Of a stretch of 64,000 nt of DNA, positions 1 to 64,000 are shown piece by piece; the stretch's first letter is position 1; the number at the start of each line of letters is the position of its first letter. Below the pieces are notes generated by a model that ran no database searches, was not told where the DNA came from, and was given only the letters and a program-made list of their open reading frames with translations. The stretch covers positions 33,554,255 through 33,618,254 of the forward strand of contig OX387193.1 in NCBI GenBank assembly GCA_947561395.2. Reading direction: 5' to 3'. The translations under genes and the position numbers were made by a program. Origin of the DNA: Buxus sempervirens (lineage: Eukaryota > Streptophyta > Magnoliopsida > Buxales > Buxaceae).

Positions 1-431
1 TGATATACTATCATAGCAAAAGAAAGAAAGGAAACATTGGAAATCTTGGAAAAATTTCTAATGTACCTCAACAAATTTTTTACCAATAAACAGTATAAGC
101 AGATGTATTTAAGATTAACAATGTAGGAAAACAGCTCATTTGTTGAAAAGAAATACAACATTGTGTAGAGGCTGAAAAATCTACAGAACTAACAGCCAAA
201 ATATTTTGGAGTCTTTATGTGAGGAAAAATGAAGCAAAACATGATTTTATATGTTTAAATGAGCATATGCTGGAAAAATAATTAACTATGCAAAAAAATC
301 TAGTATAAAAACTCTACCGAAGCTGGGCCCCAATAAGGGACTAAATTTCAAGGCCCAAGAGAGTCTATGGCTGTTTATAGCAAATTTTTGTTGGATATCC
401 ATCTTAACTAAGAAATTCAAGCCTGCCATAC
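1..431 (-). other. NUP88: NUP88 intron 2 (5' part, continues outside window)
   Basis: The donor GTATGG follows exon 2. The next expected coding block of the family (VVSIGSEIY-like) is not found in any frame here, so this stretch is read as intron. Confidence 0.65.
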
Positions 432-1707
432 CTGCAAAGAATAGCATTATCTTTTGCACAAGTTCGTCCAAATAGATTCATGATGTATAGACCATCTGAA
501 CCACTGAGTAGTACTGCAGATCCATTTCTATTGACAGAGATTCTGTTGACCACAGAGTGCATCTGAACATCTGGTTTCAGTACCTGTGAAGTTTCTAGCA
601 TCATTAATGATGAAACTGAAACCATTTAACAATTATTAATTAAATTCTAAATAGGTTGTCAAACAAAATACAAATAGATAAGTTTTGTGAATTGTAATAA
701 CAATTGAGAACAATATATAGTAAAAACATCAAACATACATAAAGAGAAGTAATACGGGGTAACCATTTATTATACCTAAACCTTAAACGTTTAAACAAAA
801 GAGATGGAAGCATAGACGTGTAATCAAACAAATTCAATTAAAAAACAGATATTAGAGGAAAATATGGGAATAGGGTTCCATATGATGGAATGGAATAAAC
901 CTTGTAGTGGAGTTCTGAAAAATTATCTGAAAGTTCTAGAGAAAAGAGAGAGAGAAACTTTGCTGTTTCATGGTATTTCTGAAAAAAAAAAGTTGCATAA
1001 AAATTCAAGTTGAGGAAATGCCAATAAGGGAGGCTTGGCTTGGTACCCTTGGGAAAGGGAAATTTGGAGGGAAATCACCCAGGGCAAATTCAAAACCGTG
1101 ATTCTTTCTCATTTTCACCTATGGTAGCTCCAAATTAACGAAAAGATAGTAAAACAAAACACCATCAACTGAATCGAAAAAGGAGAACTAGGGTTTGTAA
1201 AGGATAAACGCTTTCTCAAAAGTTCCATGAAACGGTCACCAAAACGCCTCAACTTAAACAAGAATAGCATTCACATTTTGTAACTATCTAACGTATTACA
1301 AAATTTGGACGGAAAATCCACAGCAGGAGCAGTTCTGTAACCCCAAAACTTGAGGAAACGAGAACAAAACTAGAATTGACGACAGGAGAAAGAGCAAGAG
1401 AACTAACCTTGGAAGAGGAAGCAGCTAGTACAGAAGTTGGGTCCGGATCACCAAACCGAAGGGAAAGTCGATGAAGAAACTGCTGATTGGAGTCCCAGAA
1501 ATAAAGTCGAGAAGCTCCGTCCCAAGCTATGAGGTTGCCGAGTGTTCGGGAGTCGGAGAGATGGGCGGCGCCACCGCCGGAGGTAGCGGGGGCAAAAACG
1601 GGGTGGTGGTGAAGTGGCAGCCATTGAACTTCTTCCTCTGGTGCCGAAGGTGTAAGGGCTCGCCGTTCTTCGGTCTCCGACACAGACAAATCGAAGTTAT
1701 ACTTCAT
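432..1707 (-). CDS. NUP88: Nuclear pore protein NUP88/MOS7, first two coding exons (partial gene)
   Basis: Family role: NUP88 (plant MOS7) is a cytoplasm-facing nucleoporin with an N-terminal beta-propeller. It works with NUP214 and the export receptor in nuclear protein export, and in plants in immune signalling. Seen here: exon 1 is 1408-1707 (100 codons). It starts MKYNFDLSVSETEERR and carries VQWLPLHHHPVF, LIAWDGASRLYFWDS, LHRLSLRFGDPDPTSVLAA and ends SSSK before a GT donor. Exon 2 is 432-583 (152 nt): an AG acceptor precedes VLKPDVQMHSVVNRISVN, then GSAVLLSGSDGLYIMNLFGR and DNAILC, with a split last codon before the donor GTATGG. The pieces match my recollection of Arabidopsis MOS7 in order and spacing, including the exon-2 ending ICR. 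I chose ATG 1707 because family similarity begins there; the open frame runs further upstream but that part looks untranslated. Exon 3 and the rest lie beyond position 1. No disruption is visible. The family call is firm; the species is not. Confidence 0.88.
584..1407 (-). other. NUP88: NUP88 intron 1
   Basis: Read on the minus strand it opens GTTAGTTC after the exon-1 codon AAG and closes CTTCACAG before exon 2. It is AT-rich with no repeat I recognise. Short open frames in it have no coding character. Confidence 0.8.
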
Positions 1708-1990
1708 GCCGTCTGTTTCTCTCTTCCGCAACGAACGTCTACTGTTCACATTACCTCGTTCGTTGCAGAGCTGGCAGGGCAGGGCGAGAGTCTTGACCCT
1801 TGCGTGTTTATGAGGAGGATGTTGCCTACCCTGCCTTTCCCATTTCTTCAAAAAGAAAAGAGCAAAGGTAAAAATAAATAATGCCAAGTGGCATTTAAAA
1901 AAGAAAGGTAATGAAAAAGGAAATGAGATATAAAAAAATGAGGGAATGGTTATATATATATATACACACACACTAGTAAAGATGCCCTTG
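1708..1990 (-). promoter_or_regulatory. NUP88 5' UTR and core promoter region
   Basis: This is the stretch directly upstream of the NUP88 start codon on the minus strand. It is pyrimidine/purine-biased and holds a dinucleotide run, (TA)n then (CA)n on the plus strand, at about 1950-1973. No single TATA box or start site can be fixed by eye. Confidence 0.4.
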
Positions 1991-2541
1991 CTTCGCACAG
2001 GTGGACATGTGCTTTAAAAACTCAAAGAAACATTTATTTGTTACAAGTCGAGCTGCCATGTAAACTTTTCTGTTGTAAATTGTAGTACATTTTGATTGCT
2101 TAATGTAAATACCAGAATGATTAAGTTATAAATGAGACAACATAACTATGAACAAACATGTAAGCATCACATGAACTTAAATATTTAATTATTTAATAAT
2201 GAACACGAGTTGCAACTTAGTAGATGAAATGGTTGCTTCTTTTTTTTCTTTTTTTTTGCCACATATACACTGTAGATGCAAAAGCTACATTCATTTTAAT
2301 ATGAATTTTAGAATTTATGTATATCTAGAGAAATTTGATTAAAATGTTAATAATTTAAAAAATATGCATTTTATTCTAAAGTTTTTTGAAGTGCCATTTC
2401 AGATTTAAAAGAATTTGATATCCTCATATGCAAAGTAACATATATATCATTTTAAACAATGAAATACAAAACTTATCATTAAGGTTTATAGTCATGAATA
2501 CATCAGACCCAAACTTTTGGAGAAGAGTTGGCGTTTTGCTT
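1991..2541. other. AT-rich intergenic DNA
   Basis: No coding, RNA gene or recognisable repeat family was seen. T-runs and A-runs dominate. Confidence 0.5.
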
Positions 2542-2640
2542 TCATTCATCGTCGTTGATTGCTATTTTTGCTGCAGCCTTTCCAGCTTCTTTTTTGGTTT
2601 TTCTCCGGTCCCCAACATAGCATATCCCTCCGATGTTAAT
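2542..2640 (-). pseudogene. Isolated C-terminal half of a double-stranded RNA-binding motif
   Basis: Minus-strand reading gives 33 codons: INIGGICYVGDRR, then KTKKEAGKAAAKIAI and NDDE before a stop. The arrangement G-x-x-Y-x-G-(D/E)-x-x-(K/R)-TKKEA-x-x-AA-x-x-AI is the second half of the dsRNA-binding fold: the last strand, the KKEA helix start and the alanine-rich helix. These residues touch the RNA backbone in DRB-type proteins. No N-terminal half of the domain is recognisable upstream (2641-2900). Just before it the minus strand reads TTTTTCAAG, which could be an old splice acceptor. I read it as a leftover exon or a captured gene fragment. It could instead be the last exon of a gene whose other exons have decayed. 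Confidence 0.45.
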
Positions 2641-3227
2641 AGTTGCTTGAAAAAATAGATTGTGAGATATGCAAATGTTTTAAACTCGTAAATAGGGAAA
2701 GCAAATTTTTTCTGACAAATTTCTTTCAGACAACATATTAGGGTAGATAAATGAATTAATTTTTTGAAATTATTCCTACAACAAACATTCAAATATTAAA
2801 TTGTATATCAACACATAACAATAAAATTACCTTGGTTAGTGTTTCAATATTAATTATTTACTTGGGTGAACACTGAAAATTGTTTTAAGCTAGCATATGA
2901 AAGTGGTTTTTCTTTAACCCTTTTTTAAGTAATTCAGATACAATCATCCAATTCTTATAATTGAAAATAATTGATATATTTTTCAAATAATTGAAAATAG
3001 TGTTATTTTAAAAATAACACTTGTTACTAATATATATTTCAAAGAATTGAAAATAAGTATTATTTTATGGTTTATGGAAAGTTGCTTCGAAAAAAAGTTT
3101 CCTTGTAAATCTTTTATAATCATGGTTTGTTGCAAGTATTTTAGGAGGTTTATAAGTCTTTTTTAATAATATTTTTGAAGAAAATCTTGGTGGACAGTTA
3201 AATTATACTTGTTGTCAATTATGTTAA
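2641..3227. other. AT-rich intergenic DNA
   Basis: No coding sequence seen. Around 2960-3075 short phrases such as AATTGAAAATA and blocks of TTATTTTA repeat irregularly. No family is recognised. Confidence 0.45.
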
Positions 3228-3545
3228 AAAAATATACCTGAATTTTTATTATAAAAAATAAATGACTAAATCTAAATGGAAGAGTTGCGGCAAGTGTTGT
3301 CGTTTTATAAAAAGGTATATATGATTTTCAATTATAAAAGTTAAATGACTGAATCTAAATTTTTTTTAAAACCACCGTTACAAACCAATTTTTTCAAGAC
3401 CTGTCGTCATTTTATAAAAAGGTATACTTGATTTTGAATTATAAAAAATTAAATCATTGAATCGAAATTATTTTTAAAACCAGCATCGGAATTTTCGAGA
3501 AGGAAGGAAGGAAGAGTTGCGGCAGCTATTGTCGATTTATTAAAG
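3228..3545. repeat. Tandem repeat, about 3 units of roughly 100-125 bp
   Basis: Each unit carries, in order, a GGTATA(T/C)NTG-like start, GATTTT(G/C)AATTATAAAA, (A)AATGACTGAATC(T/G)AAAT, and TGTCGTTTTATAAAAAGG or TTGTCGATTTATTAAAGG at its end. Units start near 3235, 3312 and 3420 and have drifted in length. It may belong to a larger decayed element. No protein is coded. Confidence 0.5.
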
Positions 3546-3942
3546 GAAGCAAGCAAGCTAGTGAAGTAGGTCGATAGAAGAGCTGCTTGAGGAAGCAAAC
3601 TTTCTTTTTCTATAGGTATAGGATATATATATATATTGTATAACCTCATAATTATTTAAAATATAAAAACGCCAAATTAAATTTGCTAGATTATAAAAAA
3701 AATTAACCTATTATTTTAATATCTTTGTAATTATTTTGGATTTATTAATTTTTAAAAATTTTCTAGCATGACAATAGAAATATTTCAACGGAGCGGCTAA
3801 ACTACATCGAAACTGACACGGTGAACCTATACTTACTATTAAATATACAAACTACCTAAAGTGTTTTTATTTTCATATATCTAAAATATCTTTTTTTTAA
3901 ATCTTTAATTTCAAAAATATCACTTTTTCCAATAAATCTTAG
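3546..3942. other. AT-rich intergenic DNA
   Basis: Nothing recognised beyond AT-rich sequence and a short TATATATATA run near 3625. Confidence 0.45.
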
Positions 3943-4035
3943 GCCTCGTTTGGCGTTCATTTTGAGAACTCATTCCAATGCTTGGAATGAGTTCCAACTT
4001 CCAAGGCTTAGAATTAATTTTGAGGGATAAAGTGA
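3943..4035 (+). repeat. Terminus of a MITE-like DNA transposon (one end only)
   Basis: The segment opens GGCCTCGTTTGGCG, a phrase typical of plant hAT/PIF-type miniature-element termini. It continues into a hairpin CATTCCAATG-CTTGGAATG. The matching inverted terminus is not present nearby, so only one end remains, probably cut off by later LTR insertions. The assignment rests on the terminal phrase alone. Confidence 0.35.
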
Positions 4036-4568
4036 TGTTCGGTTGCTTTGCCAAAACTTAGTGTGCACATGGTCTTCCGCACGGGGCGAGGTGCATGTGG
4101 AGTGCGTGCCTTGGGAAATTCGGAGCCGCCATTACCTGATGGGGTGCAGGCAAACACCAGGGTGCTTAAGCAAGTCTATCTAAATGGTCTACAGCTTTTT
4201 AGAGATTCCGGCTAAATTCTCGGTTACAGTCCGAGGAAGTCCGAAGACACCCCGGTCCGCCCCGACGGTTGACGGGTCCTTCAGATCTCCCTGGTTTTAG
4301 TCAACTTAAACTCACCCTTGTTTTTTAAGCTAGCATTCACACTTATTAAGTCTGAATGGGACCTTCAAGGGCGTGGGTCCCCTTTATTTTAATTGATTTT
4401 ATCTTTTTTGGCCTTAGGTGAAATGGGTCGGATATGGGCCTCGTTGGAAGGCCCATTGGGAACCGTGTTTGGGCTTAAGTTGAGCCCAAGGTCCGTTTAG
4501 GGTTATATTGGGTAACCTTAATTGCTGGGTTGGTTGTTTGGTTTAAGGGTTAATTAAGCATATATATT
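4036..4568 (+). mobile_element. Old Tat/Ogre-like LTR piece (G-1), target of solo LTR A1
   Basis: It holds GGAGCCGCCATTACCTGATG and, later, TCCGAAGACACCCCGGTCCG. The layout resembles the GGAGTCGCCACCTAG ... GTGTTAGGCACCC layout I remember from plant Tat/Ogre LTRs. Downstream are repeated GGCCCA-type words. It is broken and old. Its sequence resumes at 7003 after A1, since the TAATG duplication spans the gap. Family assignment is tentative. Confidence 0.35.
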
Positions 4569-4573
4569 TAATG

Positions 4574-7002
4574 TGTAACGCCCCAAACCCGGGTTAATAA
4601 AAACCGACCTTGACCCGAATCTGGTTCGTCACTGTAACAACCCGAATTCAGCCCAACAACCGAATTCGAGATGCTATTGGCCCATATCAAATAATAATCA
4701 ATGAATAACAAGACTAAAGAATTAAATAAGTCATTTATTAATAAACTATCAGAGTGCGGAACATCAATGTGCGAAAGTGTAGTCTAATATCATCATAAGA
4801 TGAATCAAATAAAAGCATCCAAAATCCAATGATCATGTAAGTCTGGTAATAATCAAAAGGGTTACTAAACTCTCAATCCCTCTAATACATCAAAACCAAA
4901 TAATCAAAATAACGAAACTGTCTAAATTACTAATATGAATCCTCTCTCCACGACCTCAGATCTAGTCGGGATAATAATAGTCCTCCAGCGAATAGTTGAC
5001 AAGATCACCCTGGTAACCACCACTATGATCCCCCTCTCTCGTATCAGCTGAAAAATAACATAAAGAAGTAAGGTGAGATACGAATATCTCAATAGACAAC
5101 ACATGCATGCTATAAACAGTTTATATTCACTAAAATAGATTTTCATGCACGTATAAGCAGTCTCGAGTAAACAGGCTTGTATAAATATTCATCTCGTTCA
5201 TGGAAATACAAATCATCATGCAAAACAGTTTAATATTTGTGAACAGATAAAATATATCAAGATCATGATTCAGAAGTCATTAATAGAATCCAACATAAAT
5301 CTGGGATGTACTAAACAGTCACATCCAACCATAACATCCAATACATGCATCCTGCATGTAAACAACATCAGAAGTAAGTGTTTGTGATATCAATATCATT
5401 GTAGGACTCACAAAGAAAGATACACATTTGAGATGACTCTCAGCCATATGCTATATCACCATGCGGCTTATGGGTGATGCTACTAATGATACTCAAACCC
5501 GTGAAGATCACCTTAGATAAGAGCCGTAGTCATCGACTTATTGCACACGAACTCAACCGAGTTGGCAAGTACCACCAACATGCAGTACCAGAATCAATAC
5601 ATGGAGATGGCATCTTATCCAAATGTACAGGAATCACCAGCGAGGCTCGAAATGACCCTACAGACACAGGACCCCCAATGCAAATTAACTTGCAAAGGAA
5701 GCGCGTTCGCAACAAGGAGTAACCCAACCCAAATGAAATATCTCTTAGCTATCTAGCCAAAAATATGGATCCATAACCAGCAATGCCCACTAAACACCAA
5801 CAATCCCTAAGGACTAACATTACTGTAAGTAATAGTGCCTAGCGTCATATAATGGTTATATATGTAATTTTCCTTCTTTATTGGGTTAACTATATTCAAA
5901 ATCTGATCTGGAAATCTGTATAATATATTCTGGTTAACAGTATAACTCTATAGGTCATTTAATCAACTCTCACAAGGTTACAAGTTCGGTTCTTCCAAAA
6001 CGTAGGTTTCTTGCTATTTACAAAGCTTGGCCACTAATCACCCTAAATACCTTCCTATTTTTGTTCATTTGTAAAATAGGTAATTGGTAATTTATTTTGG
6101 TCTTAAAATATCTTGTTTGAAGGTTAAAATTTGTTAAAAATAGTTTAGAATTGAATCAGGGTTTGAAAATACGAAAATCTGCATTTTCTGCATAGAGCGC
6201 TCAGGATTGCCTAGGATCGCTCAGGCGGTCTAGGGTAGGCGGTAGTTCAAATCAAACACCGACAATAAATCGTGTAGCGGTCTCGGGCGGTCTCAAATTT
6301 TTAACAAGCGCCTGGGAGCGCCGAAGATTGCTGAGCACAGTGAGCTCAGCGGTCTCCCAAAAACGAACATAAACAGTTTAAAAACTTGATTTTTCACGTC
6401 CAAGATCAATCTAATATACATATAATATTGCTATCAAACTAAATACATGATTTTATAATACAAAAACATGCAATGAAGATTAAACCAATCGTGAATACCA
6501 AAGAACGTTAAAAACCAGTGTTGCCTACCTCTATGCGATTGTTCTCCTCTTCCTTCTCTAACCAGCAACTCTCAGACCTCTATACGATTGCAAAGTGAGC
6601 CTCGAAGGGAGAAGAAACCTGGTTCTTCCTCTCCTCTTCTTCTCTTCTCTTCTTTGGTCACACCATCGCTCTCGGTCTCTTGTGGCTGCTAAGTCTCAAA
6701 CGAATACAAGCACGTATTTCCACCGTATGTCATTAGGTTATTTTAACTTATATATATATACTCTATTCCATGCATCTCACCTGCATAAGACTCCACAGAC
6801 ACGCCCAATCAGAATACATCCAACTTAAAATATCGATCATACCTCTATATCTTGCAATCAGATGGTCGGATCTGTGCCTAACTCTGGATCTCCACTAATT
6901 GTAATATCCCCTACATTAATAAGATATTTCCATTAATTAAAATCTTCAAGAATATTAATTATTATATTTACTTTTATATTTAGGAAAATTCGGGGTCTTA
7001 CA
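4574..7002 (-). mobile_element. Solo LTR A1 (gypsy, chromovirus-like), 2.43 kb
   Basis: It starts TGTAACGCCCC, ends GGGGTCTTACA, and is flanked by a perfect 5-bp duplication TAATG (4569-4573 and 7003-7007), so it is one complete LTR. The sense strand is minus, because the GGGGCGTTACA-type end is the LTR 3' end in element C. Parts on the minus strand: TATATA promoter near 6750; donor-like AGAG|GTAGGCAAC at 6528; GC-rich tract about 6190-6350; palindrome TATGGATCCATA 5764-5775; hairpins near 5455-5478 and 5550-5563; ATGCATG; palindrome at 5075-5090; acceptor-like TTTTTCAG at 5048. The donor-to-acceptor span is 1,481 bp. There is no coding. A2 and A3 are further copies. Confidence 0.85.
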
Positions 7003-7007
7003 TAATG

Positions 7008-7825
7008 GGTTAAGGTTTTTAAGGCCCATTGGGCTTGGAGGTGGCCCACAGCATTAACAAAATATCCTTGAGGCCCATTTGTGAAATGGGCCCTAGTTTG
7101 GGACTAGTCAGGGTGTGGGCCCCTTTGGAAGGCCCACAAAGCCTTATTGGACCTAGGCTGGCCCAAGTCTCAAAATGGGGGTTTGGGTTGACCCACAAAC
7201 CCCAAAGGATCTTATTAAACAGATTCAGGTCAGACTGGATGGGCATGGGCCCAAAGAAATGAAAATTGGGAGGTTAATGGGTATGTCCGCACATATGGTG
7301 CGGGCAAGGCCAATCCGCACTGTGTATGCGGATTCGGCCGAGGAAACCCAAAATGGCCAAAACTCCAGTGGGGCTCTGTTCGCGGGCTTCCCAGGGGTGT
7401 TCGCGAGCTTCTATGGGTCTCTGAGCAGACCCACAGTGGTTCAAATGCTTCGATTTTGGCTTAAATCAAGCCTCACTCATGGGGTTTTCAAAATGGAAAG
7501 GATCTTTGATTCTGAACAATCACCTGCAAATTGAAACAGGGACTCTAGAGATCCCCGTTTGGTGTCGACAAAGATCTCTATCTTTCCCAAAGATGGAAAG
7601 AGATACAAGGCTCGAAAGGCCTAGATCATGTCCCCTTCAACCAATCCATTCACTTGTACATTCGACCAACATGAGTACACATATGAGCTAGACAAAAACA
7701 GAAGTAACTATGCATGAAGATAGCAATATTAGACATTTGACAACAGTAAACCAAAAAAATAAAACATTTAAGAAGTGAAGCATGCTTGGAAATCGAGTTG
7801 GAAAAACCTAAGTAATCTAAGAGGT
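7008..7825 (+). mobile_element. Old LTR-derived piece (G-2), right side of A1
   Basis: It continues the A1 target DNA. It is rich in GGCCCA / TGGGCC words and has a GC-rich tract about 7270-7420 with words such as TCCGCAC, TGTTCGCGGGC and TTCGCGAGC. Open frames here are a by-product of the GC content; no protein family is recognised. I treat it as LTR-derived because it has the GC-rich tract module of the other LTRs. Confidence 0.3.
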
Positions 7826-7834
7826 GGGTGCAAG

Positions 7835-8496
7835 CAAGGTTTTCAATTTCGATTTTGATGGGCGTGCCGATCCTTGAAAAAATCGGCGTGCTGACAAAAC
7901 TCCGAACAAATAAAAAAAAAAGGCAAAAAACTGGGAAAAATTGATTTTTTTATTTTGTCGAAATTTCACCGGCACACCGCAAAAAATCGCTGATTGTTAT
8001 GAATCCATTGAATATGGATGACCATTGGGAAACATTGAACATGCACCTCTTCACCTCTTGGGATTCCACATGCACCTCTTCAAGAACCTCTTGGGATTGA
8101 ACATGCACCTCTTCAAGGATACACCTCTTGGGATTCCACATGCACCTCTTCAATACACCTCTTCATATTTATAAAAGGGTCTTGAGATGTACAGAATAAA
8201 AACACACAAATTTGCTAACTAGTGAATGATCTTGAGTTCTAAGAGATCTAATTTTCTCTTCCATTTGAGTCTATCTTATCTTGCTAATCTTTCTTGTCTT
8301 GCCATTCTCTTTCTTTTACAATACTAATGAAAATTTAAAAAAAATCAATTTTTTTTCTCTTTATCGTCTGTTTTGCTCGTTTCGCTTGGCACGCAGCCAT
8401 TTTTCGTCGGTACGCCGAAAAAATCAGTCAATTTTTAAATAAGTGATTTTTTTGTGTCGAAACGCATCGAAACTTGAAAAAATAACTTAAAACGCT
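7835..8496. mobile_element. Non-autonomous Mutator-like (MULE) element with 9-10 bp TSD
   Basis: The 9-mer GGGTGCAAG flanks the element at 7826-7834 and 8497-8505; with the preceding T the match is 10 bp. A 9-bp duplication is the Mutator signature. The ends form a long imperfect inverted repeat: left CAAGGTTTTCAATTTCGAT, right (reverse complement) CAAGTTTCGATGCGTTTCG. Further in, GGCGTGCCGA pairs with GGCGTACCGA, and AAAATTGATTTTTTTATTT recurs on both arms. There is no transposase. The centre (about 8040-8330) holds tandem CACCTCTT units and TATAAAAGG, and looks like a captured LTR fragment. Confidence 0.65.
8041..8165. repeat. Tandem CACCTCTTGGGATT / ATGCACCTCTTC units inside the MULE
   Basis: Three to four imperfect units alternate CACCTCTTGGGATTCCACATG-type and CACCTCTTGGGATTGAACATG-type words, with CACCTCTTCAAG(G/A)A between them. 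TATAAAAGG follows at about 8173. The arrangement resembles the U3 of a small copia/TRIM LTR, which suggests the MULE carries a piece of one. Confidence 0.5.
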
Positions 8497-8505
8497 GGGT
8501 GCAAG

Positions 8506-9265
8506 TGAACTAAAAAAAGGAAGCTTCTTACTGATATTTACAGTGGGTGAAAGTGAATCAAAATAGATTGCAAACATGCCTTTCATATGCTTCATATGAA
8601 TATGTGTGATGTAAAAACTAAAATAGCAGGTGAGATAAGATTACTAAATGTGTGTGTCGAATTATTCCTACATGTGCAAAACTACATGAGATGATAAAAC
8701 GACCATTAGAATGGACAAGCATGCAAAGAAGTGATAACCACCTATGTTTGATTGTGTGCCTTAGACCACCCTGTTTTTGGATTTTAGGAATGAGTTTTGA
8801 GTTTTTTGGTGGCAAACTTGTAAAATGAGATGAAACTTTTAAATAATGGCATAAAACATAAATTATCAATCCACCTTTCCTCTTCAACGAAGAGTAGCCA
8901 CGCTTCCTCTTCAACACACAATCAATTCAAGCCTCCATTAAAGAACCACATGCCCTTGCCAAAGCCATAATAGGATTCTCCTTCTAGTGATTTAAAGCTA
9001 TCGGTAAAGCAAGCAAGGAAGCAAGAAGCAGCAAGGAGCAACAATAAGAGCAATGTCATGGTTTGTGTAGCAAGCATGCTTTGCTAGACCGAGACCGAGA
9101 ATTGAACCATCTGTGTTCTGTCCCGGAACAAACTATACCAAACCGGACAAGTCGGCAGGTCAGAAAAAAAAAAGTTAAAGAACATGAGTTTTTGCATTTC
9201 CATTTGCAAAATAGCATAACGAGGTGAAGCCATGGTCTCAGGTCTGCACAAACCCCAAGTAGAAA
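8506..9265. other. Unassigned repeat-like intergenic DNA
   Basis: No coding or terminal repeats found. Short runs such as AAGCAAGCAAGGAAGCAAG (about 9005-9030) occur. It probably belongs to the same decayed LTR background as the flanks. Confidence 0.35.
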
Positions 9266-9449
9266 CCTCCCTCCCGTCCCTCTCTCTCTCTCTCTCTCTT
9301 ACACACACACTCAATTTAGCTCCCTCCCTCTTTCTCTCCCTTATCTCCCTCCCTCTCTATTGTAGTCTCCCTTCTCCCTCTCTCTTTATTTCTAGTTTCA
9401 CTCTAGCTCCCTCCCTCTTTCTTTCTCACTCACCCTCTTTTCTCTTAGC

Positions 9450-9483
<34 letters not shown>

Positions 9484-9560
9484 CTCTCTCTCTCTCTCTC
9501 TATTTCGATCCCTCCCGTCTCTCTCTTTCGTTGCCTCATTCCCTCTTTTCTCTACTCTTG
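9266..9560. repeat. Compound microsatellite and C/T-rich low-complexity tract
   Basis: (TC)n near 9281-9300, CTCCCTC-type minisatellite units to about 9430, a pure (AC)15 run at about 9451-9480, then (TC)n 9481-9500. An open reading frame across it is only a product of the repeat. Confidence 0.9.
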
Positions 9561-11398
9561 ATGCAAAGGAAGTTTTTTCTTTTTTAATTTAAATCCAAAG
9601 CCTATGTGATTGTGATGTGCAGTCATAATCACACAGATGCTTTTGTAGGCCCTGAAAGGCCTTCAATGTTAAACAACAACTTTCTGACAATCTTATAAGA
9701 GGCAATATACAAAGATTGTTGTAAGCACTTCATTGACTTTCTGATCAAGCTTGAATTGACTACCATACCCTATGTCAATGGATAAGAAATCCTAACACAG
9801 TTCCAACTCAATTGAGTTTGCCAGAATTAGAGTCTAGATGAAGAAGATGTGGGCAGAACAACCCCAAGGGCAAAACTGTAGTTAAATGCAAAAAGTCTGT
9901 CCACATGGCAAATGTGCAAGCCACACTTTCCAAGTTGCAAATTAAAGTGCTAAAGGACAAAATAGGAGTTAGATAAAACCGAAGAGAAAATATCTAACAT
10001 TAAAATAATATTAAATCTTTAAGAATATCTTAATTTAATTGAATTAATTAAATAAAATCTAGAATCAGATTTTCTCTAATAATTATAGCATCAAACATCA
10101 TCTTAGCCAAATAGGAGAGAGGAAACAAAGATTTGAACAGATTCGTTTGCAGCCCAAATTGAATTTTGGTTGCAAACAAAATACAGTATAACCGAAATTC
10201 AATTTCGGTTCATAAATAATTTGTGCTGAACATTTTGTCAGATTGATTATTGGTGATCTTTGACAAGATTTGGTTGATTTGACATTCAAGTAACCGAAAT
10301 TATATTGCAGATAAAGGAGAAACTATGTATGACTGAAATTATATTTCGGTCATACATAAAAATCAATGTGACTGAACTTAGTTTTCGATCACATTATGTT
10401 TGGGTATACAAGCATTTTTTCAGCTCATTTCAAGAGAGTTCAGACATTCTCTCTTCTCTACTCTCTCTTACATGAACCAAAGCATTCTCTTACCCTTCTC
10501 CCTCACTCTCCTAGCCCTCTAATCCTTGTTAAATCCCTCCAAACCTCTCATACCTCCGTTAAAGCACCCATAAACTTCGAAGAAGCCACTTTGATGAAGG
10601 AGAAGATCAAGCAGCTGTCCAAGCCTCAAGGGACCTCCAAGCACACCAGAGGCTTCATCCTTTCAAGGTAAGGCTTCCCTTTGAAATCTTTTGTAACATA
10701 TATAAACATGATTTGTGTGCACCATGATATAGAGAATGTATATATCTCTTTTACTTGCTCTTCCTCTCTCTTCTCTTTCTTTTCTTCTTTGTCATGGTGA
10801 TTATGACCCTACATGAGAGAGCATCCTGATTGAAGTAAGCAAGGAGTGGTAACCATACGATGGGAGCATGAAAGCAAGTAGTAGGTTTGTTTTTAAGGAG
10901 TTTTAACTCTCCCTTGGTCACCTTATGGGCATGACATTCTAGCAATATTGCATTTTATTCTCTAATGAATGAGAAGCTATTTTCCTCCTCCTTAATCTGG
11001 ATCCAATGTATCCCATTAAATCCCCTCACTTCCTTTCTTTTAAATTGCTTTCTAACTCTCTTCTATCTCACCTTGTGACAGCCTTAGTTCTTGTAAGTGA
11101 CTGAATAATCTTTTGTTTTGCATATGTACACATAGGCATGTTTCCCACATCATAACAGTGGATTCTTTGCTTTGCATGTTCTTTTTTTTTACATCTTAAG
11201 CATGAAGCACATATATGTATTCCCACCTAAAGAGCATGTCTAGGTCCTACCATTGTTTTAATTTCTTTATTGACTCTCCCATGTACACTCTATACCACAC
11301 AAATACTTACTGTAGTCTTCAACATGCCTATGGTGATCTTTTTTATGATTATTTGATTGCTTATGTGTGCATGCGATCATGGTGTGACCAGCTTTGAC
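9561..11398 (+). mobile_element. Old LTR-derived piece (G-3) with hairpin modules and leader-like segment
   Basis: It contains five related imperfect palindromes between 10148 and 10395 (see the separate repeat entry). Next comes a pyrimidine-rich leader-like stretch 10430-10560, then a donor-like TTTCAAG|GTAAGGC at about 10670. This is the same order of parts as in the better-preserved LTRs. No coding sequence is recognisable. Its right side is the target of A2 (duplication CTTGA). Confidence 0.35.
10148..10395. repeat. Array of GAAATT/AATTTC palindromes with changing outer stems
   Basis: The palindromes share the centre GAAATT-N-AATTTC, while the outer arms differ and largely compensate. 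At 10191-10211 the arm is AACCGAAATT; at about 10330-10356 TATGAC pairs with GTCATA; at about 10369-10394 TGTGA pairs with TCACA; at about 10148-10174 GCA...TGC flanks a weaker centre. A further related unit at about 10290 is eroded. Similar units recur at 14169-14189 and 14206-14228. Confidence 0.6.
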
Positions 11399-11403
11399 CT
11401 TGA

Positions 11404-13814
11404 TGTAACGCCCCAAACCCGGGTCAATGAAAAACCGACCTTGACCCGAATCCGGTTCGTCACTGTAACAACTCGAATTCAGCCCAACAACAGAATTCAA
11501 GATGCTACTGGCCCATATAAAATAATAATCCATAAATAACCAGACTGAAAAGTTAAATAATCCTTTATTCAATATCTATCAGAATGCGGAAAACATTATT
11601 GTGCGGAAGTGTAGCCTAACATTATCATAAAATAAATAATCCAATTCAAGTCAACAGGTTCAAGTCTGGTATAAAAAGGTACTAAACTCTAAATCTCTCA
11701 GATACATCAAAATCAAATATAAAAGGATCAACTGTCAAATAACTCCATAAAACATCGTCTATCCTTAACCTCAAATCAAATCTGGGTAGAAATAATCCTC
11801 TAGAGAATAGCCCACAAGATCACTTTGGAAATCACCACTATGATCCCCCTTTCGCGTATCAGCTAAAAAATAACATAAGGAAATAGGGTGAGATACGAAT
11901 ATCCCAGTAGACAACACATGCATGCTATAAACAGTTCATAATCAATAAAATAGATTTTCATGCACGTATAAGCAGTCTCAAGTAAACAGACTCGTATAAA
12001 CATTCATCTCGTTCATGGAATACAAATCAGTATGTAAAACAGTTTAGTATTTGAGAACAGATAAAGTACATCAAGATCATGATTAATAAATCAATAATAG
12101 AATTCAATATAAGTCCAGGATGTACTAAACAGTCACATCCAACCATAACATCCAATACATGCATCCCGCATGTGAACAACATAAAAAATAAGTGTTTGTG
12201 ATCTGAGTATCATTGTAGGACTCACAAAGAAAGATACACGTTTGAGATGATTCTCAACCATATGCTACACCACCGTGCGGCTTATGGGTAATGCTACTAA
12301 TGATACTCAAACCCGTGAAGATCACCTTAGATAAGAGCCGTAGTCATCGACTTATTGCACACGAACTCAACCGAGTTGGCAAGTACCACCAGCATGCAGC
12401 ACCAGAATCAATACACGGAGATGGTCGCTTATCCACATATATAGGGAATCACCAGCGGAGCACCGGGGTGTCCATCCAGACATAGGATCCTCTAGAGCAA
12501 ACCAACTTGCAAAGGAAGAGTGTTCACAACAGGGAGTAACCCAACCCAAATGAAATATCCCTTAGCTATCTAGCCAAAACTATGGATCCATAACCAGCTA
12601 TGCCCACTAGACACCAACAATCCCTAAGGACTCATTTTACTGTAAGTAATAGTGGCTAGCAGCATATAATGGTTATATGTACAATTTCCTTCCTTATTGG
12701 GTTAACTGTATTAAAAATATGATCTGGAAATCCTGTATATCACATTCTGGTTACAAGTAGAAATTTACATGTTACTTAATTAATTATCTCAAGTTTAAAA
12801 GTTCAGTTCTTTCAAAAACTTGGGTTTCTCACAATTTACAAAGCTTGGCCACTAATTACCCTAAATACCTTCCTACTTTTATTCTTTTGTAAAACAGGGA
12901 ATTTGTAATTTATTTTGGTCTTAAAACAACTTAATTAAAGGTTAAAATTGATTAAAAATAGTTTAGAATTGAATCAGGGTTTGAAAATATGAAATTCTGC
13001 ATTTTCTGCACAGAGCGTTTAGGATCGCCTAGGATCGCTCAGGTGGTCTAGGGTAGGCGGTAGTTTAAAATTGGTCGCTGACGATAAGTCATCAAGCGGT
13101 CTAATTTTTTCAACGAGCGCCTGGGAGCGCCGAGGATCGCTGAGCACAGTAAGCTCGGCGGTCTCAAAAAAACGAACAGAAAGTGTTTCAAAACTTGATT
13201 TTTCACGTCCAAAATCATTCTAACATACTTATAAGATGATTATCAAACTAAATACATGATTGTACAATACAAAAACATGCAGTAGGGATCAAACCAATCA
13301 TGAATACAAAACGAGCGTTAAAAACCAGTGTTGCCTACCTCTATCGTGCGTTTTCCTCTCCTTCTCTTCTGAACAGCGACGAACACAAACCCAAGAAACG
13401 TTCAGAAGACCCAGAAATCAACACAATGCTCTCCCTCTCTTCTTCTTCTCTTCTCCTCCTGGTCGTTCTCGGTTTTGGTCGCACACAGTCGTGAGTTCTC
13501 TCTTGCGGCTGTTGAATACGAGCAAAAGTATGTCAACCATATGTCTCTAGGGTATTAGACTTGTTTATATACCCTCGTATCCCATGCAACACATGTGTAT
13601 CAAACTCCACACATTGCCCAATCAAAACACTGCTTATTTAAAATATCACCCTTACCTTGATATCTCTCAATCAGACGGTCGAATCTACGCCCAACTTTGG
13701 ATCTCCACTAATTATAATATCACCTACATTAATAAAATATTTCTATCAATAATAATCCTCAAGAATATTAATTATTAATTTATTTTTATATTTAGGAAAA
13801 TTCGGGGTCTTACA
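11404..13814 (-). mobile_element. Solo LTR A2 (same family as A1), 2.41 kb
   Basis: TGTAACGCCCC ... GGGGTCTTACA, flanked by a perfect CTTGA duplication (11399-11403, 13815-13819). It aligns with A1 along its whole length with a few percent to perhaps 15% local differences. Minus-strand parts: donor-like AGAG|GTAGGCAAC at 13338; GC-rich tract about 13010-13170; TATGGATCCATA 12581-12592; palindrome 11890-11905; acceptor-like TTTTTTAG at 11863. The donor-to-acceptor span is 1,476 bp, within a few bases of A1. There is no coding. Confidence 0.85.
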
Positions 13815-13819
13815 CTTGA

Positions 13820-14814
13820 CATAGGCCATCCGGGCTCCTTTTCTTCTCTTTCTTATGAGGCAAAAAGGACGTCTTTAGTATCAATGAAGGTAACACCAAG
13901 AGCCCCTTTAAAATCATGAGTTTCAACTCATCATAGGTTGTGATGTGAGGCCCCAAACCACAAATCCACCTTCTTTGACATTAAAATCAACCAATTAGCT
14001 TAATTAGGTTCACCCCCAAATCTCAAGCCACTGTGGACTTGCACAGGGGCCCATAGAAGCCCTAGTTGTCCCAAAGACCAATGGACCAAGTCCCCATTTA
14101 GAAAATGTTGAACTGTGATTTTCTATGCTTGATTGAAACTCAGGTCGGTCAAGCATAAATCTGTTCATAGCCGAAATTGGATTTCGGCTACACAGAGTTC
14201 ATATGTGACCGAAATTCAATTTGGGTCATGAACAGATACAGGTTAACTGACCTATATTTTTGGCTCAACACAGAAAATCCCAGAATTGCTTTCTTGGCAT
14301 TTTTATGTATTTAAATCCATTTAAATCAAAGCCTATATAAATCCAGAAGGATTTTAGGGTTTACCCTTAACCCAAAATGGGTCTTGGGCCTTCATGGGCC
14401 AAAACTTGATACCAGTGGGCCTTCCAAGGGGGCCCACCCATTCCAACTCATTTTAATTGAACCAAATAATCAAGATAAACATTAATTAAGGGTCACACCT
14501 CAAAGAGGCCCAACCAAAGTCCAAATTGAAACATGCTTGTTAAATTAGATGGTTTGGTTGTGACTTAGGGTATAGGCCTACCGGCCCCTCTCTCTTTATT
14601 TAAAGAGGACCCCTTCATTTTAACCAAAAAGAAAGGGGATGCACATCCCTTATCCACAAAAGCCTTGGGTTTCTTAACCCAAGTCTAGGAGATGGGCCCC
14701 AAGCCCATCCCTAGTCCACTTGTAACCAAATTAAAACAAAGATAAATAAAAATTAGAGGGAACCACTGTAAGGCCCACCTAAAGGGCCCACTTATTGATG
14801 GTTAGACTCTTGCA
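13820..14814 (-). mobile_element. LTR-like remnant (minus sense) ending GGGGCCTCACA
   Basis: On the minus strand it opens TGCAAGAGTC at 14814 and closes GGGGCCTCACA at 13944, resembling the GGGGCGTTACA end of the other LTRs. Inside are two strong palindromes (14169-14189, stem AGCCGAAAT; 14206-14228, stem TGACC plus AAATT) and many GGCCCA words. No target duplication is found, so the outer limits are uncertain. 13820-13943 is unassigned. Confidence 0.35.
14169..14228. repeat. Two strong palindromes of the GAAATT/AATTTC type
   Basis: 14169-14189: perfect 9-bp arms AGCCGAAAT / ATTTCGGCT. 14206-14228: arms TGACC / GGTCA around AAATT-C-AATTT with one mismatch. The cores are shared with the 10148-10395 array; the outer arms differ. 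Confidence 0.7.
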
Positions 14815-15172
14815 GGTACACAATGTAGTTGAAAGAAATAGTAGGTCTCCTTATTCTTGAGGACCTCCTTACATCTACGGTTTCCCCATCTTGGGGTTCT
14901 TGTGACAGAGGTTCAAGGGCAACTTGCTCCTCATGTGGGATAGTTAGTTGAGCTAGTTGCTCTTGATCCACAATAGGTGGATTATCTTGATGAGTAACTT
15001 GCTCATTTTGATATACGAGTAGATAGACCGGAACCCGTATTTCCTCAGATTCAACTCTCTGAAGAGGTTAACTACCACTAATGTTGCCATCCTCAAGAAA
15101 CCTTGCATTTCTTGCCTGTACAATATTTGGTGTGTGAGAGGGACAATAAAATCTATAACCCTTGGATTTATC

Positions 15173-16380
15173 TACTATTGCTAGTGAAGCAAAATTAAAG
15201 AAATCAATGAACTAAATTACAGTTTCACAATAAATTATATGAGAGATGAAACAATAATATTGCAAGAAACAGACAATAAAGTTTATTACTGAAGCAGTAG
15301 AGGACAACAACAATAATTATAATTAATATGAAGAAAGGAAACAGAGATGAAATAAGTTCTGTTGAGAAAGGATTAAATCAGTTAAATAGAGATTGACAAG
15401 TAGGCAAAATATTAATCAAAGTTTTAGAATTCTAAACAAATAGAATAAACAAACAGAGTATACTTAACGATAGTAACAAAATCCTCTTCTAAAGATAATA
15501 AGGTGAGAATAAAAACAATAAAAGATGGAATGTGATTAAACAATAAAACCAATGGACATCAATTGAAATTCAGCAACAGAATTCTATGCCAATATCAATA
15601 ACGTAAACAACAATTTAATTGGAGAATGAACATCAATGAAAAAGAAATAAAGAAATAAACCTAACGATCAATAGATGGAATAATTCTCAAAAATAAACAT
15701 GGATGAAAAAGAAAACGTATAATAATAAACAAAATCTGAAATCTAAAGACAAATCTCAACGAAATTGATAAAACTTATCGATATGTCTTTCACCGAGGCA
15801 AGGTTGAGAAGCCTTTGAACTTAAACCCTTTAACGCCCTCCTATTGGAACAATTCCTCAATGCTCAGAGTTACGGCGTTGGGTTCCAGCATTCAACAGTG
15901 GAGAGGACTGGTAGATTGCATAAAAATACCAGCCACAAACACGAACCTTTGAGTGTCACTCAGATTTAACAAAGAAGACGAAGAAGATTGAAAGAACCGT
16001 TTGAAAGTGGAGAAAGAAACGTAGACACCAAATCTTCTGTTCTCTACGAAATCAGAAATCAGATATCTCTCAACAAAACCACTCAGATCAAATGAAGAAA
16101 TAGTAGAAAAATAGAGAAGATATAAGCAGCAATAGAGATAAGCACAAGGGTTTTTGTCTCTTTGTTCTCAGATCTCTGATCTCAACATATTCAACAAAAC
16201 CCTAAAACCCTCTTCTTAAGAAGACGAACCCAACAAATTGAATCCGGTTTATTCGGTTCAGTTATAACAAATAAAAGTAACATTAAATAACGTTATAAAA
16301 AGTTAACGTTAAATAAAGTTTTAAAAAATATATATATTTAAAATAAAGTCTCGATTTTGAGACTTATATAAAATACAACA
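15173..16380 (-). repeat. Copia-2 left LTR (3' LTR in sense)
   Basis: 1,208 bp ending ATACAACA on the plus strand. It pairs with 24012-24739 plus 31211-31690. It is AT-rich, with TTTAAAATA-like promoter words near the right end (sense 5' end). Confidence 0.85.
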
Positions 16381-19300
16381 ATTCCCCCCACAAGTCTCAA
16401 AATTGAAGGATTGATCTGAGTGACTACAATTCTAATGTGTCATAATACCGGTGTCTTTTGGACTTAACCGATACTTAGGATTCATAGAATAGGGTTTACA
16501 AAATCCCTGTAGAATAAATTCTTAAATGTACAACCTCTATTTCTATAACCCAACACAGTAAAATACCTCAAAGAGAGTTCTAAACAGGTTGGAGCTCATA
16601 CGGCCATGCGCTTGTTGGTCTTGTGAGCGCTCTAGAGAATTAGCCCAATTCTCAACAGAGGTGGCTCCACCTGTACACTCACATAGGTAATTTCCATCAA
16701 GTGTGTAAACTGCAACTAAAACACACCAACTATAAAGGATATGGAGATTTTTAAGAATTTCATAACTCAACCTCACATACGTTGTAGTTTGCACTGCTCA
16801 CATCATAGGGATAGGTTTCTCACATAATAAATAATTTGTAGTGTTTTTTCAAACAACTCAAGTGACTTGTTCTTCCCATTGAACCTATTTCCTGGGATCG
16901 CCATTCACATAGGTTGGGTTGCCATCACAGGATGTTCATTTCTATGGGCTTTAGACCCATCCCCCTCGATGTGCTAAGTACGAGCTTCTTTTTCAGAGGC
17001 TTTGTCAGAGGGTTAGCCAAATTCCCACCTGACTTCACATAAGTCAATGCAATTACTCCATCACTGAGTAATTGTCTAATAATATTATGCCTCAATCTAA
17101 TGTGTCTCTTTTTACCATTGTAAATCTTATTCTAGGCTTTAGCTATTGCTGCCTGGCTATCACACAAAATAGTAATAGGAGGTGCTGGTTTCGTCCATAA
17201 AGGGATATCATGCAGAAGGTTTCTCAACCACTTTGCCTCTATACTGGCTAGCTCTAAAGCTACAAACTCTGATTCCATGGTGGATTTCGCATTACATGAC
17301 TATTTACATGATTTCCATGAAACAACCCACCTCATAAAGTAAATACATAGCCACTAGTAGAATTTGTATCATCATGCCCAGTCACCCAGTTGGCATCACA
17401 ATAGCCCTCCAATATAGCGGGGTATCCTGAGTACTGTAAACTATAGTCCATTGTACCCTTAAGGTACCTCAAAACCCTAACTAAGGCTCTCCAATGTTCA
17501 TAATTAGGACTATGTGTATACCTACTCAGTCTCCTTACTGCACATGCAATATCAGGTTAGTGTAGGTCATCAAATACATCAATGAACCAATCACTTTAGC
17601 ATACTCGACCTGGGATACACTTTTACCTATATTATTTCTAAGATGTATGCTAGAATCATAAGGAGAGGATAATGGATCAGACTCCATATGTCCAAACTTC
17701 CTTAGAATCTTCTCTACATAATATGATTGGCTTAATTTGATACTGCCCGACTCTCTAAAAATTTTGATGCCTAAAATGACATAAGCTTCTCCTAAATCTT
17801 TCATCTCAAATTTAGAAGAAAGAAATTGCTTAGTAGAAGCTACTAAGTCTAAGCTAGTACCCATGATAAGCATGTCATCAACATACAAGCAAATAATAAC
17901 ACCTGAATTATTATTAAACTTGTAATATACATACCTATCTGAGTCATTTATATGAAACCCATTCTTTACATTATCGAATTTCTCATGCCATTGTTTGGGT
18001 GCTTGTTTTAGGTCATACAAGGATTTAACTAATCTACAAACCTTATTTTCTTTTCCTGGTATTTTAAATCCTTCTAGTTGTTTCATATAAATCTCCTCTT
18101 CTAAATCACCATTTAGAAAAGTAGTTTTAACATCCATTTGATGAATTACTAAGTTGTGAATGGATGCTAAGGCTAACAAGATCTTAATAGTAGTAATCCT
18201 AGCTACTGGTGCATAAGACTCAAAATAATCTACTTCTTTTTGTTGACTAAAACCTTTTGCTACTATTCTGGCTTTGTATTTATCAATATAACCATCTGTT
18301 TTTAATTTTTTCCTAAAGATCCACTTGCAGCCTATGGGTTTAGTTCCAAGTGGCAAATCAACTAACTTCCAAGTATGATTGGCTAAATTAGAATATAACT
18401 CACTATTAATGGCTTCTCTCTAAAACACTGCATCTGGAGAAGTCATAGCTTCTTCATAGGTTGCCGATTCACCATCTATTAAGAATATATAAAAGTCATT
18501 TCCTAGGTTAGTAGCCTTCCTGTCTTTTACTCCTTAGTTCAAGTTCAGGTTCTACATTATGTTCGATTCTATTCTAAGACTTGGTTCAGGTTCTGTTTCT
18601 TTGTTTTGGCTTGTGGAAGCCACATTTGAACCTAATATTACTTTTGACCTTAAAAGAAAAATAGACTCAAAAAATTCTGCATCCCTATACTCTATTATAG
18701 TGTTAGCTGACACCATATCATCATCTACAGATTTCAAAGTAAGAAATCTATAGGCAGCACTGTGCTCAACATAACCTATAAATACATAATCTATAGTCTT
18801 AGGACCTATCCTTTTCCTCTTAATATTTGGTAGACCCACTTTAGCTAGACAACTCCACACCTTAAGGTAATTTAGGTTAAGAGTGTGTCCCTTCCAAAGT
18901 TCAAAGGGAGTTTTACCGGTTTTCTTATGAGGAATTCTGTTTGTTATAAAACAAGCAGAGAGGATAGCTTCCCCCCACAAATTCGAGGGTGAACCAGAAC
19001 TAACAATCATGGAGTTCAACATTTCTTTGAGAGTTCTATTCTTCTTCTCCGCTACTCCATTAGACTCAGGAGAGTAAGGAGTAGTGACTTCATGTATAAT
19101 CCCATTCTCTTCACAATATTTGTGAAATGGGTTTGAGTCATACTCTCCTCCCCTATCTGTTCAATGTCTTTTATTTTTCTTATTTAATTGATTTTCTATT
19201 TCAGTTTTATACTTGATGAAGGTCTCCTCTGCTTCATCCTTACTTCTAAGAAGATAGACTTTAGTATATCTACTAAAGTCATCTATGAAGGTAATAAAAT

Positions 19301-19959
19301 AATTTTTACCTCCTCTAGACATAGTGTGCCTCATATCAGCAATATCACTATGAATTAAACTAAAGAGTTCGGTTTTTCTAGTTACAGTTTTATGGGGTTT
19401 ATTAATGAATTTTGCTTCAGAGCAAGATTCACACTTATCAAAATTATTATTTGTTATATTCTTAATTAATCCTTGGTTTGCATTCTGTTAATGTATGAAA
19501 TATTAGTGTGGCCTAATCTCGCATGCCATAAAGAAATAGAGTCAATCAAGTAAGCAGAACTAGTTATTTCATTAACTTCATAAAAAATATTTAGTACAAA
19601 CAACACATTATTACAATAACCCTTGCCCAAGAATATCTTGTTCCTAGAGAGTATTAACTTGTTCCTTCAAATACAAGTTTAATTCCCACTTTATTTAGAA
19701 AGTATCCTGATACAAGGTTCCTTCTAATCCCAGGTACATGTAAAACCTCAGTTAGGATCAACTGCTTCCCAAAGGTGAGTTTGATTTTCCCAGAAACTGG
19801 AGATGTACGAGAGTCTGCCAGGTAAACCAGCTCGCCTTCTCCCATGGGTTGGTAAGATGTGAATATATCATGATTTCCACAGATGTGCTTTGTAGCACCA
19901 GTGTCTACCACCCCCTCCTTGTTGTTGCTTGTCAAATTTATCTCTGAAATCATAGCAAC

Positions 19960-22900
19960 TGTAACGCCTCAGTTCCGGGTCCATTCCCAAACCCGAGGTG
20001 TTATGATAATCAAACAAAGCAATTAAAGAAACTGGACAATTTAAAACTTTTTCTAACTTTATAATTAGAGTAAATGCGGAAACTTAAATTTAAATTCACT
20101 TTATTAATCAACAACCTTGATACACAATGATTTCAATTCCATGAAAAACCTACAATTATATAAACTACCCGTCTACACTTAGCCCAAGCTTTGACCTCCT
20201 TGCCAAGAGTACCTGAAAAATGGGGTGAAACCGGAGTGAGAATAAATCTCAACAAGTAACAAGGTGCATGCTGTAAAATAGTCCATAATTTTACAATACT
20301 AGTCATGAAGTAAACGATAAAACCAAAACCACAATAATACGATAATACAACGATAACAAATCACCAATCCAAAACAAACACATGTGACCAATAGGACTTG
20401 TGAACTGAAACCACTTAGTAAGAATATTCTTGCCCCCATAATTCGCCACATCACGACTTACATGATAGATGGAGCCCGCACCTGCAGTCACTACCACTCC
20501 TCCGTCAACCATCAAAGCGGATCACCCACGCATGGGTTGGCGAGTACAATCCAGTCCAAATAAAATCCCATCATGGGTACTGCTTCCGCAGAGGCCATAC
20601 CAATCCGATCAAAGATTAATGGACTCACAACAAACATGTCTAATACCAGTGCAAGTGCAAGTCACAAGTGATCCTCAAGCACGGTCAAATCATAGCTCCA
20701 AAGTGCGAGTCACAAGTAATCCTACCAACATGACCAATATAAAGCTCGTGAAAGTCGGTCTCATACTCATTGAAGCATGCGGATGGTAATCTGAAAATAA
20801 AACAAAATCGTTTACCGATAGCAATCTCGGCTTATGACCAGGCCGCACCTGCAGCGGTCTCGGATTGCTGCCTGCGTCGCCCGCACGTGCTAGTACGACG
20901 GACTGCATACTGGGGAGTTCCGAACAAGAATAACTTACCAGCCAATTCCCTTTCACTTCCTAGCTAAGCTATGGATCCATATTAAGGATTACCCACTAGA
21001 CACAACTCACAATCAAAACCTTTAAACATATCAATTAATAATGTAATTGTGAAACCCACACAACAGTGGAAAACCAAACCAGGGAATGGACATACTTCTC
21101 AATAACACCCACCAAATACAGAACCATATCTGTATACCAAATCCGCCCATGCGGGATAAAACAGGCACCATGCCTTGTCACACCATGTGACCCAAGAACC
21201 AATACTAGATGTACCAAGTCCCATGTCCAAACACCAGGTTTCAACGGCAAAATAATCCAAAGACCACGGTGTTAAACCAAAATATATTCAAAATAACCAT
21301 TGATCAGTTCTTAAACAGAGTTCCATGTCATTCAATAAGATAAGTACGAGAGTATACACAATTCTAAATAAAAGGTTTAGATTTGAGTCGTGTTAGTGTG
21401 AGCATACTTAGTTTATTGTTCTAATTCAGTATTCAGGTTATTCTTTGTTTCTTACAAAGTTTACTCATAATCCTACACTTTGGTTCATCCTAAAATCTTT
21501 ACTTTTAAACCAACTAATACACTAAATCTCCAAAACCTTTAGGTTATGTTATTGATTCTTTCCATCAGTTAATTTAAGTCTATTATAACTTGTTAGACTA
21601 GGTTTCATACCTAGAATCCTAATGAAAGTGGTTTGAGGGCATATGGTTTACCCTAACTAGTCTTCATTGATTCCTAATACATTCATTGTCCCAAATAATT
21701 ATTCTTTTATCCGAATTTAATTCTGTTACTTCTTACATCTCAAATTATCCTATTTACAGGTGTTACAACATTAAAAATCCAAGAAAAATCATTAGAAATT
21801 GAATCTGGGCACGAATCCCAAGTTTATAAATTTCTTACTGTCAGTCGCTCGATGGGTCGCTCAGGCGACTGTTCTAGCGGTGAAGTTTTAGGTTTTGTTA
21901 TTTTTCAAAGGCCTGTCGCCTGAGGAATTGCTCGAGCGGTGTATCGAGCGCTCCAACTATAACTTATTTTCTTCAACTTACGGAAATCTTAGAACTTTCT
22001 ATACATACTATTTACTTGTTTTGATTCTCAACATCTAATTTCCCTCCTAAACTAGTTCTGGGACAACCCTAAACTAATCATATCATCTTTCCACTTATCT
22101 TTGAGTTTCTTTATAAGTTTAACTCATCATGATCAAACTTTTCTTGATTTTCAAAGGAAAGATAAATCACCCAAAACAATACTTTATAAACAATAAAATT
22201 TTCCCATGAAATCCAACTTCAAAACAATACGCTTAATCATCCAAAACCATGAGAAAACATGCAGTTCCTCCAGTTTCGAGTGTTTGCTACTTGTCTTATG
22301 ATGAACCTAGATTTTCTTTAGAAACTTTGCTTGTGCCTGATTTTGGAGCTCTACTACACCCCTTTAGAGTGCTCAAATTAAAATCTCCACCGTTCAGTTT
22401 GAAGTCTTCCATGAGTAGAATAAAACCCTAAAATTTCAGCCCATTCCAACGGTTGGATGTTCCTAACGTGCTATTCGAAGTTGGCTGGTCGGCCATCTCT
22501 GCAACTTCTCTTCTTTCTAATTCCTCATTTTTTTTCTTTCCTCTCATTCTATTTTTGGCTCCTATCACTTATGCACGAATTTCCCTCTCATTCTAACTTG
22601 TTTTCAAAAACTAAACACTCTTTAAACCTCTCTTTTATAGCCTCCCTACTAGTCCAACTCTAATTAGGTTTAGCTTATTCTAATATACTTAGTATATTCC
22701 CTCTTCTACCCTTCTCTTTAATTTAACTTCTTTAACTTTCTTTTAAAGGATCTCTTAATTAATTTTCGTGCTTACTATTATTCCTAAACTTAAATTGTAA
22801 TTAGACTTTTATTACACACTCAAAATACCTAAATTTCGGACTCTAATTAGTATAATTACCATTAGGCCCTTTTTCCTCCCTTTAAGCCTTAATTTCATTA

Positions 22901-23141
22901 TTTTGCATCCAACTAAGCTAAGATTTTGTCTAGTTGAATTTATTGACTTAATAACCAATTATCTTATTTTCTTACATGAATTTAACAAATTAAAATGACC
23001 AAATTACCCTTCCTCTTTAAATTCCTATTTTAACCTTTATATCTTTCTTTAATTCTCCTACTATTATCCTTCTTAGTATTTTACTTTATAATTTATCCCT
23101 TAATTATTTATTTTATTTTTAGGAAAATCCAGGGTTTGACA
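19960..23141 (-). mobile_element. Solo LTR E (gypsy-type), 3.18 kb, inside copia-2
   Basis: It starts TGTAACGCCTC and ends AGGGTTTGACA. Flanks are GCAAC / TCAAC (4 of 5 match), and copia-2 coding sequence resumes on the far side. Minus-strand parts: donor-like GTAGCAAAC at about 22290; GC-rich tract 21838-21960; small hairpins 21143-21241; TATGGATCCATA 20970-20981; degenerate GAGAATAAATCTC near 20240; acceptor-like TTTTTCAG at 20213. There is no coding. It is more diverged from A, C and D than they are from one another. Confidence 0.8.
21143..21241. repeat. Hairpin array of solo LTR E, loop ACCAT
   Basis: Stem-loop-stem units: CCGC-CCAT-GCGG (21143-21154), AGGC-ACCAT-GCCT (21163-21175), GTCAC-ACCAT-GTGAC (21177-21191), AAAC-ACCAG-GTTT (21229-21241). 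The loop stays nearly constant while the paired arms change together. Confidence 0.75.
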
Positions 23142-23982
23142 TCAACAATAATATCATTTTCAGCCAAGTTAAGTTGAGGTCTGTCTTTGCCTTTCTTATG
23201 CTGGCATTGAGCCGCATGATGGCCAGGTTTGCCACAGACAAAGCAGTTGCCTCTTTTCTTTTTAAACTCTGTTTTGTTGACAGGTTTTAAGGATTTGTAT
23301 GCATCCCATCTTTTTTTCTTATAACCTTCAACAAAGTAGGCTTTATTGGTTGGAAAGGTAATTGGAGGTTTTTGTACCTTGTCTCTAATTTGGGTTTGTT
23401 CTTCTATCCTTATATGCACTATAAGTTCTTCTAGGGTCATGTCTTTTGTCTTATGTTTAAGGCTGGTTTTATATACCTTCCAGGCAGGTGGCAATTTCTC
23501 TATTAAAGCTCCAGCCACAAATTTTTCAGGTAATAGAATTCCCTCCTTAGTTAGATCTCTAACTGTTTTCTGAAATTCATTTATTTGATTTGAAATGGGT
23601 TTGCCATCTACAATATTAAACTCAAGGAATTTTCCTACTGCAAATTTTACAACACCTGCATCTTCAGTTATATACTTTTTATGTAATGCATCCCATATAT
23701 CTTTACCTGTTTCATAAACACAGTATATGCCAAATAAGTCATTAGATAAGGAATTAAGGATTTAATGCCTACACATACTTTCAGCTTTCACCCATTTAGC
23801 CAATTCAGGTGACTCAGTTCCATCACCAGAAATTTCTGGTTTGGTATTTGTTAACACAAAGTCTATCTCTAAGGTCTCAAGCAAATAAAACAGTTTCTGT
23901 TTCCATCTCTTAAAGTTGTCCCCAATTAAAGGTTCAACTTTAGTGAGATCTACAGCAGAAGGGGTCTTAATTGATTCCATAC

Positions 23983-24020
23983 GCAATAACAATATTTAAA
24001 GGGTTTAAGATTGTTATTGC
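23983..24020. repeat. 11-bp perfect inverted repeat across the copia-2 LTR/leader junction
   Basis: GCAATAACAAT (23983-23993) and ATTGTTATTGC (24010-24020) are exact reverse complements separated by 16 bases. The second arm spans the inner edge of the right LTR (24012). In sense RNA, the end of U5 could pair with sequence just before the gag start codon. Confidence 0.75.
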
Positions 24021-25474
24021 TAGTGAAGCAAAATTAAAGAAATCAATGAACTGAATTGCAGTTTCACAGTAAATTATATGAGAGACTAAACAATAATATA
24101 GCAAGAAACAGACAATAAAGTTTATTACTGCAGCAGCAGAGGACATAAACAATAATTATGATTAATATGAAGAAAGCAAACAGAGATGAAATAAGTTCTG
24201 TTGAGAAAGGATTGAATTAGTTCATTAGAGATTGACAAGTAGGCAAAATATTAATCAAAGTTTTAAAATTCTAAACAAATAGAACAAACAAACAGAGTAT
24301 ACTTAACGATAGTAACAAAATCCTCTTCTAAAGATAATAAGGTGAGAATAACAACAATAAAAGATGGAATGTGATTAAACAATAAAACCAATGGACATCA
24401 ATTGAAATTCAGCAACAGAATTCTATGCCAATATCAATAACGTAAACAACAATTTAATTGGAGAATGAACATCAATGAAAAAGAAATAAAGAAATAAACC
24501 TAACGATCAATAGATGGAATAATTCTCAAAAATAAACATGGATGAAAAAGAAAACGTATAATAATAAACAAAATCTGAAATCTAAAGACAAATCTCAACG
24601 AAATTGATAAAACTTATCGATATGTCTTTCACCGAGGCAAGGTTGAAAAGCCTTTGAACTTAAACCCTTAACGCCCCCCTATTGGAACAATTCCTCAGTG
24701 CTTAGAGTTATAGCGTTGGGTTCCAACATTCAAGGGTGGTGTAACGCCCCAAATCCGGATATATTCCTCATGAATAATCCAAACTCGAAGTGCTAGTTCT
24801 GTGGGCCCAAACAATAATTATCCATACCAAATTTAATTCCAAATATAATTAAATGAACATCGGAGCATGCTATCAAATTCAATTTCTATTAATAGTCATC
24901 AAATAAATGCGGAACATGGTCAACTAAACCAAAATCAAATAATACTAAGTCTGGATAATAAAGAATGTCAACTAACTAACAACCTCAAATCAAAATAATA
25001 TCTTGCCAATATTAATGAATAACAATCCTATTACAATCCATCTACTTAAAATAAAACTCCTACTCAATATCAAAATAATCGTCTTGATATTGATGATCAG
25101 CACCCTGTGGCTCTACCCCATCAGTATCGTCCTCACCAATAGGATCTGAAAACAAAACATTCAAAACACGGGTCAGATATAAAATCCTAGTAAGTAGCAA
25201 CATGCATGAATAAACAGTCCCATGTTGCTAATAGAAAATACAGTTCATGAAGTATAAAAAATCAATAAAAACCCTACAATCATAACTCAAACAATAAGCA
25301 TATAACCTTTCTTTTCAAAATAAAATCAACAAGTAATCTCCTCATGAGAATTCAAATCAAATACAAGTATATGTGTTTTCACAGGATTTGTAAAATATGA
25401 CCACTTTGAAAAGTTAAGACCTAGTCCAACAAATTTAGTCTAAGAATAAACTGCAATGTATTCGGTCGTATCAT

Positions 25475-25778
25475 CACCCTCATGGTGGAATAAGAGACTT
25501 TAGCCTCATGGTAAAAATGGAAATTGCTGCAGCTCATCCTTTAGGAAAGGCCTCTTCGTCATGGAGGAAATGCACAAAGGAGCTATACTTAATCCTAGCA
25601 AAGATAGACAGACTTCACTACTAGTTAAACTATGGATCCATAACAAGCTAAACCCGCTAATAGCACAATCAAATCGAAATTGGTGGTCCTCATGACCAAC
25701 AAGTGTGTAATGCCCTCATGGCAAGGATACACTCCATCATGGAGAAAATTAATAAGAAGAACCATCTCCCTCATGGAG
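25475..25778. repeat. Hairpin array of solo LTR H, loop CTCAT
   Basis: Perfect units: CACC-CTCAT-GGTG (25475-25487), TGGTC-CTCAT-GACCA (25684-25698), TGCC-CTCAT-GGCA (25711-25723), CTCC-ATCAT-GGAG (25732-25744), CTCC-CTCAT-GGAG (25766-25778). Four different stems around one 5-base loop. They lie on both sides of TATGGATCCATA. Confidence 0.85.
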
Positions 25779-26860
25779 AAAACCAATTTTTCACAAAACT
25801 GTCAAAATCCGTGAAATAGACTCAACTTACCCAAATCTATAGAAAATTATTTCATTACTGTTCCAGAATTTAAAATATCATCAAAACATACTTTACAAGT
25901 GTTACAAACCAACAACTTACAAAACAAATCAAATCTAAGATCAAATTCCCGCTTGGAAAATCAAAACGTGAGTTATTTCAGTAAAACATACCCAAAACCT
26001 TATAAAACTTTCACAAAATCATTCGGCCTCTAAAAACAATTTCTAAATGCTCAATATGTATTTATACATGTGTTGGATTCCTCCAAGAATTATTTTATAT
26101 TTGAAAACTAGGTATTTTTCTCTAAAATCAGAAAAATAGGTTGATTCGCTTAGCAGGTCGCTCAGGCAGTCTAGGTAAGCGGTTGATCAAATTTGAGTAA
26201 TTCATGGTCGCTCAGGCGATCTGTGTAACGCCCCAGATCCATGTTACGTAGAGAAACCGTAACTTATCTCCGAAGGTTAACATAAAACCCAGGATAGCAA
26301 AATCAGAGTGAAGGAAAAACATGAATAAAACAATAACTGGATAAACAGAGTGCACTATAACCCAAGCTCAATAATAAATACAATAACCAAGGCTAACTCA
26401 CATGAACCTCGCATATACCCGCAGGTGTCGACCTTACCAGAATCTGAAAATAAAACAAAACAAACGGTCTGAGATACGAATATCCCAGTAAGTAGCCTAT
26501 GCATGCTCATAAACATTTTAACATTTCTAAAATATGATTCGGATTAAATTATGCATCAATCGACAATAAACGAATAAACAGAATAATTCCACAATAATAA
26601 TATCAATAAACACAAAGTAACTAGAATAAATCAACAACCATAGCAGGACTCATGAAGTAAGACTGTCTTTAACCAGGGTAATCACAATGTCCACTATGCC
26701 ACCTCCAGGCTTAGGTGCGAAGCCGAGTACACGATCATTGTCTTATTGCGGGAGAACCCACCCAGTACAGTGATGGGTTGGCAAGAACTACCCAAACATG
26801 GTCCGAGTACACGATAAAATGAGTGAATAGCCGCAGCCAGCCGAGTACACGATCAGGCCT

Positions 26861-27129
26861 CACTGAGTACACAGTGGAACACGCGTGCGTGGACAGGGAA
26901 TTACAACTAGCAAAGCACAATCCTTTCCACAACCTAGCTCCTACATGGATCCATATAGCGCTATGCCTACTAAGTTCTAAAATCGAAACCAACCATGAAA
27001 ATATAATTAACACAACTCGTTCTAATCTCAACTAGAACATCCCGAGTACACGGGGCCTCTCAGAGTACACAGTAATAAAGCATCTACCCAATACATGGGC
27101 ATCTCAAATTGACTTTCCAAGTACATGGA
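26861..27129. repeat. Hairpin array of element D, loop AGTACA
   Basis: CACTG-AGTACA-CAGTG (26861-26876), CCCG-AGTACA-CGGG (27041-27054), CCCA-ATACA-TGGG (27087-27099), TCCA-AGTACA-TGGA (27116-27129). Weaker AGTACAC units occur from about 26722. The loop is constant and the stems change in a paired way. The right LTR copy of D lacks this part. Confidence 0.8.
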
Positions 27130-28907
27130 GAAAAATATATCACAACCAAACTACCAACCCTTTTTATTTCAACTATTATTTTCCTAAAATTTTGTTCATA
27201 TAACATGCCAGGTTGCATTTCAACTATTAGTTTTCTCTTTACTATTATTAAATTGCCATTATCTTATTTTTAAATTAAGTTACAAATCCAAAAATCCATT
27301 TTTAAACACTTTTTCTTTGAATTTTGATTTTTCTTTCCAAATGTAACTAAAATGTAATTATTTATTTGGGGTTTGAACTTATTTGTTGAATCTAACTAAA
27401 ATCTAAACTAAAAAGTAATTATTTAGGTTTGGTGTACTAATTTATTAATACATTAAACGTTTTACGCTAAAATGTAATTACTTTCTAAAATAATACATCA
27501 GTTTCTATTTACTATTAATGTTTTGCACCAAACTTTAAATATTTTTCAAAACTTCATCTCCTCCGTCACGAACAGCGAACAGTCGGGTTCCGTGAATTTC
27601 AAACGTTTTGCTTGATCACCCCAACAATCCATTTCACTTAAAACCAACTGAAATCTTCTATCATTACATTAAACTGAATATTAAGCTTGATAGTTGAACT
27701 TATACATGAGATTCAGCATCTAGAAAATCAACTCACCTTCTGAAATCGTGAGAAAACAAGAACAGTATAAAAAAAAAAAAAAACTACTTACCTCCTCTTC
27801 TTTTCTTCCCCTTCTCTTCTCTCCCTTCGCCCCTCTTCCTCTTCTCTCCCTTCGCCCCTCCTCTAAACCTTGAAGAATGGGAAAGAAAAATGAGAACCCT
27901 TGGTTCTCAATCAATCTCTGCAACACATTTAAACGAATCCACTTAAATAAACCACATAAACCCACTTAATAAACCATGTGAACCCAACTAAACCCACTTA
28001 AACCAAATCAATTTAAACCCACTTAAATAAACCATATGAACCCAACTAAACCCACTTAAACCAAATCAACTTAAACCCACTTAAACCCAACTAACTAATT
28101 AAACCCACTTAAATAAACCACTTCAATTTATATAATAATTTTAAATGAACCGAACCCAAGCAAGATAATTGATTATCCCATTAACCTTTAAATCAAACCC
28201 AACTAAATAAAATAATTCTTTTCTTCCAATAAAATAATTCAATATAAACCCATTACACCTAAACCAACTAAATCAAATTGATATATTACAACTACATTAC
28301 ATACCCCATTTGTATAAAGTTTAATACCCAAGTATGTGTTTAGCATTGGCTGATGCTTTACACTACTCAAATATGACTATATACATCTGGCTCATCATCC
28401 AATTAAGCAAATAATAGGTTACGTGCTTAATCAAACATCATCAATTTCTTACTTCAAACATGATCATTAACAATTAACACTATATCAGAAAACTCCAAAT
28501 ATTCATTCCACTGCTTTTCTCAAAATCAACTACTTCTCAGGATCCTCAAGTACCTTTTTAAATTGGACTTCAATAATCTTTCTCTAATCATGCAATATCA
28601 ATTTGCTTTTCAGAACTCTCGGTTACCTTTTGAATTGATCTAATTAAAATTTTTTTTTTCTACTCACGAAATTTTAATAATAATAATACCTTACATCACA
28701 ATTAGCAAACCATATCATCACAGATAGATATATCAACAAAGAATAAATAGCTTACCTTTAACAATAATGATTATTTCTATAGCTGTAGAATGAACACTCT
28801 CAACCTAAATTTCCTATTTAGAGGTGCTATCTAGCGAGCACACCACCCCCAAGTCCATCCTAGGGCTTCCTATTTCTATGTCATGTTTCCTTACAAAACT
28901 CTGATAT

Positions 28908-28919
28908 GCTCTGATACCA
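28908..28919 (-). other. Primer-binding site of element D (initiator Met tRNA type)
   Basis: The minus strand reads TGGTATCAGAGC two bases inside the LTR starting at 28922. This is the standard primer site of most plant LTR retrotransposons and fixes the element's orientation. Confidence 0.8.
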
Positions 28920-31800
28920 TCTGTAACGCCCCGGATCCAAGTTACGTAGAGAAACCGTAACTTATCTCCGAAGGTTAACATAAAACCCAGGATAGCAAAA
29001 TCAGAGTGAAGGAAAAACATGAATAAAACAATAACTGGATAAACAGAGTGCACTATAACCCAAGCTCAATAATAAATACAATAACCAAGGCTAACTCACA
29101 TGAACCTCGCATATACCCGCAGGTGTCGACCTTACCAGAATCTGAAAACAAAACAAAACAAACGGTCTGAGATACGAATATCCCAGTAAGTAGCCTATGC
29201 ATGCTCATAAACATTTTAAAATTTCTAAAATATGATTCGGATTAAATTATGCATCAATCGACAATAAACGAATAAACAGAATAATTCCACAATAATAATA
29301 TCAATAAACACAAAGTAACTAGAATAAATCAACAACCATAGCAGGACTCATGAAGTAAGACTGTCTTTAACCAGGGTAATCAAAATGTCCACTATGCCAC
29401 CTCCAAGCTTAGGTGCGAAGCCGAGTACACGATCATTGTCTTATTGCGGGAGAACCAAAACAAGAACAGTATAAAAAAAAAAAAAAACTACTTACCTCCT
29501 CTTCTTTTCTTCCCCTTCTCTTCTCTCCCTTCGCCCCTCTTCCTCTTCTCTCCCTTCGCCCCTCCTCTAAACCTTGAAGAATGGGAAAGAAAAATGAGAA
29601 CCCTTGGTTCTCAATCAATCTCTGCAACACATTTAAACGAATCCACTTAAATAAACCACATAAACCCACTTAATAAACCATGTGAACCCAACTAAACCCA
29701 CTTAAACCAAATCAATTTAAACCCACTTAAATAAACCATATGAACCCAACTAAACCCACTTAAACCAAATCAACTTAAACCCACTTAAACCCAACTAACT
29801 AATTAAACCCACTTAAATAAACCACTTCAATTTATATAATAATTTTAAATGAACTGAACCCAAGCAAGATAATTGATTATCCCATTAACCTTTAAATCAA
29901 ACCCAACTAAATAAAATAATTCTTTTCTTCCAATAAAATAATTCAATATAAACCCATTACACCTAAACCAACTAAATCAAACTGTAACACTTAAGTTGTC
30001 TCACTTGAATGAACCAAACCACAAAAACCCAACCTTATCAATTTAACCAGTTTACTCAAAGCAAACCCACTCAATTAAGCCTTTTCTTTAAAATTGGATT
30101 AAGTAATCTCATTAAATCCTTTAATCCCCTAATTACTCTTAATTAAAAATTTCTTGAAAATTCAGGGTTTTACAATCTGTGACAGGCGGCTTAACAATAT
30201 GAAAATTTAACGATTGCTCAGCAGGTCGCTCAGGTGATCAGACGAGCTATCTTAACAAGGATAGCGCTCATCAAGGGCACCTAGGCGATGTGGTAGGCGA
30301 TTGTTTAGTTTCACAAGTTACGGCAATTTTTCATAAATCCGACTTCTTCATAAATCTTCAAAAATAACTTTCTATCAACAACAATCAGTTCCAACCTTTC
30401 CAAAATCAATATAAGTATATTATAAAACATCCCAACAAATCTAACAACAATTTTATACGATCAAGTTAAGGTTTTTTAATCGAAATCTAAAGTAATTAGA
30501 AAACTGTACGTGAAGAACAAGATGTGTTTTTCCTATAGTTAAACCTTAACCAAATACGTCCAAATCATCCTCAACTCATTCTTCAAACATCCAGAAATCC
30601 AGAAACATGATATTTGTCGTCTAATCAATAAAACGTGCAGATTTTCGCCAAGAGAAGGGTTGCTACTTACCTTTTGTCGCAAACAGATCCAACAAAACTT
30701 CAAGCTTTGATCTCCCCCTAAACTCCACAGCAAAAACTCATTGAAAAGTTCCTTCTTTTCCTTCAGCTGTCCAAGGCAAAAATAGGGTTTCTTCTCTCCT
30801 AGTCGTCCAAGGCAAAATAATCGAATTTTTAGATTTTCTCCAATATATCCTCATGATCACTTCTGTTCTTATTAGAAGTTCCTTATTTTTAGAAACTCTC
30901 CAAAGCAACCTCTCATAAACACACTCATACCCATTCTAATAATTTATTTTATTTTCTTTTAATAACATGATCCAATACATGCCACTACATCATGCTTTAT
31001 ACACTTGACCAATAGAATTAAAGATATTTACATAATATTTTCCTTACCTCATATCTCATGATCCAACCGTTGGATCGACTTCAATTTCTGAATTTCCATC
31101 CTCCACATGATCACCTATTAGATTCAAGCCTCTGATTAGCAATTACTCCCAATAATTACATATTAGAAATTTAATAATTAATTCTGAAAAATTTAGGGTA
31201 TTGCAGGTGGAGAGGACTGGTAGATCGCACAAAAGTACCAGCCACAAAAATGAACCTTTGAGTGTCACTCAGATTTAACAAAGAAGACGAAGAAGATTGA
31301 AAGAACCGTTTGAAAGTGGAGAAAGAAACGTAGACACCAGATCTTTTGTTATATACGAAATCAGAAATCGGATATCTCTCAACAAAACCAAAATACTCAA
31401 ATCAAAAGAAGAAACAGTAGAAAAAGAGAGAAGATATGAGCAGCAATAGAGATAAACACAAGGGTTTTTGTCTCTTCGTTCTTAGATCTTTGACCTTAAT
31501 GTATTCAACAAAACCCTAAAACCCTCTTCTTAAGAAGACGAACCCAACAAACTGAATCCGGTTTATTCAGTTCAGTTATAACAAATAAAAGTAACGTTAA
31601 ATAACGTTATAAAAAGTTAACGTTAAATAACGTTTTAAAAAAAATATTTAAAATAAAGTCTTGATTTTGAGACTTTTATAAAATACAACATTATCTGCAT
31701 AGCCAATGAAGTATCCACTGACTATCCTAGGGTCAAGCTTCTTCTCATGTGTATTGTACACCCTGACCTGTACTGGACAACCCCATATGTGTACATGTGA

Positions 31801-33209
31801 TGATGTGGGAAATTATTCAACACATTTTCTTAGTCATATTTAGTGATTTTAGAGTGTTTTGTAGGTTTCTTAGGACATTTAATTAGAATTTTGTGTGTCT
31901 TTTATATTTATTTAATTTCTGGGAATTCTTGGCATTTTACAAGTCTTTAACTAATGATTCAATTTAAATTTGAGCTGAGGAGAAAGGTTGAATTCGAGCT
32001 AGTGCCATGAGAAAAAAAACTCAGCTGGTTGACCCAGTCAACACAGAGTAATGCTCAGTTTTTGGGCTATAACTAGAGCTACAGACCTCAGTTTCAGATG
32101 TTATTTAGCTTGTTGGAAAGCTAAGACAAAGATCTTCAACTTTTGTGAAGAGCTGAAACCTAGTTCTACCATCTTGAATGCCAAAAATTAGCAAGAACAA
32201 AGAGGTCCGTACTTGCCCAGAAAACAGTTGCAGCCCCGACCCGTTTTGGTATTGGACCTATATCTGGAGTTGTAGAGCTCGAAAATTAGCAAGGTTATGT
32301 GTTTTAGAAAGCTAAGAAGTTTTCATAAAACTTTCATGAAGGGTCCCACTTCAATTGAGGTTGTTTATGTGCTCTAAATTTAGTTGTAAACTGCATCAAG
32401 AAACTTTCTAATTTAGTGGATCTAAAGAGAAGAAAAATAAAAAGTACTTTGATTTGAAGATTTAGACTTATGGAAAGGAAGTTTTGAAGATGGAAAGAAG
32501 TTATAAAGTGCTTTGCACATTTTTTGGCTTGGGGGATTGGACTTGGAAGATAAGGAAGAGATTGGAGCAAAGTCATTTGGGAGAAGCAAGAAGAGGGGCA
32601 ATTTCTGCAGCAAGGATCAGCTTCTATAGACAAGAGTTCTTCATCTTCTTCTTATTTTTCTTTGTTGCTTTGAAATTCAATTGTAGAACTCTGATGTTGG
32701 ATTCATATTTTGATGGTTATTGGATTATTTTGTTAGACACGAGTGGTTAGTTTTCTTATTCTAGGATTTGGATGTAATCAATGGATTTTGGATTTTAATT
32801 TGCATATGAAATTGTGACACATTCTTTGTTGATTAAATTTGATGATTTTGGATTTTATTTTTTTGCAATCAATTGGCCATTGCTTGCATATTTATGATGT
32901 TGAATGATGGAACGAAAATGGAAATTCAACATTAGTTGGTGAATTCATCAAACCTGGGTAGTGTAGTTTAGAAATAATGAAACATCCTTGTGACTCTCAT
33001 TTAAGACTTCCACAGATCTTAATGAACCTATTTTAATTACTATGATCACGAAAATAGGCGTAGAATTAATATAGGCATAGATGTTATACCTTGAAAGAGG
33101 ATAACTCATGCACATGGGAATTCGGTCATTTTAATTAATAAAGAATGGATGCAAGTAATCATATTTAAATTCATTGAAAGAATCCAATTGATGAAACCCA
33201 AATCCTAGA
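31801..33209 (+). mobile_element. Athila/Tat-like LTR remnant
   Basis: It opens TGATGTGGGAAATTATTC. It contains GGTTGACCCAGTCAACACAG and a C/T-rich ATCTTCTTCTTATTTTTC stretch. After that come GAGTGGTTAGTTTTCTTATT, CTAGGATTTGGATGTAATC and CATCCTTGTGACTCTCATTT. These phrases resemble Athila/Calypso LTRs as I remember them. There is no coding. Its right end is cut at 33210 by F1. It is broken and probably old. Confidence 0.45.
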
Positions 33210-35171
33210 TGTGAGACCCCAGATTCTTGACCATTTGCTTAAGTGCTAATCAAGGCGTATTAGGTAACCCTAACAATTTTGTATTGTCGTTGTGAAAGTG
33301 AAGTTGGAGAAATCCAAATTTGAAGCCAATCAAGTGGCTAAGTCAAGGCTTGTCAAGTGTGTAAAGGTAAGGCATCTCTTTTATTTGAGAAATCTCTAAG
33401 TTAATGAATGGGTTTCATTAATATGAGAGGATGGCATGTTCGTAATTTGTGTGTGTAGTAGAAGGAGAGTGGCAAGGTGGTAATTACATGTGTCTTGATG
33501 GAAGAAATTTAAACTTGGAAATGACTTGAGGAATTTGGGGAGAAATTGTTAAGTGTAAAATGGGAGTGTTAGCCCCATACGTATAAACCCCAAAGAGAAA
33601 GGCAAACCCTCCATTCTTCTCCTCTTCACTCCAAACCCTCTCTTCCTCTACTCTCTTCTCCTCCCCATTCTCTTCCCTTTTTAAGCAACTTGGGGAAGAA
33701 CTCTTACTGAAGAAGGAGAGCTTAGAGACTTGGGATTTTCGTTTGGTAGAAGCTTGGAGGATTCGTGAAGAAAGCTTCAAGGAGCTCAAGGAAGAGTTGC
33801 TCGTGGGTTGCATTAGGAGCAAGAAGACTTGCTTGGTTGATTGTTAGAGGTAAGCAACACCCTCCCAACCTAAATTTTTGTTCTTCTCATTTTCGTATGA
33901 AATGTGGGAATTTGGGGGTTTTGGTGTAAACTTGATTTTCCTTGCAAATAGGAGAGGGATTTGTTAGGGGTTTCATAGGTAATAGGTAACCACACATCGT
34001 AGAGATAATTTAGAGACTAAAAACCATAGAAATGAGAGAGATTGAAGAAAACCTAGGAATTTGCGAAATCATGACTTGAGAAATTGCCAGGGCGCCTAAG
34101 TGATATTCCGAGTGCTCGTTCAAAAATCTAGTTAAGGCGTGGCCGCTCGTTGGCGCTCAACCGCGATCGCAAGTGCCCCGCCTGTGTTTTTTTAAAAACT
34201 CAAAACCCGAGAGTTGTCATTTTAAGCTAAGCCGGGCGCCCAAGCCAGCGCTCCCTCAAGCGCCCATGCCCAGATTTGAGTATTTTCGGATTTTAGAGCA
34301 AATCCAACTACGGATTGTTTTTAGTTGAATCCAATCCATGTACAAATAGGATTTAGGTGTCTAGGAAGTTTACACACTGGAATCGTCTCAAAATTCCAAA
34401 TAACCAAGATTTTGAGTACGTTCTACTGAAATAGGTTTTATAGAGATTTTATGTTCTAGATTGTTATAGGAATGGGATAATCCAATTCCACCATTTAGAA
34501 CACCTTCCAAATGGTCCTTGGAAGTAGAAAATCAAAGCCAAATTAAAGTTGTACCTGTTTCCAAAGAGTTGGGGCCTAGGTTGCCCAAGTAAGGTGTGAA
34601 ATGCAAGATTTAACGCCGTAAATGTATCTTTTTGTTATTGATTTTTTTTCTTATAAGCATGTGATCTATTTTAGGGCATTGGCCCGTTTGTTTGGCATGA
34701 TATGAAAGGGGCATCGACCCGCTATTGATGTTACTTATATGGAGGGTAGTGGCCCAAGTTCCATGAGATAATGAAAAAGGGCTTGGCCCAAGATTGACTT
34801 GGGTAAGGCCATGAGCTACCCTTGAGATTATACATGTATGATGGCATGGTTTGACACATGCAATTGATTGAATGAACTTACATAATGAACCATCTTAGGT
34901 TATGGATCCATAAATTTAAGTAGGTGTGGTTGTATATAATACCATGACCAAATTATTGTTGTTCTTGTTGCACTATATATTGTTGTATCATCCCGGCACC
35001 AAGCAACATCGGTGGCCGATGCCCATTGTTACTGGGAATCGGCATGGATGCCTATACGTCAAGGGTAATCGGCGTATGGATGCCTAACGTCAAAGGTAAT
35101 TGGCGTTGGATGCCTAGCCACCATCTGGAATCGGTGAAGCTAGATGGGGTCATGTGTACTATGTATTAAAC
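33210..35171 (+). mobile_element. LTR piece F1 (gypsy-type, plus sense)
   Basis: It starts TGTGAGACCCC. Plus-strand parts: GTATAAAC promoter-like word near 33577; pyrimidine-rich leader; donor-like TAGAG|GTAAGCAACACC at 33850; GC-rich tract 34080-34270; TATGGATCCATA 34901-34912; hairpin units 34985-35140. It stops where F2 begins (35172). There is no coding and no TSD is seen. The sequence parallels F2 and F3 closely in the 34320-34600 part. Confidence 0.65.
34985..35140. repeat. Hairpin array of F1
   Basis: Units around a GG(T/A)AATCGG-like loop. TACG...CGTA and AACG...CGTT flank TCAA(G/A)GGTAAT-type centres. The last unit has TAGC...GCTA with CACC...GGTG inside it. The same last unit is present in F3. 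Confidence 0.65.
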
Positions 35172-36540
35172 TGTGAAACCCCGTTCCAACGTCCCTAGCA
35201 CACCCTAATTGGTGAACCTATTGTGCAGGTGAAGTTGGAGAAGCCTAAGCTTGAAGCCAGGCAAAGTGGCTATGCCCCAGCTCGACAGTGACCTGTGAAG
35301 GTGAGAAATTTCTAGTTATTGGATAAAGTTTATTATTGTGAGAAAATAGCCAAGTGTTGGTTGATGTGAGCAATGGGTGGAGTGGCAAAGGTGAAATAAC
35401 CTTGGTGTTTGAAGAGAGAATGGCAAACTTGTAATTATAGTGCTTTGGGTATTTTGTTTAAGTGAAAAAGAAACCCCAAAAACCCTATTCGTATGAGCAA
35501 CACCCGACCCCTCTCCCTTTCTCTTTCTCTTCTTCATCTTCCTTACTCCCTTCCCACTCTCATCTTCATCTCCATCTTCTCATTTTATTTGCATCACATT
35601 CCCTTCCTCGTTCCCATTGAAGTTCACTTGAAGAACACAAAGGAAAACCCATTTTCGTTTGGGTTTCTTGGAGGATTGTGAGGCAAGCTTGGAGGAGCCG
35701 AAGCTTGGAGCTCATCAAGAGCTGTTCGTGGGTTGATTTGGAAGCAAGAAGACTTGCTCAAGTGATTTCAAGAGGTAAGCAACACCACCCCTCCCACATT
35801 TCAAATTTTCGGCCATTTTCGTGTATGAGATGAGAATGTTAAGGTTAGATGTATGAAATGTTTATTTGTGTAAATAAAGAGGATTTCTTTTAGGGGTTTT
35901 GTAGGAGACAGATAAGTACACATGCTAGGAACAATTTAAAGCCCAAAAACACCCAAAACAAGTGAGATTTGAGAAAACCCCAAAATCCCAAAAGTTTGGA
36001 TTTCGCGAACTGTCAAAAAGCCCAGCCACCTGAGCAGTCTCTCGAGCGCGGCATCGGGTGGTAGTTTTAGGTGGCTTTAGGTAGTGATTTAAGTCATGGC
36101 TGCTCGAGTGACTGTTCTAGCAACCTGCCTGAATAGAGGAACCCGAGAGCAACTCTTTAGCCGCTCGAAGCAGGCTCGAGCGACCTATCGAGCGCCCTGC
36201 CCTGTTTTCCCAATTTTCCCAATTTTTGTCCAGATCGAACTAAGGATTGATTTCGTGTGAATCCAACCCATGCATGAGTGAGATTTAGGAGCCTAGGGAG
36301 TGTTCCAACTAGTGTTGTCACCAAATTCCAAATAGTAAAGATTTTGGGTACGTTTTGCTAGAATAGGTCTAATAGAGAGAGTCGTGTCCCGGATTTTTAT
36401 AGAAGTCGGATAAATTGATTCCACCGTTTCAAATACCTTCTAAATAACCTATGGAAGTTGAATACAAGGACCAAACCCAAGTTGCATAAGTTTCAAGAGG
36501 ATTGAGGCATAGATTGCCAAGATGGGCTATGAATTGTAGT
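35172..36540 (+). mobile_element. LTR piece F2 (same family as F1), target of solo LTR A3
   Basis: It starts TGTGAAACCCC directly after F1. It has a leader with CTCTCCCTTTCTCTTTCTC, donor-like AAGAG|GTAAGCAACACC at 35775, a GC-rich tract 36010-36210, and the AATTCCAAATA / GGGTACGTTTTGCTAGAATAGG block shared with F1 and F3. It is interrupted at 36540 by A3 (duplication GTAGT) and resumes at 62860. There is no coding. Confidence 0.65.
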
Positions 36541-38570
36541 TGTAACGCCCCGAACCCGGGTCAGTGCAAACCGGCACCCGACTTGAACCCGGTTCACTAC
36601 TGTAACAACCCGAATTCAGTTCAACAACCAAATCCGAGGTGTTACTGGCTCATATCAAATATATATCAAGAATATACCAAACTAAAGAATTAAATAATCC
36701 ATTCACTTTATTATACTATCAGAGTGCGGAAACAAGTATGTGCAGAAGTGTAATCTAAAATCCTCAAATAAACATTAAAGTTAATCATCAATCATTAATA
36801 TCAAAGTCTGGTAAAATAAAATGGTTACTATCTCTCTCATCTCTCTAGTACATCAAATCCAAATGAATAATAGTCTATCAAATATTGTAAAATCCCTAAA
36901 TTTCGGAAATATTAAAATTTATATTTTAGTGATTAACTTAAAGATAATTAGTGAATTTTTAAGGGAAGAGAGATTATTGATTTTAATCGGAAAGGTTGCT
37001 TGAGCCGGACGGGCTATTTAAGGATTATAAAGGTATGAGGAAAATTTCGGGAATTTTATTAACTAAATTATTTACTGGTATAGGAAATGTGGTAGTGGGG
37101 CATTGCAGCAAATCAAGAGTTAAAATGGTTTGAGTGGCAAGTATAAAACGAGGGGAAAGAGTTGCTGATTTGGTCGAATTCTTGAACGAACTAATTTGGA
37201 TCTCAAAGGAAAGAGAAGAGCAGCAGCTTGCAGTGGAGCTGAGTTGGAGGAAATTCCAGTATGTGGAGAGCTCGAGTTGTATGAGTAATCTCGGTTAGTA
37301 AGAGGTGAAGCAGCCTTGTTGTTTGAAATCAAAGTTCAGATCAGAATTGGAGTTCTCATCCAATCTGAGTGCAAAAATTCAGGTTAGGTCATCTTCACTA
37401 AGATCAATCAGTAGAATGTTAATCTGAATTGAATGAAGGATCAGATCGAATGGAATCTGATCTAGTGTTGGTGAAAATCTTCAGATCGGTGTTGAGCGTG
37501 GGGAATTAGAAGTGCAAATTCAGAAGGCTTGCTGTACAAATTGAAGGCTCAGCAAATCAAATGCAGTAGCTAGAGGTAAGTATCATATTATAACTTCTGT
37601 TTAGTCGTTTAAAATCAAGAAATGGAGTTTGTCTTAAACTGGAGATTTATAGTTCTGAGTATACAGAATTGGCATTCTACACTTGATTAATAGCTAATTT
37701 TTGATTGAATGAAATTCTGGAAATGTGGTTATGAATGAGCATGCGAAATTGGATTCCCTGTTCTTGTTTAGTCATGGTCGATTGGACACGGATGGTTTCT
37801 AAAATTGATTTCCAGCAAGAATTAAAGATAGGATTGCTGAGTTAGCAAGTGTATTAAACTATATTGGAAATGATGAACAGGAGAACACATGGATTAGTTG
37901 ATTAGGGAATTAGCATATTATTGATGTAGCAGAATTTGTAAACGAATTTCTATGAGTGGCTGATATTTGTAATATGGTCTGAATGACTTAAATAAACTCA
38001 AAGTGAGTAGCCGAATCCTATTGTAACGCCCCGGATCCGTGTTCTTCATTAAAGATATAACACGTCTCCTAGGGGTTAGTTAAGGATCTCAATAATGGTG
38101 ATCGCTGGAAAATCACCGCATTTTATATCACATCAGAGTGCACAAATAAACATTCTTATCCAGGCAAGTTATGACCTCATCAATTACATCAAATGGGCCC
38201 AAATTTACTACCTTATTACAATCCTCACAAATTCAACTTATCAAGTTTGAGGCCAAACAACCTGCTGGACTAAGGTCGATAGTAATAATCCTCCTCCCTA
38301 TATGTATTAGCCGGATCTACCCCCGTAGGCACCTCACCACGAATATCTGAAAAACAAAACAACAATGAGGGAATGAGATACGAATATCTCAGCGAGTAAC
38401 ACATGCATGCAGAAATAGTTAACACAGTTATAAGACATTCTTCGACAAATAACCAACGATAATAACAACGTAATTCCGATAACGACACAAAACCAGGTCA
38501 ATGTCATGCATATGGTTATATTGATTAATTTACATGCCAAGTAGACACTCCACACCTCCATGTACACAGT

Positions 38571-38688
38571 TCCGGCCTACTCAGGGTATCGGATACTCTG
38601 AAATGACGGCCTACTCAGGGTATCCTCATCCAATGCCGGCCTACTCCGGGTATCGGCACTGACAACCAGGCCTACTCAGGGTATCTGG
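38571..38688. repeat. Hairpin array of element C left LTR, constant 15-base loop
   Basis: Four units share the loop GCCTACTC(A/C)GGGTAT. The stems differ and pair: TCCG/CGGA (38571-38593), ATGA/TCAT (38604-38630; in the right LTR it extends to ATGACG/CGTCAT), TGCCG/CGGCA (38634-38658), CCAG/CTGG (38666-38688). The right LTR has the same array at 45716-45833. Confidence 0.85.
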
Positions 38689-38840
38689 CTGCTCTACACT
38701 AGTCGTGCAACACACAAGGCCATGCAATTACACTAATAAACACATACCATCACATTACTAAGCTTAACAAGGATCCAGGGGAAGCAAAACCCAAACCGAT
38801 AAATAACCTTTTAAAACTCTGCATTAGTACACAGCACCCG

Positions 38841-38950
38841 TTGTTCCAACCAGAACATCCACTCACACAAGTGTTCCAACCAGAACATCAACTCACACAA
38901 GTGTTCCAATCAGAACATCAACTCACACAAGTGTTCCAACCAGAACATCC
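38841..38950. repeat. 30-bp tandem repeat of element C left LTR (four units)
   Basis: Each unit holds GTTC-CAACCA-GAAC, itself a small hairpin, followed by ATC(C/A)ACTCACACAAGT. Units begin at 38843, 38873, 38903 and 38933. The partner LTR has three (45988, 46018, 46048), consistent with slippage since insertion. Confidence 0.9.
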
Positions 38951-40299
38951 AATCTCCACCAGAAATCAAGTAAATAATCTTTGCAACATAATTTAAAACT
39001 TACCATCAAACAGGGTTTAATAAATCTCAATCAAGTACCATATAGTGTATAATTCAAGAGAACTAAAATAGAACCCCAGTGTTTTGATATCCTGAACATC
39101 ACCTAATTATTTCCCAATATCTACTTCATAAGCTTTTACGGAATCCAAGGACCTATCTTCAATGTTCTCATAAGCAAATTTTTATCTCTAAGGTTGTAAA
39201 CAAATACTTTGGTACGTGGTCGAAGACCTTCTAGCATCCAAAAACCCCTTGGTTTTACTAAATTTTGAGATTCAGCAAGGAAATGAACTAGGCGCTCACT
39301 TCCTGAAGTGGGCGCTAAGTGAGCGCTGAGTGAGCGGTGCTCATCTCATCAAAATTTGGGTTGGCGCTCACTCGAGGATGAGTGGGCGTGAGCTCGGTGC
39401 CAAATGGGCGCGAGAAAGGCGCGAGGTAGGCGCAAGAGTTTTAAGTGGGCGCGAGCTGAGCGCTGAGTGGGCGCGAGCTCGGCGCCAGGTCAAATTTTCT
39501 GGGCGCCTACTTCCCGAAGTGGGCGCTAAGTGAGCGGTGACCCACTGCGTTTTTCAAGTCTCTGTTAATCCCAAAACTCCAACTCTGGCTGGATTTTTCC
39601 GGTCTGTAACTACTTCTCTAGTCTCCCAATACCCCCAGAACACATTCAAACCTATTTTGGATTTAATCTAACATGTTTTCAAGTTATCCCCAAATTATTG
39701 TACCAAAACCCGTCGGACTGTCTTTGCCCAGAAATACAGAAATACAGAGAACAATTCATTCAATAACCATGCATTCATTCAAACCAAATCCACGAATAAA
39801 CTAAATCAGGTTTTAAAACGGTGCCACTCACCTTTCTATGCTCCTAAGTCTTTGTAAGCGAGCAACCCAGAAAACCCTAAACTCTTTCGGCTGCCGGCTT
39901 GCTCTGGTCGAACAGGGGTTCTGCTCGCGAGGGAAGAAGCTCTTCCGAACTTCTTCAAGTTCAACTAAACTTACCGGCAGTAAGTTTTCCTCATCTCGCC
40001 TCTCCCACAGCACTTCTCCTGCTCCTCTCGAAGAGCCCTAAACGAAAACCGCAGCTGCAACCCTCTCAATCTACTATACGCGTATTCGGAACAAAACAAA
40101 AACCTAATTCTTAAACTATTTATACCTTCCGCAATACGCTTGGACTGCTCGACGAACCCTTGTATTTCTGATATAGTGCGAGCGCGACCACCAAAAAAAA
40201 CCCCTACATCCACACCTTATTAGTAGATATTTATTGTTGAAATAAATTAATAATAATGTTTTTTTTCCCATAAAACCTGGAAATAAACGGGGTTTTACA

Positions 40300-40313
40300 T
40301 TCTTCCCCCCTAC
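40300..40313 (-). other. Polypurine tract of element C
   Basis: The minus strand reads GTAGGGGGGAAGAA immediately before the 3' LTR. This purine run primes plus-strand DNA synthesis in LTR elements. Confidence 0.85.
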
Positions 40314-40338
40314 AAAAATTTCGTCCTCGAAATTTACC

Positions 40339-43300
40339 TCAAGAAGAATTGAATAACTCTGGATACTTCTTTCTCATCTCTTCCTCGCTTTCCCAAGTGC
40401 ATTCTTCAGTGGAATGGTTTTGCCACAACACTTTGACCAAAGGTATCACTTTGGTGCGAAGGATCTGCTCACGCCGATCCAAAATCTGCACTGGCTTCTC
40501 TTCATACGTCAAATCCTCCCGAATCGCTAAGGATTCGGAATCTATCACATGACTAGGATCAGATATGTACTTGCGTAGCATGGAAATGTGAAACACGTCA
40601 TGCACTCCTTCCAAGTGACCCAGTAAAGCCAACCGATATGCTGCTGGGTTAATCTCCTTCACTATCTCATATGGACCAATAAACCGAGGTGATAATTTCC
40701 CTTTCTTCCCAAATCTCCTAATTCCTTTGGATGGAGAAACCTTCAAAAAGACCATATCTCCCACTTCGAATCTCAATTCTCGACGTCTAGTATCTGCATA
40801 ACTCTTCTGACGGCTTTGTGCAGTTAATATCCGTTGTCTGATGAGTTTTAATTTTTCCATACTGTCTTGGATAATTTCTGGCCCAAAATACTGTTTCTCC
40901 CCAATCTCAACCCAACATACTGGTGATCTGCACATTCTACCATACAAAGCCTCATACGGTGCCATCTGGATGCTAGCTTGATAGCTATTATTGTAGGCGA
41001 ACTCCACCAGATGCAAATAAGCTACCACCCCAATCCAAAACACAACACCTTAACATGTCCTCCAAGGTCTGAATAGTCCTCTCGGACTGACCATCAGTCT
41101 GCGGATGGAAACTGGTACTGAAACTCAACTTGGTACCCATGGCCTCCTGGAAACACTGCCAAAAGTGAGATGTGAACCGGGAATCCCTATCTGACACAAT
41201 AGACACTGGGACCCCATGCAACCGGACTATCTCTCGCGTATATAAATCAACCAGTGATGCTAGATTTTGAGTAGTCGAATAAGGCAAGAAGTGAGCGGAT
41301 TTGGTCAGCCTATCGACAATTACCCATATACCATTTTGATTCTTGGCTGTAGGTGGTAGTCCATTCACAAAATCCATTGTGATATGCTCCCATTTCCACT
41401 CAGGCACTGGTAACGGTTTCATCAATCCTGGAGGTCTACAATGTTCTGCTTTTACTTGCTGACATATGAGACACTTAGCTACAAATCCCGCAATGTCTTT
41501 CTTCATACCCGACCACCAATATACCCCCTTCAAGTTCCGATACATCTTAGTGCCACCCGGGTGAACTGCATATCTAGACCTGTGACTCTCATCAAGTATT
41601 ACTCCTTTGATCTCATCATCATTCGGAACACAAATACGACCCTTAAATTTTAGTAGTCCATCCCTGATCTCAAAGTCTCTAGCTGCTTCATCACCCTTTG
41701 ATACTAACTCCCTGGTATGTGTCAACTCCGCATCGGTCAACTGCCTATCACGAATTTGCTGTATCAACTCAGGCTCCACCTGAACTCGTGACAAGATCAA
41801 CCCATGACCGTGGGTGCTAAACTCTCCTGGCCAGTCTACCACTGTATCAACTAGAGTGCACTGGCTAACCATAAAACTAGCTAATGTGGCCACCTCCTCC
41901 TGAGAAACACTCCTATGGCTCAGAGCATCTGCCACCACATTTGCCTTACTAGGGTGGTAATGAAGAGTAAAATCATAATCCTTTAGGAGGTCCATCCATC
42001 TCCTTTGTCTCATATTCAACTCCCTTTGAGAAAATATATACCTCAAGCTCTTGTGATTTGAGAATATCTCAAATGAAGCTCCCATCAAATAGTGCCTCCA
42101 TAACTTGAGTGCAAACATGATCGTTGCCAACTCCAGATCATGGGTAGGATAATTCTTCTCATGGGGACGTAGTAACCTCGAAGCATACGCTACTGCTCGC
42201 TTTTGCTGTATCAAAACACAGCCCAATCCTACTCATGAAGCATCACAATAAATAGAAAATCCTTCACTCACTGATGGAACAATCAAAACTGGAGTTGTAG
42301 ACAGTTTACTTTTCAACTCCTGAAAGCTGGTCTCACACTTCTCACTCCATTCAAACTTCACTGCCTTTTTAGTGAGATTGGATAAAGGTGCTGCTACTCG
42401 TGAGAAATTTTCTATGAATCTCCTATAATATCCAGCCATTCCCAAGAAACTCTGAATCTCGGTCACAGATGAAGGTCTACGCCACTCTGCAACAGCCTGC
42501 ACTTTAGCTGGATCCACTGCTATACCATTCCCAGAAATCACGTGCCCCAAGAAACTCACCTCTCTCAACCAGAACTGACACTTACTGAATTTTGCGTACA
42601 GTCGGTGCTCTCTCAATGTCTGTAATACTGTCTTGAGGTGCTGCATGTGATCTTCTCTACTCTGGGAATACACCAAAATGTCGTCAATAAACACGACCAC
42701 GAAACTGTCCAGGTAAGGATGAAATACACGATTCATAAGATTCATGAAGACAGCCGGGGCATTAGTCAGCCCAAATGGCATGACCAGAAACTCGTAATGC
42801 CCATACCGTGTGCGGTAAGCCGTCTTCTCTATGTCATCAGGCACTACTCTCAACTGATGGTATCCCGATCTGAGGTCAATCTTAGAAAACCATGACGCTC
42901 CCCTCAACTGGTCGAACAAATCGTCAATCCGAGGCAACGGATACTTATTCTTAATGGTGACCTGGTTTAACTGGCAGTAATCTATACACATCCGCATCGA
43001 CCCGTCCTTCTTTTGGACAAACAGGACTGGTGCACCCCACGGTGACACACTGGGCCTAATAAAACCCTTTGCTTCCAGTTCATCTAATTGCTTCTTCATC
43101 TCTTGGTTCTCAGGTTGTGACATTCGGTATGGAGGTTTGGACACCGGTGCCGTACCAGGTAAGAGTCGTATACTGAACTCGACCTCTCGAGATGGCGGTA
43201 AGCCCGGCAAGTCCTCAGGAAAAATGTCCTCAAACTCTAATGCCACAGGCACACTAGAGAGACTAGGTGCCCCAGACTCTGCCTCCTCAACTTCAATGGA

Positions 43301-45013
43301 AGCAACCAAACTGATTCGTGCCCTTAGTCCATCACACCGGAAACAGTGCATAGGCTGATCGGGTTGGCATACCATAACAGTACCCCGATGGCAATCTATA
43401 CTCACATGATGCCTAAACAACCAATCAATGCCCAAAATCACATCGAACTCCCCAAAGCTCAACTCCACTAAGTCCCCTGGCAACTCTAAGGAACCTAGTC
43501 GGATTATGCAGTCTCTAAACACAGTCTGTACTCTAGTTGTCTCCCCCAATGGTGTGTGTACAAGCAACTCAGACTCAAGTGTGGCAGGAATCAAACCAAT
43601 ACGAAATGCACAAGGTGGGGCAATAAAAGATCTAGAGGCACCCGAATCAAACAAACATATAGCCGATCTACCATGTATAAAAAGAATACCTCCGACAAGC
43701 TGGGGTGCGCTCGGCTCCTCCTCCCGAGCCTCCTCTGTAAGTCCCCTCTCTGCCTCCTCCTCATGTGCTGCCACAGCATACACTCTCTTCTGCTGCTGCT
43801 GTGGGCGCATAGGTGGTGCGTGCTGCCTCTGGGGTGCCTGCCTACCCTGATATCCACTGCTACTCTGACCCTGTGATCTCGGCGGGGCTGGTAACGCTGG
43901 TGTCGGCCTGGGATACTGGAATCGTGGAGCATTATCTGACCGGTTGTCCCCTGGAACTGTGTTGACGGTCCTAAGCAGCTGATACGAGGCCGGGTGTGGG
44001 CATCCTGCCACTCGGTGACCGTGCTGACCACATTTGAAACAGGTTCCGGGTGGTGCTACACAGGGACCCGGAATATGAAATCTGCCACAGCTGATACAGC
44101 CTCCATAACTCCTCCTATCCCTCTCTCCTTAAGACCCAAAACCTCCAGTATCAAGCCTCGGCCTTTTGTCCCTGTCAGGAATCCTCCGTGGCTTTGGAAC
44201 ACTAGGCTGCACTCTCCCTCTGCTCTGCTCTGCTCCTGAATCGCGGATCTCCCTCTCGACTCGTAGCGCTCTCCCAACTAGGTCAGAATACCTAGTGCAC
44301 ATCAATACTGAGACCATACGCCTGATATCAGCCCTCAACTCTTTCTCGAAGTGCTGAGTGTGTCTCTGCTCGTCGTGTACGATGTGGTGCGCAAACCGGG
44401 AAAGTACCGCAAATCGAGCCTCATACTGCGCCACAGTCGAAGAACCCTGAGAGATGTCCATGAACTCTCTCTCCTTCTGCAGCCTCACCTCAGCAGAGAA
44501 ATACTGCTCGTAGAAAACCTGCCTAAACTGGTCCCATGTCATCTGGATCCCCTTTGCCGTCCGCCTCCTCAAAGACTGCCACCAATGTTGGGCCTCGCCC
44601 TCTAGCGTGAAAGTGGCTAATCGCACCTTCCTGTCCTCTGGGCAGTCCATGGTATCGAACATACGCTCAACCCTGGCCACCCAGCTCTCTGCCTCTAAGG
44701 GATCTGGAGCTCCATGGAAGGGTGGGGAGGTCAACTTCTGAAACTGATCAATGTCCCTCAAGGACAACTCATCTCCTCTTCGTTGCTGTTCCACATCTGC
44801 TCCATGACCATTCCTGTGGCCATTCCCGTTCCCATTTCCCGTGTGACTCATCCTCTCCTCCCTTTCCAAGGCAAGGAGGTTGGCAAGTGAGCCAACAGCA
44901 GCCCAGATATCCTCAACTGCAGGCGGAGCTCCTCGTGGAGGTGCAGGGGGCTGCTCCTGCGGTATATCCTCCTCCATAGCTCTTGGGCGTTGGCCTCGGC
45001 CTCTGCCAGCCAT
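40339..45013 (-). pseudogene. Element C gag-pol remains
   Basis: Minus-strand order: gag from the ATG at 45013 (MAGRGRGQRPRAMEED) with the capsid-type domain about 44250-44700. CCHC knuckle [15 protein letters not shown] near 44000-44045. Protease [12 protein letters not shown] near 43630-43665. Reverse transcriptase about 42650-43150, with [15 protein letters not shown] and FIDDILVYS (catalytic DD). RNase H from FSIYCDAS, about 41950-42260. Integrase with the HPGGTKMYRNLKG zinc finger near 41560 and MDFVNGLP downstream. C-terminal chromodomain, VLWQNHSTEECTWE and EEEMRKKYPELF, near 40350-40450. The chromodomain and domain order place it in the Tekay/Del chromoviruses, which direct integration toward marked chromatin. 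The coding frame is broken about three times. Confidence 0.9.
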
Positions 45014-45150
45014 GATTTCCTGTAACCAACAAACACCACATTAGTTAGGAACTCTCTTCTATACCTCATGGTTCTATCTAGCGTACACACAATATTTCCC
45101 CGGGTTTCCTAAGGTCGGACTACCTAGGAATCTCTAATTCCAGCTTTAAG

Positions 45151-45162
45151 GCTCTGATACCA
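45151..45162 (-). other. Primer-binding site of element C (initiator Met tRNA type)
   Basis: The minus strand reads TGGTATCAGAGC, separated from the 5' LTR end (45167) by a few bases. Same type as in D and copia-3. Confidence 0.9.
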
Positions 45163-45166
45163 TCTC

Positions 45167-47415
45167 TGTAATGCCCCGGATCCGTGTTCTTCATTAAAGA
45201 TATAACACGTCTCCTAGGGGTTAGTTAAGGATCTCAATAATGGTGATCGCTGGAAAATCACCGCATTTTATATCACATCAGAGTGCACAAATAAACATTC
45301 TTATCCAGGCAAGTTATGACCTCATCAATTACATCAAATGGGCCCAAATTTACTACCTTATTACAATCCTCACAAATTCAACTTATCAAGTTTGAGGCCA
45401 AACAACCTGCTGGACTAAGGTCGATAGTAATAATCCTCCTCCCTATATGTATCAGCCGGATCTACCCCCGTAGGCACCTCACCACGAATATCTGAAAAAC
45501 AAAACAACAACGAGGGAATGAGATACGAATATCTCAGTGAGTGACACATGCATGCAGAAATAGTTAACACAGTTATAAGACATGCTTCGACAAATAACCA
45601 ACGATAATAACAACGTAATTCCGATAACGACACAAAACCAGGTCAATGTCATGCATATGGTTACATTGATTAATTTACATGCCAAGTAGACACTCCACAC
45701 CTCCATGTACACAGTTCCGGCCTACTCAGGGTATCGGATACTCTGAAATGACGGCCTACTCAGGGTATCGTCATCCAATGCCGGCCTACTCCGGGTATCG
45801 GCACTGACAACCAGGCCTACTCAGGGTATCTGGTTGCTCTACACTAGTCGTGGCAACACACAAGGCCATGCAATTATACCAATAAACACATACAATCACA
45901 TTACTAAGCTTAACAAGGATCCAGGGGAAGCTAAACCCAAACCGATAAATAACCTTTTAAAACTCTGCATTAGTACACAGCACCCGTTGTTCCAACCAGA
46001 ACATCCACTCACACAAGTGTTCCAACCAGAACATCAACTCACACAAGTGTTCCAACCAGAACATCCAATCTCCACCAGAAATCAAGTAAATAATCTTTGC
46101 AACATAATTTAAAACTTACCATCAAACAGGTTTTAATAAATCTCAATCAAGTACCATATAGTGTATAATTCAAGAGAACTAAAATAGAGCCCCAGTGTTT
46201 TGATATCCCGAACATCACCTAATTATTTCCCAATATCTACTTCATAAGCTTTTACGGAATCCAAGGACCTATCTTCAATGTTCTCATAAGCAAATTTTTA
46301 TCTCTAAGGTTGTAAACAAATACTTTGGTATGTGGTCGAAGACCTTCTAGCATCCAAAAACCCCTTGGTTTTACTAAATTTTGAGATTCAGCAAGGAAAT
46401 GAACTAGGCGCTCACTTCCTGAAGTGGGCGCTAAGTGAGCACTGAGTGAGCGGTGCTCATCTCATCAAAATTTGGGTTGGCGCTCACTCGAGGATGAGTG
46501 GGCGCGAGCTCGGTGCCAAATGGGCGCGAGAAAGGCGCGAGGTAGGAGCAAGAGTTTTAAGTGGGCACGAGCTGAGCACTGAGTGGGCGCGAGCTCGGCG
46601 CCAGGTCAAATTTTCTGGGCGCCTACTTCCCGAAGTGGGCGCTAAGTGAGCGGTGACCCACTACGTTTTTCAAGTCTCTGTTAATCCCAAAACTCCAACT
46701 CTGGCTGGATTTTTCCGGTCTGTAACTACTTCTCTAGTCTCCCAATACCCCCAGAACACATTCAAACCTATTTTGGATTTAATCTAACATGTTTTCAAGT
46801 TATCCCCAAATTATTGTACCAAAACCCGTCGGACTGTCTTTGCCCAGAAATACAGAAATACAGAGAACAATTCATTCAATAACCATGCATTCATTCAAAC
46901 CAAATCCACGAATAAACTAAATCAGGTTTTAAAACGGTGCCACTCACCTTTCTATGCTCCTAAGTCTTTGTAAGCGAGCAACCCAGAAAACCCTAAACTC
47001 TTTCGGCCGCCAGCTTGCTCTGGTCGAACAGGGGTTCTGCTCGCGAGGGAAGAAGCTCTTCCGAACTTCTTCAAGTTCAACTAAACTTACCGGCAGTAAG
47101 TTTTCCTCATCTCGCCTCTCCCACAGCACTTCTCCTGCTCCTCTCGAAGAGCCCTAAACGAAAACCGCAGCTGCAACCCTCTCAATCTACTATACGCGTA
47201 TTCGGAGCAAAACAAAAACCTAATTCTTAAACTATTTATACCTTCCGCAATACGCTTGGACTGCTCGATGAACCCTTGTATTTCTGATATAGTGCGAGCG
47301 CGACCACTAAAAAAAACCCCTACATCCACACCTTATTAGTAGATATTTATTGTTGAAACAAATTAATAATAATGTTTTTTTTCCCATAAAACCTGGAAAT
47401 AAACGGGGTTTTACA
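45167..47415 (-). repeat. Element C right LTR (5' LTR in sense)
   Basis: Near-identical partner of 38022-40299. It carries three rather than four of the 30-bp units (about 45988-46060), the hairpin array 45716-45833, the palindrome 45520-45535 and the GC-rich tract about 46405-46655. It would drive transcription leftward through the element. Confidence 0.92.
47233..47240 (-). promoter_or_regulatory. TATA box of element C 5' LTR
   Basis: The minus strand reads TATAAATA about 175 bp into the LTR (U3 is short). It is followed after some 250 bp of leader by the donor-like site, and matches 40117-40124 in the other LTR. Confidence 0.6.
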
Positions 47416-49550
47416 CCTGTTTTGCTGTTTTGAATCCAAATTTGTTTAAACTTTATACTTGTTTCAATTAAATTCTCAGGCCAAAACTGTAGGTTAGTAG
47501 GAGCAATATTGTTATGTTGGAAATGATTTTTAGTTAAAAATATCATGAAAGTACATTTTATAAGTAGGATGCTTATTGCTGTACCTGAACTGAGTTCAGA
47601 GAAATGGCATGCCCAACTAATGAGAGTGTTATGGATTAGTGACTACAGAATTTTGAATGAGTGCTTAAGGTATACATATAATGATTAAGACGATCCTAGA
47701 TATGGTTGGATGGTCAAATCTGTATTTAGCCTTGCAGGGGTTGTCTTTGAGCAGAGTTGGTTTTATATAGTTAAATGTATGGGGTGGTAGTAATTAATGA
47801 AAGAATGTCTTGATAACCAGGTTGAACACAGCATAATTGATATGATAATTATTGGGAAGATGAATTGAGGTTGTAGCATAAAATCTCAGTCAAAAGAAGG
47901 GCACGAGTGGCTGAGTTCATGCAAATGTTAGCAATGGATTTAATAAACATGATTCATGTTAAAAAGGGCCATTGGGAAGAGGCTAGATTAACTAAGAAAA
48001 GATTGAATGCAAAGTATGTAATTCAGCCATGGTGTTTGACTCAATTGGAAACACTCAAACCTGGGAAATGTAGCCTGGCACTGAGTACTTATATCCAGCG
48101 CCAACCTCATCAAAGGGTCAGCGCCAGCTCCAGCCTTGCACCCTTATATGGATGTTTAGTAACAGTAATTTTATATGTGTACAAGTCCATAATAGGGGTT
48201 TAATTGGTTAAGTTAAGAGCTGGAAATTATAAGGCAAAGACCTTATGTTTAATAGATTGTGTTCATGGGAACAATGAAATAGGCGCTGGGTGTTGCCAAC
48301 CTCAACAGAGGTCAGCGCCAGCTCCTATGGTGGTTAAGTAATCTAATTAGTTGCTATATAGGGGCTAAAGTGAGGGGTTACTTAAGAGAGTTAAGGATGA
48401 GAAAATCTACTCATTTCAGTACACAAGAGGTGCTGGAAAAATCCTGGAAACTATGATTGAGGGTGCTAAAAACTGGTTTGGGTTCTAGCATGGGCTGTTA
48501 AGTTGTTAATGGTTAGAGTGTTAAAATAAATCCACGGTAGGTGAAACCTATCACTTGAATGAGCAATTTTCATCATGTAATTGGTTGGGAAGGAAAATAT
48601 TAGTTCAGTTTTATTTGGGAAATGGGACCAATAGCACTCCACATTTGGTATGTGTTGGGTGTTGTTGAGTGCAGTTGGTTGGCGCCCACCTCCTCAAAAG
48701 GACGGCGCCAGTTTTTTTTATAGATTGGCTAGTTGTTATTAATCTCAACTAATGGATTACTCTTAGGGAGTTTAATTGGAAGTTATTAAGAGATTTTGAG
48801 GTATAGGAGGCATTGAAAAATGTGAGCATAGCTAAGGTATAAATTTATGAAATCAGAAACCTGTATTAGTTAAGTATTTGAGCATTCTTAGAATATTGAA
48901 ACTAGTTGAACACATACACACTTTAATTTATGAAACACAATTGGGAAAGATGTTGGAAGGATTGATTAGAAATGATAAAAGGGGAGTGGAGGGAGTAAAT
49001 AAGTAAGGACTGAATGGAACATAAATATCAGGAGTTATAGTCGAATAAGCAAGATGAATATTCAGATTTGTGAAGGGTGAATTAGGTGTAATAGAGTTAC
49101 AGGTTGAGACTAAATGATTGGTTTATATGAGTTTCAGATTCTATCTAAGATTTTGGGTCAAATAATAGAGAATAATTACTGAATTTGGGATAACCAAGAG
49201 GAGGAAATTTATGGGTTTTTCATAGATGAGATAGAAGTATTAATAGCAAACATTAAAGGTTTATGTTAAAGTGAGTAAACTAAGGTTAATAATTATAGAA
49301 AGAGCCACTGTTTGGGCACAAGTTAATTAATTCAGGTCTGAATTTTAGTAATGCTATTTAATTCTAGTTTTGACATTCGAATTTGTCGGTTTAGCCGAAA
49401 TTGAGCAATTCCCCTAACTTTGACCGTAAAGAGGGAAATTTTATGCAATACTTTGAAAAAGAGCTTGGAATCAAATTATTTGGTGAAAAGTGATTATTTG
49501 TTTTCTCTTTGTACTTGAACAATGTTTTTGATGGTTTGATGGCTGTTGCC

Positions 49551-49875
49551 TCCGTATATCTCGGGGATGCCCGTGTAGCTCGGGATGATAGTATTGAGAT
49601 TGAGATGAGTTGTGCATACTGGTTTTCACTATTGGTTTTGGTTATAGAGTCTAGTGGCATAGCCGATATGGATCCATGTTAGGAGCTAGATAGTGGAAAA
49701 GATCGTTTCTTTGCTAGTCGTAACACTTTGTTCACGTACGCCTTCCATAGTGTACCTCGATGAGGCCTTCTCTGTATCTGGTTGGCTGCGGCTATGTTAG
49801 GATAGTACATGCCAACTCATTCTGTATCTGGATGGGTTCTCCCGCAATAAGTCGATGACCGTGTAGCTCGGCTTC
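49551..49875. repeat. Small hairpins of solo LTR B, loop TGTAGCT
   Basis: CCCG-TGTAGCT-CGGG (49570-49584), CCG-TGTAGCT-CGG near 49860, CCG-TATATCT-CGG near 49553. The stems are shorter than in other families, so support is weaker. The sequence relates to the AGTACA units of D read on the other strand. Confidence 0.5.
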
Positions 49876-51671
49876 GCACATAAGCTGGGAGGTGGCATAG
49901 TGAGCTTGGTTTTACACTAGTTAAAGGCGATTTATTTCATGAGTCCAATACGGACTTACCTCCAATGAGTGCACAGTATTGGTTTTCTGTTATACGGTGA
50001 TTGTTAATATATTTCTTTATTAGTATATGTTGTTTTCGGATTATTCGGGTTAACCGGTAAGCTTGGTGATTGTTATTAATGCACGGTTATTCCAGGAGCA
50101 TGTTTGAGGACTGTTGTTAAATGTTTTATGCATGCATTTGATACTTGCTGAGATATTCGTATCTCATTCCGTTTGTTTTGTTTTGTTTTCAGATCTTGGT
50201 GAGGGCGATATTCATGGGGTTGAGCCAGCTGCGGTTTACCCTGAGTATAGGGGAGAGGACTATTTTGTCGAGTGACCTTTGAGATACATTTTAGCTGTTA
50301 TTTTCATTTGAGATAGTGAGTAGCTTTTGAATTGTAATTCTTTCAATTCATGGTGATTGGGTGATCGGGATATTTTAGCGAACTCTGATATTTTTGTTGG
50401 TAATAATAAATTGAATGTCATGTTTCTTACACTCTGATATAGATCCTGCGGTTTGTTTATCTAACCATCGGGTACGAGTTACGGTTCCATTACGTAACCC
50501 GGATCCGGGGCGTTACAAATATGACTAAGTCTAAACAATCCTCCACCTCAAACAAGATCCGGATAAAAGTAATCCTCCGGTGAATACTCGCTACCTCTCC
50601 CTAGAAATCACTATGATCCCCCTCTCGCGTATCAGCTGAAAAATGAAATAAAATCAGGGTGAGATACGAATATCCCAGTAGGTAACACATGCATGATTAA
50701 ACAGTTAATATAAGTAAAGTAACAATTCATGCACGATTAAGCAATATCGACTAATTAGGCTCGTATAATCATTCGTATCATTCATGAATACAAAATAGTA
50801 TGATAAACAGTTTTAGAGATGAATTTCAGCAAGTTCTATTATAAGAGTCCAATATCAAAATCAATAACATAATTCATACTTTGCTAGGATGCACTAAACA
50901 GTCACATCCGATCAATATCTCAATCACATGCCTCCAGCATGTATACAATAATAATAACAAGCGTTTGTAATTTCAGTGTCATTGTAGGACTCACAAAGAT
51001 AGATAAACCTTTTGAGATGATTCTCAACCAATCGCTATACCACCGTGCGGCTTAGGAGCAATGCTACTAATGATACTCAAGTCCCATGCAGTGCAGCTTA
51101 GACAAAAGCCGTAGTCACTGACTTATTACATACGTACCCATCAGAGTTGGCATGTACCACCAGCATGCAGCACTAGAATCAATACATGGAGATGGTTGCT
51201 TATCCACATGTACAGGGAATCACCAGCGGCTCACCAGGGTGTCACTCCAGACATAGGACCTTCCCAAACAAACTAACTTGCAAAGTGTAAGTGTGAAAAC
51301 TCACACTCCTTTTATGGCAAATGTTTGACAAATTATGTCTTCTAATAATCTTCAAGATGTGCAGAATAAATAATGAAAATTCAGTAAATTTAGTAAAGAA
51401 GAAGAAGACGATGCTGCCACACAGCTATCACGCCGCTGGTAGCTCAAGGAAATGAAAGATTGTCTAAATAAAGCATCTCTTGTAAAGGCACTTGCGAGGA
51501 ACAACGCCGCTGCCACTCCGCTGGCAGCGCATAAGTGAAACAGTACTTTGAAGGTAAGGCACGTGCACTAGCATCGTAAGGTGACGCCGACACACCGCTG
51601 GTAGCACAGAGCGAGATTGAAGATTCTAATGATCAGCTGTGCACATGCCGCGTTCCCTCCCGCTAGCAGCG

Positions 51672-51780
51672 CGCTGGCAGCGCGCTCTTAACTGAGTCAA
51701 CTTGTTCTGAGCGGGACTTGAGTTCGCCAGCGCGCTCTTAACTGAGTCAACTTGTTCTGAGCGGGACTTGAGTTCGCTTC
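51672..51780 (+). repeat. 50-bp tandem duplication in the copia-3 left LTR
   Basis: The segment beginning CAGCGCGCTCTTAACTGAG and ending CTTGAGTTCG is present twice in a row here and once in the right LTR (near 60830). It must have arisen after insertion or been lost from one copy. Confidence 0.9.
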
Positions 51781-52105
51781 CAGCCGTCTACCCCGATCGC
51801 ACCACGATGCCACCAGCGCTCGACGCGATCTGAGTTTTTTTCTTTAAATAGACGTGCTGTAATTTTTAGTTATGACTTTTTTCTTTGGATCAATTTGATT
51901 TTGGATCTTGAGGTGTTCGAGATTCGATCAATTCTTCTTTAGAGAGTCGGTGATCGAGTGAGGGGGAGATCTGAGATAGATCGCCTGGAATTGAAGTTTG
52001 AGGATTCTTCTTCAATTCGGAACTTCACCTGATCGTGTGATCGCCTGGATTGGTGATCGACTTTGTTAGATGCATAGGTGGATTCCTATTGCATTGGATC
52101 GTCTC

Positions 52106-52310
52106 AGTGGACTCTGAGGTGATTGTTGCGATCTGGATTGATTGTGTTCTGCAGCTTGTGGATTCAAGCTGTGTTGCAGTTCGTGGATTCGAACTGTGGA
52201 TCACTGTTGAGTGATTGTTTGCGATCTGGATTGATCGTGTTGTGCAGCTTGTGGATTCAAGCTGTGTTGCAGTTCGTGGATTCGAGCTGTGGATTGCTGT
52301 TGAGTGAGTT
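52106..52310 (+). repeat. Hairpins with loop GTGGATTC in the copia-3 LTR
   Basis: CTCA-GTGGACTC-TGAG near 52103, AGCTT-GTGGATTC-AAGCT near 52155, CAGTTC-GTGGATTC-GAACTG near 52178. The second and third recur in the second 93-bp copy (near 52248 and 52270, the last with one wobble). The loop is constant and the stems differ. The right LTR has the same set. Confidence 0.75.
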
Positions 52311-52525
52311 CAATTGTAAAGGTTAAGTGTGTGCTCCTTTGTAATTGTTTTTTTTCATTCAATAGTGGAAATTCGAAGGGTTAGTCGCCTCATAGAGACT
52401 CGAGGTTTTTCCTGGATCTGGATTCAGGTTTCCTCCTATAATTCTCTGTGTGTATGTTTCCGCACTGTTAAGTTCTTAATTGTTGTAGATCGTGGACCTG
52501 TAGAGTAGTCCTCTACTCTTTCATT

Positions 52526-52538
52526 TGGTATCAGAGCC
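52526..52538 (+). other. Primer-binding site of copia-3 (initiator Met tRNA type)
   Basis: TGGTATCAGAGCC lies two bases inside the 5' LTR end (52523). It fixes plus-strand orientation. Confidence 0.92.
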
Positions 52539-52583
52539 TATTCACTTTGAATTGCTATACAAAGTGTGATCTAGATCTATAGC

Positions 52584-55500
52584 ATGGACTTTGGAAAAGA
52601 AGGAGGATCTGCCTCTAGACCTCCATTATTCGAAGGTAACAATTATTCTTACTGGAAAGCAAGAATGAGAGCTTACCTGAAATCTATCGATGAGCGTGTC
52701 TGGCTCTCGGTATGTAATGGTTATCATCCACCTGAGATCACAACAGAAGGAGGTGTTGTGATGCCTAAACCTCATGATCAGTGGAGTAAAGCTGAATCTG
52801 ATCTATGTGGATGTAACAACAAGGCAATGAATGCCTTATTTTGTGCTGTAAGTGTTGAGGAATTCAGGAGAATTTCCTCATGTGAAGTCGGTAAGGAAGC
52901 TTGGGACATTCTTGAGGTCACTCATGAAGGAACCTCAGCTGTCAAGCTGTTTAGACTTCAAAGACTTACTACATCTTTCGAAACTCTATATATGAAAGAT
53001 GATAAGTCTTTTGATGAATTTTATGCTAGACTCTCAGATATTGTTAATTCGAGTTTTAACCTTGGAGAAAAGATCTCTACATCTAAGGTTGTTAGAAAAA
53101 TATTGAGATCTTTGCCTGAAAAATTCAGACCAAAAGTTACTGCCATTCAAGAGGCAAAAGATCTGGATACCATGAGAATTGAAGATCTGGTAGGATCTTT
53201 ACAGACTTATGAGCTAGATCTGAATATTCCTAAAAGGAGTAAAGGAATAGCTCTAAAATCTGTAAATACTGAAGAATCAGATAATTCTGAAGTAGATATG
53301 GATGAATTAGTTCTCTTAGCTAAAAAGTTGAAGAGAATGTTTAAAAAAAGACAATTTAATCCTTTATCATCCATGGACAGATCTAATAGGAGATCTGATA
53401 AGAAAATTTCTGATCTAAGAAAAGAGAAGAAATTTTCTCAGAATGATGAAGTTCAATGTTACAAATGTAGAGGATTTGGACACGTTGCTTCTGATTGTCC
53501 CTCAAAGGATAAAAAGAAAAAGACAAATTATCAGGTTACTTGGGATGACAGTAATACTGATAATTCTTCACAATCAGATGAGGATATTTCTGCTAATTTT
53601 ACTGCTTTCAATTCCTTTTACTCATCTTCTTCTGGCAGTTCAATCTCTGGCATTGCAGGAGATAATAAATAGACTTTATCAGATGATGAAGAAGAATTAC
53701 AAGAAGCCTACAATCAGCTCTATAAGGAATTCAATAGAGCTCAGAAGAAAGTCAAGAAACTGAGTAAAAAATTGAAGGAATCAGAAACAGAGAAAAATAA
53801 AGCTCTTGCGGAAATAGATTCAATAAACAAGAAGTTACTTGAAAGACATGCCAAACAAAATTTTCTGATAACCTCTTTGACTGAAAAAACTGAAAAATTA
53901 AAAGAAAAGGAAGCTCAGATTTCTGCACTTCAAGGTAAAGTGATTGAACTTGAGAAAGTTTCAAATTCAATTAAATCTAATGCTTCAAATTCTTCTGCAG
54001 GAAATCATCAAATTGATGAGGAATCAACTTCAAAGGAAGTTCCTGAAAGCTCAAATTCTGCTGAAAAGAGAATGAGTGTAAGTAATCAAAATAAGGAATG
54101 TTCACAGAAAATTTCTACTGGAGAAGTAAGCTCAACAGGTAAATCTTCAAAATCTAAATTTGTACAGTTTCGAAATACTGTCAAATCTGGAAATGTTGAT
54201 TCTTCTGAATATAGGTTCATACCTGTGTGCCATCATTGCAATAAAAAAGGTCATATAAGACCAAAGTGTCATATTTTGCATGGTTTTCCCAAGGGATATT
54301 TTGACAATAAGAGGAAAGTAAATCAAAGTCAGTCCTTGGATTTATATAACAGATTTGATTCCCTGTTAAAATTGACTGAATCATTAAATAAGGAAGTTAC
54401 AAATCTGTCAAAGAAACTTCCTTCAAAATCCCATGTTGTTGATGAAGGTACTTCTCAGAAAACTCATGAAAAACAGATTTGGGTTAGAAAAGATTCCTTA
54501 GTTGCAAATGTGGTTCATATAGCTTTGAAAGTTCATGATGTCAACATGTTGTACTTGGATAGTGGTTGTTCAAGACATATGTGTGGACATAAGTCTATGT
54601 TTAGTACCTTTGAAGAATATTTTGGTGGAAGTGTAACATTTGGTGATGGAAGCACTTCTCAAGTTAAAGGTAAAGGAACAGTAACTGGTCCTAATGGAGT
54701 TTGTCTAAAAAATGTTTTATTTGTATCTGGTTTGAAGGCAAACTTAATCAGTATTAGCCAGTTATGTGATTCAAGATTGTTTGTCAATTTTACCAGAAAA
54801 GAATGTAAAATTTTGGATAATTCTGGTAGAACTGTTCTTATAGGAGTAAGAACAAGTGACAATTGTTATGGAATCATTGGAAACAATGAAAATTCTTTAA
54901 AATCTTCTGTATGCAATGAAATTGATTTGTGGCATAGAAGACTTGGTCACATTAACTATAGAGATTTGTCAAAAATCTCTAAGTCTGAATTGGTTAGAGG
55001 AATTCACAAGTTTGGGAACAATAAAAAGAAAGGAATGTGTGGTTCTTGCAATCAAGGAAAGCAAATCAAAGCCACACACAAGAAAACCAACTTTGTAGGA
55101 ACCTCTAGACCATTAGAACTGATTCATATGGACTTGATGGGACCTACAAAGACTGAAAGTCTTGGAGGAAAGAGGTATATCTTTGTTGCTTTAGATGACT
55201 ACAGTAGATACACCTGGGTAAATTTTCTAAGAGAAAAATCTGAATGTTTTGATTGCTTTAAACAATTGTGCTGTCAAATTCAAGTTGAAAAGAACTTGCA
55301 AATAGGGAGGATTGTTAAAATAAGATCTGATCATGGGACATAATTTGAAAATCAGATGTTTTCCAAATTCTGTGAAGAACAAGGAATTAAACATGAATTT
55401 TCTGCTTCTAAGACTCCACAGCAAAATGGAGTTGTGGAAAGGAAAAACAGAGTTTTGCAAGAAATGGCTAGAACCATGATGATAGCCAAGAAAGTGTCAA

Positions 55501-57530
55501 CAAAATTCTGGGCTGAAGCTATAAATACTGCATGTTATATAAGTAACAGAGTATATGTCAGATCTGGGTGGAAACAAACTCCTTATGAAATTTGGAAAGG
55601 AAAACAGCCAAACTTGAAATATTTTAGAGTCTTTGGAAGTAAATGCTATATCCTAAGGGACAGAGAAAATCTAGGAAAATTTGATTCTAGAAGTGATGAA
55701 GGAATCTTTCTAGGATATTCTTCTTCTAGTAGAGCATACAGAGTTTTTAACTTGCAAAAATCTGTTATAATGGAATCTATTAATGTGTTAATAGATGATG
55801 AAGGAACTGACTGTGAACTTTTGCAGGTTGTAAATGAAGAGGATGAAATCAGAGATGCTTCCTCAAGCAATGAAGTTGTTCCTCTGACAAAAACTCTCAA
55901 AGATCACCCAACTGAGCAAATTGTTGGAAATATTTCAGATGGTGTAAGAACAAGACATCAATTACATAATGAGGTAAGATTTTCTTCTTATCTATCTCAA
56001 TTTGAGCCAAAATCTTATAAAGATGCCTTGTTGGATGAATCCTGGTTAAATGCTATGCATGAAGAACTAAACCAATTTACTAGAAATAATGTATGGGAAT
56101 TGGTTGAAAGACCCTCTGATCTGAATATGATAGGAACCAAATGGATTTTTAAGAACAAATCTGATGAGAATGGGATAGTAACCAGAAATAAAGCTAGGCT
56201 TGTTGCTCAGGGATACACCAAAGTAGAAGGAATAGATTTTGATGAAACCTTTGCTCCTGTAGCTAGGTTAGAATCAATCAGATTACTTTTGTCTAGTGCA
56301 TGCTATTTGAAGTTTAAACTGTTTCAAATGGATGTTAAGAGTGCATTCTTGAATGGATATCTGAATGAAGAGGTCTATGTAGAGCAACCTAAAGGATTTG
56401 AGGACACAAATCATCCTAAACATGTTTATAAGCTGAACAAGGCCTTGTATGGACTCAAACAAGCTCCTAGAGCTTGGTATGAGAGACTCACCTCTTTTTT
56501 ACTTGAATCTGGTTTTATGAGAGGAAATGTGGATAAAACTCTCTTTATTCAAAGAGAGTCCAAACATATTTTGATTGCTCAAATCTATGTTGATGACATA
56601 GTGTTTGGATCTACTTCTGAAAATCATGCTCACTCCTTTGGAGACTTAATGAAAAGTGAATTTGAGATGGGTATGATGGGTGAACTGAACTTTTTCTTAG
56701 GACTTCAGATTTATCAATCTCAACAAGGGATTTTTTTCTTTCAAGCAAAATATGCAAGAAATCTAGTCAAGAGATTTAGTTTAACTCATGCAAAACATGC
56801 TAGGACTCCTATGAGTACTAGCTTAAAGCTTGGAAAAGATAAATCCGGTAAGGATATAGACCCTACCTTGTACAGAGGGATGATTGGAAGTCTTCTGTAC
56901 TTAACAGCAAGTAGACCTGATATAAGCTTTAGTGTTGGAGTTTGTGCAAGATATCAGGCTAATCCTAAAGAATCTCATCTAAATGCTGTGAAAAGGATAA
57001 TAAAATATGTAAATGGAACTGTTGATCTGGGAATTTGGTTTTCCAAAGAAACAAACCCATATCTTACTGGATACACTGATGCTGATTGGGCTGGGTGTAT
57101 GGATGATAGAAAAAGCACCTCTGGTGGTTGCTTTTATATGGGTAATAACCTCATTGCTTGGTTAAGCAAAAAGCAAAACTCAGTTTCACTGAGTACTGCT
57201 GAAGCAGAGTACATTGCTGCAGGAAGCAATTGTACTCAACTAATTTGGATGAAACAAATGCTATCTGATTATGGTTTAGATCAGGACCAAATGAATCTCT
57301 TCTGTGACAATCAGAATGCCATAAATATTTCCAAAAATCTTGTTCAACACTCAAGGACTAAACATATAGACATCAGGCATCACTTTATAAGAGAGTTAAT
57401 TGAAGACAAAACTGTTATGATTGAATATATATCTACTGAAAAGCAGTTAGCTGATATTTTCACTAAACCTTTAGATCAAAACAGATTTGAAACTCTTAGG
57501 AAATCCCTAGGAGTATGCTCTCAAAACTGA
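52584..57530 (+). pseudogene. Copia-3 gag-pol region
   Basis: Order on the plus strand: gag (MDFGKEGGSASRPPLFEGNN) with its copia-type capsid domain about 52600-53250. First CCHC knuckle CYKCRGFGHVASDC near 53457. A coiled-coil-like charged stretch about 53680-53960. Second knuckle CHHCNKKGHIRPKC near 54230. Protease LYLDSGCSRHMCG near 54550. Pre-integrase finger LWHRRLGHINYRDLSKI near 54930. Integrase core about 55100-55600 with MDLMGPT and DDYSRYTWV. Reverse transcriptase about 56060-56800 with [12 protein letters not shown] and [10 protein letters not shown] (YVDD box). RNase H about 57060-57400 with YTDADWAGC and AEAEYIAA. The long gag with two knuckles is typical of Sireviruses. The frame has about two breaks, so it is treated as a near-whole fossil. 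Confidence 0.92.
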
Positions 57531-58776
57531 AAATCAGGTTCTGTTTTGAGTTAATTTAGATGTAAAATGATTTACATGTCTGTTCAAAATGAATTTATGT
57601 GTTCTTGATACTAAATCTTAATTCAGGAAGCTTGAGTCTATGCATATTGACAGAAATGTTGTGTTCTCAACTATCATTTTTGTCTTAAACACTTTTGTGT
57701 ATTGAAGTTTATTGTGTGTTGAAGCTTGGGATCTATAGGCTATCACCTTTATGAAAAGAAAAGTTTTGGAAATGGCTGCCATAGAGATTAGAGTGAAAGC
57801 CACTGTAATTCTCAAAAAGAAAAAGAGAAAGAAGGTATATTCTTGGAATGAACTGTAAACTCATGTTTTTTAAGGGTCAATGCCTTCTACAAAAAGAAAA
57901 GAAAAAGAGATCAGAAAAGGCTACCTATCTCTGATGTGCGAAAGCCACCAAAATGAAGTTTGGGGTATGTCTATACTTTCCAAGTATGATTACACTAAAA
58001 TAGCTTTCCATATGCAAAAAGTGTAAAAGTCAAAAATATTTCACACACTACACAAGCAATGTTTCATGAATATGCGTGTGTGCTCAATATCTTGAAGAAA
58101 ATTTATAGTATGAGAAACCATGAAGGAAATTTTGGTCATCGATATGAAATGTGTAACATCTGAATTAACCTTGATAGGTTCTTCATGATCAGTTTTGTGA
58201 TAAGTACTTCTTAGATTGAATAAAAGTTGATTATCTGGATGATTTTTAGTTTAGTTAAAATCTTAGCTTTGTGTTTAGATGTATGAGTTTTTCATGAAAA
58301 ATAGTTCAAACTCTTTTTATAAATTTTTGCCTTGTGAGTGTGTTTTTTCTTGTTTGTGCATGTGCACCTTCTACGTCGCTAGAAGCGTGCCGGTAGCCTT
58401 CTCCCTTCTTCACGCTTTGGCACCTGCCCTGTTAAGCGTCGCCGGAGGCACGCTGGCAGCGTGTCCTTTTTGTCTATAAAAAGGTGAAATCTGTTTCACT
58501 TTTTTACCTCTTTTTTTTTACCTGCGGCTCTCCTCGCTCCTCGCATCGTGGTCATTTCTTTGCCTTCGTGCTTACCTTCCGTCAACCTTGTCCACTGTTC
58601 AGGTAAAATTTTTTTTACTATCTTCGTCTTGCTTCTTCATTTTTCTTCTTCCTTTTTCAGTGTTCTTCTCTCGTTCTTCCAAGTTAGGGTTTGGTAGATT
58701 GTTCTGCCATTAGGGCTTTGTCTAGCTTTGCTTGTGTTTTTCCCTTTCGTCTATTTCTTTCTGTTTTCTTTCCATC
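57531..58776 (+). other. Copia-3 spacer between pol and the extra ORF
   Basis: Non-coding. It holds purine-only runs near 57812-57836 and 57888-57910 (AAAAAGAAAAGAAAAAGAG-like). Sireviruses are known for conserved purine tracts downstream of pol. At 58449-58463 CACGC-TGGCA-GCGTG echoes the LTR GCTGGCAGC motif. Confidence 0.6.
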
Positions 58777-60069
58777 ATGCCTCCCAAGAAGAAGTCTAGA
58801 ACTGATTCTCCTTCCACCTCTTCTCCACTAGTAAGAACCTCACCGGTTGTATCTTCTCCACCAGTGAGGCCCCCTTCCCCTTCTCATTCCTCTGAACCAT
58901 TCCTTGGAAATGGTTTATCTGATTTTAATGAGTTCTTCAAGCACAGGCCACTCCTTTTGGAAAGGGCCATTAAGCTTGATTCATTTTCTGAATCTCCTCT
59001 CTACTCATTGTTTTCGGACAATGGTTGGAAAAAATTTGCTTTGATAAGTGGTTTTGCATATCCTGACCTAGTTCGAGAATTCTATTCGAACCTCCATCAT
59101 CTTCATCTGGCCAATCAAGGCTTTGTCAAAGCCTATGTCAGGGGCATCTCTTTCGACTTCTCGAAAGAGCTTATCTCATCTCTTCTAGAACTGCCCCTTG
59201 TTGATTCTCCCTCCTTTGATTTTTTTGATTCTCACTCTGATCCTCCCATGGAGTCAATCATTTCTTCTATGATTGTTCAGGGTGCTCCCACCTCCATAAA
59301 AAATAAGCCCAACTATTTGCCTCATGGCTCTCTTCAAGATCTTCCTAGGATCTTGAATCTGTTTGTCTGTGCCTCTCTTGTTCCCTCAGATCATTATTCT
59401 GAGATTTCTCACTCTAGAGCTAGACTTCTTCATGCTATCTGGAACAGAGACAGTGTCTGTCTTCCGTCAATCATCTTCAATCAAATCCTTCAGTCTCGGA
59501 ATTTAAAATCCAAGACTGCTGCTCTTCCATTTGGGATTTTCATCTCTTTCATGTGCATTCACCAGGGGATCTTACCTGATCCTGTTGAATTAATCATTCA
59601 TCCCAAACCTCCTATTGATGCCTCCACCCTCACCCGAAGCAAACGAGCAAATCCTTTTCGGTTGGCTTCTTCTTCGGAGCCTTCTTCTTCTCCCTACTCT
59701 TTGTCCAGTTCTGATGCTACAGCAATCCTGGACAAATTGAATTCCATGCAAGCCTCTCAGGAGGCTTTCAATTCTGAGGTTAGGGCTCACATGCTCATGA
59801 TGAGCATGTTCAAATCAGAGACCCAGGAGAAGCTGGAGAAGCTTGCAAAGGATGTTGATTTTGCTTGTGGCGAGGTTCAAAGGGATGTTGCTGCTCAGCA
59901 ACGAATGCAAAACGAAGCTGATCATTTTCTGAGCAGCATTCGAAGAACTCAGTTGGAGATGGATCACAAACTCTGTTGGCTGCACTCTCGGTCCCAAGAC
60001 GCGTACAAGCATTACTCAAGGACTTGGGAACCAAAACCACCTTCCAGAAAGGGGGAGTTTTTTGGATGA
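58777..60069 (+). CDS. Copia-3 extra (env-like) ORF of Sirevirus type
   Basis: 430 codons from ATG 58777 (MPPKKKSRTDSPSTSSPL). An in-frame ATG at 58732 would add a short hydrophobic MCFSLSSISFCFLSI. N-terminal residues 1-45 are Ser/Pro-rich. A globular middle follows, with FFKHRPLLLERAIKLDSF, GFVKAYVRGISFDFSKEL, LPHGSLQDLPRILNLFVCAS and FISFMCIHQGILPDPVE. The last 110 residues are Ala/Gln/Glu-rich helical and look like a coiled coil. The middle resembles the plant-transposon-protein domain often found after pol or in plant element ORFs. Sireviruses often carry an 'env-like' ORF here. I see no convincing signal peptide or membrane anchor with the 58777 start, so an envelope role is not shown. 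The frame is uninterrupted. Confidence 0.7.
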   Translation: MPPKKKSRTDSPSTSSPLVRTSPVVSSPPVRPPSPSHSSEPFLGNGLSDFNEFFKHRPLLLERAIKLDSFSESPLYSLFSDNGWKKFALISGFAYPDLVREFYSNLHHLHLANQGFVKAYVRGISFDFSKELISSLLELPLVDSPSFDFFDSHSDPPMESIISSMIVQGAPTSIKNKPNYLPHGSLQDLPRILNLFVCASLVPSDHYSEISHSRARLLHAIWNRDSVCLPSIIFNQILQSRNLKSKTAALPFGIFISFMCIHQGILPDPVELIIHPKPPIDASTLTRSKRANPFRLASSSEPSSSPYSLSSSDATAILDKLNSMQASQEAFNSEVRAHMLMMSMFKSETQEKLEKLAKDVDFACGEVQRDVAAQQRMQNEADHFLSSIRRTQLEMDHKLCWLHSRSQDAYKHYSRTWEPKPPSRKGEFFG

Positions 60070-60422
60070 TGATGCTGCTGGGATTGATGATTCTGTTGGG
60101 TTGTTGCTGCTTGCTGCTTGTTGTTATTTTTTTTCTTCTTTATGTTGTTTGTTATGTTGTTTTTAGTAGTTTCTGAAAGTTGGTTTGTGGGGGAGTTTTC
60201 TGTGGGTTTGTGGGGGAAGTTTTCTGTTGGTTGGCTGTATGTATTTGGTTGGATGTATGTATATATGTTGGAACAATGTATATCTTTCTTGAATGAATGA
60301 AATTCTGGATTCTCCCAAATCATTGTGTCTCCCTTATCAGTGTAGTTTTAAATTCTTAAATGGAAATCAATATTAACTGAGTTTGATATTAAACACTGTT
60401 TTAAGGTTGTTGTCAGGCATTT
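60070..60422 (+). other. Copia-3 3' untranslated spacer
   Basis: T- and G-rich (many GTTG / TTGTGGGGGA words) with no coding. It leads to the purine tract. Confidence 0.6.
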
Positions 60423-60436
60423 GCCAAGGGGCAGAT
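60423..60436 (+). other. Polypurine tract of copia-3
   Basis: GCCAAGGGGCAGAT immediately precedes the 3' LTR. The CCAAGGGG-GAGAT form is typical of Sireviruses. Confidence 0.85.
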
Positions 60437-61625
60437 TGTAAGTGTGAAAACTCACACTCCTTTTATGGCAAATGTTTGAAAAATTATATCTTCTAATAAT
60501 CTTCAAGATGTGTAGAATAAATAATGAAAATTCAGTGAATTTAGTAAAGAAGAAGAAGACGATGCTGCCACACAGCTATCATGCCGCTGGTAGCTCAAGG
60601 AAATGAAAGATTGTCTAAATAAAGCATCTCTTGTAAAGGCACTTGCGAGGAACAACGCCGCTGCCACTCCGCTGGCAGCGCATAAGTGAAACAGTGCTTT
60701 GAAGGTAAGGCACGTGCACTAGCATCGTAAGGTGACGCCGACACACCACTGGTAGCACAGAGCGAGATTGAAGATTCTAATGATCAGCTGTGCACATGCC
60801 GCGTTCCCTCCCACTAGCAGCGCGCTGGCAGCGCGCTCTTAACTGAGTCAACTTGTTCTGAGCGGGACTTGAGTTCGCTTCCAGCCGTCTACCCCGATCG
60901 CACCACGATGCCACCAGCGCTCGACGCGATCTGAGTTTTTTTCTTTAAATAGACGTGCTGTAATTTTTAGTTATGACTTTTTTCTTTGGATCAATTTGAT
61001 TTTGGATCTTGAGGTGTTCGAGATTCGATCAATTCTTCTTTAGAGAGTCGGTGATCGAGTGAGGGGGAGATCTGAGATAGATCGCCTGGAATTGAAGTTT
61101 GAGGATTCTTCTTCAATTCGGAACTTCACCTGATCGTGTGATCGCCTGGATTGGTGATCGACTTTGTTAGATGCATAGGTGGATTCCTACTGCATTGGAT
61201 CGTCTCAGTGGACTCTGAGGTGATTGTTGCGATCTGGATTGATCGTGTTCTGCAGCTTGTGGATTCAAGCTGTGTTGCAGTTCATGGATTCGAACTGTGG
61301 ATCACTGTTGAGTGATTGTTTGCGATCTGGATTGATCGTGTTGTGCAGCTTGTGGATTCAAGCTGTGTTGCAGTTTGTGGATTCGAGCTGTGGATTGCTG
61401 TTGAGTGAGTTCAATTGTAAAGGTTAAGTGTGTGCTCCTTTGTAATTGTTTTTTTTTCATTCAATAGTGGAAATTCGAAGGGTTAGTCGCCTCATATAGA
61501 CTCGAGGTTTTTCCTGGATCTGGATTCAGGTTTCCTCGTATAATTCTCTGTGTGTATGTTTCCGCACTGTTAAGTTCTTAATTGTTGTAGATCGTGGACC
61601 TATACAGTAGTCCTCTACTCTTTCA
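60437..61625 (+). repeat. Copia-3 right (3') LTR
   Basis: Near-identical partner of the left LTR, with single rather than duplicated GCGCTCTTAACTGAGTC unit. It ends at the CAAAG duplication. Confidence 0.9.
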
Positions 61626-62859
61626 CAAAGGAAGCACATCGCACAAGGGAGAAACTCAACCCAAATGACATATCCCTCAGCTATCTAGCAACAACTATGG
61701 ATCCATAATCAGCTATGCCTACTAGACTCCAAAATTCCCTGAAATATAATATTTCTATAAGGGTTGGTGCCTAGCGGCATATAAAAGTTAAATCTGTCAA
61801 TTACTTCAATATTCGGTCATCTGAGTTCTAAATTCTCTTTATAAAGTTTTCTGGTTTATAGTGTCTTTTAGAGTTGTTTTGATAATCAAATAATAGTTAG
61901 GTTTTCCAAAAACTAGATTTCTCGATTTCTTTCAAAGTTTGGCAACTAATGTCCTAAATATCTTTCTAATTTATTTTTCTGTAAAACAGGGAATTAGATA
62001 ATTTATTTTGGTCTTAAAACATCTTAATTAATCATTAAAATTGTCTAAAAATAGTTTGGAATTGAATCAGGGTTTGAAATTACGAAAATTTGCAATTTCT
62101 GAATAGAGCGCCTAGGATCGCTCAGGATCGCCTCGGCGGTTTGTGGTCGGCGGTAGTTCAAAACAGGACGCCGACGATAAGTCTTCCAGCGGTCTAAGAT
62201 TTATAACTAGCGCCGAGGATCGCCGAGTACCGTCGAGGTCGGCAGTCTCCCAAAAACGAACAGAAACAGTTTTAAATCATGATTTTTCTCGTTCAATCTC
62301 ATTCTATCATACATATAACATTGATAGTAAACTAAATACATCAATAGATCATATAAAAACATGCTTTTGTGATTAAACGAACATAAATACCAAAAACGAA
62401 CGAAAACAATGTCACCTACCTCTTTTCCACGATTGTTTCTCCTTCTCTCTCTAAACAATGATTCTCACCGGCGCGAGGTAACCCCTGGACGATGAAGAAC
62501 ACAAAACCAGCACCTTTCCTCCTCCTTCTTCCTCCTCAGTCGCTCGGTTTCAAGTTTGTCGCTTGCGGCTGAAGCATACGAACGAAAATACAATCGTATG
62601 TGTTTAGGTTATTTAATTGGTATATATATACTCTTTGATCACATGCATCTCACATACAAACTTTCCTATACACACTGCCCAATTAGAACACATACCTCGA
62701 TATCTCATGATCGATGGTCAGATCAGCGTCCAACTCTGGATCTCCACTAATTATATCATCCCCTATAATAATAAAATATTTCCATCAATTATAACTCTCA
62801 AGAATATTACTTATTAATTTATTTTATTATTTAAGGAAAATTCGGGGTTTTACAGTAGT

Positions 62860-64000
62860 TAATTTCCAAAAAGGTGATTTTAGCCCGGAGTGAACCACCA
62901 AGTGTTTTTATTCAAATCCAACCTACGTATAAGCTAGAATTACATGTCAAGGAAGTGTCCCAACTAGAAGTGTCTCAAAATTCCAAATAACAAGGACTTT
63001 GGGTACGTTTTACCAAGGAAGGCTTTACAAAAAGTTTCTGTCCCAGATTCTCACAGAAGTAGGATAAATTGGATTCCGTCACTTCGAGCACCTTCCAATA
63101 AATCTTTAGAGATAGAAATCAAGAACCAAGACCCAGTTGTACAAGAATCAAAGAATTAAGGCATAGGTTGCCCAAATGAGTCCTGAAAAGTGGAATTTCT
63201 GGTAAAGCCAACCCTTTACCATTGAGCTTTATAGTGAGTACACCCCACTGGATATGATGGGCTTTGGCCTGGAATTTGGCACAAGACATGGAGGGCATTA
63301 GTCTGTAGTAAATTGGAAGATACACAGGGCATTGGCTCATATTGATTTGCATAACCTTAAAGGCAGTAGCCCATGGATAATGACTCAAGAAATGAAAGGG
63401 ACAATGGCCCTATGGCATTGGTATATAAACCATGAATAAAAGAGGGCAGTGGTCCATGTTTATTGATAGTGAATGGAGGGCAGTGGCCCAGAATCCACGA
63501 GAAATGAATAAGGGCTTAGCCGAATAATGACTCGGGTAAGGCCATAGGCTACCCTTGAGATCTGGCATGCCTGAGTGCAATGAACCACATGATAACTTTA
63601 GAGCAACATTACCATTGTTAATACTATATGAGTAGGATTGTTTATACACATACTCCATGGCCAAGGGCCATTGCTACGGTTCCTGTTGTACCGTGTTGTT
63701 TCGGCACCATGTGTAATCGGTGGCTGATGCCCATTCACTATGTGTAATTAGCAATGGATGTATATATTGTTCCGACACCATGTGTAATCGGTGGCTGATG
63801 CCCATGTGCTATGTGTATTCAGCAATGGATGCATACGTCATGTGAAATCGGCGTAGATGCCTAGCCACCATGTGTAATCGGTGAAGCTAGATGGATGTGT
63901 GTTGTTGTTGATGTTTTCGATGGTATTGTGATACCACTCCATTTACTATTGGGTAATCATCTAAGGATATTTATACGACATATGTAACCAAAGTATTAGA
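62860..64000 (+). mobile_element. LTR piece F3 (continues past the window)
   Basis: Resumes the A3 target DNA. From about 62875 it repeats the F1/F2 block TCTCAAAATTCCAAATAAC ... GGGTACGTTTTACCAAGG, so it is a second partial F copy joined to F2, not simply its continuation. Further on are AGGGCATTGGC / GGGCAGTGGCCCA words and a strong hairpin array (63705-63890). There is no coding. Confidence 0.55.
63705..63890. repeat. Hairpin array of F3, loop ATGTGTAATC
   Basis: CACC-ATGTGTAATC-GGTG (63705-63722). CCATT/AATGG enclosing CTATGTGTAATTAG (near 63731-63756). A second CACC/GGTG unit near 63775. CCAT.TGCT / AGCA.ATGG around ATGTGTATTC near 63803-63829. TACG/CGTA flanked by GCAT/ATGC near 63830-63860. 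CTAGC.CACC / GGTG..GCTAG near 63858-63890. The loop is nearly constant; stems differ and pair over 4-9 bp. Confidence 0.8.

What the first reader, a model, noticed from the sequence alone, without database searches (positions are those of the whole stretch)
38571..38688. Hairpins with one fixed loop and compensating stems in the LTRs of chromovirus C
Seen directly: four units in each LTR keep GCCTACTC(A/C)GGGTAT while the flanking arms are TCCG/CGGA, ATGA/TCAT, TGCCG/CGGCA and CCAG/CTGG. In the right LTR the second unit pairs over six bases (ATGACG/CGTCAT). Different stems that still pair point to selection on a folded form (RNA or single-stranded DNA) with a recognised loop. Inference: binding sites for a protein such as Gag, or an RNA-folding scaffold. 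I know of no published description.
Basis: partly seen in the sequence, partly recalled or inferred. Interest (0 to 1): 0.85.

Follow-up and report, generated by a model that had tools for sequence, protein, structure and literature searches.

The report
Fixed-loop hairpin arrays in plant LTRs
Several jumping genes in this plant-like genome carry rows of small hairpins that keep the same loop while their stems change but still pair, which looks like a label by which their RNA is recognised, possibly for packaging.

Summary
In detail: each LTR of chromovirus C holds four copies of one 15-nt loop with different, self-complementary arms. A blind scan finds the same design with other loops in three more LTRs of the window: solo LTR G (NTCAT), short element F (AGTACA) and copia element D (TGGAYT). 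Five groups of one exact loop have at least 3 stems, against a mean of 0.05 (maximum 1) in 200 local shuffles. Matched arms pair better than arms swapped between units. The C loop occurs 4,097 times in the host genome, 0 in the reversed control. Young C copies decay without compensation (0 of 30 changes); subfamilies show a few double changes that keep pairing. The arrays lie downstream of TATA-like boxes; in C, F and G inside a predicted leader intron. My reading: selected RNA hairpins with family-specific loops, most likely read by the element's own Gag and kept only in unspliced genomic RNA, like a retroviral packaging signal. Selection on folding is well supported; strand, ligand and splicing are inferred.

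The parts
38571..38593 (-). C left LTR, hairpin 1: TCCG / loop / CGGA (4 bp); letters here and below as on the + strand, element sense is minus
38603..38629 (-). C left LTR, hairpin 2: ATGACG / loop / CCTCAT (one pair broken)
38631..38661 (-). C left LTR, hairpin 3: CAATGCCG / loop / CGGCACTG (5 bp, 8 with one A.C on +, i.e. G.U in sense RNA)
38663..38691 (-). C left LTR, hairpin 4: CAACCAG / loop / CTGGCTG (4 bp, 7 with one A.C)
45716..45836 (-). C right LTR array, the same four hairpins, stems 4, 6, 5 and 7 bp
45167..47415 (-). C 5' LTR (sense is the minus strand); 3' LTR is 38022-40299; a TGGTATCAGAGC-type primer-binding site follows (motif recalled, read by eye)
47232..47240 (-). TATA-like box TATAAATAG of C (5' LTR)
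45492..46947 (-). predicted leader intron of C: donor AAG|GTGAGT at 46947, acceptor TTTTTCAG ending at 45492 (top-scoring donor and acceptor of the LTR); holds the array
   Evidence: consensus prediction only
45520..45535 (-). hairpin GAGATA-TTCG-TATCTC starting about 43 nt before the end of the predicted acceptor; same or near-same in F, H and I
25475..25779 (-). array of solo LTR G: loop NTCAT, stems CACC/GGTG, GGTC/GACC, TGCC/GGCA, CTCC/GGAG (a further unit at 25337)
26720..27130 (-). array of element F, long LTR: loop AGTACA, stems CACTG/CAGTG, CCCG/CGGG, TCCA/TGGA; 5 of 8 loops pair over at most 2 bp
52038..52290 (+). array in 5' LTR of copia element D: loop TGGAYT, e.g. CAGCTTG/CAAGCTG, CAGTTCG/CGAACTG, CGATC/GATCG, ATAGG/CCTAT, CTCAG/CTGAG
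61139..61390 (+). same array in 3' LTR of D
51843..51851 (+). TATA-like box of D (TTTAAATAG), upstream of its array

Best explanation
The arrays are sets of short RNA hairpins in the transcribed 5' leader (R-U5) of LTR retrotransposons. The loop is what a ligand reads. The stem only has to hold the loop open, so it drifts freely as long as it pairs. The loop differs between families, so the ligand is probably encoded by the element: its Gag/nucleocapsid. In C, F and G the array sits between a predicted splice donor and a predicted acceptor, so it would remain only in unspliced genomic RNA and mark that RNA for Gag and packaging, as the retroviral packaging region does. Shown here: fixed loops, varying self-complementary stems, four LTR families, position relative to TATA-like boxes and splice-site matches. 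Inferred: RNA of sense polarity, start site, splicing, Gag as ligand, packaging. I put about 0.85 on selection for a folded form and about 0.4 on the packaging mechanism.
For: Arm permutation: C right 22 vs 10.5 (1 of 24), D left 37 vs 10.4 (1 of 20,000), G 36 vs 9.2 (0 of 20,000), F 19 vs 7.1 (2 of 5,040). Scan: 5 groups with at least 3 stems vs mean 0.05 in 200 shuffles. D's 271-nt array folds at z -6.2 as sense RNA; the minimum-energy fold shows 8 of the 10 TGGAYT loops in it as hairpin loops. In 7 stem-bearing D units (of 11 loops; 2 repeats and 2 unpaired ones left out) the non-Watson-Crick cells are 11 G.T, 0 A.C, 4 other; arms swapped between units give 8.8, 3.5 and 27.0, and D's LTR pair shows no C/T excess (5 C/T, 7 A/G): this leans to sense RNA. 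The best-scoring acceptor lies at the corresponding place in C, F, G, H, L039 and L042, with a strong donor upstream in C, F, G and L039. Double changes between subfamilies. Five G copies: 31 of 68 NTCAT loops pair over at least 4 bp on the array strand, 0 of 12 on the other (units are homologous between copies).
Against: Folding does not single out the sense strand: C sense z -1.1, antisense -2.4; G sense 0.63; F sense 0.24; D antisense -9.2. In local folding the C stems form with mean probability only 0.34 in sense RNA (0.19-0.54 per unit), and strands are similar in all four families. The number of G.T cells in D is not itself unusual (1,125 of 5,000 swaps reach it), and F and G show no such lean. 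In C the G.U-like excess in stems is matched by the same excess in loops, so it is a mutation bias there. Private changes are never compensated (0 of 30), and single-sided variants of unit 3 exist (L062, L064). 5 of 8 F loops pair poorly. The predicted second leader exon of C has 9 ATGs in 478 nt, so splicing would not clear the way to gag. No good donor in H or L042. C's 294-aa gag piece showed no zinc knuckle. Family I has the acceptor module but no clear array. No RNA data.
Confidence: 0.4

Rival explanations
1. Splicing or export control: the hairpins bind a host or element protein that keeps the leader intron in a share of the transcripts, or helps export of unspliced RNA. Same RNA-level selection, different step.
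For: Array 224-344 nt (C), 276-686 nt (F) and 329-633 nt (G) upstream of the predicted acceptor. A TTCG-loop hairpin starts about 42 nt before the end of the acceptor in C, F, H and I.
Against: Family-specific loops fit a host factor poorly. D has an array without a convincing intron around it.
Confidence: 0.22
2. DNA is what matters: hairpins in single-stranded minus-strand DNA during reverse transcription, or dyad sites for a DNA-binding protein.
For: R-U5 is copied first into single-stranded DNA (established for LTR elements, recalled). Antisense folds are as stable as sense.
Against: A duplex dyad site would conserve the arms; here the arms vary and the loop is fixed. The absence of A.C next to 11 G.T cells in D leans to sense RNA.
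Confidence: 0.15
3. No selection on stems: template switching within hairpins during reverse transcription keeps rewriting one arm from the other, so stems stay complementary by mutation alone.
For: Known for quasi-palindromes in general (recalled). A double change arose within a small divergence: L039 unit 3 has A-T where three relatives at 96% identity have C-G.
Against: It should also make the loop ends symmetrical, yet loops stay fixed and asymmetric. G.T pairs stand in D stems. The changes seen in young copies only break pairs.
Confidence: 0.13
4. Ordinary minisatellite in an LTR whose pairing is chance.
For: The C array is scored as a tandem repeat of period 30.
Against: 200 shuffles and arm permutations in four LTR families.
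Confidence: 0.03

Closest known systems
Sirevirus repeated palindromic motifs (RM; Bousios et al. 2010, PMC2829016, passages and section 9 read)
   Same: Many short hairpin-capable units in plant LTRs, 8-32 per element; D looks like an element of that lineage.
   Different: RM have a conserved palindromic sequence (CGG-CCG core in all but one) and lie upstream of the TATA box. Here the loop is conserved, the arms vary, and the arrays lie downstream of a TATA-like box. C is a Ty3-type element, and F and G resemble C at their ends.
Retroviral packaging region (Psi) stem-loops (recalled, no call)
   Same: Several hairpins with exposed, protein-read loops in the 5' leader, downstream of a splice donor so that only unspliced RNA keeps them.
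   Different: No Gag binding shown here. One loop is repeated several times. The array lies within the LTR, not between LTR and gag.
Degenerate packaging signals of satellite tobacco necrosis virus (PMC6475782, abstract and passages seen)
   Same: Short stem-loops with a shared loop motif (AxxA) in variable structures.
   Different: A capsid virus with dispersed signals. [quoted passage not shown]
BARE RNA pools (PMC3735527, passages seen)
   Same: A plant LTR retrotransposon separates spliced and packaged RNAs.
   Different: Its intron is in gag, and no hairpin array is described in the passages seen.

Membership tests
Chromovirus (Ty3/gypsy with chromodomain), element C | gag, protease, RT, RNase H, integrase and chromodomain | tested here: met
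   Pfam Retrotrans_gag, RVP_2, RVT_1, RT_RNaseH, Integrase_H2C2, rve (just below its cut-off) and Chromo over four separate ORFs
Sirevirus (copia), element D | copia-type gag with zinc knuckle, RVT_2, extra ORF after pol | tested here: inconclusive
   Retrotran_gag_2, zf-CCHC, RVT_2 and an extra ORF matching Transposase_32; no lineage tree built
Sirevirus palindromic RM | conserved palindromic arms | tested here: not met
   arms differ between units, loop fixed
Sirevirus palindromic RM | upstream of the TATA box | tested here: not met
   C and D arrays lie downstream of their TATA-like boxes
Retroviral-type packaging signal | located in the 5' leader of the genomic RNA | tested here: inconclusive
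   TATA-like box upstream of the array; start site not mapped
Retroviral-type packaging signal | downstream of a splice donor, absent from spliced RNA | tested here: inconclusive
   predicted donor and acceptor flank the arrays of C, F and G, not clearly that of D; no RNA data
Retroviral-type packaging signal | bound by Gag and needed for packaging | not testable with these tools
   needs binding and packaging assays
Known RNA families (Rfam 15) | match at gathering score | tested here: not met
   0 matches in the window

The most novel reading that the evidence does not exclude
Plant LTR retrotransposons of both superfamilies carry a modular RNA address: an array of hairpins with one family-specific loop on freely drifting stems, in the Ty3 type placed inside a leader intron that lies within the LTR itself, so that only unspliced genomic RNA displays it to the element's own Gag.
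Probability: 0.28. Interest if true: 0.87.

Novelty: new variant of a known kind. Interest (0 to 1): 0.72.

Why it matters
How plant LTR retrotransposons choose their own RNA for packaging is, to my knowledge, largely unknown. An array with a fixed, family-specific loop gives a defined candidate signal and a simple prediction: recognition should follow the loop and not the stem sequence. It also gives a signature (one loop, many compensating stems) with which other genomes can be scanned, and it raises the question whether LTR-internal leader introns are common in these elements.

Tried and rejected
Strand by wobble in C: A.C 48 vs G.T 10 in stems looked like sense-RNA selection, but loops of the same copies show the same G-to-A excess (15 vs 5), so I dropped it. 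Strand by folding energy or pairing probability: undecided. Private covariation among young copies: none. Spread over the genome: 0 groups in 17 sampled 10-kb stretches (one half masked) versus 6 in the window by the same fuzzy criteria; 4 of the 6 were printed and one of these looks like chance; ten shuffle rounds of all sequences gave 2 groups in all. So the arrays belong to particular LTRs and are not a general genome feature. Family I: no group in one LTR copy and one weak group in the other (two copies looked at). Family H: units with AGCTACA-like loops seen by eye only; the plus-strand pattern found 2 loops, neither paired, so H is not counted. Seven exact loop matches in IMG/VR are single and have at most one pair in their arms. 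No relative of C's pol piece in viral contigs. F's 994-bp LTR difference does not match the predicted intron. ATG depletion as support for splicing: predicted exon 1 has 1 ATG in 263 nt, intron 31 in 1,456, exon 2 has 9 in 478 (start site assumed about 30 nt after the TATA-like box), so not supportive overall. The genome-wide count of paired versus unpaired variants at unit 3 did not complete, nor was the search with the second array of L011.

Full report
Observation. Element C lies on the minus strand at 38022-47415, with LTRs at 38022-40299 and 45167-47415 (2,217 of 2,246 aligned bases identical). Each LTR has four copies of GCCTACTC(A/C)GGGTAT. The arms of the four units differ and pair with each other. 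In the right LTR the perfect stems are 4, 6, 5 and 7 bp. In the left LTR two units each have one broken pair.

More than chance. If the right arms are dealt out anew among the four units of the right LTR, total pairing falls from 22 to a mean of 10.5, and no other of the 24 arrangements does as well. A blind scan for one exact loop on at least three different perfect stems finds 5 groups in the window; 200 local dinucleotide shuffles give a mean of 0.05 and at most 1. The loop occurs 1,998 + 2,099 times in the genome and never in the reversed control.

Not one family but four. The scan led to three further LTRs: solo LTR G (24740-31205, interrupted by F) with loop NTCAT; element F (about 26224-29989) with loop AGTACA; and copia element D (51286-61625, target duplication CAAAG) with loop TGGAYT. 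I took every occurrence of each loop in its LTR, paired or not. Matched arms beat swapped arms: G 36 vs 9.2 (17 loops, 0 of 20,000), D left LTR 37 vs 10.4 (10 distinct of 11, 1 of 20,000), D right LTR 24 vs 7.5 (9 distinct of 11, 4 of 20,000), F 19 vs 7.1 (7 distinct of 8, 2 of 5,040; by pairs within 5 positions weaker, 140 of 5,040). The loops of D, F and G were chosen from the scan, so the shuffle test carries the main weight. D counts twice among the five groups because both of its LTRs qualify. D is a copia element by Pfam, with an extra ORF after pol. C is a chromovirus. F and G have no coding genes that I examined; they resemble C at their ends and share a module of about 100 bp near the acceptor, so C, F and G are distant relatives with different loops, while D is unrelated to them.

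Copies elsewhere. In 70 distinct units of C-type arrays (window, L008-L037 and the sampled stretches; units whose arms fitted none of the four were dropped), 379 of 439 stem cells are Watson-Crick, 48 A.C, 10 G.T and 2 other. Of G-C pairs that changed on one side, 0 of 30 had a changed partner: recent copies decay without repair. Between subfamilies there are double changes that keep pairing. Unit 1 reads ATATCCG/CGGATAT in an upstream second array (5 of 6 loci: L011, L060, L062, L063, L064; L061 decayed), whereas L066 and L067 have T-A as fifth pair (TTCCG/CGGAA; the first pair is broken in L067), and most main arrays have lost that pair. Unit 3 reads CAATGCAG/CTGCATTG in L039, but CAATGCCG/CGGCATTG in L065-L067, which are 96% alike to it. 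Seven further places match the L039 query at a reported 100% identity, two over all 201 bases and five over bases 3-201, so that form was multiplied. Single-sided variants of unit 3 also exist (L062, L064). In five copies of G, 31 of 68 NTCAT loops on the array strand pair over at least 4 bp and 0 of 12 on the other strand. The 40 scored D copies, of 1,663 candidates, are all at least 98% alike, too young to show covariation.

Place in the element. In the sense strand of C there is a TATA-like box at 47240, a strong splice-donor match at 46947, the array at 45836-45716, a hairpin GAGATA-TTCG-TATCTC at 45535, a strong acceptor match at 45492, and a primer-binding site just after the LTR. The best-scoring acceptor of the LTR falls at the corresponding place in C, F, G and H, and in L039 and L042, relatives at 70-75% identity; strong donors lie upstream in C, F, G and L039, not in H or L042. 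The arrays of C, F and G therefore lie in a predicted leader intron, 190-690 nt before its acceptor. In D the array lies 195-447 nt downstream of a TATA-like box and before the primer-binding site; no convincing intron surrounds it. These are consensus matches scored with matrices I wrote from recall, not transcript data.

Which strand. D's array folds far better than shuffles on both strands (z -6.2 sense, -9.2 antisense). In seven D units the departures from Watson-Crick pairs are 11 G.T, 0 A.C and 4 other, against 8.8, 3.5 and 27.0 for swapped arms, and D's LTR pair shows no excess of C/T over A/G changes (5 vs 7). This leans to sense RNA, but the G.T number alone is reached by 1,125 of 5,000 swaps, and F and G show no such lean. 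In C the similar excess is explained by a mutation bias seen in loops as well. Local folding gives C stems a mean probability of only 0.34 in sense RNA. So sense RNA is favoured in D and open elsewhere.

Mechanism. A fixed loop on stems that only need to pair is what one expects of a loop read by a ligand. Loops differ between families, which points to an element-encoded ligand, Gag. A place in the leader, and in C, F and G inside a predicted intron, would confine the signal to unspliced genomic RNA. This is the logic of the retroviral packaging region (recalled knowledge). Gag binding, splicing and packaging are inference. A splicing or export role uses the same facts and is the closest rival.

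Known work. Sirevirus LTRs have repeated palindromes with conserved arms upstream of the TATA box (PMC2829016, passages and section 9 read), the reverse of the present design. In maize, copia LTRs hold most of the predicted structure of their elements while Ty3 elements lack an obvious peak (PMC10760457, passages seen). A 2025 review says that plant LTR retrotransposons generally lack introns, with exceptions (PMC12786077, passages seen). In 8 answered searches I saw no description of fixed-loop, variable-stem arrays; most subscription papers are not held, and Bousios et al. 2016 could not be read.

Verdict. Observation confirmed and extended. Interpretation partly supported. The structural claim is strong; the function is a testable proposal.

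Noticed in passing
51286-61625 inside 50539-62854: Copia element D is inserted in an LTR of another family (I; other copies at 4574-7002 and 11404-13814), target duplication CAAAG.
   Followed up: partly
26224-29989 inside 24740-31205 inside a repeat of 15176-16380: Three-level nest: short element F in solo LTR G (target duplication GGTGG) in a second copy (24015-24739 plus 31207-31690) of the repeat 15176-16380.
   Followed up: partly
26759-27752 versus 29456/29457: The two LTRs of F differ by a 994-bp stretch that holds 7 of the 8 AGTACA loops; its edges do not match the predicted intron.
   Followed up: partly
45520-45535, 38375-38390, 50150-50165, 26471-26486, 5074-5091: A hairpin with a TTCG loop (GAGATA-TTCG-TATCTC or near it) starts about 42 nt before the end of the predicted acceptor in LTR families C, H, F and I.
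   Followed up: partly
38842-38949 and 45988-46067: A 30-bp tandem repeat with TGTTC-CAACCA-GAACA (fixed arms) next to the C array; 3.6 copies in one LTR and 2.7 in the other.
   Followed up: no
46400-46660 and the matching part of the left LTR: C LTR has several inverted GCGCCCACTT / AAGTGGGCGC-type units in its leader, seen by eye.
   Followed up: no
51505-51680: D has GC-rich palindromic CGCTGGCAGCG-type repeats upstream of its TATA-like box, resembling the published Sirevirus motifs, seen by eye.
   Followed up: no
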